Source: Paraburkholderia acidisoli (lineage in GTDB: Bacteria > Pseudomonadota > Gammaproteobacteria > Burkholderiales > Burkholderiaceae). Taken from it: a stretch of 64,000 nucleotides of DNA. The notes beneath the pieces were generated by a model. The model saw nothing but the letters and a program-made list of their open reading frames with translations, searched no databases and had not been told where the DNA came from. Made by a program: the position numbers and the translations under genes. Location of the stretch: positions 806,001 to 870,000 of the forward strand of contig NZ_CP046916.1 of NCBI RefSeq assembly GCF_009789675.1, given 5' to 3'. Within the stretch, counting starts at the first letter, position 1. Each line of letters opens with the position of its first letter. Shown one piece after another: positions 1 through 64,000 of this stretch.

Positions 1-1256
1 GAAAGCAGCACTTTCTGCTGGTTGCCGCCCGAGAGCGCGCCCACGTTCACGCGCGGGCTGGGCACGCGGATCGTCAGCGAGCGGATCGCTTCCTTCGCGC
101 GCTCGCCGCCGCGCGCGAGGTCGAGCACGCCGAAGCGCGCGTCGCGTCCGGCCACGGCCACGTTGATGTTGTCGCGCACGCTCATGTCGAGAAAGAGGCC
201 CTGATGCTTGCGGTCCTCGGTGAGATAGACGAGGCCCGCGTTGATCGCGTCGCGCGGCGTGTGCACGTGCAGCGTTTTGCCGTCGATGGCGATCTCGCCG
301 CGCACGCGCGGTTCCGCGCCGAAGATCAGGCGCGCGAGTTCCGTGCGGCCCGCGCCCACGAGGCCCGCGATGCCGAGCACCTCGCCCGCGTGCAGGTCGA
401 GGCTGCAGCCGCGCACGCGCTTGTCGTCGGCCACGTCGCGCACGGTGAGCACCGCTTTGCCCGGATCGTAGGGCGCGTGCGCTTTCTTGTAGAAGCCCGA
501 AATATCGCGGCCGACCATCATGCTCACGAGGCTGTCGGCGTTGAGCGCGTCGCGCATCAGCGTGCCCACGTAGCTGCCGTCGCGCAGCACCGAAACGCGG
601 TCGGACAGTTCGTAGACCTCGGCCATGCGATGGCTGATGTAGATAATCGCGAGCCCTTCGTCGCGCAGTTGATTGATGAGCTTGAAGAGCCGCTCGGTCT
701 CGCGCGAGGAGAGCGGCGTGGTGGGTTCGTCCATCACCAGAATGCGCGCCTGCGTGTGCACGGCGCGCGCGATTTCCACGAGCTGGCGTTCGGCAATGGA
801 CAGCGCGCCCACCGGCGTGGTTGGCCCGAAGCTCGCACCGAGGCGCGTCAGCACGTCTTCGCAGCCGCGCTCCATCGCCCGGCGGTCGACGGTGCCGAAG
901 CGGCCGCCGCCCTTGCGCAGTTCGCGGCCCGCGTAGATATTTTCGGCCACCGTGAGATTGGGCGCGAGGCTCAACTCCTGGTAGATCACGGCCACGCCCA
1001 GTTCGCGCGCGGCGAGCGGGCCGTCGATCACGACCGTCTTGCCTTCGATGAGAATCTGGCCGCCCGGGTCGGCCTGGTAGGCGCCGGAGAGAATCTTCAT
1101 CAGCGTGGACTTGCCCGCGCCGTTCTCGCCCATCAGCGAATGCACTTCGCCGGGATGGACCGTGAGGCTCACGTTGTCGAGCGCGCGCACGCCCGGAAAC
1201 GTCTTGCTGATGCCGCGCATTTCGAGCAGCGGCGGCGTGGTTTCAGAGCGCGGCAT
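1..1256 (-). CDS. Sugar ABC transporter ATP-binding protein (RbsA/XylG/MglA type), 3' end outside window
   Basis: Tandem-domain ATPase that would energise uptake of a monosaccharide through a CUT2-type importer at the inner membrane. The first nucleotide-binding domain has Walker [10 protein letters not shown] at about residues 43-51, a signature [14 protein letters not shown] and Walker B ILVMDEPT. The second domain starts near residue 255 with a degenerate Walker A ([12 protein letters not shown]), as usual in this family, and the window ends just after its signature LSGGNQQKV. About 418 of an expected 500-520 residues are present. The ATG at 1256 follows AGGAGGTGAG. It overlaps the end of the upstream ROK gene by 14 nt, so the two are translationally coupled. 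Permease and binding-protein genes are expected beyond the left edge. The sugar cannot be read from this subunit. Confidence 0.93.
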
Positions 1257-2493
1257 GACTCACCTCCTGGTTTTGCGCGCCGGCGCCCATCAAGATGCCG
1301 GCGCGGGGCGAAAAGTTGAAGAACATCGGCAGCGTGGCCGCGCCGAGCGCGCCGGCGTCGGGGCCGAAGGTGCCGCGCACTAGCGCGGGCGTGCCGCGTG
1401 CTTCGGGCGCCGTGGCCGCGACCGCCACGCGCAGGCGTTCCATGAGCGTGTCGATCAGGCCCGCGTCCACGTCGGCGTCGAGCACCACGGCCGGCACGTC
1501 GAGCACGCAGAGCGCGGAGCGCAGCGCGGGCGCGAGCGCGTCGATACAGTCGTCGAGCCATTCGCGCACGGCCGGATGATCGCGCGCGATGCAGGCTTCG
1601 AGGTCGGCGCGACTGTCGACGGTTTCGCCGCTGTATTGCAGGTGGCGGCGCAGCGCGATCAGCGAGGCGCGCGAGAGCAGGATGTCCCACTGGCCGTCGG
1701 GACGGTGCGCCGAGGGCAGACGGCTGGGCGGCACGGGCATCACGGCGAAGTCGCCCGCGTTGCCGGTGAGGCCGCGCACACAGTCGCCGTCGATGGCGAT
1801 GCCGCCGCCGATAGCGGCGCCCAGAAAGAGGTAGAGGAAGTCGTCGCGCTGACGTCCGCAGCCGTAGAAGATTTCGGCGATGGCGGCGGCGTTGCCGTCG
1901 TTCTCGCTGAACACGGGCAGGCCGGTCGCGCGGCCGAGTTCGCCCGCGAAATCGACGTCGTTCCAGACGCGGAAGACTTCCGGCGCGAGGCCCAGTTCGC
2001 GCAGCCAGCTGCCGAGGTTGTACGGTTGCGCCACGCCGATGCCCGCGAGGCGGCTGCGTTCGTGGTTGGTCAGCATGCCTAACAGATCGCGGATGTCGCC
2101 TTGCACGAGGTCCTGGGCGACGGCAGGTTGCGGCAGGAGAATGTCGTGGGTGCGGCGGCCGATCATGCGGCCCGCGAAGTCGACGAGCACGGTTTCGATG
2201 TTGGTCCGGTCGAGCCGCACGCCGATGGCGAACGCGCCGCGCGGGGCGAGCCGCAGGAGCGAGGCGGGCTGGCCGCGCTGACCGTCGAGCCGCCGGCCGG
2301 TCACTTCGATGAGGCCGTTGGCGGTGAGCGACGTGATGATGCTGCCGACCGCGGTGCTCGTGAGATTCGCGAGGCGTGCGAGATCGGCCTTCGAGGCTTC
2401 GCCGGCGCGCCGTAGCGCTTGCAGCAGCAGGCGTTCGTTGAAGCGGCGGACGTTGGCCGAATTGCTGCCTTGCCCGACATGCGGACTTCTCAC
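1243..2493 (-). CDS. ROK family transcriptional regulator
   Basis: NagC/XylR-like repressor, 416 aa, with an N-terminal winged helix-turn-helix (about residues 15-75, recognition helix around [11 protein letters not shown]) and a C-terminal sugar-kinase-like ROK domain. ROK landmarks include [11 protein letters not shown] and [15 protein letters not shown]. The Cys-rich zinc motif of classical ROK proteins is absent; the region after [10 protein letters not shown] is Pro/Arg rich instead. It is the first gene of the sugar ABC operon and probably senses the transported sugar. The start is GTG at 2493, six nt after AGGAGG; the nearest upstream DNA is a hairpin repeat (2506-2590). A perfect AT-rich palindrome at 2652-2676 is the likely operator, implying autoregulation. 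The effector is unknown. Confidence 0.9.
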
Positions 2494-2505
2494 GTGTCTC
2501 CTCCT

Positions 2506-2590
2506 GTCGATCCGGAGTTAGCGCTTCAGCGCTTACTCCGGTCCCACGCAGAGCGGTCGATCCGGAGTTAGCGCTTCAGCGCTTACTCCG
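2506..2590. repeat. Two exact 35-bp direct repeats, each a hairpin, in the ROK leader
   Basis: Copy 1 is 2506-2540 and copy 2 is 2556-2590; they are identical and spaced 50 bp start to start. Each contains an inverted repeat with arms CGGAGT/ACTCCG flanking two AGCGCT palindromes. Copy 1 abuts the ROK Shine-Dalgarno (about 2499-2505), so in RNA the structure would sit directly against the ribosome binding site. It could be a REP-like intergenic element or a regulatory site; the sequence alone does not decide. Confidence 0.75.
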
Positions 2591-2651
2591 ATTCCATGCA
2601 AAGCGAATTCGAGGGCGCCGGCGTAAGAAGCAAGAAAGCTTCGTCGTCGAC

Positions 2652-2676
2652 TAAATAAATCAAGTTGATTTATTTA
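2652..2676. promoter_or_regulatory. Perfect 25-bp AT-rich palindrome, probable ROK operator
   Basis: Arms TAAATAAATCAA (2652-2663) and TTGATTTATTTA (2665-2676) are exact reverse complements around G2664. It stands out in GC-rich DNA and lies 159 bp upstream of the ROK GTG. NagC/Mlc-type ROK repressors bind AT-rich palindromes, so this is the best candidate for the autoregulatory operator of the sugar operon. Assignment to this regulator is inference. Confidence 0.7.
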
Positions 2677-2789
2677 ATGCCACGGCGAGAGGCTTGTCAG
2701 CCTGGGGAAATCCCCTTGACCACATGGAAAGCGGTTTGCTTAACGGCTAAGCGATCGGGAAAAGCAGCGAACCGGCGCAGAAGACGTGC

Positions 2790-2821
2790 CCACACGCGCG
2801 GCAGGCGCCGGGCGTGTGGGA
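2790..2821 (-). terminator. Hairpin downstream of the MBL hydrolase gene
   Basis: Perfect 9-bp arms CCCACACGC (2790-2798) and GCGTGTGGG (2813-2821) around a 14-nt loop, 67 bp past the stop of the leftward MBL gene. There is no clear U-tract on either strand, so it may block read-through toward the ROK operon or simply protect the transcript end. Confidence 0.4.
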
Positions 2822-2887
2822 CGAGAGAAAGGATAGGAGAGGGAGCTTACGAACGGCTGCTAACGACGGCGCGTGAGCGGCGGGAAC

Positions 2888-4042
2888 TTACGATTGCGAC
2901 GACGAAGCGCGCGCCTCCCGGCAAGCAAACCAGCGTCGCGCGCCGCGCGGCGTATCCGTCGCGGCGGCGGTTTGCGCCGTTTCGCGCCACCAGCGCTCGC
3001 CGCGATGCGGCGCGGCCAGATCGAGCCGTTCGCCCATGCGTGGCGTGGAGAGCGCGACGCCGCGCGCGAGCGCCAGCCCCGTCACGCGCTCGAACGGGTC
3101 CTGCCAGCGGTGCATGGCGAGATCGAAGGTGCCATTGTGGATCGGCACGAGCCAGTTGCCGCGCAGGTCGATGTGGGCCTGCACCGTTTCCTCGGGCTGC
3201 ATATGCACATACGGCCATTGCGGGTCGTAGGCGCCGGTCTCGACGAAGGTCGCATCGAACGGCCCGAGACGTTCGCCGATGGTGCGAAAGCCGTCGAAAT
3301 AACCGGTATCGCCGCTAAAAAACACGCGCAAGTCCTGATCGACGATCACCCACGACGCCCACAGCGTACTGTTGCCGTCGAACAGGCTGCGTCCCGAGAA
3401 ATGCTGCGCGGGCGTGGCCGTGAATTCGAGTCCGCCGACGCTCGCACTCTGCCACCAGTCGAGCTGGCGAACCTTGGCGCTGCTGATACCCCATTCGATG
3501 AGACGGTCGCCCACGCCGAGCGGCGTGAGGAACAGGGCCGTGGTGTCGGCGAGTGCGAGCACGGTTTCATGGTCGAGATGGTCGTAGTGGTCGTGCGAGA
3601 GGATCACGCCCGCGAGCGGCGGCAGGTCGGCGAGCGCAATGGGCGGCGCGTGAAAGCGCTTGGGGCCGACGCTGCGAAACGGCGAGGCGCGCTCGCCGAA
3701 CACCGGGTCGGTGAGCCAGAACGCGCCGCGCAGCTTGAACAGCAGCGTGGAATGGCCGAGCCGGAACACGCTACGGTCGGGGGCGGCTTCGAGGTCGGCG
3801 CGCGTGAGCGTGTGCAAGACCAGCGGCGCGGCCGGCACCGTGCCGCCCGGCTTGTGGAAAATCATGTTCCACATGATTTTCAGCGTCTTGCCGATGCCTT
3901 CCACCGGGCGCGGGCGCGCGTTGCGAAAGCGCTCGCCGTCGTGTTGCGGCGAGGTGTGCGACAGCGCGCGGCCGCGGCGGGCGGCGGTCACGCCCAGGCG
4001 GCGTTGCAGCGAATCGGTCAGCGAGCCAAAAAGCGAAGTCAT
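2888..4042 (-). CDS. MBL-fold metallo-hydrolase (UlaG/NAPE-PLD-like)
   Basis: Protein of 384 aa with a metallo-beta-lactamase fold. The metal motif is SHDHYDHLD, followed by ETGAYDPQWPYVHMQPEE and a late HNGTFDLAMHRW, the layout of the UlaG/RomA/NAPE-PLD branch rather than of beta-lactamases. A GDTGYFDGF segment supplies the metal-bridging aspartate. Such proteins hydrolyse phosphodiester or lactone bonds; the substrate is unknown. There is no signal peptide, so it is probably cytosolic or membrane associated. It is divergent from a TetR gene, with a 21-bp imperfect palindrome in the shared 88-bp gap, so the TetR protein probably controls it. Confidence 0.85.
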   Translation of the reverse strand: MTSLFGSLTDSLQRRLGVTAARRGRALSHTSPQHDGERFRNARPRPVEGIGKTLKIMWNMIFHKPGGTVPAAPLVLHTLTRADLEAAPDRSVFRLGHSTLLFKLRGAFWLTDPVFGERASPFRSVGPKRFHAPPIALADLPPLAGVILSHDHYDHLDHETVLALADTTALFLTPLGVGDRLIEWGISSAKVRQLDWWQSASVGGLEFTATPAQHFSGRSLFDGNSTLWASWVIVDQDLRVFFSGDTGYFDGFRTIGERLGPFDATFVETGAYDPQWPYVHMQPEETVQAHIDLRGNWLVPIHNGTFDLAMHRWQDPFERVTGLALARGVALSTPRMGERLDLAAPHRGERWWRETAQTAAATDTPRGARRWFACREARASSSQS

Positions 4043-4070
4043 CAGAATCGCCTGTCAGGAATTGATTAAG

Positions 4071-4091
4071 TAGACTACACAGTGTAGTTTA
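4071..4091. promoter_or_regulatory. 21-bp palindrome between MBL and TetR genes, probable TetR operator
   Basis: Arms TAGACTACAC (4071-4080) and GTGTAGTTTA (4082-4091) pair with a single mismatch around A4081; the inner 7-bp arms ACTACAC/GTGTAGT are perfect. It sits centrally in the short divergent promoter region, where a TetR dimer could repress both genes. Confidence 0.7.
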
Positions 4092-4130
4092 TTCGAGAGA
4101 AAAGTAAACCGTCTGGTGTAAAATTTGACG

Positions 4131-4745
4131 ATGGAGACTATCGCCATCCCTCAACGCCTGACCGACCGCAAACGCGCGGCCATCGTCGCGGCGGCCATCG
4201 ACGAATTCCTTGCCGCGGGCTTCGACGCCACGAGCATGGACCGCATTGCCGCGCGCGCGAGCGTCTCGAAGCGCACGGTCTACAACCACTTCGAGAGCAA
4301 GGAAGCGCTGTTCGCGGAAATCCTGCGGCAGCTCTGGGACGCGAGCGCCGACGGCGAATCGCCCGCGTATCGCGCCGACACGCCGCTGCGCGCGCAACTC
4401 GTCGGGTTGCTTATGCGCAAGCTGCGCCTCATGAACGGCGAGGCGTTCCTGTCGCTCGCGCGCGTGGCCATCGCAGCCGGCATTCATTCGCCCGAACGCG
4501 CGCGCGACATGGTCGCGCGTATCGGCGAGCGCGAGGAAGACCTCACGGTCTGGGTGCGCGAGGCCGCCGCCGACGGCCGCCTGAAGACCGCCGAGCCCGC
4601 TTTCGCGGCGCAGCAACTGCATGGTCTCGTGAAGGCGTTCGCGTTCTGGCCGCAGGTCACGATGGGCCAGCCGCCGCTCAGCGCGGAACAGCAGGTGCAG
4701 GTCGCCGAGTCGTCGGCCGATCTGTTTCTCGCCCGCTACGCCTGA
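4131..4745 (+). CDS. TetR/AcrR family transcriptional regulator
   Basis: Repressor of about 204 aa. The N-terminal helix-turn-helix occupies roughly residues 12-58, with the typical TetR core FDATSMDRIAARASVSKRTV then YNHFESKEALF. The C-terminal half is helical and resembles the AefR-like TetR_C domain; its ligand is not predictable. A TTG two codons earlier (4125) could also start the protein. The ATG at 4131 was preferred, although neither has a good Shine-Dalgarno. It is divergent from the MBL hydrolase gene and shares with it the palindrome at 4071-4091, pointing to local and self repression. Confidence 0.88.
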   Translation: METIAIPQRLTDRKRAAIVAAAIDEFLAAGFDATSMDRIAARASVSKRTVYNHFESKEALFAEILRQLWDASADGESPAYRADTPLRAQLVGLLMRKLRLMNGEAFLSLARVAIAAGIHSPERARDMVARIGEREEDLTVWVREAAADGRLKTAEPAFAAQQLHGLVKAFAFWPQVTMGQPPLSAEQQVQVAESSADLFLARYA

Positions 4746-4746
4746 T

Positions 4747-4786
4747 CTTCGTCGGGGCTTCGTCGGGGCTTCGTCGGGGCTTCGGG
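4747..4786. repeat. 11-bp tandem repeat after the TetR gene
   Basis: CTTCGTCGGGG is repeated three times (4747-4779), with a partial fourth copy, immediately after the TetR stop codon. It is a short tandem array with no evident function. Confidence 0.8.
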
Positions 4787-4910
4787 TCGCGCGCGATTCG
4801 TCACTAAAGCGGCGTGCTTCTCGTCTAGACTCCTTGCTTGCGCCGGGCGCGCCTTAGCCGCGTTTCCGCCGCGTTTGCGTGCCTCTCAAGCCATCGACAA
4901 GGAGATCGTC

Positions 4911-5264
4911 ATGCCCTACATGCTGCTCATCGCCGAGCCGCGCGGCCAGCGCGCCACGCGTGCGCAACCCGAAGGCGAAGCGCTCTACGCGAGCATGGTC
5001 GCGTTCGCGCGCGAACTCGCGGAGCAGGGCACGCTGATCGAGGCGCACGCGCTCACTTCCGACGACAACGTCACCCGCGTGCAGGTGCGCGACGGGCGCA
5101 CGAGCGTGGTGGATGGGCCGTTCTCCGAGGCGAAGGAAATGATCGGCGGCTTCTTTCTCGTCGATTGCGCTTCGCGCGACGAAGCGCTCGCGATCGCCAA
5201 ACGCTGTCCCGCCGCGCAATGGGCGAGCGTGGACGTGCGCGAAACCGGGCCGTGTTTTCGCTGA
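4911..5264 (+). CDS. YCII-related (DGPF domain) protein 1
   Basis: Small protein of 117 aa with the alpha/beta ferredoxin-like YCII fold. The family signature VVDGPFSEAKEMIGGFFLVD lies mid-protein and is followed by the usual helix ASRDEALAIAKRCPAAQ. The ATG at 4911 has AAGGAGAT seven nt upstream; an open extension upstream to 4875 lacks a ribosome site. It is the first gene of a four-gene unit with a second DGPF protein, a VOC protein and an ECF42 sigma factor, a recurrent association. Enzymatic activity has not been settled for DGPF proteins. The 177-bp gap to the next gene could hold a separate promoter. Confidence 0.9.
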   Translation: MPYMLLIAEPRGQRATRAQPEGEALYASMVAFARELAEQGTLIEAHALTSDDNVTRVQVRDGRTSVVDGPFSEAKEMIGGFFLVDCASRDEALAIAKRCPAAQWASVDVRETGPCFR

Positions 5265-5441
5265 TGGCACGAGCGGCGCTCGCCCACGCCGCGTTCGCTC
5301 AGGACTTTCCCTGGTTCGCATCGAAAATCGCAAAAAAATTCAGGCAGGCTGTCGATTCGCACCGGGCTCGCGCGTCGTATCGATGAACGCGTGGAAACAC
5401 CGCGCGGCTTTGCGTTCAAGACGCCAATCCAGGAGAACACA

Positions 5442-5864
5442 ATGCGATTCATCATCATGGTGCGAGCCAATGCGGCCAGCGAATCGGGCGAGATGCTGCC
5501 CGACGAGGCCTTGTTCGCCGAAATGGCCGCCTACCACGAGGCGCTGACGAAAGCGGGCGTGCTGCTCGATGCGTCCGGCCTGCAACCCAGTTCGCGCGGG
5601 TTCCGCGTGCGTTACCACGACGGCAAGCCGACGATCGTGGACGGGCCGTTCGCCGAGACCAAAGAGCTGATCGCCGGCTATACGCTCATTCAGGTGCGCT
5701 CGCGCGACGAGGCGATCGAATGGGCGCGCCGCTTTCCCGCGCCGTTCGGCCGCGAGATGGACGGCGAGATCGAAGTGCGCCAGCTTTACGAACTCGAAGA
5801 TTTCCCGCCCTCGGAATCGATCGAACGGTTCCGCAAGCTCGAAAGCGAGCGCAACGCGTCCTGA
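5442..5864 (+). CDS. YCII-related (DGPF domain) protein 2
   Basis: Protein of 140 aa, a diverged paralogue of the DGPF gene just upstream. It has the same core, TIVDGPFAETKELIAGYTLI, then RSRDEAIEWARRFPAP, with a longer C-terminal tail rich in Glu/Arg. The start at ATG 5442 follows CCAGGAG at the right spacing; codons upstream to 5391 are open but have no ribosome site. A VOC gene starts 33 bp downstream, so cotranscription is likely. ECF42 sigma factors characteristically control adjacent DGPF genes, so this is a probable target of the sigma factor at 6316. Confidence 0.9.
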   Translation: MRFIIMVRANAASESGEMLPDEALFAEMAAYHEALTKAGVLLDASGLQPSSRGFRVRYHDGKPTIVDGPFAETKELIAGYTLIQVRSRDEAIEWARRFPAPFGREMDGEIEVRQLYELEDFPPSESIERFRKLESERNAS

Positions 5865-5896
5865 CATCCCCTGCCATCGCAACTGGAGAACACCTC

Positions 5897-6316
5897 ATGC
5901 ACAAGCATCTCTTCATCAATCTGGGCGTGGCCGACCTGAAGCGTTCGATGGACTTCTTCGGCAAGCTCGGTTTCACCTTCGAGCCGAAATTCACCAACGA
6001 CATGGCGGCCTGCATGGTGCTCGGCGAGAACATCTTCGCGATGCTGCTCACGCACGACTTCATGCGCGGCTTCACCGATAAGCCGCTCGCGAACGCGCAC
6101 GAAACCACCGAGGTGCTCACCTGCCTCTCGTGCGAGTCGCGCGCGGAGGTCGACGGGCTGGTCGAGAAGGCGCTCGCGGCGGGCGGCACCTCGAAGCGCC
6201 CGCCGATCGATTGCGACGACCGGATGTACGGCCGCAGTTTCGAAGATCCCGACGGTCACATCTGGGAGCTGATGTACATGTCGCCGGAAGCGGTCGAAAA
6301 GGGCGCGCACGGTTGA
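5897..6316 (+). CDS. VOC family (glyoxalase/bleomycin resistance) protein
   Basis: Protein of 139 aa with the vicinal-oxygen-chelate fold, made of two beta-alpha-beta-beta-beta halves. It begins with the typical strand-helix HLFINLGVADLKRSMDFF and ends with DPDGHIWELMYM, which carries the usual metal-ligand Glu. The ATG at 5897 has CTGGAG upstream. The stop overlaps the sigma factor start by one base (TGATG), so the two are translationally coupled. VOC proteins without further context may be isomerases, dioxygenases or binding proteins. This gene belongs to the DGPF-ECF42 unit and may act in the same, so far undefined, stress function. Confidence 0.9.
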   Translation: MHKHLFINLGVADLKRSMDFFGKLGFTFEPKFTNDMAACMVLGENIFAMLLTHDFMRGFTDKPLANAHETTEVLTCLSCESRAEVDGLVEKALAAGGTSKRPPIDCDDRMYGRSFEDPDGHIWELMYMSPEAVEKGAHG

Positions 6317-7677
6317 TGGCCGGTTCCCGCGCGCCCGATGTCGAACCCGACGCGAAGCAGGCGGCGGCGCGCCGTGCGGTGGAAGCCGTGTGGCGCATCG
6401 AATCCGCGAAGGTGATCGCGCATGCCGCGCGCGTGGTGCGCGACGTGGGCGTGGCCGAGGATGTCGCGCAGGACGCGTTCGTGGCCGCGCTGGAAAGCTG
6501 GCCCGCGAGCGGCATACCCGAGAATCCCGGAGCGTGGCTCATGACCGCCGCGAAACATCGCGCGCTCGACCGGTTGCGGCGCGCGGCCACGCAAGGCCGC
6601 GCGCACGACGCCTTGGGCGCCGATCTCGAAGCGCTGGAGGCGCATTTCGCGCCCGATTTCGTCGAGGCACTGGACGCCGCGCGCGAGGACGAGATCGGCG
6701 ACGATCTGCTGCGTCTCGTATTCGTCGCGTGTCACCCGGTGCTGGCGAAGGAAGCGCGCGTCGCGCTCACGTTGCGCCTGCTCGGCGGCCTCACCACGGC
6801 GGAAATCGCGCGTGCGTTTCTCGTGCCGGAGCCGACCATCGCGCAGCGCATCGTGCGCGCGAAACGCACGCTCGCGGCCGCGAAAGTTCCGTTCGAAGTT
6901 CCGCGTCACGCCGACCTCGCGCCGCGTCTCGCCTCGGTGTGCGAATCGATCTATCTGATCTTCAACGAAGGCTACGCCGCGACGGCGGGCGCGGACTGGA
7001 TGCGTCCCACGCTTTGCGAGGAAGCGCTGCGGTTGGGCCGCATGCTCGCGGAACTCGTGCCCGGCGAGGCAGAAGTGCAGGGTCTCGTCGCGTTGATGGA
7101 ATTACAGGCGTCGCGGCTGCGGGCGCGCGTGGACCGCGAAGGCCGCGCGGTCCTGCTCGCCGACCAGGACCGCGGCCGCTGGGACGCGCTGCTGATTCGT
7201 CGCGGGCTGGCGGCGCTCGAACGGGCCGCGTCGTGCCCGGGCGCGCCGGGGCCTTATGCGTTGCAGGCGGCACTCGCCGCCTGTCATGCGCGCGCGCCGA
7301 GCACCGAAGCCACCGACTGGCCGCGCATCGTGTCGATCTACGACGCGTTGCTCGCGCTCGATGCCTCGCCGGTCGTGCGGCTCAATCGCGCCGTGGCCGT
7401 GAGCATGGCGCACGGGCCGCAGGCGGCGCTCGATGTCGTCGACGCGCTGGGCGCGGAGCCCGCGCTGCGCCGGTATCCGTGGCTCCCGGCCGTACGCGGC
7501 GACCTGCTCGCGAAGCTCTCGCGTCACACGGAGGCCTGCATGGAGTTCGAGCGCGCCGCCGAACTCACGCAGAACGCGCGCGACCGCGAGGTGTTGCTCG
7601 CGCGCGCGGCCGATTCGAGGCAGGCCGCAGAGCCGGCTGAAAAGCCAGCCAAGAAGCCAGCCGCGACAAGCGATTGA
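6316..7677 (+). CDS. ECF42-type RNA polymerase sigma factor with long C-terminal extension
   Basis: Protein of 453 aa, far longer than a minimal ECF sigma factor (about 180 aa). Region 2 contains QDAFVAALESWP and AWLMTAAKHRALDRLRR; region 4 contains LRLLGGLTTAEIARAFLVPE, then the recognition segment TIAQRIVRAKRTL. The remaining 270 residues are a helical TPR-like domain with CESIYLIFNEGYAA and RLNRAVAVSMAHGP, typical of the ECF42 (DUF6596) group. This group has no membrane anti-sigma factor; the extension is thought to be needed for activity. It is coupled by TGATG to the VOC gene. The natural role is presumably to switch on the DGPF/VOC genes in response to an unidentified cue. Confidence 0.92.
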   Translation: MAGSRAPDVEPDAKQAAARRAVEAVWRIESAKVIAHAARVVRDVGVAEDVAQDAFVAALESWPASGIPENPGAWLMTAAKHRALDRLRRAATQGRAHDALGADLEALEAHFAPDFVEALDAAREDEIGDDLLRLVFVACHPVLAKEARVALTLRLLGGLTTAEIARAFLVPEPTIAQRIVRAKRTLAAAKVPFEVPRHADLAPRLASVCESIYLIFNEGYAATAGADWMRPTLCEEALRLGRMLAELVPGEAEVQGLVALMELQASRLRARVDREGRAVLLADQDRGRWDALLIRRGLAALERAASCPGAPGPYALQAALAACHARAPSTEATDWPRIVSIYDALLALDASPVVRLNRAVAVSMAHGPQAALDVVDALGAEPALRRYPWLPAVRGDLLAKLSRHTEACMEFERAAELTQNARDREVLLARAADSRQAAEPAEKPAKKPAATSD

Positions 7678-7700
7678 GCGAACCGGCGCGCCTTACCGCA

Positions 7701-7775
7701 TCAATGCCAAAGCAGCGCGATCAGAATGATGATGGGAATGGGCACGCCAAGCAGATAGAGCAGGATCGATTGCAT
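7701..7775 (-). CDS. 24-residue hydrophobic membrane peptide
   Basis: An open frame of 25 codons running leftward from ATG 7775 to TGA 7701-7703. The product starts MQSILLYLLGVPIP and continues as Ile/Leu-rich residues ending in Trp-His, so it is a single transmembrane helix with a Pro-x-Pro kink. A good ribosome site, CCGGAG, lies upstream of the ATG. It lies 52 bp downstream of the membrane protein gene at 7827-8822 on the same strand and could be cotranscribed. I recognise no family. Good start signals and the fully membrane-spanning composition are the support. Confidence 0.6.
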   Translation of the reverse strand: MQSILLYLLGVPIPIIILIALLWH

Positions 7776-7826
7776 GATGAGTCTCCGGTTGAGTCGCGTC
7801 AGTGAAATGCTTCGGGATGCAGAGGA

Positions 7827-8822
7827 TCAGAATTCGCGCATCCGGCCGCCGATCGTTGCCATGAAGCTAGCCGAGAACGCACCGATCAACAGCGAGACGA
7901 ATAACCACAACGTGGCGTGTATCGTCACGCGGCGCGCCTCGTCGGCGGCGGCGCGCGCAGCGGTGTCGAGCGCGTTGACCTTGTCGACCAGACGCGTCCA
8001 CGTGGTCGTGACACGCGCTTGCGCATCGGCGGGTGTGAGACCCGTTTGACGCGCGACGATCTGCGACACGTAAGCCGTGTCTTCCGGCGAGAGCGCGCCG
8101 CGAGCGGGCAAGCTGTTCAGGAAGATGCGCGCGATTTCCTGCTTCTCGGCGATAGTCGCGATGGTGGCGTCGGCGTGATCGCCGCTGGTCGCCATGGTGT
8201 TCGCCGTCGCCGGCGGGGCGGCGGCCACATTCGCGCTCGCCGGGGCGCTTGCCACCGGCCTCAGCAATCCGTCGATCATGTAGCCGAGCGGCCATATTTG
8301 ATACGCCGCCTGCGCGTTGCCACGGTCGAGTGCGCCATTGAGCGCGACCATGCGCGCCTCGGTCTGGCTGGCCACACTCGCCGCGCTGCGCGCGATGCCC
8401 GACACCGCCGATGTCAGCAGCAGGGCGGTCACGATCGTCGCCACGCACCATGCGAGAAAGCCGTGCACGGTGTCGCGAAAATGCGTTTCCTCCGTGCCGA
8501 TGCGCGGCCAGTGCCGCCGCATGCGCCCCGCGAGGTAGCCGCCCAGACCGCCCGCCATGATCTGCGTGACGATCACCCAGATCACCACGGCGCCGCCGAA
8601 GGTCTTGGCATGCACGCCGCTCGACTGCCACGGCGAGATCGACGTGAGGCCGAGCCCGGTGCCGAGCGTCAGCAAGATAAGCGAGAACGCGGCCATGGCG
8701 AACGCGCCAGCGAGTATCGCGCCCCAGGAAACGGCCTCGCGCTCGAGTCCGAACGGCGTCGTGAGCGCCGCGGCGGGGACGGGCGTCGGGACCCCCGTGG
8801 TCAATCTATCCGTTTGATCCAT
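7827..8822 (-). CDS. Integral membrane protein of unknown function
   Basis: Protein of 331 aa. Hydrophobic segments lie at about residues 32-60 (ILAGAFAMAAFSLILLTLG), 76-98 (GAVVIWVIVTQIMAGGLGGY), 120-145 (FLAWCVATIVTALLLTSAVS) and near the C-terminus (ATLWLFVSLLIGAFSASFMA). A soluble loop of roughly 140 residues, Ala/Thr rich, separates the third and fourth. The first segment is Gly-rich, a pattern common in proteobacterial stress-associated membrane proteins sometimes labelled PhnA-like. No catalytic motif is seen. The 24-aa peptide gene downstream may be in the same transcript. Confidence 0.75.
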   Translation of the reverse strand: MDQTDRLTTGVPTPVPAAALTTPFGLEREAVSWGAILAGAFAMAAFSLILLTLGTGLGLTSISPWQSSGVHAKTFGGAVVIWVIVTQIMAGGLGGYLAGRMRRHWPRIGTEETHFRDTVHGFLAWCVATIVTALLLTSAVSGIARSAASVASQTEARMVALNGALDRGNAQAAYQIWPLGYMIDGLLRPVASAPASANVAAAPPATANTMATSGDHADATIATIAEKQEIARIFLNSLPARGALSPEDTAYVSQIVARQTGLTPADAQARVTTTWTRLVDKVNALDTAARAAADEARRVTIHATLWLFVSLLIGAFSASFMATIGGRMREF

Positions 8823-9076
8823 GACTCCTCCTCGATGCGGGACTGGGCGATGTTGAGCTTCGGTGCCGGGGTGTCAGGCGATGCCATGACGCAGTCGCCG
8901 TGTCGCAGAAAACGTGCCGCGATCGGGCGGTATCGGCGTGTTCATGCAAAACGCAACGCGCGCGAAAGCACCCGGGCCTCGCAGTGCCTCGAATGCGCAA
9001 AGCCAGGCGCCATCGACGAAATCGGGGTATGAAGCTTGCTCCCTGTCCGGCCGAACCCATTCGACAACGGACTCTC

Positions 9077-10147
9077 ATGATTTCGAAAACCACGGTTCTC
9101 GCGGCGGTGTCTTCAGCATTGCTGGGCACGGCCTGCGTCCACGTTGGTCCAACGCGTCTGCGCGCCGATCAGGTCGATTACGCACGCGCCCTTGGCGATG
9201 CGAAAAAGCGTGAAATTCTTGCCGCCATCGTGGGCCTGCGATACGGCGACTCGCCCGCCTTCCTTACGGTCAGCTCGATCATCGCGGCTTATCAGTTCGA
9301 TTCTTCGCTCGGCGCGACCGGCAATCTCGGCACCGGTTCGCAGCCGAATTACGCGCTCGCCACCGGCACCGTGTCGTACTCGAATCACCCGACATTCACG
9401 TTCACGCCCACCACGGGCGAGGCGTTCGCCTCCGCGTATATCCGCCCGCTCGCGCCCGAACTCGTGCTGCCGCTCGCCGAGGGCGGCATTCCCGTGGACT
9501 TGCTGTTGCGGATCACGGCGCAGTCGATCGGCGGTTTGCAAAACGGCAGTGCGCTGGGCGGCGAGGACAGCGCGGGCGCGCCCGGTTTCTTCCAGCTTCT
9601 GCAGGCGTTGCGCCGCCTGCAACTGGCGGGCGAGCTGAACGTGGAATCGCGTACCGAGGACGGCCACAACAACGTGTATCTGGCGCTAGGCGCGGCGAAC
9701 AGCGCGCAGTCGCCGGACGTGTCGGCCGATCTCGCGCATGTGCGCCAGTTGCTGCATCTCACGGGCAATACGCGCACGTATCAGGTCGTGTACGGGCCGT
9801 CCGCGCAGGGCGGCGATCGCATTCCGATGGTCACGCGCTCGGTGCTGGGCATCCTCACGAATATCGGCGCGCAGGTGCAGGTGCCCGCCGATCAGGTCGC
9901 GAGCGGTTCGACCAAGGCCACGGTGGGATTGATCGGCGGCGAGACGCGGCCCATCATCATCGTGCACGAGGGCGAAAAGACCGACCCGCGCGCCTATGTG
10001 GCGATCGATTACGAAGGCACGGCGTACTGGGTCGCGCGCAACGACTTCGACTCGAAATACGCGTTCACCGTGTTGCAAAATCTGATGGCGCTGGCCGAAT
10101 CCGATACCACGGCGAAGGCGCCCGTGGTGACGATACCCGCGAACTGA
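9077..10147 (+). CDS. Putative lipoprotein of unknown function
   Basis: Protein of 356 aa with an N-terminal signal MISKTTVLAAVSSALLGTAC and a lipobox-like end (GTAC), so a probable lipoprotein. The mature part has no Cys cluster or familiar catalytic motif. It contains a repeated pattern of predicted strands and a long central helix region (FFQLLQALRRLQLAGELNVE). ATG 9077 was chosen because the signal begins there; the open frame extends 59 codons upstream without signal character. The strand opposite carries only shadow frames. It stands alone between divergent and convergent neighbours. Confidence 0.75.
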   Translation: MISKTTVLAAVSSALLGTACVHVGPTRLRADQVDYARALGDAKKREILAAIVGLRYGDSPAFLTVSSIIAAYQFDSSLGATGNLGTGSQPNYALATGTVSYSNHPTFTFTPTTGEAFASAYIRPLAPELVLPLAEGGIPVDLLLRITAQSIGGLQNGSALGGEDSAGAPGFFQLLQALRRLQLAGELNVESRTEDGHNNVYLALGAANSAQSPDVSADLAHVRQLLHLTGNTRTYQVVYGPSAQGGDRIPMVTRSVLGILTNIGAQVQVPADQVASGSTKATVGLIGGETRPIIIVHEGEKTDPRAYVAIDYEGTAYWVARNDFDSKYAFTVLQNLMALAESDTTAKAPVVTIPAN

Positions 10148-10181
10148 GCGGCTAAGCGGCTAAGCGACTAAGCGGCTAAGC
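10147..10181. repeat. 8-bp tandem repeat after the lipoprotein gene
   Basis: The unit AGCGGCTA is present four times with one base change (third copy AGCGACTA), beginning at the lipoprotein stop codon. No function is evident. Confidence 0.75.
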
Positions 10182-10219
10182 GCAGGCGAGGCGCCATCGG
10201 CACGACGTTTCGCGCACGC

Positions 10220-10246
10220 AAAAAAGGCGCTGGACAGGCCAGCGCC
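10220..10246 (-). terminator. Rho-independent terminator of the PRC-barrel gene
   Basis: On the minus strand, GGCGCTGG and CCAGCGCC arms (10239-10246 and 10226-10233 in plus coordinates) enclose a 5-nt loop and are followed by six U residues (A-run at 10220-10225). It lies 53 bp past the PRC-barrel stop codon and is one of the clearest intrinsic terminators in the window. Confidence 0.88.
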
Positions 10247-10299
10247 TCGTTGCCGCCCATATCAACCGCGCGGCTTGATGCACGATTCAGCGGCACGAT

Positions 10300-10728
10300 T
10301 CAGTGCAGGTCGCGCCAATACGGCTCCTGGCCATAGTATTCGTGAAGCTGCGTGCCCCACGTTTGATCGGCCATGGTGGGCCAATGGTCCTTGTCGAAGC
10401 CCGGGTCGTCCTTGATGCGTTGCGCGGCGATGTCGACGCGGAAGCATTTTTCGGCCGTGTCGAGCGTCAGCGCGCCCCACGGAATCGCGTGCAGCTTGTC
10501 GCCAATGCCGAGGAAACCGCCCTCGGACAGCACGGCATAGGCCACGCGGCCCGTGCGTACGTCGAGCATGATGTCGGAGATTTTGCCGACGTGTTCGCCA
10601 TCCGACGTGTAGACCTTGTTGCCGTCGAGCGTGTCGGCGGCCATGATTTCCGGGCCCGGACCTTCGCCGACACCACCGCCGACAATACGTGCACCGCCCG
10701 AATTCGCTTGGGGATCCAGCATGCTCAT
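10300..10728 (-). CDS. PRC-barrel domain protein 1
   Basis: Protein of 142 aa. The PRC-barrel beta domain covers about residues 28-95 (VYTSDGEHVGKISDIMLD, then VAYAVLSEGGFLGIGDKL). A C-terminal segment has DDPGFDKDHWPTMADQTW, shared almost exactly with the second PRC-barrel protein at 60690, so the two are paralogues. Soluble PRC-barrel proteins of this kind are common in burkholderial stress regions, but their ligand is unknown. The start follows an AGGAG-like site (GAGAGGAGCAC). A strong terminator lies downstream, so it is probably monocistronic. Confidence 0.9.
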   Translation of the reverse strand: MSMLDPQANSGGARIVGGGVGEGPGPEIMAADTLDGNKVYTSDGEHVGKISDIMLDVRTGRVAYAVLSEGGFLGIGDKLHAIPWGALTLDTAEKCFRVDIAAQRIKDDPGFDKDHWPTMADQTWGTQLHEYYGQEPYWRDLH

Positions 10729-10891
10729 GATGTGCTCCTCTCAGGGTTGAGGCATGGGCTCTAGCGCATCGCCTGTGCCCGCGAAAGCGCGCGCCGGCCA
10801 GGCGCGCGGGTATCGAATGCGGGTATCCGCTTTGCTGATTCGCCGGTTCACTGGTTTGCTAATCAGACAATCCGCGCATCGGGAGGAACAC

Positions 10892-11437
10892 ATGAATCAG
10901 TCATCCATGGCCATTGTCGTGCGGCGTGAAGATCCCGATAGCGACGACGCGCGCTTGCTGCTCGACGAACTCGGCGCGCTGCTCGCGCTGCGTCATGGTG
11001 ACAGCGGCCAGGCCGGATTCGATCCCGAGGATTTCCGGTCGACGCGCGGCGGCTTCATCATTGCGCGCACGCTCCACGGCGAACCCGTGGGCTGCGGCGG
11101 ATTCCGGCGCTTTTCGTATGAAACCGTGGAGATCCGGCGCCTGTACCGGCGCCCGGAAATGTCGGGCGTGGGTTCGGCCGTGCTGGAGAGTATCGAAGAC
11201 GCGGCGCGCGAAACGGGGTATCGGCGCATCGTGCTGCGCGTGTGGGCCAGCGACATTCGCGCGATCGACTTCATCTTGCGCCACGGTTATTCGTCGATCG
11301 AAAAGTTCGGCGGCAAGACCGCGAACGGCGAAGGCGCGCTGTGCTTCGGCAAGCGGCTGGTGGAAACGCCGGAAGCGCCGGAAGGACCGCAGCCGAAGCG
11401 CAAAGGTCGCCGCGGCGCGACCGACCGGAAAGATTGA
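10892..11437 (+). CDS. GNAT family N-acetyltransferase
   Basis: Protein of 181 aa with the GNAT fold. The acetyl-CoA region is RRLYRRPEMSGVGSAVLESI, a modified Q/RxxGxG/A loop, preceded by strand ETVEIRR and followed by YRRIVLRVWASDIRAIDF and the typical GYSSIEKFG end. A basic tail (PKRKGRRGATDRK) extends past the domain. ATG 10892 has GGGAGGAACAC upstream; codons upstream to 10754 are open but without a ribosome site. The substrate is unknown. It is convergent with the solA-like gene. Confidence 0.88.
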   Translation: MNQSSMAIVVRREDPDSDDARLLLDELGALLALRHGDSGQAGFDPEDFRSTRGGFIIARTLHGEPVGCGGFRRFSYETVEIRRLYRRPEMSGVGSAVLESIEDAARETGYRRIVLRVWASDIRAIDFILRHGYSSIEKFGGKTANGEGALCFGKRLVETPEAPEGPQPKRKGRRGATDRKD

Positions 11438-11482
11438 TTGGGAATCCTGATCGATGGATCGCGAGCGGTGGTGACGTGCCGC

Positions 11483-12652
11483 TTACGGTGCGCCCGGCGC
11501 GAATCGCGCGCGCGAAAACATTGACAGATCGATGCGGCTCTCGCCTTGCGTGACGCGCTCGGCGAGCGCCTCGCCGACCGCGCTCGCGAACTTGAAACCG
11601 TGCCCGGAAAAACCGGTCGCGACGTGAACGTTGGGCCGCCCCGGCGCGCGGTCGATGATGAAGTGCTCGTCGGGCGTCATGTCGTATTCGCACGCGCGGC
11701 CCATGCGCAGCGCGCCCGCATCGGGCAGATACCGCGCCAGAAAGCGCTGGAGATCGGCGAGGTCGCCGGGTTCGTCGCCGAACGACGCGAGCGGTGCCTC
11801 CACCGCGACGGGTTCGCCGCCGTCGTGGCGCCCCACCTTGAGACCGCTGCCGTCCAGATCGGGAAAACCGTAATAGGTGCCATGTGCGGTGGCGACCGCG
11901 AAGCCGGGAAAGCGCTCGGGCAAAAACACGCCTCCGGGCGCTTCGAACCACGCGAAGGTCTTGCGCACGCGTGCCACCGGTAACGCGCAATCGAGCGCGG
12001 CAAGCAGCGGTTGCGTCGCCTTGCCGGCGCAGACGATCAACGCGCGCGCGGCGAAGGTCTCGCCGCGCGCCGTGACCGCTTCGACCTGTTCCGCCCCATG
12101 CCACTGGAGGCGCGCGACGCGCGTGTGGGTGCGCAGCGTCGCGCCGTGCGCCAGCGCCAGTTCGCGGTAGGCCCGGATGGCGCGCTCGCAATAGAGCACA
12201 CCGCCGTTGGGTTCGAAATTGACGATGTGCTGCGCGCCAAGGCGCCACGCGGGCCAGCGCGCGCTCGCTTGCGTGCCGTCGAGCGTCTCGAGCGGCAGGC
12301 CGTGGCGCGCGGCGCTCAGTTGCACCTGGCCGAGAAACGCGTCGCCGGGCGAACCGATATTGACGATGCCGGTGCGCGCGAAGATCGTGGTTCGCGCGTC
12401 GCGTTCGAGCGCTTCCCAGAGGGTTTGCGCGCGCAGCGCGAGCGGCACGTAGGCCGCGCCTTCACCATAGGCGTGGCGTATCAGCCGCGTGGCGCCGTGA
12501 TGCGCGCCCTGGTCGTGCGGCGGGTCGCCCGCGTCGACGAGCAACACCCGTTGGCCCGCGCGTGCGAGATGGTAGCCGGCCGCCATGCCCATCGAACCGG
12601 CGCCGACGATGAGCGTGTCGAAACCGCGATTGTCGCCGTGTAAATCCTGCAT
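11483..12652 (-). CDS. solA: N-methyl-L-tryptophan/sarcosine oxidase-type flavoprotein
   Basis: FAD-dependent amine oxidase of 389 aa, the usual length for the SolA/monomeric sarcosine oxidase family. The Rossmann motif is VGAGSMGMAAGYHLARAG (about residues 16-33). Near the C-terminus ACEYDMTPDEHFIID contains the Cys that carries covalent FAD in this family, followed by GFSGHGFKFA. It would oxidise a secondary N-methyl amino acid to the amino acid, formaldehyde and hydrogen peroxide in the cytosol. The exact substrate (N-methyltryptophan, sarcosine or another) cannot be fixed. It appears monocistronic. Confidence 0.88.
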   Translation of the reverse strand: MQDLHGDNRGFDTLIVGAGSMGMAAGYHLARAGQRVLLVDAGDPPHDQGAHHGATRLIRHAYGEGAAYVPLALRAQTLWEALERDARTTIFARTGIVNIGSPGDAFLGQVQLSAARHGLPLETLDGTQASARWPAWRLGAQHIVNFEPNGGVLYCERAIRAYRELALAHGATLRTHTRVARLQWHGAEQVEAVTARGETFAARALIVCAGKATQPLLAALDCALPVARVRKTFAWFEAPGGVFLPERFPGFAVATAHGTYYGFPDLDGSGLKVGRHDGGEPVAVEAPLASFGDEPGDLADLQRFLARYLPDAGALRMGRACEYDMTPDEHFIIDRAPGRPNVHVATGFSGHGFKFASAVGEALAERVTQGESRIDLSMFSRARFAPGAP

Positions 12653-12712
12653 GCGTGCCCTCTGTCGTGCGCTCAGTCCGCTTCGTCTGACCCGGTGTCA
12701 TGACGCGATGGC

Positions 12713-12756
12713 CCAACGGCAAACGCCGCCCGGTGCGGAGCGGCGTTTGCCATTGG
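12713..12756. terminator. Strong inverted repeat between solA and the 90-aa gene
   Basis: Perfect 12-bp arms GGCAAACGCCGC (12718-12729) and GCGGCGTTTGCC (12740-12751) with a 10-nt loop, plus outer CCAA/TTGG pairing. It lies between two leftward genes, downstream of the 90-aa gene. No U-tract follows on either strand, so it is a terminator-like structure rather than a clear intrinsic terminator. Confidence 0.55.
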
Positions 12757-12837
12757 GGGCGGATATTGTCGGCGCTACCCGCGGCGCTGTCGAGCGCGCG
12801 GCGGCCGTGAGCTTGCCGCAGGCCGGCTACGCGAGCC

Positions 12838-13110
12838 TCAGGCGCGCGGCAGGTTCAGCACGATCTCGCGTTCGAGCCGGTCGAGCAAACCCAGCAGACG
12901 TTTGCGCTGCGTCGCGACGAGGTCGTACGTGTCGGAAAGGGTGCGCAGACGTTTGCGCCAGTAATCGGAGTCGAAACCGACATCCACCGCGCTGGCCATG
13001 TTGTGCGTCAGGTACTGCACCATGCGCTCGACGTGGTCGAGTTGGGTATCCGCCAGCGACGCGGGTAGCAAGCCCGCGGTTTTTGCTCCCGCTTTGATGA
13101 TGGTCTGCAT
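12838..13110 (-). CDS. Small conserved-looking helical protein, unknown function
   Basis: Protein of 90 aa, soluble and mainly helical, with heptad-like hydrophobic spacing in its C-terminal half (LRTLSDTYDLVATQRKRLLG, then LLDRLEREIVLNL). It begins MQTIIKAGAKTAGLLPASLA. The start has the A/G-rich leader AAAAAAAGAGAACAACA. Charge distribution and codon bias look like a real gene. I do not recognise the family. The inverted repeat at 12713-12756 lies downstream. Confidence 0.7.
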   Translation of the reverse strand: MQTIIKAGAKTAGLLPASLADTQLDHVERMVQYLTHNMASAVDVGFDSDYWRKRLRTLSDTYDLVATQRKRLLGLLDRLEREIVLNLPRA

Positions 13111-13385
13111 TGTTGTTCTCTTTTTTTGTTTCTCTCAGGTCGCCCACGGCCCCGTGGTGCGATTCGGTTGTCCCGCCTCCCTGCGCGCGAACTGCCCAGC
13201 GCCCCGTCCCCCAACAATCGGCGCGCATGCGGCGCAAACTGCGGCGCCGCGGCCTCGCAGCGGCCGCCCAACAGGGGTTCGGCCTGCGTCGAGACACCAC
13301 ACCTTAGCCTGCTTTTCCAGGCACGCTTGACCATCCGTCTCAAAAATAGGCCTAAACCTGTGCCGCGAATGCGTGTTTTATCTTC

Positions 13386-13413
13386 TTGACGGATTGTATG
13401 ACAAGAATATAAT
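13386..13413 (+). promoter_or_regulatory. Sigma-70 promoter of the hydroxyacid/lactone operon
   Basis: -35 TTGACG (13386-13391) and -10 TATAAT (13408-13413) are separated by 16 bp. This is one of the best promoters visible in the window and points toward the 13-gene unit starting at 13658. The spacer is occupied by a GntR-type operator. Confidence 0.8.
13394..13404. promoter_or_regulatory. GntR (FadR-type) operator in the promoter spacer
   Basis: TTGT-ATG-ACAA is a perfect palindrome with a 3-bp centre, the form bound by FadR-branch GntR repressors. Wider arms TTCTTG (13383-13388) and CAAGAA (13402-13407) surround it. It lies between -35 and -10, so a bound repressor would block RNA polymerase. 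A second exact match to TTGT-N3-ACAA is at 20391-20401, and a half-conserved one is at 24624-24634 ahead of the GntR gene. Confidence 0.75.
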
Positions 13414-13657
13414 CCGCCTCATGCATGGCGGTTCGCGGGTCGGCGTCGAGTCGATCGACACGGACAAAAGCCAATCGCGAAGGCGGGCGCCACGCGCCCC
13501 GCACAGAACATCCAAGCCATCGGAGACACCCCTTCATGCACCGCACCGCCGGCCGCGCCGAGGCTCCCGCCTCGAGACTTTCCCGCCGATCCCGCCCACG
13601 CTGATCGCGCCCGCCGCCGCGCCCTCGATAGCCAACACCAACAAGGACACCCGAGAC

Positions 13658-14467
13658 ATGTCATCGCCGATCGAGAACTACCGCATTTACGCCGTCAAAT
13701 ACGCCCATTTCGAGCGCCGTTCGTATCACAACTTCCTCGGCGGCGACACGCACGACGTGCCCATGCCGCTCGATTATTTCGTGTGGGCGGTGGTGGGCCG
13801 CGAGCGGACGTTCATCGTCGATACCGGTTTCGATCAGGCCATGGCGGACAAGCGCGGCCGCACCATCACGAACACGGTGGAAACGGGGCTCGGCAAGATC
13901 GGTATCCGCGCGCACGACGTCAAGGACGTCATCATCACGCACATGCATTACGACCATGCGGGCAACCACGCGCTGTTTCCGCAGGCGCGCTATCACCTGC
14001 AGGATCGCGAGATGGCGTATTGCACGGGCCGCTGCATGTGCCATCACGCGCTCAGCCATCCGTTCGAGCCGGAAGACGTGAAGGCGATGGTCGGGCGCCT
14101 GTTCGACGGCCGCGTGCAGTTTCACGAAGGCGCCTCGGAGGTCGCGCCCGGCATTAGCGTGCATTGGGTGGGCGGCCACACGAATGGCCTGCAGATCGTG
14201 CGCGTGCACACCGAAAACGGCTGGGTCGTGCTGGCCTCGGACGCCTCGCACTTCTACGCGAACATGGACGATCACCGGCCGTTCCCGGTGGTCTACAACG
14301 TCGGCGACATGCTCGAGGGCTACGAAACCGCACACCGTCTCGCAAGCTCGCACGCCCAGGTGATTCCGGGCCACGATCCCGCGGTGCTGTCGCGGTTCCC
14401 CGCGCACGATCGCGAGACCGAAGGCTGGATCGTGCGGGTCGATGCGCCCATGCGGAGCGATCGATGA
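13658..14467 (+). CDS. MBL-fold lactonase (N-acyl homoserine lactonase-like)
   Basis: Protein of 269 aa with the metal motif HMHYDHAGN (about residues 91-99), then HWVGGHTNGLQIV, ASDASHFYAN and a final PGHDPAVL: the full set of two-metal ligands of the AttM/AiiB-type lactonase branch. These enzymes open lactone rings by hydrolysis in the cytosol. As first gene of a catabolic operon, a metabolic lactone is at least as likely a substrate as a quorum signal. ATG 13658 was chosen because the homologous domain starts here; the frame is open upstream. The stop overlaps the next start by 4 nt (ATGA). Confidence 0.88.
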   Translation: MSSPIENYRIYAVKYAHFERRSYHNFLGGDTHDVPMPLDYFVWAVVGRERTFIVDTGFDQAMADKRGRTITNTVETGLGKIGIRAHDVKDVIITHMHYDHAGNHALFPQARYHLQDREMAYCTGRCMCHHALSHPFEPEDVKAMVGRLFDGRVQFHEGASEVAPGISVHWVGGHTNGLQIVRVHTENGWVVLASDASHFYANMDDHRPFPVVYNVGDMLEGYETAHRLASSHAQVIPGHDPAVLSRFPAHDRETEGWIVRVDAPMRSDR

Positions 14468-15249
14468 GCTTGCGAGGCAAAGGCGCGCTCGTGACCGGTT
14501 CGTCGAACGGACTCGGTCTCGCGATGGCCACGGCGCTCGCGCAGGCGGGCTGCGATATCGTGCTGCACGGGCTCGAAGCGCCGCACGCGATGGTCGAATC
14601 GTGCGAAACGCTCGCCCAGCGCTGCGACGTGCGCGTGAGTTACGTGCAGGCCGATCTCACCGAAGTCGCGGGCGTGGACGCGCTCATGGACGCGGCGCTC
14701 GCGCGGCTCGGCACACTCGACGTGCTCGTCAACAATGCGGTCGTGCGCCACTTCGCGGGCATCGACGCCTTTCCGCTCGAACGCTGGCAGGAAGCGCTGG
14801 CGGTCAATCTCACGGCGGCGTTTCGCGCGATCCAGCGCGCGCTGCCGGGCATGCGCGAGCGCGGCTTCGGGCGCGTCTTCAACATGACCTCGGTGTATGG
14901 CTCGCGCGCCGTGGCGAATCGGGTCGATTACGTGACGACGAAAACGGCGCTGATCGGCATGACGCGCTCGGTCGCGCTCGAAACGCTCAAGCACGGCATT
15001 ACGTGTAACGCGATCTGCCCGGGCTCCGTGCTCACGCCCAACATCGACGGCCGGATCAACGAACTCATGCAGGCGCGCGAACTCGACCGCGACGCGGCGG
15101 TGCGCGCGTTTCTCGAAGGCAAGCAGCCGACCGGCGAGCTGATCGAGGCCGCGCACGTGGGCGAACTCGTGGTGTTCCTCTGCGGCCCCGCGGCGGCGCA
15201 CATCACGGGCGCGACCATGCCGATCGAAGGAGGCTGGCTTGCAGGCTGA
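14464..15249 (+). CDS. SDR family NAD(P)-dependent oxidoreductase (3-hydroxybutyrate dehydrogenase-like)
   Basis: Short-chain dehydrogenase of 261 aa. Cofactor motif TGSSNGLG lies at about residues 11-18, NNAVVRH replaces the usual NNAG, the catalytic Ser is in MTSVYGS, and the YxxxK pair is in VDYVTTKTAL. The C-terminal ICPGSVLTPNID and IEGGWLAG are typical of the classical family, and overall it resembles D-3-hydroxybutyrate dehydrogenases. It would oxidise a secondary alcohol, plausibly the hydroxy acid released by the lactonase. It is translationally coupled on both sides: ATGA with the lactonase, and an 11-nt overlap with MmgE/PrpD. Confidence 0.9.
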   Translation: MSLRGKGALVTGSSNGLGLAMATALAQAGCDIVLHGLEAPHAMVESCETLAQRCDVRVSYVQADLTEVAGVDALMDAALARLGTLDVLVNNAVVRHFAGIDAFPLERWQEALAVNLTAAFRAIQRALPGMRERGFGRVFNMTSVYGSRAVANRVDYVTTKTALIGMTRSVALETLKHGITCNAICPGSVLTPNIDGRINELMQARELDRDAAVRAFLEGKQPTGELIEAAHVGELVVFLCGPAAAHITGATMPIEGGWLAG

Positions 15250-16615
15250 TCTTCGCGTTTCATCGTCGATGCAAAGCGGCGTGACGGACACGCTCGCGCG
15301 TTTCGTCGCGCGCGCGCAATGGGCCGATGTGCCCGCCGACGTGCGGCACGAAGCCAAACGCGCGCTGGTGAACTATTTCGCCGTGGCGCTCGCGGGCGCG
15401 CACGATCCGACCATCGACAAAGCCGTGAACGTGTATGCGCGTTTTCGCGCGAACGAAGACGCCACGCTCGTCGGGCGCGGAGAACGCAGCGACGTGCTCA
15501 ATGCGGCCGCGCTCAACGCCATGAGCGCGAACGTGTTCGATTTCGACGACACGCATCTGCCCACCATCATTCATCCGGGCGCGCCCGTGGCTGCGCCGTT
15601 GTTCGCGCTCGCTCAGGACACGCGTCAAGCGCGTGCGCTCAGCGGCGAGGCGCTGCTGCTCGCGTTCGTGCTAGGCGTGGAAGCGGCATGCCGGATCGGC
15701 AATGCGGTGTCGCCGGAGCACTATCAGCGCGGTTGGCACATCACGTCCACCTGCGGCGTGTTCGGCGCGGCGGCGGCCGTGGCGCGTGCCATCGGGCTCG
15801 ATGCGCGCGGCACGGCATGGGCGCTCGGCAACGCGTCGGCGCAAACGGGCGGGCTCGTGGAAACGCTGGGCACGATGTCGAAAAGCATCGGCGTGGGCAA
15901 TGCCGCGCGCAACGGCATGTTGGCGGCGCTGCTCGCCCAGGTCGGCTTTTCCGGGCCGGCCGCGCCGCTCGAAGGCGAACGCGCCTTCCTGCGTTGCGCG
16001 GCCACGCAGCCCGATTTCGGCGCGATTACCGAAGGGCTCGGCCGCGACTGGGCGTTGCGCGCGAACATGTACAAGCCGTATCCCTGCGGCGTGGTGCTCA
16101 ACCCGGTGATCGATGCGTGTCTCGCGCTGCATGGCGCCGCGCTCGATGCGATCGAATCCGTCGAACTGCGCGGCCATCCGCTCTTGCGCGAACGCACGGA
16201 TCGCCCCGGCGTCACGAGCGGGCGCGCCGCGCAGGTGAGCGCGCAACACGCGGTGGCGGTCGCGCTGGCGCGCGGCCGCGCGGGCCTCGCGGAGTTCAGC
16301 GACGCCACCGTGGCCGAGCCGCCCTTGCGCGCGCTCGGCCAGCGTCTGCGCTTTATCGACGAACCCACGTGGTCGGTGGAATCCGCCGAAGTCACGCTCG
16401 TGCTGCGCAGCGGCGAACGCATGACGCAGCACGTGGCGGCCGCGCGCGGCAGTCTGGCCGCGCCGCTCAGCGACGCTGCACTCGAAGCCAAGCTCCGCGA
16501 GCTGGCGGCCTGCCACGGCGCGAACCTCGACGTGGACGCATTGCTCGCGCAACTCTGGGCGCTCGACACGGCGCCCGATGCGGCCGCCGTGATGCGTGCC
16601 GCGCGACCGGCATAA
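15239..16615 (+). CDS. MmgE/PrpD family protein
   Basis: Protein of 458 aa, normal length for MmgE/PrpD (2-methylcitrate dehydratase, cis-aconitate decarboxylase and related iminodisuccinate epimerases). Visible landmarks are ANVFDFDDTH, where the family carries active-site Asp/His residues, and MYKPYPCGVVLNPVIDACL, containing the conserved K-Y-P-C. The TTG at 15239 is preferred because AAGGAGG sits at correct spacing; ATG 15269 is the alternative. In this operon it most plausibly dehydrates, isomerises or decarboxylates a polycarboxylate or beta-hydroxy acid. The reaction is not determined. Confidence 0.88.
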   Translation: MQADLRVSSSMQSGVTDTLARFVARAQWADVPADVRHEAKRALVNYFAVALAGAHDPTIDKAVNVYARFRANEDATLVGRGERSDVLNAAALNAMSANVFDFDDTHLPTIIHPGAPVAAPLFALAQDTRQARALSGEALLLAFVLGVEAACRIGNAVSPEHYQRGWHITSTCGVFGAAAAVARAIGLDARGTAWALGNASAQTGGLVETLGTMSKSIGVGNAARNGMLAALLAQVGFSGPAAPLEGERAFLRCAATQPDFGAITEGLGRDWALRANMYKPYPCGVVLNPVIDACLALHGAALDAIESVELRGHPLLRERTDRPGVTSGRAAQVSAQHAVAVALARGRAGLAEFSDATVAEPPLRALGQRLRFIDEPTWSVESAEVTLVLRSGERMTQHVAAARGSLAAPLSDAALEAKLRELAACHGANLDVDALLAQLWALDTAPDAAAVMRAARPA

Positions 16616-16672
16616 CGGACCGGAGTAACGAATACACAGCATACCGAAGTTTTATCGAAGCGAGGACTGAAC

Positions 16673-17599
16673 ATGAGTCAGGCAACAACGGAGCAGCGCG
16701 GTGCGCCGCTCGGATTCGTAGGCGTGGGAACGATGGGCCGGCCGATGGCGCGCCGCCTCCTGCAGGCAGGACACGCGCTGGTGGTGTTCGACCGCGACGA
16801 AGCGGCGGTGGCGGAACTGGTTGCGCTCGGCGCGCAGGCCGCGAAGTCCGTGCGCGAAGTCGCGGACCGCGCGCGCATCGTGTTCACGAGCCTGCCCACG
16901 CCCGCAATCTTCAAGGACGTGGCGATCGGCGCGAACGGCTTGCTCGAAGGCGAGACGCTGAAGATTCTCGTCGATCTTTCGACAGTGGGCTCGCGCACCG
17001 AGAAGGAAGTGGCCGCGGGCCTGCGCGCCAAAGGGATCGAAACCGTGGATGCGCCCGTGAGCGGCGGCGCGGCCGGTGCGCAGAAGGGCTCGCTCGCGAT
17101 CATGGCGGCGGGCGCGAGCGCGGCGGTCGAGGAAGTGCGGCCGCTGTTCGACGTGCTCGGCAAGGTGTTCGTGGTGGGCACCGAAGCCGGCCAGGGCCAG
17201 TTGCTCAAGCTGCTCAACAACATGCTGTCGTCCACGGCGTTCGCGATCACCTCCGAGGCGTTCGTGGCCGGCATGCGCGGCGGCCTCGACCCCGAAGTGA
17301 TGATTTCGGTCATCAACGCGGGCAGCGGCAAGAACGGCGCGACGCTCGACAAATTCCCCAAACACGTGTTGCCGCGCTCGTTCGACTTCGGCTTTCCGGT
17401 GGGCAGCGTGTGCAAGGACATCGGTCTGGCCGTGGACGAATGCCAGGCGCTGGGCGTGCCGATGTGGGTGGGCAACGTCGCGCGCCAGATGTGGAACTAC
17501 GCGGCCATGCAGGACGGCGCCGCGCGCGACATGACCGAACTCGTGCGCTACGTCGAACGCTGGTCGTCGACCGACGGACTCGAAGACTCGCAAGCATAA
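16673..17599 (+). CDS. 3-hydroxyisobutyrate dehydrogenase-like oxidoreductase, paralogue 1
   Basis: Protein of 308 aa of the beta-hydroxyacid dehydrogenase family. The Rossmann loop is FVGVGTMGRPMARRL, the substrate loop DAPVSGGAAGAQKG, and the catalytic Lys lies in LLKLLNNMLSS. Members oxidise 3-hydroxyisobutyrate, tartronate semialdehyde, D-glycerate or similar beta-hydroxy acids with NAD(P), producing an aldehyde or ketone. It follows MmgE/PrpD by 57 bp. It is the first of three paralogues in this operon, which suggests several successive or alternative beta-hydroxy acid steps. Confidence 0.88.
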   Translation: MSQATTEQRGAPLGFVGVGTMGRPMARRLLQAGHALVVFDRDEAAVAELVALGAQAAKSVREVADRARIVFTSLPTPAIFKDVAIGANGLLEGETLKILVDLSTVGSRTEKEVAAGLRAKGIETVDAPVSGGAAGAQKGSLAIMAAGASAAVEEVRPLFDVLGKVFVVGTEAGQGQLLKLLNNMLSSTAFAITSEAFVAGMRGGLDPEVMISVINAGSGKNGATLDKFPKHVLPRSFDFGFPVGSVCKDIGLAVDECQALGVPMWVGNVARQMWNYAAMQDGAARDMTELVRYVERWSSTDGLEDSQA

Positions 17600-17620
17600 C
17601 GAACGATATTGGAGAACAGC

Positions 17621-17947
17621 ATGATTGTTGAAATGCGCATCTATCACTGCGCGCCGACGCGTCTGCCGGCGTTGCTCGACCGCTTCTCGTCCACCACGCT
17701 GGGCTTCTTCGAGAAGTACGGCATCAAGCCGATCGGGTTCTGGACCACGCTGATCGGCGAGAGCAATCACTCGCTCACGTATCTCGTGCAGTGGGAGAAC
17801 CTCGCCGAGCGCGAGCAGAAGTGGAACGCGTTCCAGGCCGATGCGGAATGGATCGCGAAGCGCGCTGCGAGCGAGGCGGAGCGTCCTATCGTCGAGCGGA
17901 TCGAGAGCCATATTCTCGCGCCCACGGCTTTCTCGCCGCTGCGTTAA
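17621..17947 (+). CDS. NIPSNAP family protein
   Basis: Protein of 108 aa with the dimeric alpha/beta-barrel NIPSNAP fold: start MIVEMRIYHCAPTRLPALL, central YGIKPIGFWTT and YLVQWENLAEREQKW, end SHILAPTAFSPL. Small NIPSNAP proteins often lie in catabolic operons for unusual organic acids, and their activity is mostly unknown. ATG 17621 has TTGGAGAACAGC upstream. It sits between two dehydrogenase paralogues with gaps of 21 and 12 bp, so it is surely cotranscribed. Confidence 0.88.
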   Translation: MIVEMRIYHCAPTRLPALLDRFSSTTLGFFEKYGIKPIGFWTTLIGESNHSLTYLVQWENLAEREQKWNAFQADAEWIAKRAASEAERPIVERIESHILAPTAFSPLR

Positions 17948-17959
17948 GGAGCGTGCCTC

Positions 17960-18871
17960 ATGACTGACTCCAAGCAGGCGCCGCGCAAGATCGGCTTTAT
18001 CGGCCTCGGCATGATGGGCACGCCGATGGTGCAATGCCTCGTCAACGCGGGTTACGCGCTGTATCTCGACGACGCCGACGCATCGCGCGCCGACACGCTC
18101 GCCGCACAAACGGGCGCGCAACGTCTCACGGCCGCCAATGCGGCCGAACTCGACGCGCTCATCACCATGCTGCCGAACTCGGCGATCGTGGAAACCGTAC
18201 TGCTCGGCGCGGGTGCGAGCGGCTGGGCAAGCCGCCTGACGGCGGGCACCGTCGTGATCGACATGAGTTCCTCGGAGCCGGAGCGTTCGCGCAAGCTCGG
18301 CGCCATGCTCGAAGAACGTGGCCTCGCGTATCTCGACGCGCCGGTCTCGGGCGGCGTGAAGAAAGCGAAGGAGGGCACGCTCGCGATCCTGATCGGCGGG
18401 CGGGCAGACGTGGCCGAACGCTGCCATGCGCTGCTTTCGGCAATGGGCAAGAGCCTGCTGCATATCGGCGGCGCGGGCGCGGGCCATGCCGCGAAGGCGC
18501 TCAACAACTACGTGTCGGCGGCCGGGCTCGCGGCCACGGTGGAGGCGCTGCACGTGGCCGAGCGCTTCGGCATCGAGCCGGGCGTGATGACGGACGTGCT
18601 CAACGCTTCCTCGGGCCGCAGCAATACCTCGGAAAACAAGGTCAAGCAGTTCATGTTGAGCGGCACCTTCGGTTCCGGTTTCGCGCTGCAACTGATGAAC
18701 AAGGACATCAAGATCGCCGCCGCGCTCGCGCAATCGGTGGGCTACCCCATGGCGCTCGGCACGACCTGCGCCGCGCTCTGGAACGACGCCGCGCAGCGCG
18801 CCACGCCCGCGACCGATCACACCGAGATGTACCGCATGCTGCCGCTCGACGCCGAAAAGAACGCGGGCTGA
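17960..18871 (+). CDS. 3-hydroxyisobutyrate dehydrogenase-like oxidoreductase, paralogue 2
   Basis: Protein of 303 aa. Rossmann loop FIGLGMMGTPMVQCLVNAG, substrate loop DAPVSGGVKKAKEG, catalytic Lys in AAKALNNYVSAAG. The C-terminal helix motif NKDIKIAAALAQSVGYPMAL is typical of the family. The start follows AAGGAGCGTGCCTC. It is clearly diverged from paralogue 1, so it is an old duplication or separate recruitment. With the aldehyde dehydrogenase 46 bp downstream, a hydroxy acid to semialdehyde to acid sequence is plausible. Confidence 0.88.
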   Translation: MTDSKQAPRKIGFIGLGMMGTPMVQCLVNAGYALYLDDADASRADTLAAQTGAQRLTAANAAELDALITMLPNSAIVETVLLGAGASGWASRLTAGTVVIDMSSSEPERSRKLGAMLEERGLAYLDAPVSGGVKKAKEGTLAILIGGRADVAERCHALLSAMGKSLLHIGGAGAGHAAKALNNYVSAAGLAATVEALHVAERFGIEPGVMTDVLNASSGRSNTSENKVKQFMLSGTFGSGFALQLMNKDIKIAAALAQSVGYPMALGTTCAALWNDAAQRATPATDHTEMYRMLPLDAEKNAG

Positions 18872-18917
18872 CAAGCAGGCGAAAAGCAGGCTGAAATTCA
18901 ATCGATACGGAGTGCTT

Positions 18918-20357
18918 ATGTCTATCGAAGTGCATAGCGGCGAGTTTTATGTCGATGGCGCCTGGGTGGCGCCGGCCGCGCCGCGCTGGTTCGACGTGAT
19001 CGATCCGGCCACGGAAGCCCCGGTTGCGCGCCTCGCGCTCGGCGACGCCACCGACGTGGATCGCGCCGTGGCCGCCGCACGCCGCGCGCTGCCCGCGTGG
19101 TCGGCCACGAGCGTGCAGGAGCGCGTGGCGCTGCTCAGGCGCGTGGTGGAGCGTTACGAGCAACGCTACGACGACTTCGCGGAACTGATGCGCCGCGAGA
19201 TGGGCGCGCCCATCGCATTCGCGCGCAGCGGCCAGGCCGCGCGCGGTCCCGCGCATCTGAACGCGTTGATCGACGTGCTCGAACGTTTCGAGTTCGAGGA
19301 GCAGCGCGGCAGCACGCGCGTCGTGCTCGAACCGATCGGTGTCTGCGGCCTCATCACGCCATGGAACTGGCCGATCAACCAGATCGTCGTGAAGATCGCG
19401 CCCGCGCTCGCGGCCGGTTGCACGATGGTGCTCAAGCCCAGCGAATATTCGCCGCTGAGCGCGTTGTTGTTCGCCGAGGTGCTCGAAGCAGCGGGCTTGC
19501 CGCGCGGCGTGTTCAATCTCGTCAACGGCGACGGCCCCGGCGTGGGCGAAGCGATCGCGCGCCATCCCGACATCGACATGGTCTCGTTCACCGGCTCGAC
19601 GCGCGCGGGCGTGCTCGTGGCCGAAGCGGCCGCCACCACGGTCAAACGCGTGGCGCAGGAACTGGGCGGCAAGTCGGCGAACATTCTGCTCGACGACGTC
19701 GATCTCGAGGCGGCCGTTACGCGCGGTGTGGCCGCGTGCTTCACGAACTCGGGCCAATCGTGCTCGATTCCCACGCGCATGATCGTGCCGCGCCATTTGC
19801 TCGAAGCCGCGGAAGCGATCGCGCAGAAAGCGGCGCAAGCGTATCGCGTGGGCCCCACCGACGATCCCGCCACGCAACTCGGCCCGCTCGTGAACCGCAA
19901 CCAGTTCGAGCGCGTGCAAATGCTGATCCAGAAGGGCATCGACGAAGGTGCGCGCCTCGTCACGGGCGGCACGGGCAAGCCCACCGGACTCGAACGCGGT
20001 TACTACGTGAAGCCCACGGTGTTCTCGCAGGTCACACCCGAGATGACGATAGCGCGCGAGGAAATCTTCGGCCCGGTGCTCTCGATCATGGGCTACGACA
20101 GCGAGCAGGAAGCCATCGCCATCGCGAACGGCACGGAATACGGCCTGGCCGCGTACGTGCAGTCGGGCGACCTCGAACGCGCGCGCAAGGTAGGCCGCGC
20201 ATTGCGCGCGGGCGGCGTGCATTTGAACTATCCGCCCGCCGACTTTCACGCGCCGTTCGGCGGCTACAAACGCTCCGGCAACGGCCGCGAATGGGGCGAG
20301 GCGGGGCTGCGCGAGTATCTGGAAACGAAGTCGATGGTGGGCTACGGCGCGCCCTGA
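18918..20357 (+). CDS. NAD(P)-dependent aldehyde dehydrogenase
   Basis: Protein of 479 aa, standard length. It has the NAD site PWNWPINQIV, LKPSEYSPLSA, the general-base Glu in AQELGGKSAN, the catalytic Cys in TNSGQSCSIPTR, the second Glu in EEIFGPVLSIMGY, and the tail GGYKRSGNGREWG. It oxidises an aldehyde to a carboxylic acid in the cytosol and is the expected partner of the upstream beta-hydroxyacid dehydrogenases. ATG 18918 was preferred over GTG 18912 by spacing from ACGGAG. Confidence 0.92.
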   Translation: MSIEVHSGEFYVDGAWVAPAAPRWFDVIDPATEAPVARLALGDATDVDRAVAAARRALPAWSATSVQERVALLRRVVERYEQRYDDFAELMRREMGAPIAFARSGQAARGPAHLNALIDVLERFEFEEQRGSTRVVLEPIGVCGLITPWNWPINQIVVKIAPALAAGCTMVLKPSEYSPLSALLFAEVLEAAGLPRGVFNLVNGDGPGVGEAIARHPDIDMVSFTGSTRAGVLVAEAAATTVKRVAQELGGKSANILLDDVDLEAAVTRGVAACFTNSGQSCSIPTRMIVPRHLLEAAEAIAQKAAQAYRVGPTDDPATQLGPLVNRNQFERVQMLIQKGIDEGARLVTGGTGKPTGLERGYYVKPTVFSQVTPEMTIAREEIFGPVLSIMGYDSEQEAIAIANGTEYGLAAYVQSGDLERARKVGRALRAGGVHLNYPPADFHAPFGGYKRSGNGREWGEAGLREYLETKSMVGYGAP

Positions 20358-20390
20358 GCGTGTTGCCGTAAAAAATTTTGCGCCGCGCGC

Positions 20391-20401
20391 TTGTCCGACA
20401 A
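20391..20401. promoter_or_regulatory. Second GntR operator, inside the operon
   Basis: TTGT-CCG-ACAA, a perfect palindrome of the same TTGT-N3-ACAA form as the site at 13394-13404. It lies in the 123-bp gap between the aldehyde dehydrogenase and the carboxymuconolactone decarboxylase-like gene. A weak promoter overlaps it (TTGCCG 20373-20378, GACAAT 20397-20402, 18-bp spacer), so the downstream half may have its own repressed start. Confidence 0.65.
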
Positions 20402-20480
20402 TCAGCCCCGAAGACACGCGCGGTGCATCGAATCGATGAAGCATTGACGAAGCACGACACAACACAGAGAGGAATCCGAA

Positions 20481-20876
20481 ATGAGTGACAACGAGCGTTT
20501 CGAAGCCGGTTTCGAAAACCGCAAGGAAGTGCTGGGCGCGGCGCACGTGGAAAAGTCGTGGGCCAACGCCGACGACTTCAACCGCCCGATGCAGAAGTAC
20601 GTGACCGAATGCTGCTGGGGCGACATCTGGGGCGACCCCACGCTGCCGTTCAAGACGCGCAGCCTGCTCAACCTCGGCATGCTCACGGCCATGAGCCAGC
20701 ATCACGAACTCGCGGTGCACGTGAAGGGCGCGCTGCGCAACGGGGTGACGAAGGAGGAAATTCGCGCGGTGCTCATGCAGGCCGCCATTTACTGCGGCGT
20801 ACCGCTCGCGCTCGCGGCGTTCCGCGTGGCAACCGACGCGATCAAGGCGTACGAAGCGGAGAAAGCCGCGGCGTAA
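20481..20876 (+). CDS. Carboxymuconolactone decarboxylase family protein (PcaC-like)
   Basis: Protein of 131 aa with the all-helical CMD fold and the PcaC arrangement: CCWGDIWGDPTLPFKTRSLL, then GMLTAMSQHHELAVHVKGAL, and GVTKEEIRAVLMQAAIYCGV. It lacks the AhpD-type CxxC redox motif, so it resembles true gamma-carboxymuconolactone decarboxylases that remove carbon dioxide from a lactone. The neighbours are not the protocatechuate pathway, so its actual substrate differs or is unknown. Ribosome site AGAGAGGAATCC. A GntR operator lies 80 bp upstream. Confidence 0.9.
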   Translation: MSDNERFEAGFENRKEVLGAAHVEKSWANADDFNRPMQKYVTECCWGDIWGDPTLPFKTRSLLNLGMLTAMSQHHELAVHVKGALRNGVTKEEIRAVLMQAAIYCGVPLALAAFRVATDAIKAYEAEKAAA

Positions 20877-20959
20877 GCCGCCGCAACCCACGCAGTCGCA
20901 CGGCAAGCCCACTATAAACGCGCGCATCGAACGGTGCGCCAAACCAGTTGGAGACAAAG

Positions 20960-22318
20960 ATGAAAACCCTGGCTGCAACCGACGTCGTTCAGCACGAACG
21001 CGAGGAGTCGATCGAGGCGAAGCGGCGCAACGCCATCAAGGGCGCGTTCTTCTCCGAGTACATCGACATGTTCGACATCTACCTGCCGGTGGTCGTGCTG
21101 TCGCCCGTGCTCGCGTTCTTCCAGCCGCCGCATCTGTCGGCCGGCATGGAGACGATCCTCGCGTCGCTCGTGTTCATCACCACGCTGCTGGGCCGCCCGG
21201 TGGGCGCGCTGATCTTCGGCATGATCGCCGACCGCGTGGGCCGTCGCAAGGCGTCGATCTATTCGGTGTCGGGCTTCGGCGTTATCACGTTGCTGATCGC
21301 GTTGCTGCCGGGTTACGAGAGCATCGGCATCACGTCTTACTGGTTGCTCGTGCTGCTGCGTTTCGTGGACGGCATCTTTCTCGGCGGCGGCTATACCGGG
21401 GCCATGCCGCTCGCGATCGAGTACTCGAAAAAGCACCAGCGCGGCTTCGTGGGCGGCTTCATCATCGCGGGCTTTCCGGCCGCTTACGTGTCGATCAATC
21501 TGGTCGCCATGCTGATGTTCGCGGTGTTCCCGCTCAACGGCATCCATTCGCCGTACGCGCAATGGGGCTGGCGCATTCCGTTCGTGCTGGGCGCCGTGCT
21601 CGCGGGCTTGCTCGCGCTGTACTACGTGCACAAGGTGGCCGAGTCGGAAATCTGGAAGAGCGAGACCGCCGATAAAGCGGGCGAGAGCGCTGTGCAGGCA
21701 GAAAAGCTGCCGCTGAGCGATTTGCTGCGCGGCAAGAGCGGCCGCAGCCTGTTGCAGGTGCTGGTGATGATGACGGGCTTCTGGCTCACGCAGAACATCA
21801 TCACGATCTTTCTGCCGACCGGGCTGCTGTTCAAGACGCTGCATCTGACCGGTTTCCAGATCACGCTCACGCTGATGATCACGTATTTCGTGCTGTTCTT
21901 CAGCTATATCGCCTCGGGCATGATCGGGCAACGCATCGGGCGCCGCCGCTTCTTCGCCATTCTCGGCCCCGTGATCGCCACCGTGGGCGCGGGCCTGCTC
22001 TACGTGCTCGCCAACGTCGACCTCACACTGCCCGCCATCATCGCCATTACCTGCGTGCTGGCGGTGATCGTCACCTCGCCGTGGGGCGTGATCGTCACGT
22101 ACATCAACGAGCGCTTCGTGACCGATGTGCGCGCAACGGGCTTCGGCGTGGGTTTCAGCCTCTCGGTGATCATCCCGTCGTTCTACGCGTTCTACATGAA
22201 TGCGCTGAGCGCGTTCATGCCGCTGCGGCTCACGCCGGTCGCGCTGCTTTGCGTGGGCGGTTTGATCGGCGCGATCGGTGCGCTGATGGGACCGGAAACC
22301 AAAGATGTGGACTTCTAA
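20960..22318 (+). CDS. MFS transporter, organic/aromatic acid type
   Basis: Protein of 452 aa with 12 predicted membrane helices. The cytoplasmic N-terminus is followed by FFSEYIDMFDIYLPVVVLS. The MFS loop 2-3 motif GMIADRVGRRKASIYS is present and its counterpart SGMIGQRIGRRRFFAI lies between helices 8 and 9. The layout fits proton-coupled uptake of small carboxylates (MHS/AAHS-like). It is the only transporter in the catabolic unit, so it probably imports the growth substrate. ATG 20960 follows TTGGAGACAAAG. Confidence 0.88.
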   Translation: MKTLAATDVVQHEREESIEAKRRNAIKGAFFSEYIDMFDIYLPVVVLSPVLAFFQPPHLSAGMETILASLVFITTLLGRPVGALIFGMIADRVGRRKASIYSVSGFGVITLLIALLPGYESIGITSYWLLVLLRFVDGIFLGGGYTGAMPLAIEYSKKHQRGFVGGFIIAGFPAAYVSINLVAMLMFAVFPLNGIHSPYAQWGWRIPFVLGAVLAGLLALYYVHKVAESEIWKSETADKAGESAVQAEKLPLSDLLRGKSGRSLLQVLVMMTGFWLTQNIITIFLPTGLLFKTLHLTGFQITLTLMITYFVLFFSYIASGMIGQRIGRRRFFAILGPVIATVGAGLLYVLANVDLTLPAIIAITCVLAVIVTSPWGVIVTYINERFVTDVRATGFGVGFSLSVIIPSFYAFYMNALSAFMPLRLTPVALLCVGGLIGAIGALMGPETKDVDF

Positions 22319-22343
22319 GCAATCAGAACAGGAAGGAATGACG

Positions 22344-23246
22344 ATGAACAAGGAGCGCATAGGCTTTATCGGCCTCGGCAACATGGGCGGGCGCATGACG
22401 CGGCGTCTCGTGGACGCGGGCATTCAGGTGCTCGGCTTCGACACCGTGCGCGAGCGCGTGGACGCGGCGGGCGCGCAAGCCGCCGCCACCGTTGCCGACG
22501 CCGTGAAATTCGCCGATGTCGTGATGATGTCGCTGCCCGACAGCAAGGTCGTGGAAGCCGTGGTGGAAGGCCCGGACGGCGTGCTGGCGCAGTGCCGCGC
22601 GGGGCAGATCGTGGTGGATCTGAGCACGGCCGCGGCCAGCTCGACGATCCGCCTCGCGAAATTGTTCGCCGAGCGCGGCGTGCAGTACGTGGACGCGGGC
22701 ATCTCCGGCGGCGCGGCGGCGGCCGAGAAAGGCAAGCTCACGCTGATGGTGGGCGGCGACACGCAAGCCGTGCAGGCACTGCAATGGGCGTTCGCGCCCA
22801 TCGCAACGAAAGTCGCGCACATGGGCGAGAGCGGCGCGGGCCACACCACCAAGCTGCTGAACAACTTCCTCAACGCGGTGAGTCTCGCGGCCAGCGCGGA
22901 AGTGATGGTGGCGGGCAAGAAGGCCGGGCTCGATCTGCATCTGCTGCTCGACGTGCTTAACAGCAGCAGCGGCGTGAACTTCGCCACGCTCAACCGGTTT
23001 CCGAAGATTGTCGACGGCGATTATCTCGAAGGCGGTCTCACCGGCAAGCTCATGACGAAGGACGTCGTGCTCTATGTCGATCGCGCGCGCGAGCTGGGTG
23101 TGGTGTCGCTCAACGCGTCCGGGCCGCTGGCGAGCTTCGGTCTCGGCACGGCGCTCGGTTACGGCGACGTCATCAGCAATCGCGTGGTGGATGCCATCGG
23201 CGACGTCTCGGGCGGCGTGCGGCTTCACGACAAGAAGGCAGGATAA
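22344..23246 (+). CDS. 3-hydroxyisobutyrate dehydrogenase-like oxidoreductase, paralogue 3
   Basis: Protein of 300 aa. Rossmann loop FIGLGNMGGRMTRRLVDAG, catalytic Lys in TTKLLNNFLNA. The substrate loop reads DAGISGGAAAAEKG, with Gly-Ile in place of the usual Pro-Val seen in the other two paralogues, so the substrate may differ. The start at 22344 is favoured by GGAAGGA 8 nt upstream; ATG 22338 would overlap that site. It is 25 bp from the MFS gene and 31 bp from the cupin gene. Confidence 0.87.
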   Translation: MNKERIGFIGLGNMGGRMTRRLVDAGIQVLGFDTVRERVDAAGAQAAATVADAVKFADVVMMSLPDSKVVEAVVEGPDGVLAQCRAGQIVVDLSTAAASSTIRLAKLFAERGVQYVDAGISGGAAAAEKGKLTLMVGGDTQAVQALQWAFAPIATKVAHMGESGAGHTTKLLNNFLNAVSLAASAEVMVAGKKAGLDLHLLLDVLNSSSGVNFATLNRFPKIVDGDYLEGGLTGKLMTKDVVLYVDRARELGVVSLNASGPLASFGLGTALGYGDVISNRVVDAIGDVSGGVRLHDKKAG

Positions 23247-23277
23247 CGAAGCAATTCGAAACAACGGAGCAATCAGC

Positions 23278-23673
23278 ATGAAGGTATTTCACGGCAGGGC
23301 GGAAGGTGGCAAGTCGGAACAACGCGGCGCGACGTTTACGGGCGTGGTGTATGCGGATCCGGTGATGGCGCCCACGGACGGCGTGACCATCAACACGGTG
23401 TTTTTCTCGCCGAGCGCGCGCACGTTCTGGCACACGCACGAGTACGGTCAGGTGCTGACCGTCACGGCCGGGCGTGGCTGGGTCTGCAAGGAAGGCGAGC
23501 CGCCGCAGGAGATCCGTCAAGGCGACATCGTCTTCATCGGGCCGAACGAGCGTCACTGGCACGGCGCGAGCGACGCGAGCTACATGGTGCATATCGCCAC
23601 GTCGCTCGGTTCGGCCACCTGGCAGGAAGAAGTGGCCGAAGCCGATTACCCGCAAGGGCTGAACGCGCGCTGA
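23278..23673 (+). CDS. Cupin domain protein
   Basis: Protein of 131 aa with a single beta-barrel cupin. Motif 1 is FWHTHEYGQVLTVTAGRGWV, with the metal-binding HTH...Q spacing, and motif 2 is IGPNERHWHGAS. Small cupins of this sort are frequently encoded beside CMD-family proteins and are thought to act as isomerases or decarboxylases, or to bind metabolites. ATG 23278 has ACGGAGCAATCAGC upstream. A long intercistronic hairpin follows the stop. Confidence 0.88.
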   Translation: MKVFHGRAEGGKSEQRGATFTGVVYADPVMAPTDGVTINTVFFSPSARTFWHTHEYGQVLTVTAGRGWVCKEGEPPQEIRQGDIVFIGPNERHWHGASDASYMVHIATSLGSATWQEEVAEADYPQGLNAR

Positions 23674-23674
23674 G

Positions 23675-23721
23675 CGGGTTTCAGGCCGATGCGGGGTGCG
23701 CTCCGCATCGGCGAAAACCCG
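23675..23721. other. 47-bp two-step intercistronic hairpin
   Basis: Inner perfect 10-bp arms GCCGATGCGG (23685-23694) and CCGCATCGGC (23703-23712) and outer perfect 7-bp arms CGGGTTT (23675-23681) and AAACCCG (23715-23721) form one long stem-loop right after the cupin stop. No U-tract follows, and the next operon gene starts 47 bp later. It is more likely an RNA-stabilising, processing or attenuation element than a simple terminator. Confidence 0.7.
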
Positions 23722-23767
23722 TTGGATCATTCGCGCAGAATGTATTGAAAACAGGAGACACGCAGCA

Positions 23768-24565
23768 ATGACACCCGTGGAAGCCACGCGCGATCGAGAC
23801 GATCACGGCACCCCGCGCGATCCGCAACGTATCAAGGACGATTTCGTGCGCGTGCACGGCACGTGGAACGCCGCGTGGGAAAGCATGCTGCGGCTCGACG
23901 CGGGTTTCGTCGATGCGTACGTCGCGTTTTCGGGCGTGCCGCAACGGCGCAATCATCTGGAACCCAAGGTGCGCGCCTTTATCGCGCTGGCCGCCGACGC
24001 GTGCGCCACGCAGCTTTACGCGCCCGGCGTCGCGCAGCATATCGACGCGGCGCTCGCGTGCGGCGCGACGCGCGAGGAGTTGATGGAAGTGCTCGAACTC
24101 GTGAGCACGATCGGCATTCATACGAGCAACGTGGGCGTGCCCGTGCTGCTCGAAGTGCTCGAAGAGGAGGGCCTGCGCGCGGGGCCGGCGGCGCTCAGCG
24201 AACGTCAGCTCGCGCTCAAGGAAGCGTTCACGCGCAATCGCGGCTACTGGCATCCCACGTGGGAAGGCCTGCTCGAACTCGATCCGGATCTGTTCGAGGC
24301 GTACGTGGCGTTTTCTTCGGTGCCGTGGCGCACGGGCGTGCTGAGCCCGAAGGTAAAAGAGTTCATGTATTGCGCCTTTGACGCGTCCTCCACGCACCTC
24401 TACGTGCCGGGGCTGAAGTTGCACTTCCGCAACGCGCTGCGTTACGGCGCGACGGCCGAGGAATTGATGGAATTGCTCGAAATCGTCAGTACGACGGGCA
24501 TTCACGGCGCGGAACTCGGCGCGCCCTTGCTCGAAGCCGCGCTCGCGCGGCGCGAGGCCGGCTGA
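23768..24565 (+). CDS. Two-domain carboxymuconolactone decarboxylase-like protein
   Basis: Protein of 265 aa made of two tandem CMD/AhpD-like domains. Domain 1 contains TQLYAPGVAQHIDAALACGA and TREELMEVLELVSTIGIHTS; domain 2 contains THLYVPGLKLHFRNALRYGA and TAEELMELLEIVSTTGIHGA. The near identity of these segments shows internal duplication. Neither domain has the CxxC pair, so it is not an AhpD-type peroxidase; the conserved His remains. Its role in the pathway (decarboxylase, hydratase or lactone-handling) is open. ATG 23768 follows CAGGAGACACGCAGCA. Confidence 0.85.
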   Translation: MTPVEATRDRDDHGTPRDPQRIKDDFVRVHGTWNAAWESMLRLDAGFVDAYVAFSGVPQRRNHLEPKVRAFIALAADACATQLYAPGVAQHIDAALACGATREELMEVLELVSTIGIHTSNVGVPVLLEVLEEEGLRAGPAALSERQLALKEAFTRNRGYWHPTWEGLLELDPDLFEAYVAFSSVPWRTGVLSPKVKEFMYCAFDASSTHLYVPGLKLHFRNALRYGATAEELMELLEIVSTTGIHGAELGAPLLEAALARREAG

Positions 24566-24623
24566 AAACCACACCCTCGTTTAGGGAAATGGCGCGCGGT
24601 GCAGTATCATACCGGCTGGAACT

Positions 24624-24634
24624 TTGTCGGACGG
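24624..24634. promoter_or_regulatory. Half-conserved GntR site ahead of the GntR gene
   Basis: TTGT-CGG-ACGG matches the TTGT-N3-ACAA operator in its left half, and its first nine bases equal the reverse complement of the site at 20391-20401. It lies 11-21 bp before the GntR start, where binding would give negative feedback. The right half is degenerate, so support is modest. Confidence 0.4.
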
Positions 24635-24644
24635 GAAGACAATA

Positions 24645-25340
24645 ATGTCGACTGATATTGGTTTGGTGCGGCCCGAAACGCTGCGTCATCAGGTCGAAAA
24701 CGTGCTGCGCCAGGCCATCATGAGCGGCCGCTTCGCGCCGGGCGCGCGCCTCATCGAACGCGAACTCTGCGAGTCGCTCGGCGTGAGCCGCACTTCGGTG
24801 CGCGAGGCGCTGCGCAAGCTCGAGGCGGAAAAACTCGTGCGCAACGTGCCGCACAAGGGCCCCGTGGTCGCGGTGATGTCGCGCGAGGAAGCCGCAGAGT
24901 TGTACGCCTTGCGTGCACTGCTCGAGGGGTTTGCCGCGCACGAATTCGCGCGCGTCGCGAACGACGCGACCATCGAGCGCTTCGGCGAAGCCGCGAAGGA
25001 ACTGCGCGTGCAAGCCACGGCGCAGAGCCAGGAAGGCGTGTTGAAGGCCAAGACGGCGCTCTACGACGTGCTGCTCGATCACTGCGGCAACAGTCTCGTG
25101 AAGGAAATTCTCACGAGCCTGTATTCGCGTGTGAATCTGCTGCGCGCGACTTCGCTGATGCATCCCGACCGGCTGCCGAGCAGCCTGAGCGAAATCGACA
25201 AGCTCTACGAGGCGCTCAAGGCGCGCGACGCGGATAAGGCGCAGGAACTGGCGCGCCAGCACGTGCTCAATGCGGAGAAAGCCGCGATGCGCATGCTCGA
25301 CGGCAACAATGCCGCAACGGGCGAGGGCGAAGAGGCTTGA
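24645..25340 (+). CDS. GntR family (FadR subfamily) transcriptional regulator
   Basis: Protein of 231 aa. The winged helix-turn-helix occupies residues 8-75, with RFAPGARLIERELCESLGVS then RTSVREALRKLEAEKLV. The FCD ligand domain spans residues 85-215, with YALRALLEGFAAHEFAR and the DHCGNSLVKEIL region. It closes the catabolic unit on the same strand, 79 bp after the two-domain CMD gene. By position and by the FadR-like operator copies at 13394 and 20391 it is the probable repressor of the operon, released by a pathway acid. The start has a GGGAAGAC site. Confidence 0.9.
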   Translation: MSTDIGLVRPETLRHQVENVLRQAIMSGRFAPGARLIERELCESLGVSRTSVREALRKLEAEKLVRNVPHKGPVVAVMSREEAAELYALRALLEGFAAHEFARVANDATIERFGEAAKELRVQATAQSQEGVLKAKTALYDVLLDHCGNSLVKEILTSLYSRVNLLRATSLMHPDRLPSSLSEIDKLYEALKARDADKAQELARQHVLNAEKAAMRMLDGNNAATGEGEEA

Positions 25341-25419
25341 CGCAAACGCCTGAAATCGCGCGCGTGAATCTTTCGCTTTGTTTCGCCGTCAACGCGGCTA
25401 ACGCGCGTTTTGAGGCGTC

Positions 25420-25719
25420 TTATTCCGCCGATCCCGTCGCGCAGTAACGCGCGAATTGCGTTTCGCCGGGCGTGAAGTGCTGCCGCTGGGCCAATTCCCA
25501 GGGGCGCTCGCAGCGCTGGGTGTGCTCGCACCAGCTGTAACCGGCCGAGGCGCGGCAGCCGTGGGCGTCGGCGTCGTGGCCCACGAGATCCGCTGCGGCG
25601 GGCGCCGCTGCAGTGGGCGCCGAATTCGAGGCGGTGCTTTGCGCCGCGTTCATACACGCACCGAGCAGAACGGCAGTCGCGATCGCGACTCCCATCGGCA
25701 ATAACGGTTTCCCGCGCAT
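25420..25719 (-). CDS. Small Cys-rich lipoprotein
   Basis: Protein of 99 aa with signal MRGKPLLPMGVAIATAVLL and lipobox LGAC, so the mature protein starts at about Cys22 and is membrane anchored. After an Ala/Ser/Thr linker comes a compact C-terminal domain with GCRASAGYSWCEHTQRCERP and WELA, holding three closely spaced Cys, and a further Cys near the end (RYCAT), suited to disulphides in the periplasm. I have seen this pattern in small proteobacterial lipoproteins but know no function. ATG 25719 has GGGAGTGAACCT upstream. The frame continues upstream without signal character. Confidence 0.75.
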   Translation of the reverse strand: MRGKPLLPMGVAIATAVLLGACMNAAQSTASNSAPTAAAPAAADLVGHDADAHGCRASAGYSWCEHTQRCERPWELAQRQHFTPGETQFARYCATGSAE

Positions 25720-25918
25720 CAGGTTCACTCCCGGTATAACGATCGACGCCAGTTCGATCGGCTGAAAACCGGCGAGTCTAGCAGCCGCGCGCGCGTTGGC
25801 AAGGCTCCCGCGGGCTTTGGCGGCGCCCCTCGCGCGCGTGTTGTGCCGCACCGCGCCCGGCGCTCGCCACACTCAGGTTCGCAGCAGCCCGTAGCGTGGT
25901 GGCGCGCGTAAAGCCCGC

Positions 25919-27571
25919 TCAGCCCGCCGGATTTTCCTCGTCGTCGTGCGAGGGCGCCGCGCCCGCGGGCGTGCCGAGGATGCTCACCTGGAAGGTGGGC
26001 GTGGCCGCCAGCGATTGGAGGCTCGGGTCTTCGGGATAACTCAGCAGCAGCGGCAGAACGACCGAGCCGCCGATCACGGCGCGGCGGCTGTTGTCCGCCG
26101 GTCGCAAGCCCCATACGTCCTGATACACGAGCGGCACCGCATGACCGTCGCGCTCGGTGTTGCCGAGATACAGCATGACGTGGCCGCCGATATAGATGAG
26201 CGTGCGCATGGGCGCGCCGTGCTGCGCGAGCCACGCCAGGCGTTCGGCGGGCGTGGACGACGACAGATCGGTCATGACGCCCGCGCTCATTTGCGTCGAC
26301 GAATGGCGCGGCAGCCATACGCCGAACGCCGCGAAAATGCTCTGCAGTTCCGCCGAGCAGTCGTTGTCGAAGTTGGCGTTGCCCCAGCCGTACGGGCGGC
26401 CGATCAGCGCTTTCATCAGCATCGCGAGATGGCGCGGCGTGGCGGCGAGCGGTCCGCCGACCACGGCGTTCGCGTCGAGCGGCGCGGTGCGGATCACGGC
26501 GCGTCCTTCGATATCGCGCGCGGGCACGACGACTTCACGCGTGGCGCCGGTCGCGCCGCTTCCCTCGTTCGCGCCATTCACGCCGTTCGTGGCAGTCGCC
26601 GCGCCCGTTGTGCTCGCGCGCAAGGGCAGCAGCGAACCGGCGGGCGCGTCGAAGCGGAACACGCCGCTGTCGTCGCGCACGGCCGCCGACGCCACGACCA
26701 CCACACCCAGCGATTGCTTCACCGCCGCGCGCCAGGCGGCGACGAAGGCGTTGTCGGCGCGCGCCACGCCCTCGGCGCGCACCCAGCCTTGCACGTCGGG
26801 CGTCTGCACGTAGCGCCACGCGCCGTCCGCGCTGGTGCCGAGCACGTAGAGCGGCGTGCCGGGCCGCACCGCGCTCACCTGGAGGTTGTCGAACGGATAG
26901 CCTTCGCCCGCGATCCGGTGCGAGTAAAACGACGGATCGATGGTTGGCAACTCGCGCACATAGAGCGCCGAAGTCGCGATCGCGCGGCGGCTCGCATCGT
27001 AGGCCGGCGCGCGTTCGAACTGCGCGACGTTCATGTTGCTGGCAATGGCGTCGATCCACGCCTTCGTATGCGGACGGAAGTTCATGCCGTAACCCACGCG
27101 GCGCGGCGCTTTGTCGGCGTTATCGAACAGGGCGATGCGGCGCGTTTGCAGCGCGGCGATGTCGCTGCCGCCGTTGCGATAGACGCGCTGCTCGACGTAA
27201 GCGCGATTCCATGGCGAGGGATCGCTCGGGCCATCGCCGAAATAACGCGCGACGAGCGCCGCGAACTGCGCACGCTGGACCTCGGGCGTGAGAAACGGCG
27301 TGTCGTAGCTGGCGCTCGCGGGGTCGATGACATGGTCGACGTTCTGGTCGTAATGCTCGATGGCAAAGAGCGAGACCGTGTCGGGCGGCAACGCCGGCGC
27401 GGACGATGCCGACGGCGAGGGCAACGCGTTCGGGCCGCTCGCGCAGCCGGCGAGCGCGCAGGCTGCGGCCAGCGCGAACGCGGCGAGCATGACGCGAGGC
27501 GAGTGGCGAGCGTGCGGAATAGCGGAAGAAGAACGGGACGGCGAAACCGAAGAATCGAGAGCGAAACGCAT
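25919..27571 (-). CDS. SH3-NlpC/P60 peptidoglycan hydrolase lipoprotein
   Basis: Protein of about 550 aa. An N-terminal extension is followed by signal MLAAFALAAACALAGC with lipobox LAGC. The order matches the YkfC-like architecture: N-terminal stabilising domain, SH3-like beta domains (FDNLQVSAVRPGTPLYVLGT, WRYVQTPDVQGWVRAEGVA), then a C-terminal NlpC/P60 domain. The catalytic Cys is in FDNDCSAELQ and the His in GGHVMLYLG. It would cut stem peptides of peptidoglycan in the periplasm. No start has a clear ribosome site; ATG 27571 was chosen, and a later ATG at 27490 would give a normal signal peptide. An insertion rich in Gly/Ala/Thr precedes the hydrolase domain. Confidence 0.85.
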   Translation of the reverse strand: MRFALDSSVSPSRSSSAIPHARHSPRVMLAAFALAAACALAGCASGPNALPSPSASSAPALPPDTVSLFAIEHYDQNVDHVIDPASASYDTPFLTPEVQRAQFAALVARYFGDGPSDPSPWNRAYVEQRVYRNGGSDIAALQTRRIALFDNADKAPRRVGYGMNFRPHTKAWIDAIASNMNVAQFERAPAYDASRRAIATSALYVRELPTIDPSFYSHRIAGEGYPFDNLQVSAVRPGTPLYVLGTSADGAWRYVQTPDVQGWVRAEGVARADNAFVAAWRAAVKQSLGVVVVASAAVRDDSGVFRFDAPAGSLLPLRASTTGAATATNGVNGANEGSGATGATREVVVPARDIEGRAVIRTAPLDANAVVGGPLAATPRHLAMLMKALIGRPYGWGNANFDNDCSAELQSIFAAFGVWLPRHSSTQMSAGVMTDLSSSTPAERLAWLAQHGAPMRTLIYIGGHVMLYLGNTERDGHAVPLVYQDVWGLRPADNSRRAVIGGSVVLPLLLSYPEDPSLQSLAATPTFQVSILGTPAGAAPSHDDEENPAG

Positions 27572-27973
27572 GGGATGACAGGCGCGAGCAGAAAGCCGGA
27601 AGCGGGGGAACCGCGAATCCGCCGATGATACAGGAGCCGCTGCGCACCTTTCGCCGCCAGGTTGCGCGCGCCACGATGGGCGTCTCGATTCGCGCAAACG
27701 GCTGCTTCGAAGCGCAGCAATCGGCAGACGAATTCCCGGCTGAACTTTCTGCATTGAAAGCCAATGCGAGGCGTTCGCATCGCCAATGTGCGGCAGCGCG
27801 CAATATCGTGCGGGAAAACGCTAGCACGTCGCGCCTTCGTGCCTTTGCTGCTGGATTTTGGCGTAAACCGCCGGTTTGTTATCCCTAGACTGCTTCTCGT
27901 GCAGCATGCGCGATCGACTGTCCGCGTCGCCGATCCGCGCGCAGAAAGAACACGGAGACCGGGGAACAGAGTC
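27572..27973. other. Divergent promoter region, 402 bp
   Basis: No gene is evident. A 13-bp palindrome, AAACCG (27865-27870) and CGGTTT (27872-27877) around one base, lies about 100 bp before the acyltransferase gene and could bind a regulator. No strong promoter was seen. Confidence 0.4.
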
Positions 27974-28975
27974 ATGTCCACAGTTAAAGACTGGGCGCCG
28001 TCTGTGCAACAGCCCGACGCTGCCCGGATATCACAAGAGCCGGCTCCGACCGCGCATTCGATCTTCCACGAGCCGTGGTGGCTCGACATCGCGACGCAAG
28101 GCAACTGGCAGCGCGCGGTCGTGAAGCTCAACGACAAGGTGATCGGCGAAATGCCGTATGCGATACGGCGCACGCGCTTGTGGCGCGTCTCGCATCTGCC
28201 GCCGCTCACGCGCACGCTCGGCCCGGTGATCGCGCCGGTGACGGGCAGCGCCGCGCGCCAGCAGCGCCACCGGCTCGACGTGACCGCGCGGCTGATCGAT
28301 CAACTCCCCGAATGCGACAGCTTTTTCCAGGTGCTCGACCCGCGCGTGGACGACGCGCTCGCGTTCGCGCTGCGCGGCTTCTCGGTGTCGGCGCGCTACA
28401 CCTATCGGATTGCGCCGGACGTGCCGGCGGAGGAAGCCTGGGCGCGGCTCGACAGCAAGACGCGCAACGTGATCCGCAGCGCGTCGCATGAACTCACGAT
28501 CGACGCCGATCTCACCCCCGAAGCCTTCCTCGCGTTCTACGACGCCAATCTCGCCGCGCGCTCGCGCACCAACGCGTATGGCTCGACCGTGATGCGCGAA
28601 CTCGTGAACGCGTTCGTCGAGCGCAAGACCGGCATGCTGCTCGGCGCGTATGCGTCGAACGGGCAACTCGTGGCCGCGATCGGCATCGTCTGGGATCATC
28701 AGTCGATGTACTACCTGCTCTCGTCGCGGACGCACGACGCGCATTGCGGTTCGATCAGCCTGTTGCTCTGGACGAGCATCTGCCGCGCGCTGGACCGCAA
28801 GCTCACGTTCGATTTCGACGGATTTTCGAGCCCGTCCACGTTCAACTTTCTAAGCGGATTCGGCGCGACGCTCACGCAGCGGCTGGGCGTCGAGCGGCTC
28901 GGCACGCTGTATCTGCTCACGCGCACGGTCAAGCGCCGCTTCGCACCCGCGCACGTGTTCGCGCCGAATCTTTGA
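27974..28975 (+). CDS. FemAB/GNAT-like acyltransferase, envelope polysaccharide type
   Basis: Protein of 333 aa with a double-GNAT FemAB-like layout (BioF2-like acetyltransferase family). Features include SIFHEPWWLDIATQGNW at the N-terminus, LDSKTRNVIRSASHE (the typical K/R-x2-N-x-I/L-R-x-A segment), an Asp-rich acceptor stretch TFDFDGFSSPSTFNFLSGFG and a basic C-terminus. Relatives transfer acyl or aminoacyl groups in cell-surface polysaccharide or peptidoglycan assembly. ATG 27974 was chosen at the start of the conserved part; the frame is open upstream. A glycosyltransferase gene converges 152 bp downstream. Confidence 0.75.
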   Translation: MSTVKDWAPSVQQPDAARISQEPAPTAHSIFHEPWWLDIATQGNWQRAVVKLNDKVIGEMPYAIRRTRLWRVSHLPPLTRTLGPVIAPVTGSAARQQRHRLDVTARLIDQLPECDSFFQVLDPRVDDALAFALRGFSVSARYTYRIAPDVPAEEAWARLDSKTRNVIRSASHELTIDADLTPEAFLAFYDANLAARSRTNAYGSTVMRELVNAFVERKTGMLLGAYASNGQLVAAIGIVWDHQSMYYLLSSRTHDAHCGSISLLLWTSICRALDRKLTFDFDGFSSPSTFNFLSGFGATLTQRLGVERLGTLYLLTRTVKRRFAPAHVFAPNL

Positions 28976-29127
28976 AGGCGCGAGGGCGTTGTCGATGTCG
29001 ATGTCGACGGTCCGACGCGCGGGGGCCCAACTGCTTCGTCACGGCGTCAGCGCGAGAGGATGATCGCCACGGCGCGTTCGTACGCAACGTGAGCAGCGCG
29101 GCGTTTTCCGGCGTGGCTACCGCCGCC

Positions 29128-30336
29128 TCAAACGAGTCCGTGACGCGCCGAATCGCGGGCCTTGCGGGTGGTCGTTTCGGCGAGATCGAGCGCGCTCGAT
29201 GCGAACAGCGTGGGCGTCCAGCGGCGGATGGTGGTCTGCGCGTTGAGTGCGAAGCGGTCGCGCATCACGCGGTCGCCGCCGAGTTCGGCGATGCGCAGCG
29301 CGAGCGTGTTCACGTCGCGCGGCTCCACGACGAAACCGTTCACGCCGTCGATCACCACCTCGTCGGCCACGCCGCACGTGCGCGTGACGATCGCCGGGCA
29401 GCTCGCCGCGAACGCTTCGCTCACGCACAGTCCCCACTGATCGAACTCGCTCGCGAGCACGACGAACTCCGCGAGCGCGTAGAGATTCGGCATTTCGGTG
29501 TTGGCGAGCGACTGGAGGATCGTTACCTGACTCGCGACGCCGCTCGCCTCGATCCGTTCGCGCAAATGCGCTTCGAGCGGACCTTGCCCGACGAGCACGA
29601 GGCCGACGCCTTGCTCGTGCACGCCCGATTGCCGCCACGCTTCGATCAGCACGTCGACGTTCTTGCGCGCCACGAAACGGCTCACGCAAAGCACGTAACG
29701 CTGCGGCAGGCCGAAGCGCAGGCGCACCGTTGCATCGTCGTCGCGAGCCTGTTGTGCGAGTTGCGCGAAATAGTCGACGTCGATGACATCGAAGCCGATG
29801 CGCGATCGCGCCATGGGAATGCCGAGCGATTGCGCGTAACGCCGATGCTTTTCGCCCGCGACGAGCGCGCCGTCGAAGCGGCTCACGAGCCAACGCTTGA
29901 GGCGTTCCTTCGCTCGATGACGCAGGCCGTCGTCGGCTTTCGAATCCGACATGTAGATGAGCTTGTAACGCCGCGTGAGGAGGCGCAGTGCGCACAGCAG
30001 CGTCGAATAGCCCGTGTTGTAGCCGAGCGTGATGACGACGTCGGGGCCGAACTCGAGCACCTTGGTGGTGAGGCGCGCGCTCGCGCTCACGCCGAGGCTG
30101 TCGCTGTCGCTGCCGTCGGCGACCAGCGTTTCGGCCTGACGCGGACGATTCGCGAAGAACGCCGCGCGCCGCTCCTGCGGAAAGCCATAGACGCCCGAGC
30201 GCGGAAACACCTCGAGTAGCGCGACCTGATGGCCACGGCTCGCTGCCGCGTTCACGAGCGCTTCGTAGCGGGGGACGTGGTAGTCGCCCAGATTGCCGAT
30301 GACGAACAGGATGCGTATGGACAAATGACGGCTCAC
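29128..30336 (-). CDS. Glycosyltransferase family 4 protein
   Basis: Protein of about 402 aa with the GT-B fold. The N-terminal domain begins LSIRILFVIGNLGDYHVPRY. The C-terminal domain has YVLCVSRFVARKNVDVLIEA and the nucleotide-sugar E-x7-E motif in ASEFDQWGLCVSEAFA, then TCGVADEVV. It retains configuration and transfers a sugar from a nucleotide donor, probably in surface polysaccharide synthesis. The start is uncertain: GTG 30336 (coding MSRHLSIRI) is used here, while TTG 30351 would add five residues; neither has a good ribosome site. Confidence 0.88.
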   Translation of the reverse strand: MSRHLSIRILFVIGNLGDYHVPRYEALVNAAASRGHQVALLEVFPRSGVYGFPQERRAAFFANRPRQAETLVADGSDSDSLGVSASARLTTKVLEFGPDVVITLGYNTGYSTLLCALRLLTRRYKLIYMSDSKADDGLRHRAKERLKRWLVSRFDGALVAGEKHRRYAQSLGIPMARSRIGFDVIDVDYFAQLAQQARDDDATVRLRFGLPQRYVLCVSRFVARKNVDVLIEAWRQSGVHEQGVGLVLVGQGPLEAHLRERIEASGVASQVTILQSLANTEMPNLYALAEFVVLASEFDQWGLCVSEAFAASCPAIVTRTCGVADEVVIDGVNGFVVEPRDVNTLALRIAELGGDRVMRDRFALNAQTTIRRWTPTLFASSALDLAETTTRKARDSARHGLV

Positions 30337-31072
30337 GAAAGGTATAGGCAAAGTGCCACGACGGTGCGTGACCGCTCGAGTTGAACGCGCGACTTAACGC
30401 ATCGTAACCGTTGCGGCGCGCCGTGGCGCGCGATGTCGGCGATGGGCGAATACTTGTCCGAAAGGAGAGGATGCGGGGCGAAAACGGGCGCGCTTTGCGA
30501 TGTTGGATGGGCTGCGCGGGCAACTATGGCGTCTCGTGGGAAATTTAGGGTGCCATCGTCCTAAGGTCGACATTATAGGATTAATGTCAAATAAAATAGC
30601 TTGAATCGTCAGATATTTTACGGTTTGCGTTATATTATTTACGGCTCAGCTTGATGCACGCGATACACAACGCAAACTGCACGGATACAGCCGGATTTTG
30701 ACGTTTTCAGACACGATAACTCCAGCCATTCGCAACTCGCGCATCGATCCGGGTTACGTCATATTCCCCGCGATCCATTGCATCGCAATCCTGATTAAAT
30801 CGCGCCTTTCGACGCGCTTTAAAAATTGACAAAAGCGAACGTATTGAAATCGATTTCCCGTTTATTTTTGTTATTTCGAACGATTCGCCCGTGTTTTTTC
30901 TACACACTGTCTTCGGGTTGTGCTATTGATTCGACCTTCGCCGCAACCCGCGGCGAACCGCAAAACACGTGCCGGTCGGGCTTTACACGCGTTTCCATAT
31001 GCAACGCGATTTGCCTGTTTCGCGCGCGTGAGGTAGGGTATGCAGGTTTTCTCAACTCAAAACAGGTAGCAG
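30337..31072. other. 736-bp AT-rich intergenic region before the HU gene
   Basis: From about 30540 to 30930 the base composition falls well below the window average, with runs such as AATAAAATAGC and TATTATTTACGG. It holds only short frames with unlike codon use; none was accepted as a gene. It probably contains the HU promoter region, but I could not single out one -35/-10 pair. The composition is consistent with nucleoid-protein binding or older transferred DNA. Confidence 0.5.
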
Positions 31073-31351
31073 ATGAACAAACAGGAACTCATTGACGCAG
31101 TCGCCGCAAGCACGGGCGAAACCAAGGCTGCCACGGGCGCCGCGATCGACGCGATCCTCGAGGTCGTCACGCGTGCGGTCACGTCGGGTGACTCCGTGCA
31201 GCTCGTCGGCTTCGGTTCGTTCTCGACTGGCCAGCGTGCCGCTCGCGTGGGCCGCAACCCGGCCACGGGCGAGGAGATCCAGATTGCCGCTGCAAAAACG
31301 GTGAAGTTCACCGCAGGCAAGGCCTTCAAGGACGCCGTCAACGCGTCGTGA
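31073..31351 (+). CDS. hupB: HU family DNA-binding protein
   Basis: Protein of 92 aa, full length for HU. It has the N-terminal helices [20 protein letters not shown], core [19 protein letters not shown], the DNA-bending arm with RNPATGEEI, and [21 protein letters not shown] dimers bend DNA and organise the nucleoid. The usual hupB neighbour lon is not here, so this may be an extra copy; the symbol reflects similarity only. It is preceded by a long AT-rich region and followed by a GC-rich hairpin. Confidence 0.93.
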
Positions 31352-31373
31352 TGTAAAGGCCGCCGCCAGGCGC

Positions 31374-31407
31374 TCGCACGCGCGGCCCGTATGGCCGGCG
31401 CGTGCGA
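31374..31407 (+). terminator. Hairpin after the HU gene
   Basis: Perfect 10-bp arms TCGCACGCGC (31374-31383) and GCGCGTGCGA (31398-31407) with inner GGCC pairs, 22 bp past the HU stop, followed by CGCGTCTTCTCCCC, a weak pyrimidine tract. Probable transcript end. Confidence 0.6.
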
Positions 31408-31582
31408 CGCGTCTTCTCCCCCGTGGCGGCGCGCTTCCCCCGTCTCATCGTTCTCTCTCGGCATCAAGATCGACCGTGCGCTCATAGGCCGGCCGCGATC
31501 CTGTTCTGATCCACCTTCCGCCGTGTCCGATACGCCTCGTTTTGTGCAATAACGAAGCGCGCCGCTGCACGCCGAACTCGCG

Positions 31583-33100
31583 TCACGCCTTGCCGGTCAC
31601 ATCCTTGCCGACCGCTTCCGCTTCCATTGGCGCGCGCGCGTTTTCATTGCGACGGCGCTTGGCCTCGTACATCGCCGCATCGGCTTCGCGCAGCATCGTT
31701 TCCACGTTGTCGCCTTCCTCGCAGCTCGCCACGCCGAGCGAAAAACTCAGCTTCGGGCCGCCATAGAACTGATTGTTGAGCTCGACGAGCTTCGTGATGC
31801 TGTCCGCCACGATCGCCGCATCGCGCACGTCCGCGCCCGGCAGCAGCACCGCGAATTCGTCGCCGCCGATCCGCGCCGCCTGATACGGCTTCTGAATCGC
31901 CTTCGCGAGCGCCTCGCCCGCGCGACGCAGCAGCGCATCTCCGGCCGCGTGGCCGAGCTGATCGTTCACGGCCTTGAGGTTGTCCATGTCGAGGACGATC
32001 GCGCTAACCGGGAACGGCCCTTTGCGTTGCAGGCGATTGATTTCGTCGACATAAAACGAACGGTTCTTGAGCTTCGTAAGCACGTCGTGCTTGCCGAGGA
32101 ACTCCAGGTACGCCTCGGCTTTCTTGCGCGCCGTGATGTCGGTGAGCGCGAGCAGCACGAGATCCCACTTCGCCTCGTGGCCGGGAAACACGGAGAACTG
32201 CAAGTGCACGTTCAACTCGCTGCCGTCGAGCGCGTAGTTCACGACTTCGCGTTGCTGGAACAGGCGGCCTTCCCACAGGTCGAGCAACTGCTCGCGAAAG
32301 TGCGGGCGCATTTCGTCGCGGAACACGTCGGGGAGGCGCGCGAGCAGCGTGGCTTTGTCCGGCACGCGGAACATGCCGAGCGTGTAGTGGTTGACGTCGA
32401 GCACGCGAATCTCGCTCATGCAGCGTTCGACGAATTCCGGATGCACGTCGGTGAAGGTGCGAAAGTCGACGATGCCCTGCATGCGCACTTCGTCGAGCAG
32501 ATCGCGGATCGCCGAAAAATCTTCCACCCACAGCGACACCGGCGCGTGCTCGAACACGCCCAGTGCGTACTGTTCGCTCGCCGCCGCGCGATGACGCGCC
32601 TCTTCGAGCGCGGAGACATCCTCGATCGACACCAGCACGCGGCTCCAATCGTCTTCGTGGCCGGGCAGGATCACGCCGCGCAGCAGAATGTCCATGCGCC
32701 GGCCCGCCAGCGTGTAGTTCACGCTCTTGCTTTCGAAGGTGGCGCTGCCGGTCCACATCTGCTCCAGTTCGCCCACGTGGGCCTGGAACATGTCGTCGCG
32801 CAGCACTTCGGAGAGATGCGCGGAGAGTTCTTCGTAGTCGCGCGCACCGTAGAGCGAGAGCGTGTGCCGGTTGACCTTGAGCACGCGTATGCACGCCGAG
32901 CATTCGGCCACGCGGCGCGGGTCTTCTTCCAGAAAGCGCCGCAGGTCGGTGACGCCTTGCGCGCGCCAACGCTCGAACAGCGCGCGCAGCTGGCTATAGT
33001 CTTCGAGCCAGAGCGACGTGGGCGTGACGTCGAAGAAGTCGAGCAGGTCGACGCCCATGTTGGCGAAGCTGGCGGCCGTAGCCGGGGTGCCTTGTTGCAT
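31583..33100 (-). CDS. Diguanylate cyclase with duplicated PAS-like sensor
   Basis: Protein of 505 aa. Two tandem sensor units of about 130 residues are clearly related: unit 1 has SLWLEDYSQLRALFERWRAQ and IRVLKVNRHTLSLYG, unit 2 has SLWVEDFSAIRDLLDEVRMQ and IRVLDVNHYTLGMF. A GGDEF domain follows, with active-site RIGGDEFAVLLP. The positions before GGDEF that form the inhibitory RxxD site read QKPY, so product inhibition through that site is unlikely. There is no membrane segment, so it is cytosolic. It makes cyclic di-GMP in response to an unknown signal. ATG 33100 was chosen; no strong ribosome site is visible. Confidence 0.9.
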   Translation of the reverse strand: MQQGTPATAASFANMGVDLLDFFDVTPTSLWLEDYSQLRALFERWRAQGVTDLRRFLEEDPRRVAECSACIRVLKVNRHTLSLYGARDYEELSAHLSEVLRDDMFQAHVGELEQMWTGSATFESKSVNYTLAGRRMDILLRGVILPGHEDDWSRVLVSIEDVSALEEARHRAAASEQYALGVFEHAPVSLWVEDFSAIRDLLDEVRMQGIVDFRTFTDVHPEFVERCMSEIRVLDVNHYTLGMFRVPDKATLLARLPDVFRDEMRPHFREQLLDLWEGRLFQQREVVNYALDGSELNVHLQFSVFPGHEAKWDLVLLALTDITARKKAEAYLEFLGKHDVLTKLKNRSFYVDEINRLQRKGPFPVSAIVLDMDNLKAVNDQLGHAAGDALLRRAGEALAKAIQKPYQAARIGGDEFAVLLPGADVRDAAIVADSITKLVELNNQFYGGPKLSFSLGVASCEEGDNVETMLREADAAMYEAKRRRNENARAPMEAEAVGKDVTGKA

Positions 33101-33375
33101 ATCGGTGCGAGGTAGGGGAACGGGGCGCGGCCGGCGCCGCGCGCGAATAACCGAATCCTGGCACACCTTCACGCCCCTGTGAGCGTCGCCGATGCAGATA
33201 GCGCGGCGCCGGAGCGGCCGAATCCTTCGCCGGGACGTGCAGTGAACCTGTCTGATTAACGGCACGTACGGGGCGAACCTTCAGGATCCGCGGCGCTGGC
33301 GTGTCTCACATCGACGACGTCGGGCGCGCGCACGCCGCCTATTTCTCTGGCGGTGCGCCCGGCGTACGTGCCGCA

Positions 33376-33753
33376 TCAAGGCAGCGTTTCGATCGAATCG
33401 ACGCGGTCGGGATAGAACGCGAGATGGTCCTTGATCGCGGCCACGGCGTCATGCGGCGTCTCGTAGCTCCACACCGCGTTGCCCGCGCGTTCGCCGCCCG
33501 GCGTGATCGAGTAATACGACGCGGTGCCCTTATAGGGGCACCAGCTCGTGTGGTCGGTGCGCGCGAGCGAGGCGAGGTCGGCGTCTTCGCGCGGGATGTA
33601 GAACACCGCGGGATAGCTGGCTTCGCGCAGGGCGAGGGCGCGGCGGGTGTCGGCGATCACGCGGCCGCCCGATTTGACCACCACGCGCGCGGGCGCGGGT
33701 TCGATCGTGATCGGATGATCGGGGCCGGGAATTTTCACGGTTTTCGTATCCAT
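33376..33753 (-). CDS. DUF427 family protein
   Basis: Protein of 125 aa with the beta-rich DUF427 fold. Landmarks are PARVVVKSGGRVIADTRRAL, the metal or ligand-lining YPAVFYIPREDADL, and HTSWCPYKGTASYYSI. Function is not established for the family. ATG 33753 has CAGGGAGACGCTGCC upstream; the open extension beyond it is not coding-like. It is a single gene, divergent from the SsuD-like gene. Confidence 0.9.
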   Translation of the reverse strand: MDTKTVKIPGPDHPITIEPAPARVVVKSGGRVIADTRRALALREASYPAVFYIPREDADLASLARTDHTSWCPYKGTASYYSITPGGERAGNAVWSYETPHDAVAAIKDHLAFYPDRVDSIETLP

Positions 33754-34113
33754 GGCAGCGTCTCCCTGTGGCGGGTTGGTCGATGCGAATCGTCGATAAC
33801 GACAGCCGGCCGTCACGGTCAGCGGTAACCGGCGATAACGAGGCGATGCAACCCACAGTCTAGGCGAGCCGCGCCGTCCTTGCCGTTCGCGACGGAACGC
33901 CGCAACGGTCGGCGCAGGCCCGCGCGCGATCCGCCACGGGCGCGCATAGCCGGAATCGTCATATGCAATTGCCGATTAACTGGTAGGGGAAAGCGCCGCC
34001 GGCTGTTTCAATGGGCGACCGATGCCGTTCGACGCACGGACGGCGATTGCCACGCGATAGCGCCCATTTCTGCCGTGCGCGGCCTTCCCATTTCATCCGC
34101 TGCAGGATCTTCG
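33754..34113. other. 360-bp divergent intergenic region
   Basis: Nothing firm was found. The frame of the SsuD-like gene continues upstream through 33880 but encodes Arg-rich sequence without family similarity. No clear promoter pair or palindrome was seen. Confidence 0.4.
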
Positions 34114-35256
34114 ATGAGTCTCGACATTTTCTGGTTCTTGCCGACTTCCGGCGACACCCGCTATCTCGGCAAATCCGATTTCGGCCGCGCGCCGACCAAC
34201 GCCTACCTGCGCCAGATTGCCGTGACCGCCGAAGAACTCGGCTACGACGGCCTGCTGATTCCCACCGGCAGCAGTTGCCTCGACCCGTGGGTGACGGCCG
34301 CGAGCCTCGCGCCGGTCACGCGGCGCATCAAGCTGCTGGTGGCGCTGCGCACCTCGCTGGGCGGCCCGACGGCTTCGGCGCGCCAGGCGGCCACGCTCGA
34401 TCAGGCCTTGAACGGCCGGCTGCTGCTCAACGTGGTGCCCGGCGGCGACGCCACCGAACTGGCGGCCGATGGCGTGTTTCTCGCGCACGACGAACGCTAT
34501 GAAGCCGCCGACGAATTCCTCACGGTCTGGCGCGACCTCTTGCGAGGCGAGAAGGTCAACTACGAAGGCAAACATCTACGAGTGGAGAACGCGCAGAATT
34601 TCCACGCGCCGGTGCAGACGCCGTATCCGCCGCTGTACTTCGGCGGGTCGTCGCCGGCGGCGCACGAACTGGCCGCCAAACACGTGGACGCCTATCTCAC
34701 GTGGGGCGAGCCGCCCGAAGCCGTCGCGCAGAAGTTTGCCGACATTCGCGCGCGCGCCGCGCGTCACGGCCGCACGCTCAAGCTCGGCGTGCGCCTGCAC
34801 GTGATCGTGCGCGAAACCAGCGAAGAGGCGTGGGCCGCCGCGAATCGCCTTATCAGCAAGCTCGACGAAGACGACATTCGCCGCGCGCAGGAAAATTACG
34901 CGCGCATGGATTCGGTGGGGCAGCGCCGCATGGCCGAGCTGCACGGCGGCAACCGCGACAAGCTCGAGATCAGTCCGAACCTGTGGGCCGGCGTGGGGCT
35001 CGTGCGCGGCGGAGCGGGCACGGCGCTCGTCGGCGACGCGGAAACGGTGGCGCTGCGCCTGAAGGAATATGTCGATGCGGGCGCGGACAGCTTCGTGCTC
35101 TCGGGTTATCCGCATCTGGAAGAATCGATCCGTTTCGCCGAACTCGTGTTCCCGCTGTTGCCTGGCAAGAAACCCGTGACGCTGCGCGACCAGACGCTCA
35201 CGGGCGGCGCGTTCGACGTGCGCGCGCACGAACGGGGTGAGGCGGTGCGCGCCTGA
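34114..35256 (+). CDS. ssuD: FMNH2-dependent alkanesulfonate monooxygenase-like enzyme
   Basis: Protein of 380 aa, the length of SsuD, with the luciferase-like TIM barrel: start [59 protein letters not shown] and [15 protein letters not shown]. SsuD-type enzymes release sulfite from alkanesulfonates using reduced flavin made by a partner reductase. No ssuE, ssuABC or taurine genes are adjacent, so this is an orphan copy and may use another sulfonate. ATG 34114 lies after GCAGGATCTTCG. Confidence 0.88.
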
Positions 35257-35290
35257 GACATCGGCGTAAGTGGTGTTCTTATTCGTGTGA

Positions 35291-35311
35291 GCGATAAAAT
35301 CTTTTTATTGC
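35291..35311. promoter_or_regulatory. Upstream palindrome of hipBA
   Basis: Arms GCGATAAAA (35291-35299) and TTTTATTGC (35303-35311) pair with one mismatch around TCT. It lies 14 bp upstream of the -35 of the hipB promoter. It is a likely distal HipB operator or an upstream binding site. Confidence 0.55.
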
Positions 35312-35324
35312 TATCAGCGATATC

Positions 35325-35352
35325 TTGTGAATATTCGCCACAGGCATATAAT
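35325..35352 (+). promoter_or_regulatory. hipBA promoter
   Basis: -35 TTGTGA (35325-35330) and consensus -10 TATAAT (35347-35352), spacer 16 bp. The start site would be near 35359, about 20 nt before the hipB ATG. The -10 is embedded in the palindrome at 35342-35364. Confidence 0.8.
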
Positions 35353-35364
35353 CGATTTATGCCT
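35342..35364. promoter_or_regulatory. Core HipB operator over the -10 box
   Basis: Perfect 7-bp arms AGGCATA (35342-35348) and TATGCCT (35358-35364) frame the -10 and start site. Repression by a HipB dimer or HipBA complex bound here would block initiation. This fits the known autoregulation of hipBA loci. Confidence 0.7.
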
Positions 35365-35378
35365 CACAGGAATATGCC

Positions 35379-35684
35379 ATGAAGATCATCGTCCCGACCC
35401 CGGCAGCGCTCGGCGAAATCCTGCAGTCCGCGCGCAAGGACAGCGGCCTGACCCAGGCGCAGGCCGCGGCGCAACTCGGCGTCGGCCAGCCGCGGCTTTC
35501 CGCGCTCGAAACCACCAGCACCGCGAGCCTGTCGCTCGACCAGATGCTCGCATTGTTCGCACTCTACGGGCTCGAACTCTGCGTGCAGTCGCGCGAAGCG
35601 GCCTCGCCACGCGCGCGCGCTGACAAGTCGGGCGCGGATGCGGCGGGCGTCGATAAGCCGGGCGTCGATACGCCGGAGTGGTGA
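35379..35684 (+). CDS. hipB: HipB-like antitoxin, XRE helix-turn-helix
   Basis: Protein of 101 aa. The helix-turn-helix spans residues 10-65 (LGEILQSARKDSGLTQAQAA, then QLGVGQPRLSALE), followed by a disordered charged tail with repeated Lys-Ser-Gly/Asp-Lys-Pro-Gly elements (DKPGVDTPEW). In hipBA modules the antitoxin binds DNA and neutralises the HipA kinase. Its gene ends one base before the hipA start, so coupled translation is expected. AGGAA at 35368-35372 is the ribosome site. Promoter and operators are visible upstream. Confidence 0.9.
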   Translation: MKIIVPTPAALGEILQSARKDSGLTQAQAAAQLGVGQPRLSALETTSTASLSLDQMLALFALYGLELCVQSREAASPRARADKSGADAAGVDKPGVDTPEW

Positions 35685-35685
35685 G

Positions 35686-37011
35686 ATGGGCCGCAAATCG
35701 CATTCGCGCGCGCTGTCGATCTGGGCCAATGGCGAACGCGTCGGCACATGGGTCGTCACGCCCACCGGCGACACCGAACTGCGCTACGACGCCAACTGGA
35801 AGCGCTCGGCGGTCGGCCGGCCGCTCTCGCTCTCGTTGCCGTTCGGGATCGGCGAGGTGCCGCTGCGCGGCGAGCGCGTGCATCACTATTTCGACAATCT
35901 GTTGCCGGACAGCCCGCAGATCCGCCGCCGCATTGCCGCGCGCTTTCGCACCGACACGCTCGACGCATTCGACCTGCTCAAGGCGATCGGCCGTGACTGC
36001 GTGGGCGCCGTGCAATTGCTCGACGAGGACGAGGCGCCCGAACACGTCGACCGCATCGAGGGCACCCCGCTGAGCGAAGCAGCCATCGAGCGGCTGTTGC
36101 TCGAAACCTCGGGAGCGCTGCCGGGCGCCCAGGAGGAAAGCGACGAACTGCGCATTTCGCTGGCGGGGGCGCAGGAAAAAACGGCGCTGCTGCGCCATCG
36201 CGGCCGTTGGCGCCTGCCGCGCGGCGCGACACCCACCACGCACATCCTCAAGCTGCCGCTCGGTTTTATCGGCCATCGCAAGGTGGATTTCAACACCTCG
36301 GTCGAAAACGAATGGCTGTGTCTCGCGCTGCTAAAAGCCTACGGCTTGCCCGCGTCGAACGCGCAAATCCTGACGTTTGGCGCGCAAAAAGTGCTGTGCG
36401 TCGAGCGCTTCGACCGCGCGCTCTCGCGCAGCGGCGCGCTGCTGCGCCTGCCGCAGGAGGACTTCTGCCAGGCGCTGGGCGTGCCGCCGCATCGCAAATA
36501 CGAGGCGCATGGCGGTCCCGGCGTGCGCGACATCGCGGGTTTGCTGCGCCAGTCGCAACAGCCGCGCGAGGACCTCGAAACGTTTCTGGCCGCGCAAATC
36601 GTCTTCTGGATGCTTGCCGCGCCCGACGGCCACGCGAAGAATTTCAGCCTGCGCCTGTTGCCGGGCGGCCGCTTTCAACTCGCGCCGCTCTACGACGTCA
36701 TGTCGATCTGGCCCGTGGAGGGCGACGGCGGCAACCAGTGGTCGTGGCACAAGGCCTCGCTGGCCATGGCCGTGTGGGGCAAGGCGCGCCACTACCGCAT
36801 GCGCGACGTGAAGCGCGCGCATTTCGACGCCACCGCGCGCCTGTGCTACTACGGCGTCGACGCCACGCCGCTCGTGGAGCGGCTGATCGAACGCACGCCG
36901 CACGCCATCGACGCCGTTGCGGCCACGCTGCCCGAAGGCTTTCCCGTGCGCGTGGCGGAGCGCCTGTTCGACGGTTTGCGTTTCTCGGCGCAACGGCTGG
37001 CGGCGCAGTGA
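35686..37011 (+). CDS. hipA: HipA-type serine/threonine kinase toxin
   Basis: Protein of 441 aa, the length of E. coli HipA. The N-subdomain-1 fold is followed by LRISLAGAQEKTALL, the conserved activation-loop segment, then ATP-side VERFDRALS, the catalytic DGHAKNFSLRL and the Mg-binding APLYDVMSIWP. All kinase residues expected for activity appear present. E. coli HipA phosphorylates glutamyl-tRNA synthetase and causes growth arrest and persistence; the target here is inferred by family only. The start is 2 nt after the hipB stop. Codon use matches the neighbours. Confidence 0.92.
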   Translation: MGRKSHSRALSIWANGERVGTWVVTPTGDTELRYDANWKRSAVGRPLSLSLPFGIGEVPLRGERVHHYFDNLLPDSPQIRRRIAARFRTDTLDAFDLLKAIGRDCVGAVQLLDEDEAPEHVDRIEGTPLSEAAIERLLLETSGALPGAQEESDELRISLAGAQEKTALLRHRGRWRLPRGATPTTHILKLPLGFIGHRKVDFNTSVENEWLCLALLKAYGLPASNAQILTFGAQKVLCVERFDRALSRSGALLRLPQEDFCQALGVPPHRKYEAHGGPGVRDIAGLLRQSQQPREDLETFLAAQIVFWMLAAPDGHAKNFSLRLLPGGRFQLAPLYDVMSIWPVEGDGGNQWSWHKASLAMAVWGKARHYRMRDVKRAHFDATARLCYYGVDATPLVERLIERTPHAIDAVAATLPEGFPVRVAERLFDGLRFSAQRLAAQ

Positions 37012-37508
37012 GTCGTATCGCATCAATTCATGTCGATATAAAGCGCATTTAAACGCCGCAATATCGATGAATCAAAGGTCGTAATTCGCGTGTTCGCCGC
37101 GCCAATAATCTTCTTGACGAATGCCGTTAATCGATCGGATTGAAAGCATTATGTAACGCTTCTTATCGCGCCTTGGCAATGTTTCGATAACGGCACATTC
37201 GCCGGCTCGCGTCGAGTGCCTTGCCGACGATGTGCTTTTGACGCCACGTCCCCCGAATTTCAACACCGTTTTTATTTTCGACGCTCTATGATGCGGCTGT
37301 TCGTTTTTGCGCCGGTCTCTCGCCGCGCGAATTTTTTCCTGATTGCTTGAATGCAGGCAGCGATGAATTGCGTAATTCGCAATAATCGCCGCCATAAAAA
37401 TTCAATACAGCAATTGCAGTGGACGGAATTCACGCGCATGCCATGCACTCGCATGGTGCCCGGCGCAGGCATTGGCAACATCGACTCGACTCTCGGAGCT
37501 AAATCAAT
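37012..37508 (+). other. 497-bp lower-GC leader region of porin 1
   Basis: The sequence between hipA and the porin is markedly less GC-rich than either gene, a frequent property of porin promoter regions. A 107-codon leftward frame (37072-37395) was not accepted as a gene. No single promoter could be chosen with confidence. Confidence 0.4.
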
Positions 37509-38669
37509 ATGAAAAAATCGCTACTCGCCGCGGCACTCATGGGCGCTTTCGCTATTTCGGCACATGCGCAAAGCAGCGTGACGCTGTACGGCCTGATCGA
37601 CACCGGTCTCGTCTACACGAACAACCAGCAGGGCCACAGCAACTGGCAGCTCAACAGCAGCTCGACGCAGAACACCGTGTTCGGCCTGAAGGGTTCCGAA
37701 GATCTGGGCGGCGGTCTGCATGCGATCTTCAAGCTCGAGCAAGGCTTTCTGCTGAACAATGGCGCCCAGGCGTTCTCCGGCGACATGTTCGGCTCGCAGG
37801 CCTGGGTCGGTCTGCAAAGCGATCCGTACGGCACGCTCACGTTCGGCCGTCAGTTCGACGTGATGAACGATCTGGTCGGTCCGCTCACCGCCGAATTCAA
37901 TACGTGGGGCGGCAGCCTCGCGGGTCACCCGTTCGAGAACGATAACCTCTCGGCCAACTCGGTCGTCATCAACAACTCGGTCAAGTACGCGAGCCCGGTG
38001 TGGTACGGCCTCACGTTCGAGACGATGTACTCGTTCAGCAACCAGGCAGGCAACTTCGCGAACAACCGCTCGTACGGCTTCGCGGTCTCGTACAACCAGG
38101 GCCCGCTGAACCTCGCGGCAGGCTACCTGCAACTGAACGACGCGGGCAGCGGCAGCGGCGCGGTCACGAGCAGCGACGCCAGCGCGAACTTCATCGCGCA
38201 ACGTCAACGCGTCTGGTCGCTCGGCGGCAACTACACCTACGGCCCGGCAACCGTCGGCCTCGTCTGGAGCCACTCGCAGATCGACAACGCCTCGGGCGTG
38301 TTCTCGTTCGGCACGGGCTCGTACCTCGGCTCGGGCGACACGTCGTCGGGTTCGCTCGCGGGCTCGCTGCGCCTCGACAACTTCGAAGCGAACGTGAAAT
38401 ACGCGCTCACCCCGGCATGGTCGGTCTCGGGCGCCTACACGTACACGCACGGCGCCTACAACGGCACGAATCCGGGCTGGAACACGGCCATGCTGCAAAC
38501 GGATTACGCGCTCAGCAAGCGCACCGACTTCTACCTCGAAGGCGTGTTCCAGAACGTGCATGGCGCGCCGAGCAATTCGGTGCTCTCGCACGCGATGATC
38601 AACACGCTTTCGCCGTCGTCGACCGACACCCAGGTCGCCGTCACGGTGGGCATGCGTCACGCGTTCTAA
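37509..38669 (+). CDS. Gram-negative general porin 1
   Basis: Outer-membrane porin of 386 aa. The signal peptide MKKSLLAAALMGAFAISAHA ends with AHA before QSSVTLYGLIDTGLVY, the invariant first strand of burkholderial porins. It has the loop segment GSEDLGGGLHAIFKLEQGF, a DMFGSQAWVGL stretch and the terminal strand ending MRHAF with C-terminal Phe, the Bam recognition signal. Trimeric 16-strand barrel passing small hydrophilic solutes. Ribosome site CTCGGAGCT. Probably monocistronic, and it has the most biased codon use of the three porins here, suggesting high expression. Confidence 0.93.
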   Translation: MKKSLLAAALMGAFAISAHAQSSVTLYGLIDTGLVYTNNQQGHSNWQLNSSSTQNTVFGLKGSEDLGGGLHAIFKLEQGFLLNNGAQAFSGDMFGSQAWVGLQSDPYGTLTFGRQFDVMNDLVGPLTAEFNTWGGSLAGHPFENDNLSANSVVINNSVKYASPVWYGLTFETMYSFSNQAGNFANNRSYGFAVSYNQGPLNLAAGYLQLNDAGSGSGAVTSSDASANFIAQRQRVWSLGGNYTYGPATVGLVWSHSQIDNASGVFSFGTGSYLGSGDTSSGSLAGSLRLDNFEANVKYALTPAWSVSGAYTYTHGAYNGTNPGWNTAMLQTDYALSKRTDFYLEGVFQNVHGAPSNSVLSHAMINTLSPSSTDTQVAVTVGMRHAF

Positions 38670-38740
38670 TCCACGCACCGACGTTTTGTAACGTTACCAT
38701 CGCGCTGGCGGGCGTCTGTGCCCGCTGGCCGCTGCATCCG

Positions 38741-38780
38741 GCGCGGCGCGGCTTTCCTGTAATGGAAGGCCCGCCGCGCG
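38741..38780 (+). terminator. Imperfect GC-rich stem-loop after porin 1
   Basis: GCTTTCC and GGAAGGC pair around TGTAAT, extended by GC-rich flanks on both sides. A simpler GCGGGC/GCCCGC hairpin lies just before it (about 38708-38725). No U-run follows, so this is a tentative transcript end. Confidence 0.4.
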
Positions 38781-38839
38781 GTCGCATCCGCGCCTTCCGA
38801 TGGCATTAAACGGGCACTCCCCGCGGCGCCCGCTGCGGA

Positions 38840-38866
38840 CAAATAGTTGAAATTTTCAACTATTTG
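38840..38866. promoter_or_regulatory. Perfect 27-bp palindrome, MarR operator
   Basis: Arms CAAATAGTTGAAA (38840-38852) and TTTCAACTATTTG (38854-38866) are exact reverse complements about T38853. It covers the whole promoter of the MarR gene from -35 to the edge of -10. Such a long perfect palindrome is a very strong dimer site, and autorepression by the adjacent MarR protein is the obvious reading. Confidence 0.85.
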
Positions 38867-38874
38867 ACTATACT
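38847..38874 (+). promoter_or_regulatory. Promoter of the MarR-M20 unit
   Basis: -35 TTGAAA (38847-38852) and -10 TATACT (38869-38874) with a 16-bp spacer, both largely inside or abutting the palindrome at 38840-38866. Transcription would start about 24 nt before the GTG start at 38904. Confidence 0.75.
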
Positions 38875-38903
38875 GGCGAGCAATTGCCGGATGGAGCCCG
38901 CCT

Positions 38904-39332
38904 GTGTACTCCGATTTTCTGACCTTCAGGCTCGACCAGACCAGTGCGTTGCTGATCGAGCGCGCCAACGCCGTGTACCGCGAGCGCTGGGATCTCGACG
39001 TGCGTGCCATGCGTGTGCTGCGCATCGTTCGCAGCGAGCCCGGCATCACGCCGAAAGCGGTCTCGCAACTCGCGCTGATAGAAAAAACGCTGCTGTCGAA
39101 AACGCTCGCGGAACTCGAAACGCGCGGCCTGATCGCGCGCGGCGCGCATGTCGCCGACCGCCGCAGCGTGGCCTTGCGCGTCACGCCGGAAGGCGCGAAG
39201 GTCGCCACGGCTTCGGAGAAAGTGGGCTCGAAACTCGAGTCGGAACTGGCCGCCGTGCTCACCGAGCGCGAGCGCGAAACGCTCGGGCAATTGCTGGCGA
39301 AACTCGCGCAGAGCCTCGTCGAGGAAAACTGA
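38904..39332 (+). CDS. MarR family transcriptional regulator
   Basis: Protein of 142 aa with the winged helix-turn-helix of MarR: RVLRIVRSEPGITPKAVSQL, recognition helix EKTLLSKTLAELETRGLIAR, and wing HVADRRSVALRVTPEG. Start is GTG 38904 after GATGGAG. It heads a unit with an M20 peptidase 47 bp downstream and a TRIC-family membrane protein, and its likely operator covers its own promoter. The ligand is probably a substrate or product of the amidohydrolase. Confidence 0.92.
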   Translation: MYSDFLTFRLDQTSALLIERANAVYRERWDLDVRAMRVLRIVRSEPGITPKAVSQLALIEKTLLSKTLAELETRGLIARGAHVADRRSVALRVTPEGAKVATASEKVGSKLESELAAVLTERERETLGQLLAKLAQSLVEEN

Positions 39333-39379
39333 CGGCCGCCGGCACGTCGCTCAAGGAAACACGCAACAAGGAGTCGTCC

Positions 39380-40648
39380 ATGACGAATCTGATCGAGGCA
39401 CTCGCGCCCGACATCGGCGCTTTGCTGCCGGAACTCGAAACCGTTTACCGCGATATTCATCAGCATCCCGAACTATCGATGCAGGAATTTCGCACCGCCG
39501 CGCTCGTGGCGGAGCGCATGGAAAAGCTCGGCTTCGAGGTCACGCGCGAAGTGGGCGTGACCGGCGTGGTCGCGCTGCTGCGCAACGGCGAGGGGCCCAC
39601 GGTCATGCTGCGCGCCGACATGGACGCGCTGCCCGTGACCGAAGCCACCGGTCTGCCTTACGCGAGCACGGTCAGGGCGAAAGACGAAGACGGCGTCGAG
39701 GTGGGCGTCGCGCATGCCTGCGGCCACGATCTGCACGTGACCTGGCTGCTCGGCGCGGCGCAATTGCTGGCCGCGCATCTCGACGCCTGGCAGGGCACGC
39801 TGCTCGCCGTGTTCCAGCCGGGCGAGGAAGTGGGGCGGGGCGCACGCAGCATGATCGACGACGGCATGATCGCGCGCTTCCCGAAACCCGACGTGATACT
39901 CGGCCAGCATGTGATGGTGGGCGAGGCCGGCACCGTGGGTTATCGCAGCGGCACGATCCTTTCGGCGGGCGACAGCCTCAAGGTCAAGCTGTTCGGGCGC
40001 GGCGCGCACGGTTCGCAGCCGCAGACCTCGGTCGATCCGGTCATCATGGCGGCCTCCACCACGTTGCGTTTGCAAACCATCGTCTCGCGCGAGATCTCGC
40101 CGCGCGACAGCGCCGTGCTCACGGTCGGCGCGCTACAGGCGGGCACGAAGGAAAACATCATTCCCGACGACGCCACGCTCAAGCTCAACATGCGCACCTA
40201 CGACGAAGACGTGCGCGAATACATGCTGGGCGCGATCCGCCGCATCTGCTGCGCCGAATGCATGGCGTCGAACGCGCCGCGCGAGCCCGAATTCACGACG
40301 CTCTCGAGTTACCCGCTCACGGTCAACGACGACGCGGTGAGCGAGCGTTTGCGCGCGGCGTTCGTCGCGTGCTTCGGCGAGCGCGCCTATGAAACGCAGC
40401 CCGCGGCCGCCAGCGAGGACTTCAGCGTGTTCGGCCGCGAGTGGGGCGTACCGTACGCGTTCTGGTTCGTCGGCGGCACCGATCCGCAGGTCTACGCGGC
40501 CGCGCGCGCCGCGAAGAAGCTCAACGAGATTCCCGGCAATCACTCGCCGAAGTTCGCCCCCGTGCTCGAACCCACCTTGCGCACGGGACTCGAAGCGATG
40601 CTGTGCGCGGCCGCCGCCTGGCTCGGGCGCGAAAGCGAGGCGGCGTGA
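39380..40648 (+). CDS. M20 family amidohydrolase (hippurate hydrolase/aminoacylase-like)
   Basis: Metallopeptidase of 422 aa. Zinc motifs are MLRADMDALPVTEATGLPY, HACGHDLHVTWLLGA and FQPGEEVGRGARSMIDDGM. A dimerisation domain follows, with FGRGAHGSQPQTSVDPV, and a late zinc His in NHSPKFAPV. It would hydrolyse an N-acyl or N-carbamoyl amino acid in the cytosol. ATG 39380 has CAAGGAGTCGTCC upstream. The gene is the probable target of the MarR regulator and overlaps the start of the next gene by 4 nt. Confidence 0.92.
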   Translation: MTNLIEALAPDIGALLPELETVYRDIHQHPELSMQEFRTAALVAERMEKLGFEVTREVGVTGVVALLRNGEGPTVMLRADMDALPVTEATGLPYASTVRAKDEDGVEVGVAHACGHDLHVTWLLGAAQLLAAHLDAWQGTLLAVFQPGEEVGRGARSMIDDGMIARFPKPDVILGQHVMVGEAGTVGYRSGTILSAGDSLKVKLFGRGAHGSQPQTSVDPVIMAASTTLRLQTIVSREISPRDSAVLTVGALQAGTKENIIPDDATLKLNMRTYDEDVREYMLGAIRRICCAECMASNAPREPEFTTLSSYPLTVNDDAVSERLRAAFVACFGERAYETQPAAASEDFSVFGREWGVPYAFWFVGGTDPQVYAAARAAKKLNEIPGNHSPKFAPVLEPTLRTGLEAMLCAAAAWLGRESEAA

Positions 40649-41451
40649 ATGCTGTGCTAAGCGCGCACATGAGCGCGCATCTCAACGTGCATACCGCGTA
40701 CACGGTGCTCGATCTGATCGGCACGTTCGCGTTTGCGATCTCGGGCGCCGTGGCTGGCAGGCAACGGCGGCTCGACCTGTTCGGCATCATCGTCGTGAGC
40801 TTCATGGTGGCGTGCGGCGGCGGCATCGTGCGCGACCTGTGTATCGGCGCCATTCCGCCCGCGGGTCTGGCCAACTGGGCGTATCTCGCGGTGTCGCTGC
40901 TGGCCACGCTACTCACCATTGCCGCGTATCCGCAAGTGCGGCGCTTGCGGCATCCGGTGCTGTTCTTCGACGCGATCGGGCTCGGGCTCTTCGCCGTGGC
41001 GGGCGCGCAAAAAACGCTCGCCTACAGCGAAAGCGCGGAGATGGCGCTCGTGCTCGGTGTCGTCAGCGCGGTGGGCGGCGGCGTGATGCGCGACGTGCTG
41101 CTTTCGCGCGTGCCCGCCATTCTCGAACGCGATATTTACGCGTCGGCGGCGCTACTCGGCGCGGCAGTGCAGGTCGGGCTCACGTATGCGGGCTGGTCGC
41201 CGTTCTGGACGCCATGGGTGGCCGTGACCGCGTGCGTGGCGCTGCGGCTGGCTTCGCTGTATTACGGCTGGCGCTTGCCCGATTTTCAGCGGCGCATGAT
41301 GGTCGGGGCCGTGAGCCCGCGCGCGGAGACGCCACGCAATCCGCTGCAAAATCAGGCCGGGGATCAGGCTGACGATCAACCTGTTGCTCAGCCCGCCGAC
41401 CCGCGCGCGGAGCACGCCACCCAAACGCCCACGCGCGAAGACGCGCGATAA
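40645..41451 (+). CDS. TRIC cation channel family protein (YicG/UPF0126)
   Basis: Membrane protein of 268 aa with two TRIC repeats. Repeat 1 has LIGTFAFAISGAVAGRQRRL and ACGGGIVRDLCIG; repeat 2 has FDAIGLGLFAVAGAQKTLAY and AVGGGVMRDVLL. Seven helices are expected in the inner membrane. The family was first assigned by homology to eukaryotic trimeric intracellular cation channels; the bacterial role is thin, with some members implicated in amino-acid (glycine) transport. GTG 40645 overlaps the M20 stop as GTGA; ATG 40669 is an alternative. The C-terminal tail (about 50 residues) is Gln/Asp rich and probably disordered. Confidence 0.85.
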   Translation: MNAVLSAHMSAHLNVHTAYTVLDLIGTFAFAISGAVAGRQRRLDLFGIIVVSFMVACGGGIVRDLCIGAIPPAGLANWAYLAVSLLATLLTIAAYPQVRRLRHPVLFFDAIGLGLFAVAGAQKTLAYSESAEMALVLGVVSAVGGGVMRDVLLSRVPAILERDIYASAALLGAAVQVGLTYAGWSPFWTPWVAVTACVALRLASLYYGWRLPDFQRRMMVGAVSPRAETPRNPLQNQAGDQADDQPVAQPADPRAEHATQTPTREDAR

Positions 41452-41786
41452 CCGCGATACTTTTTCCTCTCTTTGAACGCGCGTGCGATGCATTCCGCAC
41501 GCGCGCTTCCACGGGCCGCCTGCCTTGCCCGTCTCGCCCGCCAATATCGCGGCACGCAATGTGCTACAGGCGAGCAGCCATTCCGCCTGCAATCTTCCTT
41601 GCATTCGCCGCGCGCGGCGTCGACGCCACGTTCGCGTGAGCGCATGCGCATCAGAAATGCGACGTTTTGCATGAAGCGCTATGCTTTTTTGCGTACCGCG
41701 TGCAGCACGTTTGCAAAGGCATTGGCATCCGAAACGCCCCGGCATCGCCGCCGGACTACGACAAAAGACTCCATCAGGAAGCTGAC
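41452..41786 (+). other. 335-bp region before porin 2
   Basis: No gene, palindrome or convincing promoter was recognised. The porin frame continues upstream to 41667 but lacks signal-peptide character there. Confidence 0.4.
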
Positions 41787-42890
41787 GTGAAAACGACTCT
41801 GGGCGCCGTCGTGCTGCTCGCCGCCAGTTCAGCGGCATCGGCACAAACAAGTGTCACGCTGTATGGCCGCGTGGACGGCGGTATCGAATATCTGAATCAC
41901 ATCGCCAACGGCAACGGGGGAACCGCCAGCCGCTGGAGCGCCGAAGGGGGCGACTGGGGCACTAGCATGCTCGGCTTCAAGGGCACCGAAGACCTGGGCG
42001 GCGGCTCGGCCGCGATCTTCGATCTCGAAACCGCCTTGCAGATCATGAACGGCACCACGGGCGGCGGCCGGCTCTTTTCGCGGCGCGCTTACGTGGGTCT
42101 GAAGAACGAGACGTGGGGCCAAATTCAGGCCGGCCGCAATCTCTTCATCGACAGCGACGGCGTGTGGGAATTCGATCCGTTCGTGCAGCAGGCGGTGTCG
42201 TCGGCGTCGCTCGTGCGCGGGCGCAACTGGCAGCAGAGCAGCAATAACGTCGAATATCACAGCCCCGTGTGGCACGGTCTCGACGTGCAAGGGCAGTACG
42301 CCTTCGGCAATCAGGCAAGTGGCTTCAACAACGGCGCCGCGGGCGACTTCGGCCGCTCCGACGGCATCATGCTCACGTATCACTCGACGCTCTTCGACGT
42401 GCGCGGCATCTACGACGAACTGCGCGATTCGAGCGGGCGCTTCTCGAACATCTTCACGGCCTCGCGCGAATATTTCGTGGGCGGCAATCTGCGCGTGCAG
42501 AAGTTCAAGATCCAGGCCGCGTACACGCACTACGCCGCGCCCGACACGCCCGCGGGCATGGCCGATAGCGCCGACCACTACTGGCTCGGCGCCACGTATC
42601 AGGCCACGCCCAAATGGGCCGTCACCGCCGCCGGCTTCTATATCCACGTGAACGAAGGTTCCGGCGACGCCGCGCACGACCCGGGCAGCCATGCCACGCT
42701 CTACGCGCTCGGCACGACCTATAACCTGAGCGCGCGTACGTTCCTCTACGGCACGCTCGCGTATGTCGATAACAGCCGCAACGGTACTTTCTCCGTGTTC
42801 GCCACGCCGCGCGACTCCAGTTCGCCCACGAGCCCGATGGCCGGCGAATCGCAGACGGGCGCCTACGTCGGCATGATGCACATTTTCTGA
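41787..42890 (+). CDS. Gram-negative general porin 2
   Basis: Outer-membrane porin of 367 aa. The signal is KTTLGAVVLLAASSAASA, then QTSVTLYGRVDGGIEYLN. Porin landmarks include MLGFKGTEDLGGGSAAIFDL, FSRRAYVGLKNETWGQI and the final strand ending GMMHIF with C-terminal Phe. The start is GTG 41787 after CAGGAAGCTGAC. It lies 90 bp upstream of the PQQ glucose dehydrogenase gene on the same strand, so it may supply periplasmic substrate to that enzyme; cotranscription is an inference from spacing. Confidence 0.9.
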   Translation: MKTTLGAVVLLAASSAASAQTSVTLYGRVDGGIEYLNHIANGNGGTASRWSAEGGDWGTSMLGFKGTEDLGGGSAAIFDLETALQIMNGTTGGGRLFSRRAYVGLKNETWGQIQAGRNLFIDSDGVWEFDPFVQQAVSSASLVRGRNWQQSSNNVEYHSPVWHGLDVQGQYAFGNQASGFNNGAAGDFGRSDGIMLTYHSTLFDVRGIYDELRDSSGRFSNIFTASREYFVGGNLRVQKFKIQAAYTHYAAPDTPAGMADSADHYWLGATYQATPKWAVTAAGFYIHVNEGSGDAAHDPGSHATLYALGTTYNLSARTFLYGTLAYVDNSRNGTFSVFATPRDSSSPTSPMAGESQTGAYVGMMHIF

Positions 42891-42980
42891 TGCTGAAATG
42901 ACCGCTTCATTCGCTATCTCACTCGTCATCCCACTCCATCGCCATCCTGTCGGCATGTTTCGAAGAAGGTTGAGAACATC

Positions 42981-45650
42981 ATGACCAGATCATCGAAATC
43001 GCTGGGCGTCATCGGCGGACTCTCATTGCTGTTCGCGCTGCTCACCGCGCTCTATCTGCTGATCGGCGGCGCCTGGCTGCTGTCGCTCGGCGGCTCGCCG
43101 TATTACCTCGTCACGGGCATCCTGCTGCTCGTCTTCGCGTTCCTGTTGTGGCGACGCAATCCCGCCGCATTCGTGCTCTACGCCATCGTGCTGGTGGGCA
43201 CGGCGATCTGGGCGCTCTGGGAGTCGGGTCCCGACTTCTGGGCGCTCGCGCCGCGCTCGGGCGTGCTCGTCGTGTTCGGCGTGTGGCTGCTGCTGTTCGT
43301 GAGCTGGCAGCTCGAACGGCCGCGCCAGACCGGCGTGGTGTCGCTCGTGGTCTCGCTGCTCGTGTGGGCGGGCGTGCTCGTCTACGCGAACTTCAACGAC
43401 CCGCAGCAGGTGAACGGCACGATCGCGGGCGCGACCGGTTCGCCCGGCGCGAACATCGAGGGCATCGCCCCGTCCGATTGGCCCGCGTATGGGCGCACCC
43501 AGGAAGGCACCCGCTATTCGCCGCTGCAGCAGATCACGCCGGAAAACGTGAAGAATCTGCAGGTGGCGTGGACCTTCCGCACCGGCGACATGAAAGGCCC
43601 CAACGATCCGGTCGAGATCACGGATGAAGTCACGCCGATCAAGATCGGCAATCTGCTCTACCTGTGCTCGCCGCATCAGATCCTGTTCGCGCTCGACGCG
43701 CAAACGGGGCAGCTCAAGTGGAAGTTCGACCCGCAGTTGAAGGCCGATCCGTCGTTCCAGCACGTGACCTGCCGCGGCGTTTCGTATATCGACCTGTCCG
43801 CGAGCGCCGATAGCAACGCCGCGGCGAATGGCGCGCCTGCCGCCGCCTCGGACGCCGCCGCTTCGGGCGCGCAAGCCGCCGCACCGGCAAGCGACCTCGC
43901 CTCGGGCGCGATTGCCGCCGCCGCGGGCGCGAGCGACCCGATCGCCGCCATCGTCGCGGCGAAAACCGCCTCGGATTCGGCCACGGCCGCCAGCGCCGCC
44001 GCAGCCAACGCGCAAGCCGCCGCTTCGGACGCCCAGGCCGCAGCCGCGACCGCTGCGAATGCGGCCGCGAGCGCCAGCAGCGTGCCGGGCACGATGCCGG
44101 CCGCCGCGCCGCTCGACGCCAACGCCGCCTGCACGCGCCGCATCTATCTGCCGGTCAACGACGGTCATCTCTACGCGCTCGACGCGCTCACGGGCCAGCG
44201 CTGCACCGAGTTCGGCGACAACGGCGACCTCGACCTGCAACACGCGCAGCCGGTCACGACCGCGGGCATGTACGAGCCGACCTCGCCGCCGATCATCACG
44301 CCGAAGGTCATCATCGTAGCGGGTTCGGTCGAGGACAACTTCTCGACGCGCGAGCCTTCGGGCGTGATTCGCGGCTTCGACGTGCGCACGGGGCAGCTCG
44401 TGTGGGCATTCGATCCGGGCGCGAAGGACCCCAATCACATTCCGGGTCCGGGCGAACACTACACGTGGAATTCGCCGAACTCGTGGGCGCCTTCGGCCTA
44501 CGACGCGAAGCTCGACATGGTCTATCTGCCGATGGGCGTGACCACGCCGGACATCTGGGGCGGCAATCGCACGCCCGAGCAGGAACGCTACGCGAGCGGC
44601 CTGCTCGCGCTGCACGCGTCCACCGGCAAGCTCGCGTGGTTCTACCAGAGCGCGCACCACGATCTCTGGGACATGGACCAGCCCTCGCAGCCCACGCTCG
44701 CCGACATCACCGACAAGGACGGCAAGAGCGTGCCCGTGGTCTACGCGCCCGCGAAAACCGGCAACCTGTTCGTGCTCGACCGCCGCACCGGCGCGCTCGT
44801 GGTGCCCGCGCCCGAAACGCCGGTACCGCAAGGCGCCGCCGCGGGCGACCATGTCTCGCCCACGCAGCCGTTCTCGCAGCTCACGTATCGTCCGTCGAAG
44901 AATCTCACCGACAAGGACATGTGGGGCGCCACGATGTACGACCAGCTCATGTGCCGCGTGATGTTCCACAAGCTGCGCTATGAAGGTACGTTCACGCCGC
45001 CTTCGGAGCAGGGCACGCTCGTGTTCCCGGGCAACCTGGGCATGTTCGAGTGGGGCGGCATTGCCGTGGACACCGACCGCCAGATCGCCATTGCGAACCC
45101 GATCGCGCTGCCGTTCGTCTCGAAGCTGATTCCGCGCGGTCCGGGCAATCCGGAAGAACCGGCCTCGGGTGCGAAGGGCAGCGGCACGGAATCGGGCATC
45201 CAGCCGCAGTACGGCATTCCGTTCGGCGTGACGATCAACGCGTTCCTCTCGCCGCTCGGCCTGCCGTGCAAGCAGCCCGCGTGGGGCTATATCTCGGCGA
45301 TCGATCTCAAGACCAACCAGATCGTGTGGAAGAAGCGCATCGGCACGGTGCGTGACAGCTCGCCGATCCCGCTGCCGTTCAAGATGGGCATGCCGATGCT
45401 GGGCGGCCCGATCGTGACGGCGGGCGGCGTGGCCTTCATCGGCGCGACGGCCGACAACTATATCCGCGCGTTCGACGTGAACAACGGCTCGCAACTGTGG
45501 CAGGCGCGCCTGCCCGCGGGCGGCCAGGCCACGCCGATGAGCTACTCGATCAACGGTCGCCAGTACGTGGTGATCGCGGCGGGCGGCCATGGCTCATTCG
45601 GCACCAAGCTCGGCGATTACGTGATCGCCTACGCGCTGCCGCAGCAGTAA
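42981..45650 (+). CDS. gcd: Membrane-bound PQQ-dependent glucose/quinate/shikimate dehydrogenase
   Basis: Protein of 889 aa. Five N-terminal membrane helices (residues 10-145) anchor an eight-bladed PQQ propeller in the periplasm, starting at APSDWPAYGRTQEGTRYSPL. Propeller marks include VTCRGVSY, YEPTSPPIITPKVIIVAGSV, HHDLWDMDQPSQPTLADI and DSSPIPLPFKMGMPMLGG. It oxidises aldoses (or quinate/shikimate) at the outer face and passes electrons to ubiquinone. The canonical enzyme is about 800 aa; the excess is an Ala/Ser-rich insertion at about residues 272-380, between the CRGVSY and CTRRIYLP cysteine segments. A strong terminator follows. Confidence 0.93.
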   Translation: MTRSSKSLGVIGGLSLLFALLTALYLLIGGAWLLSLGGSPYYLVTGILLLVFAFLLWRRNPAAFVLYAIVLVGTAIWALWESGPDFWALAPRSGVLVVFGVWLLLFVSWQLERPRQTGVVSLVVSLLVWAGVLVYANFNDPQQVNGTIAGATGSPGANIEGIAPSDWPAYGRTQEGTRYSPLQQITPENVKNLQVAWTFRTGDMKGPNDPVEITDEVTPIKIGNLLYLCSPHQILFALDAQTGQLKWKFDPQLKADPSFQHVTCRGVSYIDLSASADSNAAANGAPAAASDAAASGAQAAAPASDLASGAIAAAAGASDPIAAIVAAKTASDSATAASAAAANAQAAASDAQAAAATAANAAASASSVPGTMPAAAPLDANAACTRRIYLPVNDGHLYALDALTGQRCTEFGDNGDLDLQHAQPVTTAGMYEPTSPPIITPKVIIVAGSVEDNFSTREPSGVIRGFDVRTGQLVWAFDPGAKDPNHIPGPGEHYTWNSPNSWAPSAYDAKLDMVYLPMGVTTPDIWGGNRTPEQERYASGLLALHASTGKLAWFYQSAHHDLWDMDQPSQPTLADITDKDGKSVPVVYAPAKTGNLFVLDRRTGALVVPAPETPVPQGAAAGDHVSPTQPFSQLTYRPSKNLTDKDMWGATMYDQLMCRVMFHKLRYEGTFTPPSEQGTLVFPGNLGMFEWGGIAVDTDRQIAIANPIALPFVSKLIPRGPGNPEEPASGAKGSGTESGIQPQYGIPFGVTINAFLSPLGLPCKQPAWGYISAIDLKTNQIVWKKRIGTVRDSSPIPLPFKMGMPMLGGPIVTAGGVAFIGATADNYIRAFDVNNGSQLWQARLPAGGQATPMSYSINGRQYVVIAAGGHGSFGTKLGDYVIAYALPQQ

Positions 45651-45716
45651 CCCACGCGTGTGCCGCCGGGCTGTGAAGTCCGGGGGCGCGCGCTCACGAG
45701 CGGTCTTCGAAGAACG

Positions 45717-45756
45717 CGGCAGGCGTGCGCTACGGCAAGCGCGTCTGCCGTTTTTT
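45717..45756 (+). terminator. Intrinsic terminator of the glucose dehydrogenase gene
   Basis: Stem CGGCAG...GCGC pairing with GCGCGTCTGCCG (about 45717-45730 and 45739-45750) followed directly by TTTTTT (45751-45756), 66 bp past the stop. Stem plus U-run make this a convincing rho-independent terminator. Confidence 0.85.
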
Positions 45757-45873
45757 ATCGCGCGTGTTTCGGTGTGGCGACGCTGCCGCGGCGATGGCCT
45801 TCGAGCCGCGCCGCTCATGCGCGTCCTGCGCGACTTCAACGCGCCATTCACGCGCCTCTCTCGCACACAACCC

Positions 45874-46902
45874 ATGAAATACCTCTCGCGCGCGACACGC
45901 ACGCTTGCCGTTCTGCCGGTACTCGCGGCGCACACGCTCTGCGCACAGGCGCAAAGCTCGGTCACGCTGTACGGCGTGATCGACACCAGCATCGAAGTGA
46001 CGAATCCCGGCGGCGGCTGGGTCACGCGTATGGATTCCGGCGCGTATCGCGGCTCGCGCGTGGGCCTGCGCGGCGCGGAAGACATCGGCAACGGCTACCG
46101 CATCCTGTTCGACATCGAGAACGGCTTCGGCTCGACCGACGGCACTTACGCCGTCGCGAACACCATTTTCAATCGCCAGGCGTGGGTCGGCATGGACTCG
46201 CCCTGGGGCACCGTGCGCGTCGGGCGCCAGTATTCGCCAATCTACATTCCGTTCAAGGGCGGCCTCGACGCGTTCGGCGCGGGCACCATCGCCTCGGGTC
46301 TCAACAATCTCTCGAAGATCACGCCGTACGAGAGCAACGCGGTGACCTATATCTCGCCGGAAGTTCACGGCTTCACGACCACGCTGATGGTCTCGCTGCG
46401 CGACGCCTCCGACGACGCCAACGGTCTCGCGGGCACCATCGAAACCTTCGCGTGGCGCCACGGACCGTTTCGCATTTCCTACGCGCATCAGCAGCAAAAC
46501 GGCGATGGCGCCTTGCGTGCGAATCTCGGCGGCGTGTCGTATGCGTTCGGCCCCGTCACGGGCTTCCTGTCGTATTTCAATGGCGATGGCGGGACGCCGC
46601 GCTATCACGACGCGGGCGTTTCCGTCTCGGCGCGCTATGCCGTCACGCCGCGCCTGCGCGCCTCGCTCGGCTACACCTACATGAGCGACCGCTCGGGCGG
46701 CGACAACGACGCCGACCAGCTCAGCGCGGCCTGCGAATACGATCTTTCGAAAAAGGTGCTGCTCTACGCGAGCGCGGGCTGGCTGCGCAACCGCGGCACC
46801 GGCACGATGACGCTGCGCGGCGTGAACGTCACGGGTCTGCCGCCGTCATGGCCGGGCGCGGGCGTGCGCGGCGTGCAACTCGGCATGATCGACCGCTTTT
46901 GA
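45874..46902 (+). CDS. Gram-negative general porin 3
   Basis: Outer-membrane porin of 342 aa. Signal segment YLSRATRTLAVLPVLAAHTL then CAQAQSSVTLYGVIDTSIEV. It has GLRGAEDIGNGYRILFDIEN, FNRQAWVGMDSPWGTVRVG and the conserved QYSPIYIPFKG loop 3 region; the C-terminus is QLGMIDRF with Phe. ATG 45874 begins the signal peptide, and the frame remains open upstream to 45658 through the terminator, which cannot be coding. It is shorter than porins 1 and 2 and diverged from both. Confidence 0.9.
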   Translation: MKYLSRATRTLAVLPVLAAHTLCAQAQSSVTLYGVIDTSIEVTNPGGGWVTRMDSGAYRGSRVGLRGAEDIGNGYRILFDIENGFGSTDGTYAVANTIFNRQAWVGMDSPWGTVRVGRQYSPIYIPFKGGLDAFGAGTIASGLNNLSKITPYESNAVTYISPEVHGFTTTLMVSLRDASDDANGLAGTIETFAWRHGPFRISYAHQQQNGDGALRANLGGVSYAFGPVTGFLSYFNGDGGTPRYHDAGVSVSARYAVTPRLRASLGYTYMSDRSGGDNDADQLSAACEYDLSKKVLLYASAGWLRNRGTGTMTLRGVNVTGLPPSWPGAGVRGVQLGMIDRF

Positions 46903-46918
46903 GCGGCGAAGGCCGCTC
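46901..46918 (+). terminator. Short hairpin at the end of porin 3
   Basis: Arms GAGCGGC (46901-46907) and GCCGCTC (46912-46918) with a GAAG tetraloop, starting inside the stop codon and followed by GATGCTTTAG. The leftward Rieske gene ends 15 bp further, so it may serve both strands. Confidence 0.6.
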
Positions 46919-46932
46919 GATGCTTTAGTCGA

Positions 46933-47364
46933 CTAGCCAGGCGCGGCGCGCATAAATATGTTGCCGTCGCGCTCCTCGGCTTCGTGCACGACGGCACGCG
47001 ACGGATCGCGGCACACGGGCGTGCTCGACGTGATGAGGCGGATCTGCTCGCCGTTCACGTCGAAGCGCCAGCCATGCGCGGGGCAGGTGAGGAGACCGCC
47101 CGAAACGAAGCCCTCCGAAAGCGGCACGCCGCGATGCGGGCAACGATCGTCCCAGACGTGCACGCCGCCTTCGCCGTCGCGCCACACGGCGAGGCACGCG
47201 CCGCCCACGACGAAGCCGCGCACTTCGCCCGCCACGACGGCGGCCGATTCGCATACGCGCTGCCACGCGCCCCTATCGCCAAGATCGCCAAGATCGCCAA
47301 GATCGCCAAGATCGCCAAGATCGTCCATAGCGCGCGCACGGCCCATGCGACTCGCCTCGCTCAT
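46933..47364 (-). CDS. Rieske [2Fe-2S] ferredoxin-like protein with DLG repeat linker
   Basis: Protein of 143 aa. The Rieske cluster ligands are CPHRG and CPAHGW, 17 residues apart, in DDRCPHRGVPLSEGF...LLTCPAHGWRF. Before the domain lies a run of Gly-Asp-Leu triplets encoded by a 9-bp tandem repeat (47275-47323), an unusual low-complexity linker. It overlaps the upstream MFS stop as ATGA, so the pair is coupled. A soluble Rieske ferredoxin normally feeds electrons to an oxygenase; none is adjacent, so its partner is unknown. The start ATG 47364 relies on the coupling. Confidence 0.8.
   Translation of the reverse strand: MSEASRMGRARAMDDLGDLGDLGDLGDLGDRGAWQRVCESAAVVAGEVRGFVVGGACLAVWRDGEGGVHVWDDRCPHRGVPLSEGFVSGGLLTCPAHGWRFDVNGEQIRLITSSTPVCRDPSRAVVHEAEERDGNIFMRAAPG
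47275..47323. repeat. 9-bp tandem repeat within the Rieske gene
   Basis: ATCGCCAAG is repeated five times with a partial sixth copy; on the minus strand it encodes Leu-Gly-Asp repeats. The unit is a multiple of three, so copy number changes would keep the frame. Confidence 0.9.
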
Positions 47365-48785
47365 GACGGGCGCGTGATGAAGTGGTCGGCCGCGCCTTTC
47401 GGCAGGCGCACCGCATCGACGATACTCGCCAGCGCCACGAGCCCGATCAGCACGAACGCGAGCCGGTATTCCACGCCGCTCGCATGCCAGTCCGCGCGCG
47501 CCGCGAGGAAATGACCGAAGCGCACGCCGAGCGCGCCGAGCGTGATGCCCGCGGCCATGGCGATCTGCGAGGCGGTGTTGAAGAGGCTGTTGGCATCCGA
47601 CATGCGTTCCTTCGCGACGTCGGCGTAGGCGATCGTGTTGAGCACGGAAAACTGCATCGAACGCGTCATGCCGCCCACGAACAGAATGACGACGGTGAGC
47701 GCCACGGGCGTGTCGCGCTGAAGCAGGGCGCAGGCGGCGAGGCTGAGCGCGCAGAACGTGCCGTTCCAGATCATCACGGGCCGATAACCGAAGCGCTGAA
47801 GAATGGGCATGGTGATCGTTTTCATCATGAGATTGCCCGCGAACACAGCGAGCACGAGCAGCCCCGAATGGAACGCGTCGTAGCCGAAGCCCACCTGGAA
47901 CATCAGCGGCAACAGAAACGGCGCGCTGCCGATGGCCATGCGCGCGAGCGAGCCACCGCGCAACGCGGCACGAAAGGTGGGAATCGCACACGCCGAAAGA
48001 TCGACGAGCGGCGCGCGCGAGCGCAGCAAATGCCGGATCGCGACCACGAGCAGCGCGACGCCGCCCAGCAGCATGGCGAAGGTCACGGCGTCGAGGCGTT
48101 CGTCGGCGCGCTCGAAACCCGTGAGCAGCACGAACGTGCCTGCGCCGCTCAAGAGAAAGCCGGGCCAGTCGAAACGGCGTTCGCGCGTCTCGCGCGCGTC
48201 CGGAATCAGCAGGCACGCGGCCACGAGCGCGACCACCCCGATGGGTACGTTGAGATAGAAGATCCAGCGCCAGCCGAAATGCGTGGTGATGAAACCGCCG
48301 ATGGGCGGCCCGAGCACGGGCGCGATCAGCGCGGGCCAGATGAGCGACTGCATCGCGGCCATGAGTTGCGCCTTGGGCGTGAAGCGCATGACCACGAGAC
48401 GGCCCACCGGCACCATCAACGCACCCGCGATGCCTTGCAGCACGCGCAGCGCGACGAAGGTCACGAGACCGTTCGACATGCCGCACAGGGCGGAGGTGAG
48501 GGTGAACAGGGCGATGGCGAACGCGAACACGCGGCGCGCGCCGAAGCGGTCGACGACCCAGCCGCTCGCGGGCACGAACACGCCGAGCGCGAGCAGATAT
48601 GCGCTCACGCCGATGTTGAGCGCGACGGCCGTGGTGCCGAACGAGCGCGCCATGGCGGGCAACGCCGTGGCGATCACGGTGCCGTCGAGAATCTCCATGA
48701 AGAGCGCGCCGGTCACGAGAATCATGATCGCGCGAAGCGGAACGGCTGCGGGCGCGGTGGCCTCGGTCGGTAACGGTCGGTTCAT
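47361..48785 (-). CDS. DHA2-family MFS efflux transporter (EmrB/QacA type)
   Basis: Membrane protein of 474 aa with 14 predicted helices. It has the DHA2 helix 1 motif LFMEILDGTVIATALPAMA, motif A-like GWVVDRFGARRVFAFAIAL, and motif C in ALIAPVLGPPIGGFITTHFG with GWRWIFYLNVPIG. It would export a toxic compound by proton antiport. The stop overlaps the downstream Rieske gene. The start at 48785 encodes MNRPLPTEATAPAA. No regulator gene is adjacent. Confidence 0.9.
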   Translation of the reverse strand: MNRPLPTEATAPAAVPLRAIMILVTGALFMEILDGTVIATALPAMARSFGTTAVALNIGVSAYLLALGVFVPASGWVVDRFGARRVFAFAIALFTLTSALCGMSNGLVTFVALRVLQGIAGALMVPVGRLVVMRFTPKAQLMAAMQSLIWPALIAPVLGPPIGGFITTHFGWRWIFYLNVPIGVVALVAACLLIPDARETRERRFDWPGFLLSGAGTFVLLTGFERADERLDAVTFAMLLGGVALLVVAIRHLLRSRAPLVDLSACAIPTFRAALRGGSLARMAIGSAPFLLPLMFQVGFGYDAFHSGLLVLAVFAGNLMMKTITMPILQRFGYRPVMIWNGTFCALSLAACALLQRDTPVALTVVILFVGGMTRSMQFSVLNTIAYADVAKERMSDANSLFNTASQIAMAAGITLGALGVRFGHFLAARADWHASGVEYRLAFVLIGLVALASIVDAVRLPKGAADHFITRPS

Positions 48786-48926
48786 GCAGGGCGTGGTGGC
48801 GCGGCGAACGGCGCGGGTAAATGCCCGCGCGCGAGCGTGAATGTCGTGGATATCGAAAAACCTATCTTACGACATTCCCGCACTCTCCCGCGCATTCCCT
48901 TGCATGCGACATCGGCATGCCGGTGT

Positions 48927-48955
48927 TTTAAAGGCGCATTGACGGCGCCTTTAAA
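48927..48955. terminator. Perfect inverted repeat between OMP and MFS genes
   Basis: Perfect 11-bp arms TTTAAAGGCGC (48927-48937) and GCGCCTTTAAA (48945-48955) with a 7-nt loop, downstream of the leftward outer-membrane protein gene. On the minus strand the right arm ends in CTTTAAAACA, a weak U-tract. It is probably a terminator; since it also lies upstream of the MFS gene a regulatory role is possible. Confidence 0.6.
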
Positions 48956-49020
48956 CCGCTTTGCGGTCTGTCTTTAAAGCGCCTTCACTGTGCGTTAAAA
49001 CCAAGCGCTAAAACCACAAC

Positions 49021-49695
49021 TTAAAAACGATACGTCAGCGCGACCTGAACCACCGGATACCAGTGGTACTTTTCGATCTTCGAGGTCAGGTCATGTTCTT
49101 CGTCGGCGATATCCTGCTGCGAAACGAACAGCTGATAAATGCCCGGCACGCTGTAATCCACGTGCGGCTTGCCGTACGCCACGCCCAGGTCGAACGTCAC
49201 GCCAAACCCGCGCACGGGCTTCTTGTGGCCATAGCCCACACCGAAATACGGCATCACGCGCGGCATGGTTGCCTTGGCCGTGGGCGCGCCGCCCACCGCG
49301 GGCACGAAGTCGTTGCCGATCTTGTAGTTGCCGTCCGCGTTCGGCAGGGCCGCGGCCGTGAGCGTGTCGCCGTTGATGATCGCGCCGCCCGTGAAGCGGA
49401 ATGCGCTCGAGGCGAACGGGAACACGTCCATATAAAGGCCGCCTTGCGCGAGCGTGAGGTGCCCGCTATAGCGATTGTCACCGGCCGTGAAGTCGTGGCT
49501 GAAGCCGAGACCTTCCGCATCCGCGCGCACGCCGAAATGCGGCCCGAGATTGAGCGCGCCGCCCAGACCTGCGCCGAGCGTGCCGCCCGTTACATACACT
49601 TCCTGCCCGTGCGCGGCACCTGCCGCGCAAACGAGCGCCGTGACGCCCGCTGCGACGCGCGCCACCCGATACATCGTTTTGCTGATCGATTTCAC
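49021..49695 (-). CDS. Outer-membrane beta-barrel protein of unknown function
   Basis: Protein of 224 aa. Signal VARVAAGVTALVCAAGAAHG, then QEVYVTGGTLGAGLGGALNL, alternating hydrophobic strands such as HFGVRADAEGLGF, YSGHLTLAQGGLYMDVFPF and GFGVTFDLGVAYGKPHVDY. It ends VVQVALTYRF with a C-terminal Phe, the signature of outer-membrane barrels. An eight-strand barrel is likely. Role unknown; similar proteins are often annotated simply as outer-membrane proteins. Ribosome site CAGGGAGAGAACG. Confidence 0.8.
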   Translation of the reverse strand: MKSISKTMYRVARVAAGVTALVCAAGAAHGQEVYVTGGTLGAGLGGALNLGPHFGVRADAEGLGFSHDFTAGDNRYSGHLTLAQGGLYMDVFPFASSAFRFTGGAIINGDTLTAAALPNADGNYKIGNDFVPAVGGAPTAKATMPRVMPYFGVGYGHKKPVRGFGVTFDLGVAYGKPHVDYSVPGIYQLFVSQQDIADEEHDLTSKIEKYHWYPVVQVALTYRF

Positions 49696-50008
49696 TACGT
49701 TCTCTCCCTGGAGCCGGCGCGCGCCACTCGCTGGCTGCCGACGGATGAGACTTTACGATCGTTGCGTGCGCCTCAATCGGGCGAGATGCGGGGTGATGAC
49801 CCTTCAAATCGACAGGTTCGCAAACTTCCATTTGACCCTTCTTCGAACGCATCGGTAAAGCTTTCTGATGACGATTCGAATGCGCGGATTGGCTGGTTTT
49901 TCAAGGGCTTATCGATGAATCGGCGCGCTGCGGGTCTCCCGATAATTCCGGTCATGGCGAAGTGCGGCCGGGTCACGGCAGCGCGCCACTGTCGATACGG
50001 GAGCAGGG
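49696..50008. other. 313-bp divergent intergenic region
   Basis: No gene or clear palindrome was recognised. It holds the promoters of the outer-membrane protein and the lipoprotein, but no confident -35/-10 pair was picked. Confidence 0.35.
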
Positions 50009-50980
50009 ATGTTTTACAAGGGAATGGTGCGTTCGGTTGCGGTCACAACGATCGTGGTGGCAACGGCAGGTCTCGCCGCATGCGGCGGCGGTTCGAGCGC
50101 GCCGGCGAGCGCGTCGAGCAACGAGTTGAAACTTTCTTCAGCAGTCCAAAGCGAGCACGTTGCGCGCTACGCGGGCGCCTTCGGTTTGATCGGCGGTCCG
50201 GGCGTAGGTGCCATTTACGCGGCCGTGGCGCAGACCTTCGTCAAGCAGGCGCTGGCCGGTGCGGTGAGCGGCAGCAGTTCGTGCTCGACCAGCGGCAACT
50301 ATACGGTGACGTTGCCCACGACCACGGGCGTGACGGTGGGCGAGAACGCCAATGTGACGTTCAACGGCTGTGTGGGCGAAATTTCGGCGCCTGGCGTTTC
50401 ATCACACGATTCGGTAACGGGCTCGATGTCGCTGCAGGTGCAAAGCGTGCAGGGCACAGTGGGCGCAACCAACGCGAACTGGTCGTACACGGCGCTCGCG
50501 AGCGCGAACAACCTCGTGCTGACCTCGTCGAACGGAACCACCACGCTCAACGGCAGCGTCACGTACACGACCAGCTACGACGCCACCACGGGCAACACGA
50601 CGACTACGGCCAGCGCGCCGACCGTCACGATCGCGCGCACGCTACCGGCCTCGAGCATCACCGGCACGATCACGGTGGGCTCGCTCGCCTTCACGCGCGT
50701 GCAGAACCCCACGACGCAAGCGCAGACGATCACGGCGTCGGCATCGATCGGCATCGCGGCCAGCGACGTCACGATGACCTTCGACGTGGCAACCTCCACG
50801 CCGATCGCGTTCAAGAACGGTTCGCTCACGGCCGGCACGCTCACGCTTACGAGCGACAGCGCGACCGAAACGCTGGTGGTGCAGGGCAGCAGCACGCTGG
50901 GCGTCACGGTGACGGCGAACGGCAAGACGGGCACGTACACGGAACAGCTTTCGGACTTCCAGTCGCTGCTCGGCAGCTGA
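50009..50980 (+). CDS. Ser/Thr-rich secreted lipoprotein
   Basis: Protein of 323 aa with signal SVAVTTIVVATAGLAACGGG and lipobox LAAC; the mature end CGGGSSAPASASS is a typical flexible tether. The rest is dominated by Thr/Ser/Val beta-strand repeats (e.g. TVTLPTTTGVTVGENANVTF, TGTITVGSLAFTRV), suggesting a beta-sandwich or beta-helix. Two Cys (SSSCSTSG and FNGCVG) could form a disulphide. No known domain was recognised. ATG 50009 follows GGGAGCAGGG. An intrinsic terminator follows. Confidence 0.8.
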   Translation: MFYKGMVRSVAVTTIVVATAGLAACGGGSSAPASASSNELKLSSAVQSEHVARYAGAFGLIGGPGVGAIYAAVAQTFVKQALAGAVSGSSSCSTSGNYTVTLPTTTGVTVGENANVTFNGCVGEISAPGVSSHDSVTGSMSLQVQSVQGTVGATNANWSYTALASANNLVLTSSNGTTTLNGSVTYTTSYDATTGNTTTTASAPTVTIARTLPASSITGTITVGSLAFTRVQNPTTQAQTITASASIGIAASDVTMTFDVATSTPIAFKNGSLTAGTLTLTSDSATETLVVQGSSTLGVTVTANGKTGTYTEQLSDFQSLLGS

Positions 50981-51006
50981 TTGATCGGAAGAATCAGCAA
51001 TACGAC

Positions 51007-51034
51007 GGGCGCCTGCGGGCGCCCGCTGTTTTTT
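51007..51034 (+). terminator. Intrinsic terminator of the Ser/Thr-rich lipoprotein gene
   Basis: Arms GGGCGCC (51007-51013) and GGCGCCC (51018-51024), loop TGCG, then GCTG and TTTTTT (51029-51034). It lies 26 bp after the stop codon. Confidence 0.92.
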
Positions 51035-51055
51035 CGTCGACGAATTCGGCAGGCG

Positions 51056-51496
51056 TTACTGGAACGGCGCGCAAAGCCGTTCGATCGGCGCGGCCACGAG
51101 AATGCAGCTCGAAAACGCGATGCCGAACGTGAACGCCACCGATGCCGTGGCGCCGCACCAAGCAATGAAACGCTGCGAGTCGCGCTTGCCCGTGGAGACG
51201 GAAAGAATCTGCCGCCAGGCGCGACCGGCCGCCCAGGCGATGCCGAGTGCGGCGATGAACGCAACGGCCGAACTCACACCGACAATCCAGCGAATGGCTT
51301 CCCACGACGGCACGCTATGCGCGAGAGCGTCGCCGCAGATGCGCGAGACGAGCACCACGCCGAGCGTGAGATGCGCGAGCCAGATCAGTGGCACGGCCAC
51401 CACGCCGAGCCAGATCGCGATGCGTTGCGACCGTGTGGGTTCGCCGGGCGTGGCGGCTTCGATCATCGGGGAATCGGGAGCTTGTGCGGGAATCAT
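51056..51496 (-). CDS. Small multi-pass membrane protein
   Basis: Protein of about 146 aa. Three hydrophobic segments: AIWLGVVAVPLIWLAHLTLG with VVLVSRICG, WIVGVSSAVAFIAALGIAWA, and FIAWCGATASVAFTFGIAFS. It contains two His/Cys positions (LAHLTL, SRICG) in or near the first helix pair. I do not recognise a defined family; similar proteins occur near respiratory oxidase genes. ATG 51496 is used, though ATG 51541 would add 15 residues; neither has a clear ribosome site. Confidence 0.65.
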   Translation of the reverse strand: MIPAQAPDSPMIEAATPGEPTRSQRIAIWLGVVAVPLIWLAHLTLGVVLVSRICGDALAHSVPSWEAIRWIVGVSSAVAFIAALGIAWAAGRAWRQILSVSTGKRDSQRFIAWCGATASVAFTFGIAFSSCILVAAPIERLCAPFQ

Positions 51497-51838
51497 GGTT
51501 AGGCGCGCCTTTGCTGGCGAGCGGGATTCGCGCGATGCCATGGTCGAGGCGTGTCATGTCGAGGATTTCTTATTTTACATAACACAAATTATCGACATGA
51601 AAACCCACGCGCGCGATGCCCGCGAAACACCAGCTTGCAAGCAGTTATCGGGATGCTTTCGTTGAAATCCAGATCCGACTTAACTCGTGATTATTCGGAA
51701 TGGATATTCGCAAACGCTGTGCCCGAGGCTTGCGGTTGTGCTGTCTGTTGTCCGTGTCGCTCAGCGCAAGCACGACGACGCTCGACGAGCGCTCCAGCCG
51801 GATCGCTTCACGCTCCCACAGCGGCACCCACGCGGCGA
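51497..51838. other. 342-bp intergenic region between leftward genes
   Basis: No gene was accepted. The part around 51565-51600 is AT-rich and could hold the promoter of the small membrane protein. Nothing else stood out. Confidence 0.35.
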
Positions 51839-53200
51839 TCAAACCCGATACGACGCCCCCACATGCGGCGCTTCGAGTTGCGCGCCGCCGCCCAGCAGCT
51901 TTTCGCGCAAGGTACCGGGTTCGTAGCGCGTCTTGTACGCGCCGCGCCGCTGCAACTCGGGCACGAGGTAGCGCACGATGTCGTGAAACGTGCGCGGCGA
52001 TTCGACCCACGCGAGATTGAAGCCGTCGATGCCGGTGTCCTCGACGAGCGCCTGCAGTTCGTCGGCGACCTGCCGCGCGTCGCCAACGATCACCGCGCCA
52101 CGCCCGCCGATCGCGACGAATTCCACGGCGTCGCGCACGGTCCAGACCTTGTCGGGGTCGAGCTTGCTGAACGACGCGAGCGCGGACTGCCCGGCGTCGG
52201 TATCCACGTACTGCAGCGTGTCCTCCGGCCGGTAACGCGCGAGATCGATCCCGGTCCAGCCCGACAGCAACGCCAGCGCGCCCTCGTAGCTGGCCCGCGC
52301 GCGGCAGGCCTCGTAGCGCGCTTGCGCCCGCTCGGCGGTTTCATCGACGATAACGGTGAGCATCGCGAATAACCGCGCGCTGTCGGGCGCCCGGCCCGCG
52401 TCGCGCAACGCCGCGCGCGCCTGTGCCGCCGCCGCGCGCAAGCCGTTGCGCGTGGGCGCGCCCAGAAAAATGCACTCGGCGTGCCGGGCGGCGAACTGCG
52501 TGCCGCGTGTCGAGCCGCCCGCCTGAAACAGCAACGGCGTGCGCTGCGGCGAAGGCTCGCACTGGAACACGCCGTCCACGCGAAAATGCGCGCCTTCGTG
52601 CTGCACGGCATGCACGCGCGCCGGATCGGCATAGATACCGCGCTCACGGTCGCGCAGCACCGCGCCCGCCTCCCAGCTGCCCTCCCAAAGCTGATAACAG
52701 ACCGACATGAATTCGTCGGCGCGATCGTAGCGAGCATCGTGCGCGCGCAAGGCGTCCTGACCGAGACTGCGCGCACCGCTTTGCAGATACGAGGTCACGA
52801 CGTTCCATGCCACGCGGCCGCCGCTCAGATGATCGAGCGTGGTGAAACGGCGCGCGAGCAGATACGGCTGCTCGTAAGCCACCGAAACGGTGAGCCCGAA
52901 CCCGAGATGGCGCGTGGCATGCGCCATCAGCGGAATCAGCACGGCGGGATCGTTCATCGGCACCTGCGCGGCGGTGCGCAAGGCCGTGGCGGGACTGCCG
53001 CCGTATTCGTCGTAGAGGCCGATCACGTCGCCGAGAAATAAGCCGTCGAACAGGCCTTCTTCGAGCACTTTCGCGAGTTCGACCCAATACGACGTGTCGA
53101 GATAATCGACCGAGCGGTCGTCGGGAGCAGTCCATTGACCGGGCGCGAGATGCGCCACGCAATTCATCATGAAAGCATTGAAACGGATCTGGCGAGGCAT
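51839..53200 (-). CDS. LLM-class flavin-dependent monooxygenase (NtaA/SnaA/DszA family)
   Basis: Protein of 453 aa with the luciferase-like barrel and the longer NtaA-branch layout: start PRQIRFNAFMMNCVAHLAPG, YWVELAKVLEEGLFDGLFLG, YLLARRFTTLDHLSGGRVAW, NVVTSYLQSGARSLG, HFRVDGVFQCEPSPQRTPLL and QAGGSTRGTQFAARHAECIF. These enzymes use reduced FMN from a separate reductase to oxidise compounds such as nitrilotriacetate, EDTA, dibenzothiophene sulfone or dimethylsulfide; the substrate is not predictable here. It is divergent from an MHS importer and an AhpD-like gene, forming a probable uptake-and-oxidation module. Confidence 0.9.
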   Translation of the reverse strand: MPRQIRFNAFMMNCVAHLAPGQWTAPDDRSVDYLDTSYWVELAKVLEEGLFDGLFLGDVIGLYDEYGGSPATALRTAAQVPMNDPAVLIPLMAHATRHLGFGLTVSVAYEQPYLLARRFTTLDHLSGGRVAWNVVTSYLQSGARSLGQDALRAHDARYDRADEFMSVCYQLWEGSWEAGAVLRDRERGIYADPARVHAVQHEGAHFRVDGVFQCEPSPQRTPLLFQAGGSTRGTQFAARHAECIFLGAPTRNGLRAAAAQARAALRDAGRAPDSARLFAMLTVIVDETAERAQARYEACRARASYEGALALLSGWTGIDLARYRPEDTLQYVDTDAGQSALASFSKLDPDKVWTVRDAVEFVAIGGRGAVIVGDARQVADELQALVEDTGIDGFNLAWVESPRTFHDIVRYLVPELQRRGAYKTRYEPGTLREKLLGGGAQLEAPHVGASYRV

Positions 53201-53378
53201 GGCGTTCGTTGCGGCAGCAAGTAGAAAGCGTCGATTCTAGGAGCCACGGGCGGCACGCCAAATCGCAATTCGCGCGTTGCTTATACGCGCCGCCGCTTCG
53301 ATGCAAAGCACGAATCGTTGTTAGGCCGATGGCGCCTGGCATGGTCAACTGACCGGCTTTTCCTGTGCTTGCTGAATC

Positions 53379-54767
53379 ATGTCCACGCGCCTCTCAACCT
53401 CGGCTTCAACTTCATCGACATCGGCGTCTTCGCCGCAACGTTCGCCACGCAATGGCGCGGCGCGCGTCGGCTTCGCCGCCTTCATCGGCACCACGATCGA
53501 GTGGTACGACTTCTACATCTACAGCACCGCTTCGGCGCTCGTATTCAGCCATGCGTTCTTTCCGGCCAACACGAGTGCGCTGACCGGCATCCTCGGTTCG
53601 TTCGCGGCGTACGGCGTGGGCTTCTTCGCGCGGCCGCTCGGCGCGGTGTTCGCGGGGCACTTCGGCGACCGCATCGGGCGCAAGCGCGTACTGGTGTTTT
53701 CGCTCGTGCTGATGGGTATCGCCACGCTGCTCACGGGCCTGCTGCCCACCTACGCGACAGCCGGTCTGCTCGCGACCGCCCTGCTCGTCGCGTTGCGCCT
53801 GCTGCAAGGCGTGGCGACAGGCGCCGAATGGGGCGGCGCGTCGCTGCTCTCGGTCGAACACGCGAGCGCGCGTTCGCGCGGCCTGCTCGGTTCGTTCACG
53901 CAGGTCGGCTCGGCGGCGGGCATGTTGCTCGCCTCGGGCACGTTTCTCGGCGTGCGGCAGTGGCTTTCCGCCGACGACTTCGCCGCGTGGGGCTGGCGCC
54001 TGCCGTTCCTGTTCAGCGTGGTGCTGGTGGCCGTGGGCGTGTTCGTACGCGCGCGCATTCACGAACCGGCGCCGTTCCTCGAAGCCCAGGCCGAAGGCAA
54101 GCTGCGCCGTCTGCCCGTCGCCGACGTGTTCCGCCATCATCGCCGCGCCCTGCTCGTGACGATCGGCTTGCGGCTGCTGCAACCGGCCATGTACGCGATC
54201 GTCACCACCTACGCCATCAGCTATCTGAATCTCAAGCGCGGCGGCGCGTCGTTCGCGCTGAGCGCGGTGATCGTCGGCTCGGCGTTCGCCATTGTCGCGA
54301 CGCCGCTGTGGGCCGCGCTCTCCGACCGTATCGGCCGCAAGCGTCCGGCGGTGTGGGCCGTGGTCGGCATCAGCCTGCTGGTGTGGCCGTTCTTCTGGTT
54401 TCTCGATCACGGCGATCTGCGTTATCTACCGGTGGTCTTCGCCATCGAGCTGGCCATTTTCGATGCCGCGATCTACGCGCCCGGCGCGGCCTGGTTCGCG
54501 GAGCAGTTCCCCGTTGAGGTCCGCTATAGCGGCATTTCGCTCGGCTACCAGATCGGCACGTTGATCTCGGGCGGCCTGACGCCGTTCGTGGCGGCGGCGC
54601 TCCTCGCGCTCGGGCACGGGTCGCCGTGGTACATCTGCGCGTATATCAGCGGCTTGGGCGTGGTGAGCCTGATCGCCGTGCTGGCCGCGGCGGATCCGGC
54701 GCGGCGCGCATCCGGCACGACGCGTCCAACTGAAAGACGCGATTCGGCGATCGTCCGGCCGCGCTGA
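53379..54767 (+). CDS. MFS transporter, metabolite:H+ symporter (MHS) family
   Basis: Membrane protein of 462 aa with 12 helices. The MHS signature is FAAFIGTTIEWYDFYIYSTA at helix 1. Loop 2-3 has HFGDRIGRKRVLVFSLVLMG, helix 5 region GSFTQVGSAAGMLLASG, and loop 8-9 ALSDRIGRKRPAVWAVVGIS. Relatives import shikimate, proline/betaine, citrate or alpha-ketoglutarate with protons. The N-terminus (about 27 residues) is Ser/Thr rich, so the true start might be a little later; ATG 53379 is the longest option. An AhpD-like gene follows after 26 bp. Confidence 0.88.
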   Translation: MSTRLSTSASTSSTSASSPQRSPRNGAARVGFAAFIGTTIEWYDFYIYSTASALVFSHAFFPANTSALTGILGSFAAYGVGFFARPLGAVFAGHFGDRIGRKRVLVFSLVLMGIATLLTGLLPTYATAGLLATALLVALRLLQGVATGAEWGGASLLSVEHASARSRGLLGSFTQVGSAAGMLLASGTFLGVRQWLSADDFAAWGWRLPFLFSVVLVAVGVFVRARIHEPAPFLEAQAEGKLRRLPVADVFRHHRRALLVTIGLRLLQPAMYAIVTTYAISYLNLKRGGASFALSAVIVGSAFAIVATPLWAALSDRIGRKRPAVWAVVGISLLVWPFFWFLDHGDLRYLPVVFAIELAIFDAAIYAPGAAWFAEQFPVEVRYSGISLGYQIGTLISGGLTPFVAAALLALGHGSPWYICAYISGLGVVSLIAVLAAADPARRASGTTRPTERRDSAIVRPR

Positions 54768-54793
54768 CTTCCCCTTTTGCAGAGAGTATTTCG

Positions 54794-55405
54794 ATGAGCG
54801 GACACCGCACACACGACGACGAAGCCCGCCTCGTGGGCGCCCTCGAACGCCTGCACGCCGGGCCCAAAGCGTTTCGCGCGCTCTCGGCGCCCGTGTGGCG
54901 CGCGGGCGCGTTGTCGGAGAAGGACAAGCACCTGGTCGCGATCGCGATTGCGCAGATCACGCGCTGCGCGTTCTGCATCGAGCATCACGCGGCGCTTGCG
55001 CGCAAGTGCGGCGCGACCGAGGCCGAAGCGCTCGCCGTGAGTTATCTGAGCGCGGCGCTGGAATCGCTCGGCGCGGCGACGCTCGCGGTAACGAACGGCG
55101 CGCTTTCCATCGACGATGAAGCGGGGCTACGCAACACGCGCGTCGCGAAGGCACGCCTCGAGTTCGCGCAGACCGTGTTCGCCACCCATGTCATCGATAA
55201 CGCTCTGGTCTGGCTTACTGCCGCGGCCGTGGCGTATGCGCAGTCGAACGAAGCGCGGCGCGTGGTGCTGCACGAACAGGCGCTAGTTGCGCATGCAACG
55301 ACCGAGGCCCTGGACGAGGCGTATGCGATTGCCGTCGTGCTGCGCGCGGGGGCGGTGTACGCGCATACGCTGCATGTCGTCGATGCGTTTCGCGAGCGCG
55401 AATGA
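54794..55405 (+). CDS. AhpD-like carboxymuconolactone decarboxylase family protein with CxxC
   Basis: Protein of 203 aa. The redox site is CAFCIEHHAALARKCGATEA, with the Cys-x2-Cys and following His of AhpD-type alkylhydroperoxidases. The C-terminal half is a second, degenerate helical region without Cys pair. It probably reduces peroxides or forms part of a thiol relay that copes with by-products of the flavin monooxygenase encoded nearby. Start ATG 54794 follows GCAGAGAGTATTTCG. It is cotranscribed with the MHS gene by spacing. Confidence 0.88.
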   Translation: MSGHRTHDDEARLVGALERLHAGPKAFRALSAPVWRAGALSEKDKHLVAIAIAQITRCAFCIEHHAALARKCGATEAEALAVSYLSAALESLGAATLAVTNGALSIDDEAGLRNTRVAKARLEFAQTVFATHVIDNALVWLTAAAVAYAQSNEARRVVLHEQALVAHATTEALDEAYAIAVVLRAGAVYAHTLHVVDAFRERE

Positions 55406-55630
55406 TCGTGCGTTAAGCCGTGTTGGAGTGCCCGCTGCGGATTGGCGATTAGATTTCGTCGATGTCGATGTCGATCGCAATGGGAAACGATTCGCGATGA
55501 GGTGTCCGGCCGCGATAGCGAGCCGCGCGAAAACGTCCGGCATCGTCGCCGCTACGCTGAAACCATGGAGAGAGACGGCATCGCCAGCGCTGATTCACGC
55601 TGGCGATGCGCTCATGCTTCTTCTGGCCGA

Positions 55631-57595
<1,965 letters not shown>

Positions 57596-58432
57596 CGCGT
57601 TCTCCCGTGAGACGAAGGCGGCGCGCGCGACACCCCATCGCGCGAACCACGATCGCTACGCGCGTCATGAACGCGCGTCGCGCTTCGTCAAGCGAAACCC
57701 CCGCTACGCCTCGGTACGCGCCGCTGTCGGGCGGCGCGCACGGTTCGGTCCGGTGCGTGCGGCGCACAAGGTATCCGGCCGGTTGAGTAATAGGCATGCT
57801 CACCGACGCGGGGATGGCTTGTGGGTTTGTCGCAGACCTGTTGGGGCGACAGGAGACAAGCACGTCATGCGGTCGGCCGTATAAACGTTGCGATGACCCT
57901 CGTTATCGCGAACGCGCGGCGACCGGATGCCTTGGGGGGCCTTTTTAGCCAAATCCATGCCATCGGCCGCAATCCGCGCTGTGAAGCGGCACTCATCGTT
58001 TTCATGCTGAACGCATGACTGAAAACGTGTGCAAAATGTTTCGATGCTGAAACGCTCAGCCGAATTACTGCGTTTCTCGTGAAGAAAATGAATAACGCCG
58101 GCGTCACGCTGTTGTGCCTGCAACGTATTCGTATGAAGGAAATGAATGCGGCTGCATGGGCCATGAAGGCGCTTAACTCATTGTTTGGCGCTCAATAAAC
58201 AGGGGAAACCGATATTTCCAGAAGCGTTCAAATTTGATTCATCGAAAAAACGAATTGAATTGATCGACTGTTGGATGGCGAATATCGTGCGATCGCACCC
58301 CGCGTAGGGCATTCATCGGACTAAATGCCGCACGCCATCGGGACATATCACGACATTTGCGCGAGATCATCAGAAATAACGTGCGCCATTGTTATCTTGA
58401 TAATTTCCTCGAGAAGCACTCGCGCCGTTTTC
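57596..58432. other. 837-bp intergenic region before the hemerythrin gene
   Basis: No gene was accepted; frames here (for example leftward 57800-58123) have codon use unlike the neighbours. The part from about 58150 to 58410 is relatively AT-rich and probably contains the hemerythrin promoter. A TTATC/GATAA inverted pair occurs near 58391-58402. No tRNA or known RNA was recognised. Confidence 0.4.
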
Positions 58433-58855
58433 ATGTCCCTTTCCGCTGCCATTCCCGCCTCGCATTTGCCTGCCGAGCTCCATCTCGGCGAACCCGTCAC
58501 CGACGCCATGCACGCCGGGTTCATGCGCCTGCTCGACCAGACCCGCGATGCCCCGGACGACACGCTCGTTGCCGCGCTCGACGCGTGGATCGCGCATACG
58601 CAAGAACACTTCGCGCAGGAGGAGCGCTGGATGGACGCCATGGATTTCGCTGGCCGCCATTGCCATACCGGTCAGCATCGCAACGTGCTGCACGTGGCCG
58701 GCGCCGTGCGCGCGGAAATCGTGGAGAACGGCCGCTTCGATCTGGGCCGCGGTCTGAGCGCCGAATTGCGCGACTGGTTCGCCCATCATGTGAGAACGAT
58801 GGACGCGATGATGATCGGCCACATGCGCGAAATGGGCGTAGCGCCGGTCGCGTGA
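58433..58855 (+). CDS. Bacteriohemerythrin-like protein
   Basis: Protein of 140 aa with the four-helix hemerythrin bundle and di-iron ligands: His in DAMHAGFMRLLDQ, His and Glu in HTQEHFAQEERWMDAMDF, His in CHTGQHRNVLH, and HHVRTMDAMM with His and Asp. The HxxxE...WM pattern is diagnostic. Hemerythrins bind oxygen reversibly or sense or detoxify nitric oxide. It lies 76 bp upstream of a flavin hydroxylase gene, so it could store or deliver oxygen for it. ATG 58433 fits the domain start; no clear ribosome site. Confidence 0.88.
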   Translation: MSLSAAIPASHLPAELHLGEPVTDAMHAGFMRLLDQTRDAPDDTLVAALDAWIAHTQEHFAQEERWMDAMDFAGRHCHTGQHRNVLHVAGAVRAEIVENGRFDLGRGLSAELRDWFAHHVRTMDAMMIGHMREMGVAPVA

Positions 58856-58931
58856 GGGATCACATCGTGCATCGCGCGTCGACTCTTCCGTCTTGCCGTT
58901 TTTCGCTCACTCGCATCCGGGCAACCGCTTC

Positions 58932-60137
58932 ATGAACAACGACGTCATCATCGTCGGCGGCGGTCCCGTCGGCTTATGTCTCGCGCGTGCGCTCAGCGGC
59001 CACGGCATGCGTATCACGGTAATCGAGCAGCAGGCGACCGACGCATTGGCAGCGCCCGCATTCGACGGCCGCGAAATCGCACTGACGCAAAAGTCCGTGC
59101 GCCTATTGCGCGATCTCGACGTATGGGAACGCATCGATGCCGATGCCCGTTCGCCCATGCGCGCGGCAAAAATTTTCAATGGCATGTCGATGCATGCGCT
59201 TGAAATCGGCGCGGGGAATGCTCGTTCCGGCAACCATGCGGAATTGGGCTGGCTCGTGGCCAATCACGTGATTCGCCGGGCGGCATTCGAGTCGGTGCAG
59301 GCGAGTATCGCCACGCATCGCGACATCACGTTGATGGCGGGCGAAACGGTGAGCGCCGTCACGGCCAACGCCGAAAGCGCGAGGGTGACGCTCGCGAGCG
59401 GCGCGACGCTCACGGCCGCGTTGGTGATTGCCGCCGACAGCCGCTTTTCGCCCACGCGCCGCATGATGGGCATCGCCGCCGACCTGCACGACTTCGGCAA
59501 GACCATGCTGGTGTGCCGCATGACGCACGACCAGCCGCATCGCGAGGCCGCCTGGGAGTGGTTCGGTTACGGCCAGACGCTGGCGTTACTGCCGATGAAT
59601 GCGCACGCGGAAAGCGGTGCGCATCAATCTTCCGTGGTCCTAACTTTATCGGCTCACGCAATGGAGGCGGTGGCCGCCATGAGCGAGACCGCATTCAACG
59701 CGCATCTCGAACAACGCTTTGCAGGGCGCCTCGGCGCGATGCAACTCGCGAGTACACGCCACTGCTACCCGCTCGTATCCGTCTACGCCAACCGTTTCAT
59801 GGCCACGCGTTTTGCCACGGTTGGCGATGCGGCGGTCGGCATGCATCCGGTCACGGCGCACGGCTTCAACTTTGGTCTCGCCAGTATCGAAACCTTGTGC
59901 GAAAGCGTGACGCATGCGCGACGCGCAGGCGGCGACATCGGCGCAGCAGCGGTTTTACGAAGCTATGAACTACGACACCAGCGCGCAACGCGGCCGTTGT
60001 TTCTCGCCACTCGCTTCGTCACCGAAATCTATACGAACGGCACGCTGCCCGCGCGGCTCGCACGCGAAGTCATGCTGCGCGCGGCCTCGCGGCTCGCGCC
60101 GTTCAGAAACGCGGTGGCCGCGTCACTGATGGGTTAG
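58932..60137 (+). CDS. ubiM: UbiH/UbiF/COQ6-family FAD hydroxylase, probably UbiM
   Basis: Protein of 401 aa, normal length for ubiquinone-ring hydroxylases. FAD motifs are VIIVGGGPVGLCLARALSG at the N-terminus, the DG-type ALVIAADSRFSPTRR, and the second FAD site ATVGDAAVGMHPVTAHGFNF. The AHGFNFGL form is characteristic of UbiM rather than UbiH or UbiF as far as I recall; the ring position it hydroxylates is therefore inferred. It would act at the membrane in ubiquinone synthesis using oxygen. ATG 58932 was chosen by the FAD motif distance. Confidence 0.75.
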   Translation: MNNDVIIVGGGPVGLCLARALSGHGMRITVIEQQATDALAAPAFDGREIALTQKSVRLLRDLDVWERIDADARSPMRAAKIFNGMSMHALEIGAGNARSGNHAELGWLVANHVIRRAAFESVQASIATHRDITLMAGETVSAVTANAESARVTLASGATLTAALVIAADSRFSPTRRMMGIAADLHDFGKTMLVCRMTHDQPHREAAWEWFGYGQTLALLPMNAHAESGAHQSSVVLTLSAHAMEAVAAMSETAFNAHLEQRFAGRLGAMQLASTRHCYPLVSVYANRFMATRFATVGDAAVGMHPVTAHGFNFGLASIETLCESVTHARRAGGDIGAAAVLRSYELRHQRATRPLFLATRFVTEIYTNGTLPARLAREVMLRAASRLAPFRNAVAASLMG

Positions 60138-60175
60138 TTTCGCGGCCATTACGTGCACGGAAACGTCGGCAAACG

Positions 60176-60442
60176 TTATTTCGGCGCCCCGCCGCGGCGC
60201 TCGTCGCGCGAGAGTTCGGCCGGTGGCAACGAATCGCTTTCCTGTAGCGGGTCGCCCACCACACGGCGTTTGCCGGACTGATCGCTGGCCACGCCGCCCG
60301 AGTCGCTCTCGGCGTCGTATTCGGCGGCGACCTGTTTCTCCGCGCGGCTCCAGTATTCGTCGGATTTGCCATCGGGCGCGCCGTCGTCTTGCCAAAGCTG
60401 ATACGCGCGGCGGCGGATGCGTTCTTCACGTTCGTCGTTCAT
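60176..60442 (-). CDS. DUF2934 family protein
   Basis: Protein of 88 aa. The DUF2934 core is at the N-terminus: EERIRRRAYQLWQDDGAPDG then KSDEYWSRAEKQVAAE. The remainder is acidic, hydrophilic and probably disordered. The function is unknown; members are often found near stress genes in rhizobia and burkholderias. ATG 60442 has GCAGGAGGAATCGCC, an excellent ribosome site. It is convergent with the ubiM-like gene. Confidence 0.9.
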   Translation of the reverse strand: MNDEREERIRRRAYQLWQDDGAPDGKSDEYWSRAEKQVAAEYDAESDSGGVASDQSGKRRVVGDPLQESDSLPPAELSRDERRGGAPK

Positions 60443-60588
60443 GGCGATTCCTCCTGCGAAAGTCGCCTTCATCTAACGACGTGCCCACCGCAAACGCGAT
60501 GCCCGTGCGCACTCATGCGTCTCCCAGCCGCCGCTGGGCGCGCAAAGGCCGTACGCCGGGCGCGAAGGTTGCGTCATTAGCGCTGCGT

Positions 60589-60642
60589 GAGCCACATGAG
60601 CCACATGAGCCACATGAGCCACATGAGCCACATGAGCCACAT
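60589..60642. repeat. Six 9-bp tandem repeats upstream of PRC-barrel 2
   Basis: GAGCCACAT is repeated six times without error, ending 47 bp before the PRC-barrel start codon. It lies where the promoter or leader should be, so changes in copy number could alter promoter spacing or leader structure. Confidence 0.92.
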
Positions 60643-60689
60643 CGACATAATCGATCACAATGCCGCCATCCACGAACCAGGAGGTTTTC

Positions 60690-61163
60690 ATGGACCCCAC
60701 CACTCCCGCCCCGCCGCTGTTGCCGCAAACCGATGCCGCCGATGTCGGTCTGGTCGGCGCCGTGGCGTTGAGCGGCGCGCGCGTGATCGCCTCGGACGGC
60801 AAGCACGCGGGCAAACTCGAACACGTGATGCTCGACGTGCGCCGCGGCCGCATTGCCTATGCGGTCGTTTCGGTCGGCGGCATCGCGGGCCTGGGCAGCA
60901 AGCTGCTCGCCGTGCCGTGGCGCGCCGTGATGCTCGACCTGACGCATAATCATGTGCTGCTGCCCGTACCCGCCGAGAAGCTCAAGGACGCGCCGGGCTT
61001 CGACAAGGACCACTGGCCCGCAATGGCCGACCCGGACTGGGAACGCGGCATCTGCGACTACTACGGCAGCGCGCCGTACTGGGGCGCCGAGGACGGCCGC
61101 GTGGGCGACCTGCCAACCGGATCGTCGAACCTGCCCGGCCCGGGGCGCGGCGTGGAGCCTTGA
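60690..61163 (+). CDS. PRC-barrel domain protein 2
   Basis: Protein of 157 aa, paralogue of the PRC-barrel protein at 10300-10728. PRC-barrel at residues 25-95 (VIASDGKHAGKLEHVMLDVR, then IAYAVVSVGGIAGLGSKLL) and the shared tail motif PGFDKDHWPAMADPDW. A Gly/Pro-rich C-terminus is unique to this copy. ATG 60690 has CCAGGAGGTTTTC upstream. A 9-bp repeat array lies in its leader. A small membrane protein gene follows after 73 bp. Confidence 0.9.
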   Translation: MDPTTPAPPLLPQTDAADVGLVGAVALSGARVIASDGKHAGKLEHVMLDVRRGRIAYAVVSVGGIAGLGSKLLAVPWRAVMLDLTHNHVLLPVPAEKLKDAPGFDKDHWPAMADPDWERGICDYYGSAPYWGAEDGRVGDLPTGSSNLPGPGRGVEP

Positions 61164-61236
61164 ACCGGAGTCGGCGCGCGTCGAGCTTGCACGCGGGCGC
61201 GCGCCCTCTCTTCACGCCGTACAAGGAACCGAACCG

Positions 61237-61503
61237 ATGTTTGCCGCCGTCACCACTCTCGCCTTGCTGATCGTCGGCTATGTGCACACGAGCCTTTCGC
61301 GCTTCACTGAGCCGGGGCGCAAACGCGTGATCGCCCATGTAACGCTCATCGCCGTGGGGCTGATGTTCGGCGTGATCGGCGCGATGCTGGCGGGCCAGGT
61401 CGCGCCGCCGTGGGTCGTGATCGCGTGCGGCATGGGCATCGTCCATATTCCGGCGCTGTGCGTGCTGATCCTCAAGCGTTTTGGCCGCTCGGGACAAAGC
61501 TGA
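61237..61503 (+). CDS. Small membrane protein
   Basis: Protein of 88 aa with three hydrophobic segments: FAAVTTLALLIVGYVHTSL, HVTLIAVGLMFGVIGAMLA and WVVIACGMGIVHIPALCVLI, and basic residues between the first two (EPGRKRVIAH). The orientation is probably N-out/C-in, judging by the RFGRSGQS end. ATG 61237 follows CAAGGAACCGAACCG. Probably cotranscribed with PRC-barrel 2. I recognise no family. Confidence 0.7.
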   Translation: MFAAVTTLALLIVGYVHTSLSRFTEPGRKRVIAHVTLIAVGLMFGVIGAMLAGQVAPPWVVIACGMGIVHIPALCVLILKRFGRSGQS

Positions 61504-61533
61504 GCGGCACGTGGACGATCGCTGTGGCGGCAC

Positions 61534-62475
61534 TCAGGGTCGCATCGCCGCAGCCAGTTCGTCGGCGGTCAGGAAATACTGCCGGTTGTCCGCCAGCCGC
61601 CCGATCATGAAGTCGATGAAAGTCCGCACGCGCAGCGGCTGTTCCGTGCGATGCCCGTAGTAGATGTAGAGCGCGCCGTAGTCGACCACGTGCTCCGCCA
61701 GCAGCGCCACGAGCCGGCCTTCGCGAATAGGCGTGGCCGCGCTGAAACTGCCTAGCTGGCCGATACCCAGCCCCGCCAGCACGGCCTGCGTTTCCATCTC
61801 CGTATCGTTCACGTGGATCACAGGCGGCACGTCGCGCCACACGATCTCGTCGCGCACCTGAAACGCCCATTGCGCGAGCTTGCCCGTATTCGCACGCCGA
61901 TACCCCGTGCAGCGGTGCCGCGCGAGATCGTCGATGCTGCGCGGCGCGCCGTGACGCGCGAGATAGTCCGGCGACGCGCACACGATCAACTGGATCGGCA
62001 CGAGCCGCCGCGCGATGGAGCCGCCCGCAGGCGGCGGGCCGCCGCGAAAGCCCACGTCCGCGCGTTCGCTCACGAGGTCGGTGAAGCGGTCATCGAACTG
62101 CACTTCGAGCTGTACGTCGGGATAGCGCTGCGCGAACGCCTCGAAGTGTTCCCACAACACCGGCATGCCCAGCGCGCGCGGCGCACTCACGCGCAACGGG
62201 CCGCTCGCCGCTTCGGTCGAGCGCCGCGCCTCGTCCAGCGCCGAAGTCAGCGTGGCGAGCGCGGGCCTGGCGCTCTCGTAGAGGCGCTGACCTTCCTCGG
62301 TCAGACTCAGCTTGCGCGTGGTGCGATGAAAAAGCCGCACGCCCAGCGACTTTTCGAGTTGCATGACGGCCTGACTCGCGGCCTGCGGCGAGATGCCCTG
62401 ATCGACCGCGGCGCGCCGCAGGCTGCCCAGCGCGGCAGCGCGCACGAAGGTGGTGATTGCGCGAATTTCGTTCAT
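61534..62475 (-). CDS. LysR family transcriptional regulator
   Basis: Protein of 313 aa. N-terminal helix-turn-helix: AITTFVRAAALGSLRRAAVD, QGISPQAASQAVMQLEKSLG, VRLFHRTTRKLSLTEEG. The effector domain begins GPLRVSAPRALGMPVLWEHF. The pattern belongs to the CrgA/DsdC-like subgroup that often controls a divergent oxidoreductase. It is divergent from the SDR at 62680 with TTGGC-type repeats in between, so it probably regulates that gene and itself. Start ATG 62475. Confidence 0.92.
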   Translation of the reverse strand: MNEIRAITTFVRAAALGSLRRAAVDQGISPQAASQAVMQLEKSLGVRLFHRTTRKLSLTEEGQRLYESARPALATLTSALDEARRSTEAASGPLRVSAPRALGMPVLWEHFEAFAQRYPDVQLEVQFDDRFTDLVSERADVGFRGGPPPAGGSIARRLVPIQLIVCASPDYLARHGAPRSIDDLARHRCTGYRRANTGKLAQWAFQVRDEIVWRDVPPVIHVNDTEMETQAVLAGLGIGQLGSFSAATPIREGRLVALLAEHVVDYGALYIYYGHRTEQPLRVRTFIDFMIGRLADNRQYFLTADELAAAMRP

Positions 62476-62534
62476 GCCGGCTTCCGGTCGAGTTTCAGGT
62501 TGCGCTTGCGCTCGCGTTTACGTTTGCGTTCCGA

Positions 62535-62574
62535 TTGGCCACCGGTTGGCCACCGGTTGGCATTCGTTCGCCAA
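62535..62574. promoter_or_regulatory. Repeated TTGGC boxes, probable LysR binding region
   Basis: TTGGCCACCGG occurs twice in tandem (62535-62545, 62546-62556) and is followed by an inverted pair TTGGC (62557-62561) and GCCAA (62570-62574) spaced 8 bp. Another GCCAA follows at about 62590. LysR tetramers bind paired dyads of this kind. Position between the divergent genes supports the call. Confidence 0.6.
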
Positions 62575-62679
62575 TTAGCAACTTCCGCTTGCCAATGATT
62601 CCAGTGATTATGGTCTAGTTCGGGTCAATCGTCGCGCCTACGATGACGTCACTCACCTCACCTCAGCAAGGAGAACGTC

Positions 62680-63543
62680 ATGGCCACTATCGAACAAGGG
62701 CAGTTCAAGCGCGTCTGGTTCATCACGGGCGCTTCGCGCGGCATTGGCGCGCTGATCGCGGAAGCGGCGCTCGCCGACGGCAACGCGGTGGTCGCCGCGG
62801 GCCGCAACGTGGAGGCGATCACGCAACGTCTGGGCACCTCGGCCGCGCTGCTGCCCGTCGCGCTCGACGTCACGCGCGAAGACCAGGCGCACGACGCCGT
62901 GCGGGCGGCGATCGCGCGTTTCGGCCGCATCGACGTGCTGGTCAACAACGCGGGGTTCGGCCTGCTCGGCGCGATCGAGGAGTCGGCGGACAAAGACGTT
63001 CGGCGCATGTACGACACCAACGTGTTCGGCCTGCTCAACGTCACGCGCGCCGTATTGCCGGTCATGCGCGCGCAACGCGCGGGTCACGTCGTCAATATTT
63101 CGTCGATTGGCGGTTATCGCGCGGCGGCGGGATTCGGCGCGTATTCATCGACGAAATTTGCGGTGGAAGGTATCACCGAGGCCTTGCGCGCGGAACTCGC
63201 GCCGCTCGGCATTCATGCGACCGTGGTCGAGCCGGGCTACTTCCGCACCGACTTTCTCGATGCGTCTTCGCTGGTCGTGGCCCCGCAGGTGATCGACGAT
63301 TACGACGCGACCTCGGGTGCGGTGCGCCGCCGCGCGCGCGAGCTGAACCACAATCAGCCCGGCGATCCGGCGAAGCTCGCCGCGGCGATGATCGCGCTGG
63401 TGGATGCGCCCGCGCCGCCGCTGCGCCTGCCGCTCGGCACCGACACGCTCGCGGCCATCAGCGCGAAAAACGACTACGTGGCGCAGGAGATGGACGCGTG
63501 GCGTGCGCTGTCGGCATCGACGGATTTCGCGAGCGCGAGCTAA
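62680..63543 (+). CDS. SDR family oxidoreductase
   Basis: Short-chain dehydrogenase of 287 aa. Cofactor site FITGASRGIGALIAEAAL, NNAGFGLLGAIEES, catalytic Ser in VNISSIGGYRAAAG and YSSTKFA (YxxxK). Pro-Gly region VVEPGYFRTDFL. It belongs to the group related to quinone-type or retinol-like classical SDRs whose substrates vary. ATG 62680 follows GCAAGGAGAACGTC. Divergent from the LysR regulator. Downstream DNA consists of degenerate repeats. Confidence 0.92.
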   Translation: MATIEQGQFKRVWFITGASRGIGALIAEAALADGNAVVAAGRNVEAITQRLGTSAALLPVALDVTREDQAHDAVRAAIARFGRIDVLVNNAGFGLLGAIEESADKDVRRMYDTNVFGLLNVTRAVLPVMRAQRAGHVVNISSIGGYRAAAGFGAYSSTKFAVEGITEALRAELAPLGIHATVVEPGYFRTDFLDASSLVVAPQVIDDYDATSGAVRRRARELNHNQPGDPAKLAAAMIALVDAPAPPLRLPLGTDTLAAISAKNDYVAQEMDAWRALSASTDFASAS

Positions 63544-63564
63544 CGCTCCACGCGGCGACGAATA

Positions 63565-63873
63565 CGGCGCGGGGCCGCCATGCTGCGCAAGCGCACCGGG
63601 TGGGAGCGCCGAGCATGTTGGCGCCCAGCGCCGCTTTGACCAGCGAGCCGCACGCGACGGCACGACGGCGCGGGGCCGCCATGACACGCAAACGCGTTGG
63701 GTGAAGCAGGCGCGCCGAGCATGTTGGCGCCCAGCGCCGCTCAGGCCAGCGAGCCGCACGCGACGGCACGACGGCGCGGGGCCACCATGACACGCAAACG
63801 CGTCGGGTGAAGCGGGCGCGCCGAGCCTGTCAGGCGCCCAGCGCCGCCTTCGCGAGCAAGCCGCACGCGACGC
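63565..63873. repeat. Three imperfect ~105-bp tandem repeats derived from the exporter gene 3' end
   Basis: Copies at 63565-63665, 63666-63771 and 63772-63873 each begin CGGCGCGGGGCC and end with the CCGCACGCGA stretch that, in the last copy, is the true C-terminal coding part of the leftward exporter. Copy 1 read leftward still encodes ACGSLVKAALGA, matching the real ACGLLAKAALGA; copy 2 has a stop in that frame. So the gene tail plus downstream spacer was duplicated twice. Confidence 0.8.
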
Positions 63874-64000
63874 ACACGAGAATGCCCGCGAAGCCCATTT
63901 GCGTGTGACGCGCGGAAACGCGCCGCGAAGCCTGACGCCCGAGCACCATGCCCGCGACGGTGGCGAACGTGAACCACACCGTGAGGTCGAGCCGCAGCGG
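63830..64000 (-). CDS. TauE/SafE (TSUP) family exporter, C-terminal fragment
   Basis: Only the last 56 residues are in the window; the gene runs off the right edge. The visible part has LTVWFTFATVAGMVLGRQAS, a charged turn RRVSARHTQ, then the final helix GFAGILVCVACGLLAKAALG and the stop at 63830-63832. The Gly-x-x-x-Gly-Arg turn followed by a last hydrophobic helix fits the sulfite exporter TauE/SafE family, but a fragment this short leaves doubt. Its 3' end has been tandemly duplicated downstream. Confidence 0.6.
   Translation of the reverse strand, partial: PLRLDLTVWFTFATVAGMVLGRQASRRVSARHTQMGFAGILVCVACGLLAKAALGA

Follow-up and report, generated by a model that had tools for sequence, protein, structure and literature searches.

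A probable lactone or hydroxy-acid degradation cluster of apparently modular build in Paraburkholderia acidisoli

Thirteen genes on the plus strand of Paraburkholderia acidisoli, at 13658-25340 of the 64,000 nucleotides analysed here (the window), probably serve the degradation of a lactone or hydroxy acid. With moderate confidence, they are read as a GntR/FCD-controlled catabolic island composed of two modules with a lactonase in common, the likeliest substrate being a lactone-forming hydroxymethyl-branched short-chain acid, a preference that is weakly held. The genes run MBL-SDR-MmgE-HIB1-NIPSNAP-HIB2-ALDH-CMD1-MFS-HIB3-cupin-CMD2-GntR, with intergenic spacing of -4 to +123 bp, and each family call is backed by a Pfam score above the curated cut-off. 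The thirteen same-strand genes, families and order given in a first-pass annotation are thus borne out by the reading-frame calls and Pfam. The block that it started at 13386 is real; its first gene begins at 13658, and 13386 falls on the -35 box of a promoter. The features are as follows.

13386..13413, plus strand: sigma-70-like promoter of transcription unit 1, TTGACG-N16-TATAAT, agreeing with the consensus at 11 of 12 positions, site 1 in its spacer
13394..13404, no strand: operator-like palindrome site 1, TTGTATGACAA, a probable GntR repressor site
13658..14467, plus strand: MBL-fold lactonase (AHL-lactonase-like), 269 aa, by Pfam and conserved metal positions
14464..15249, plus strand: SDR dehydrogenase, 3-hydroxybutyrate-dehydrogenase-like, 261 aa, module B, by family profiles
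15269..16615, plus strand: MmgE/PrpD protein, 448 aa, module B, by Pfam; nearest solved relative IDS-epimerase
16673..17599, plus strand: HIB1, beta-hydroxy-acid dehydrogenase, 308 aa, module B, by profiles and conserved residues
17621..17947, plus strand: NIPSNAP protein, 108 aa, module A, by Pfam
17960..18871, plus strand: HIB2, beta-hydroxy-acid dehydrogenase, 303 aa, module A, by profiles and conserved residues
18918..20357, plus strand: aldehyde dehydrogenase (ALDH), 479 aa, module A, by profiles and conserved residues
20391..20401, no strand: operator-like palindrome site 2, TTGTCCGACAA, in the ALDH-CMD1 gap at the start of transcription unit 2
20481..20876, plus strand: CMD1, PcaC-like carboxymuconolactone-decarboxylase-family protein, 131 aa, module A, by Pfam and PcaC profile
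20960..22318, plus strand: MFS permease, metabolite:H+ symporter type, 452 aa, module A, by Pfam, scoring below the subfamily cut-off
22344..23246, plus strand: HIB3, divergent beta-hydroxy-acid dehydrogenase, 300 aa, marker of module A, by profiles, homologues and conserved residues
23278..23673, plus strand: cupin related to (R)-mandelonitrile lyase, 131 aa, module A, by profile and solved-structure match
23768..24565, plus strand: CMD2, two-domain CMD protein, 265 aa, module A, by Pfam and solved relative 2q0t
24645..25340, plus strand: GntR/FCD-family regulator, 231 aa, proposed repressor, by its GntR and FCD domains

The thirteen genes are linked by selection, since HIB3 is present in 40 of 144 genomes of the genus and 24 of these 40 loci (39 relatives and the window, L168 and L169 being short stretches) keep the exact 13-gene order. 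Conservation of gene order among relatives, a check that the first-pass annotation had proposed, therefore turned out positive. L139 and L151 depart from this order by a split match only. The segment MFS-HIB3-cupin-CMD2 occurs in all 40 loci, and HIB1 and HIB2 are absent from some Paraburkholderia loci. Of the four reading frames flanking the block in the window, a search of the 39 fetched stretches, which reach about 4-5 kb past the block on either side (less far in L168 and L169), recovered one, in the single stretch L131. A second MFS permease, a member of the aromatic-acid symporter family, accompanies 35 of the 40 loci and is absent from the window, so the 13-gene set cannot be taken as complete. 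HIB3 gave a single match in its own genome (E <= 1e-80), and the surroundings of the other eight own-genome MmgE matches contain no further copy of the cluster. When the phylum was sampled evenly, the one genome of 398 with HIB3 (E <= 1e-70) was the window's own.

Judged from gene content across loci, the cluster looks composite. Module A comprises MBL-NIPSNAP-HIB2-ALDH-CMD1-MFS-HIB3-cupin-CMD2-GntR and module B comprises SDR-MmgE-HIB1 adjoining a lactonase. Sodalis carries module A without SDR-MmgE-HIB1, and reduced forms of it exist in Acidiphilium and actinobacteria; the ALDH is found in most proteobacterial copies of this module and is absent from that of Acidiphilium. Conversely, module B occurs without HIB3, cupin or CMD2 in 18.8-kb stretches of Variovorax SRS16 plasmid 3 (SDR 56%, MmgE 65%, HIB1 65%, lactonase 66% and a CMD 51%) and of Sphingobium EP60837, and neither plasmid is among the 10 records of a plasmid-wide HIB3 search at E <= 1e-60. 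SDR-MmgE-HIB1 thus behaves as an accessory module, missing in Sodalis and Acidiphilium and standing apart in these Variovorax and Sphingobium stretches, which does not support the earlier idea of one indivisible 13-gene unit. Relatives of HIB3 with 62-90% identity occur in 12 loci (beta- and gammaproteobacteria, actinobacteria and one unassigned MAG), after which identity drops to 43%, and other cluster genes adjoin in all 12. A 40% relative of CMD2 in the archaeon Natronosalvus (L124), with SDR, MmgE and HIB-like genes at a distance of about 10 kb and thiolase genes around, was taken as unrelated.

The cluster is probably under repressor control, as judged from domains and DNA motifs. Its last gene encodes a regulator with GntR and FCD domains, and a conserved palindrome, TTGTnnnACAA, lies once within the first promoter (13394) and again 5' of CMD1 (20391). 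Before the first gene, 4 of 39 relatives carry an exact site 1 and 31 a version with a single mismatch; the site is also exact upstream of the lactonase of Sodalis pHS1. Site 2 is exact in the equivalent gap of 35 of the 39 and has one mismatch in 2 more, being missing from the gap in L158, while the L169 stretch does not cover the gap. L009 and 23 of the 39 fetched relatives contain an exact match to a 28-base pattern (one degenerate base) that spans the promoter. No such palindrome turned up around the core of L015, L019, L021, L023 or L024. Its presence at both places in the window, repeated in most relatives, suggests that one repressor governs two transcription units. Genome-wide, the operator pattern gave 22 matches (palindromic sites being counted twice) vs 55 for a reversed control; it is not enriched, and only its conserved position therefore counts as operator evidence. 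Outside the cluster, TTGTNNGACAA matched at 14 places in the genome, and of the six that were read (L176-L181), three are inside predicted reading frames and three are intergenic (L178, L179 and L180). None of the six precedes an obvious catabolic operon, and a wider regulon was set aside. The L179 match is upstream of a frame resembling an MBL-fold hydrolase.

The first enzyme belongs to the MBL-fold lactonase superfamily (PF00753, 59.5 bits, cut-off 22.7), with an HxHxDH motif and later His, Asp and His metal ligands, all seven positions being invariant in 51 of 51 copies. AHL lactonases are its nearest families, which would suit a role in quorum quenching or detoxification, in which the enzyme would degrade acyl-homoserine lactones or a plant lactone that is toxic, and the other genes would form a loosely attached neighbourhood. 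However, none of the NCBIfam AHL-lactonase equivalogs AiiA, AidB, AhlS, AttM and YtnP (cut-offs 360-475 bits) accepts it, the best score being the 62.7 bits of AiiA, where 375 are required. The conserved linkage to dehydrogenases, permease and regulator, with operator-like sites in common, also argues against this role, which we regard as very improbable. In favour of such a role, BxdA, annotated to the same lactonase family, is reported to act on the plant benzoxazolinone MBOA (PMC11297187). The Microbacterium bxd cluster that opens with this gene encodes an aldehyde dehydrogenase too, as the cluster here does, along with an oxidoreductase dependent on NAD(P); its 15 genes include a VOC-family protein (PMC11297187, main text), a family that Pfam does not find among the 13 genes. 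With this VOC partner, and with the words carboxymuconolactone, cupin and hydroxyisobutyrate missing from that main text, it was rejected as a direct match.

The three HIB proteins are beta-hydroxy-acid dehydrogenases by their superfamily motifs, a catalytic Lys, a conserved Asn pair and a Ser-Gly-Gly substrate motif. The Lys and Asn pair are invariant in 40 copies of HIB1, 45 of HIB2 and 53 of HIB3, and the Ser is replaced by Thr in 1 of 53 HIB3 copies. None of the three qualifies as 3-hydroxyisobutyrate dehydrogenase or tartronate semialdehyde reductase (cut-offs 291.6 and 340.75 bits), with scores of 187.3 and 208.0 bits for HIB1, 188.5 and 201.9 for HIB2, and 180.5 and 160.1 for HIB3. The latter reads DAGISGG where HIB1 and HIB2 read DAPVSGG. 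It was the only one of the three compared with solved structures, its best match being 2-hydroxymethyl glutarate dehydrogenase (PDB 3cky) at 171.9 bits, the next scoring 144.9; this nearest relative, an enzyme of nicotinate fermentation, is distant. A single-sequence structure prediction of HIB3 has a mean pLDDT of 37.6, too low to be of use. Invariant residues were also found in the SDR (Ser/Tyr/Lys, 42 of 42 copies) and the ALDH (Cys and Glu, 46 of 46).

The decarboxylase-like genes bear on an aromatic-derived lactone as substrate, with NIPSNAP, CMD and MBL acting as muconolactone isomerase, 4-carboxymuconolactone decarboxylase and enol-lactone hydrolase. In the beta-ketoadipate lactone steps (PcaC, PcaD and CatC), isomerase-, decarboxylase- and lactone-hydrolase-like proteins likewise come together, with a hydrolase fold that presumably differs from the window's. 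CMD1 comes near the PcaC equivalog TIGR02425 (141.3 bits, CMD2 reaching 24.4), the additional permease seen in the genus belongs to an aromatic-acid symporter family, and in Variovorax, ring-hydroxylating dioxygenase genes are found close to a lactonase relative of 67%. These hints are outweighed: CMD1 stays below the cut-off of 155.7 bits, Pfam finds no ring-cleavage or CoA-dependent family among the 13 genes, so that the ring-cleaving and CoA steps are absent, and we know of no role for three beta-hydroxy-acid dehydrogenases in that route. The analogy of NIPSNAP to muconolactone isomerase is, we assume, one of folds. An aromatic origin, one of the options given in the first-pass annotation, is accordingly not supported and appears quite unlikely.

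CMD2 is a close relative of PDB 2q0t over 248 of 265 residues, a protein named only as putative gamma-carboxymuconolactone decarboxylase subunit. The cupin scores 125.7 bits against the (R)-mandelonitrile lyase model NF049940 (cut-off 140), and carries the His/Gln set of this enzyme, taken here as metal ligands, whose four His and single Gln do not vary in any of the 53 copies. It is similar in length to the (R)-mandelonitrile lyase cupin, which we take PDB 4bif to be, and the aligned solved protein and all copies share His-x-His-x3-Gln...His-x-His.

A further alternative arises from the actinobacterial copies. In L021 and L023, flavin monooxygenase genes (59% alike) end less than 50 bases from the lactonase, as would fit a cyclic ketone, or the lactone made from it, as substrate. 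A Baeyer-Villiger-type monooxygenase would form the lactone, MBL would open it and SDR, HIB, ALDH and CMD would shorten the chain, Paraburkholderia importing the lactone or hydroxy acid directly. Lactonase and SDR accompany the core in most versions, and the best named family of the L023 enzyme is (neo)pentalenolactone D synthase, yet at 199 bits of 1100 required, a distant likeness to a known Baeyer-Villiger family. Moreover, among the window and 14 related loci, including Paraburkholderia, Caballeronia, Pseudomonas and Acidiphilium copies, it matches only L021 and itself at E <= 1e-10, and the Sodalis stretch has no annotated monooxygenase of this kind. We consider this substrate doubtful.

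The hydroxymethyl-branched, lactone-forming acid is weakly preferred because HIB3 lies near 2-(hydroxymethyl)glutarate dehydrogenase and MmgE near an epimerase, both resemblances to solved enzymes being distant. The two actinobacterial monooxygenases adjoining the lactonase, better suited to a cyclic ketone, and the aromatic-acid family of the second permease count against it. Examples of such candidate substrates, weakly held, are paraconate/hydroxymethylsuccinate or the fungal pair hydroxyparaconate/itatartarate. In the proposed pathway, GntR would keep both units (13658-20357 and 20481-25340) repressed until it binds an intermediate of the pathway. Uptake of an organic anion would fall to the MFS permease, the MBL enzyme would open the lactone, and HIB1, HIB2 and HIB3, with the Asp typical of NAD binding, would convert a beta-hydroxy acid (CH2OH next to the carboxylate) to a semialdehyde. 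ALDH would oxidize the aldehyde, and CMD1, CMD2 and the cupin would remove CO2 or cleave a C-C bond. Module B may feed in a further isomer or analogue, with MmgE as epimerase or dehydratase. The catabolic reading of the first-pass annotation thus survives in its co-regulated lactonase, beta-hydroxy-acid dehydrogenases and CMDs with checked catalytic positions that are invariant among the matched copies, and not in aromatic origin, indivisibility or completeness.

The pathways for L-ascorbate, apionate, tropate, pyridoxine, trigonelline and deoxyribonate use other key families and were set aside on that ground. The P. aeruginosa cluster PA0878-PA0886 for itaconate and branched short-chain dicarboxylates, as described in the available text of PMC9875883, resembles the window in its MmgE/PrpD protein, lactonase and putative dedicated transporter. 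There, the MmgE/PrpD protein PA0881 is reported as a likely methylsuccinate isomerase and compared with IDS epimerase, and the lactonase targets a hydroxymethyl-branched lactone (PMC9875883, same text). That hydroxyparaconate lactonase, PA0880, is a protein of 127 aa annotated as a ring-cleaving dioxygenase, which counts against the preferred substrate class, and in this part of the study hydroxyparaconate and itatartarate did not serve as carbon source (PMC9875883). The core of that cluster is CoA-dependent (CoA-transferase, hydratase and C-C lyase; PMC9875883), whereas none of these itaconate-type enzymes is among the 13 genes; distant relatives elsewhere in the genome (L182) score below NCBIfam cut-offs. 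In favour of the hydroxymethyl-branched class stand the report on PA0881 and a finding in the own genome, where the paralogue closest to the missing permease (47-48%) and an MmgE gene are located among distant relatives of itaconate/mesaconate degradation genes. No published pathway for the gene set was found in the open-licence PMC literature, in agreement with the first-pass view.

The finding is an enzyme set the size of a pathway that has a candidate repressor site and a core found again in alpha-, beta- and gammaproteobacteria and actinobacteria. As a distinctly speculative extension, it could be the first catabolic route for fungal or plant hydroxymethyl-branched lactone acids, for example hydroxyparaconate/itatartarate or paraconate: the lactone would be opened, HIB enzymes would oxidize the CH2OH branch without CoA, CMD and cupin would aid a decarboxylation that ends in a central C4 acid, and MmgE would act as epimerase. 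The operator-like site offers a ready reporter for finding the inducer. The 2q0t structure, for which we know of no assay, and a cupin family known from nitrile-lyase activity would gain metabolic context, and the hydroxymethyl-lactone-acid route, if true, would give mandelonitrile-lyase cupins and 2q0t a natural role.

The cluster is real and conserved, and its genes are probably co-regulated. The window's genome spans 7.95 Mb in five contigs, and Pfam assigns the thirteen genes to the same families as the first-pass annotation. No gene begins at 13386, the start proposed there; a TTGACG-N16-TATAAT promoter has its -35 box at that position. The cluster and other features of the window are:

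13658 to 25340, + strand: thirteen genes spaced by -4 to +123 bases, namely lactonase (MBL), SDR, MmgE, HIB1, NIPSNAP, HIB2, ALDH, CMD1, MFS, HIB3, cupin, CMD2 and GntR, HIB1 to HIB3 being beta-hydroxy-acid dehydrogenases
13394: site 1, candidate operator TTGTnnnACAA, between the -35 and -10 boxes
20391: site 2, second copy of TTGTnnnACAA, in the ALDH-CMD1 gap
11483-12652, - strand: gene adjoining the cluster, resembling by eye an FAD-dependent oxidase; a relative lies next to the cluster in only one of 39 fetched stretches (L131)
37509-38666, 41790-42158 and 45898-46830: three stretches that match a P. largidicola porin protein

HIB3 was detected (E <= 1e-80) in 40 of 144 genomes of the genus, the window's own counted, and stretches were taken from all 39 others, those of L168 and L169 being short. 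At E <= 1e-70, among 398 genomes sampled evenly across the phylum, it was found in the window's own genome only. The full thirteen-gene order, strand included, is conserved exactly at 24 of the 40 loci. MFS, HIB3, cupin and CMD2 are each present at all 40 loci, ALDH and CMD1 at 39, MmgE, lactonase, SDR and NIPSNAP at 38, GntR at 37, HIB1 at 35 and HIB2 at 33. HIB1 and HIB2 are both missing from three fetched stretches and HIB2 alone from two, and the lactonase lies on the opposite strand at 11 of the 40 loci. Four reading frames flanking the cluster were sought in the 39 stretches, and one was present, in a single stretch. As gene counts vary and flanking frames are rarely kept, the conserved block has approximately the limits first proposed and is not all-or-none.

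A second MFS permease, with aromatic-acid:H+ symporters as nearest family, is linked at 35 of the 40 loci, immediately before the lactonase at 24 and, at 11, in another part of the block ahead of MmgE. It was not found in the stretches of the window, L131 and L144, nor in the short L168 and L169. In L144, short pieces like both ends of the permease gene appear, as read from the sequence, to be left between promoter and lactonase; in the window, the promoter is retained, and a 244-base leader now comes after it. The best own-genome paralogue of this permease (47-48%) lies on C2 together with an MmgE gene. Its neighbourhood (G000:C2:236000-255000, stretch L182) groups CoA-transferase, C-C lyase, MaoC hydratase, acyl-CoA dehydrogenase, MmgE and MFS genes, distant kin of itaconate/mesaconate degradation genes, all below NCBIfam cut-offs.

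The idea of one indivisible 13-gene unit does not hold. A scan of public genomes with the HIB3 alignment, which required two exact peptide words and thus undercounts, returned at least 12 loci at 62-90% identity before a fall to 43% among the matches listed, and other cluster genes are present at all twelve. Plasmid pHS1 of Sodalis praecaptivus carries ten genes (MBL-NIPSNAP-HIB2-ALDH-CMD1-MFS-HIB3-cupin-CMD2-GntR; module A), SDR-MmgE-HIB1 (module B) being absent from this cluster. The Acidiphilium pACRY02 cluster, flanked on either side by transposase genes, includes GntR, CMD1, a HIB2-like gene (43%), MFS, HIB3, cupin, CMD2 and NIPSNAP, with a lactonase and an SDR differing from the window's; actinobacterial loci share this reduced core in part. 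Module B stands mostly between lactonase and NIPSNAP in Paraburkholderia, after GntR in Caballeronia (L014), and after a lactonase of Acidiphilium type at three Pseudomonas loci. In Variovorax SRS16 plasmid 3 and Sphingobium EP60837, it adjoins a lactonase and a LacI regulator within 18.8-kb stretches from which HIB3, cupin and CMD2 are absent, and a HIB3 search of all plasmid records (E <= 1e-60) returned 10 records, neither of these two plasmids among them. Because each gene set occurs without the other in other bacteria, the window's cluster is read here, from gene content, as a composite of two modules with the lactonase in common. Sphingobium EP60837 also carries, near a dioxygenase and a maleylacetate reductase, a second AHL-lactonase-family gene (L125:11866-12744), possibly of benzoxazinoid type.

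TTGTnnnACAA occurs twice in the 64-kb window versus 0.24 expected, two copies being reached in 2 of 100 shuffles, and both fall in cluster gaps. The site 1 palindrome is exact in 4 of 39 relatives and has one mismatch in 31, while a 28-base pattern (one degenerate base) spanning promoter and operator is exact in 23; upstream of the Sodalis lactonase lies a closely similar promoter whose palindrome is exact. Site 2 is exact in 35 of the 39 and differs at one position in two more; it was not found in L158, and the gap falls outside the L169 stretch. Related sites occupy the GntR-CMD1 gap of Acidiphilium, flank GntR on either side in Herbiconiux and precede HIB2 in Caballeronia; the three Pseudomonas loci have them, with one mismatch, ahead of HIB2 and of CMD1. 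A search allowing up to one mismatch detected none in the vicinity of the core in L015, L019, L021, L023 and L024. The pattern TTGTNNGACAA shows no genome-wide enrichment (22 matches, with each palindromic site counting as two, versus 55 for the control), so the evidence for operators is the position of the sites. It supports two transcription units, from lactonase to ALDH and from CMD1 to GntR, co-regulated by the linked GntR protein, which would bind and repress at both sites. Elsewhere in the genome, an intergenic match (G000:C1:126748-126758, in L179) lies upstream of a frame resembling an MBL-fold hydrolase.

The checked catalytic or metal positions are invariant in all matched copies of the lactonase (51/51) and cupin (53/53), as are the checked positions of SDR (42 copies) and ALDH (46) and the Lys and Asn pair of HIB1 (40), HIB2 (45) and HIB3 (53). 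The Asp expected where NAD is preferred occurs in every HIB1 and HIB3 copy and in 42 of the 45 HIB2 copies. The substrate motif of HIB3 is altered, reading DAGISGG instead of DAPVSGG. AhpD-kind peroxidases are recognised by a CxxC pair; as none was seen at the positions inspected in CMD2, such a function is unlikely for this protein.

No substrate assignment was found in annotation or literature searches. None of the thirteen proteins reached the cut-off of any NCBIfam model listed (for SDR, ALDH and GntR, the best 25 of 226, 41 and 26, respectively), and no model matched MmgE or NIPSNAP, so the earlier verdict of no assignable substrate is fair as a reading of sequence annotation. Among solved structures, HIB3 is nearest to 2-hydroxymethyl glutarate dehydrogenase (171.9 bits; next 144.9) and MmgE to IDS-epimerase (152.6 bits; next kind 116.6). 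Given these relatives and the lactonase, a hydroxymethyl-branched acid closing to a lactone would suit the cluster, a substrate class put forward as a long shot. Evidence pointing away from this class, and fitting a cyclic ketone, comes from flavin monooxygenases of Baeyer-Villiger type (L023:6655-8100 and L021:6827-8263), which lie directly upstream of the lactonase in both stretches. Two DUF6282 proteins and GH2/GH3 glycosidases are found in the L021 vicinity. On a Sulfitobacter plasmid (L128:8714-11665), a 46% lactonase relative accompanies a quinol-monooxygenase-like protein, a 3-oxo-tetronate kinase and an aldolase, which suggests sugar-acid lactones as substrates for part of the lactonase family. 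As to the branched acids, PMC9875883 describes the MmgE/PrpD protein of an itaconate cluster as most likely a methylsuccinate isomerase, and reports that neither hydroxyparaconate nor itatartarate served engineered P. putida as a carbon source. A hydroxyparaconate/itatartarate route, if true, would be new as far as the literature found shows.

The cluster probably serves a GntR-controlled, NAD-linked catabolism of lactones and beta-hydroxy acids built from two modules. Taken as a whole, this explanation is somewhat favoured as the best, a judgement applying mainly to the general reading. The interest of the cluster is that of a tractable orphan pathway rather than of a new kind of system.
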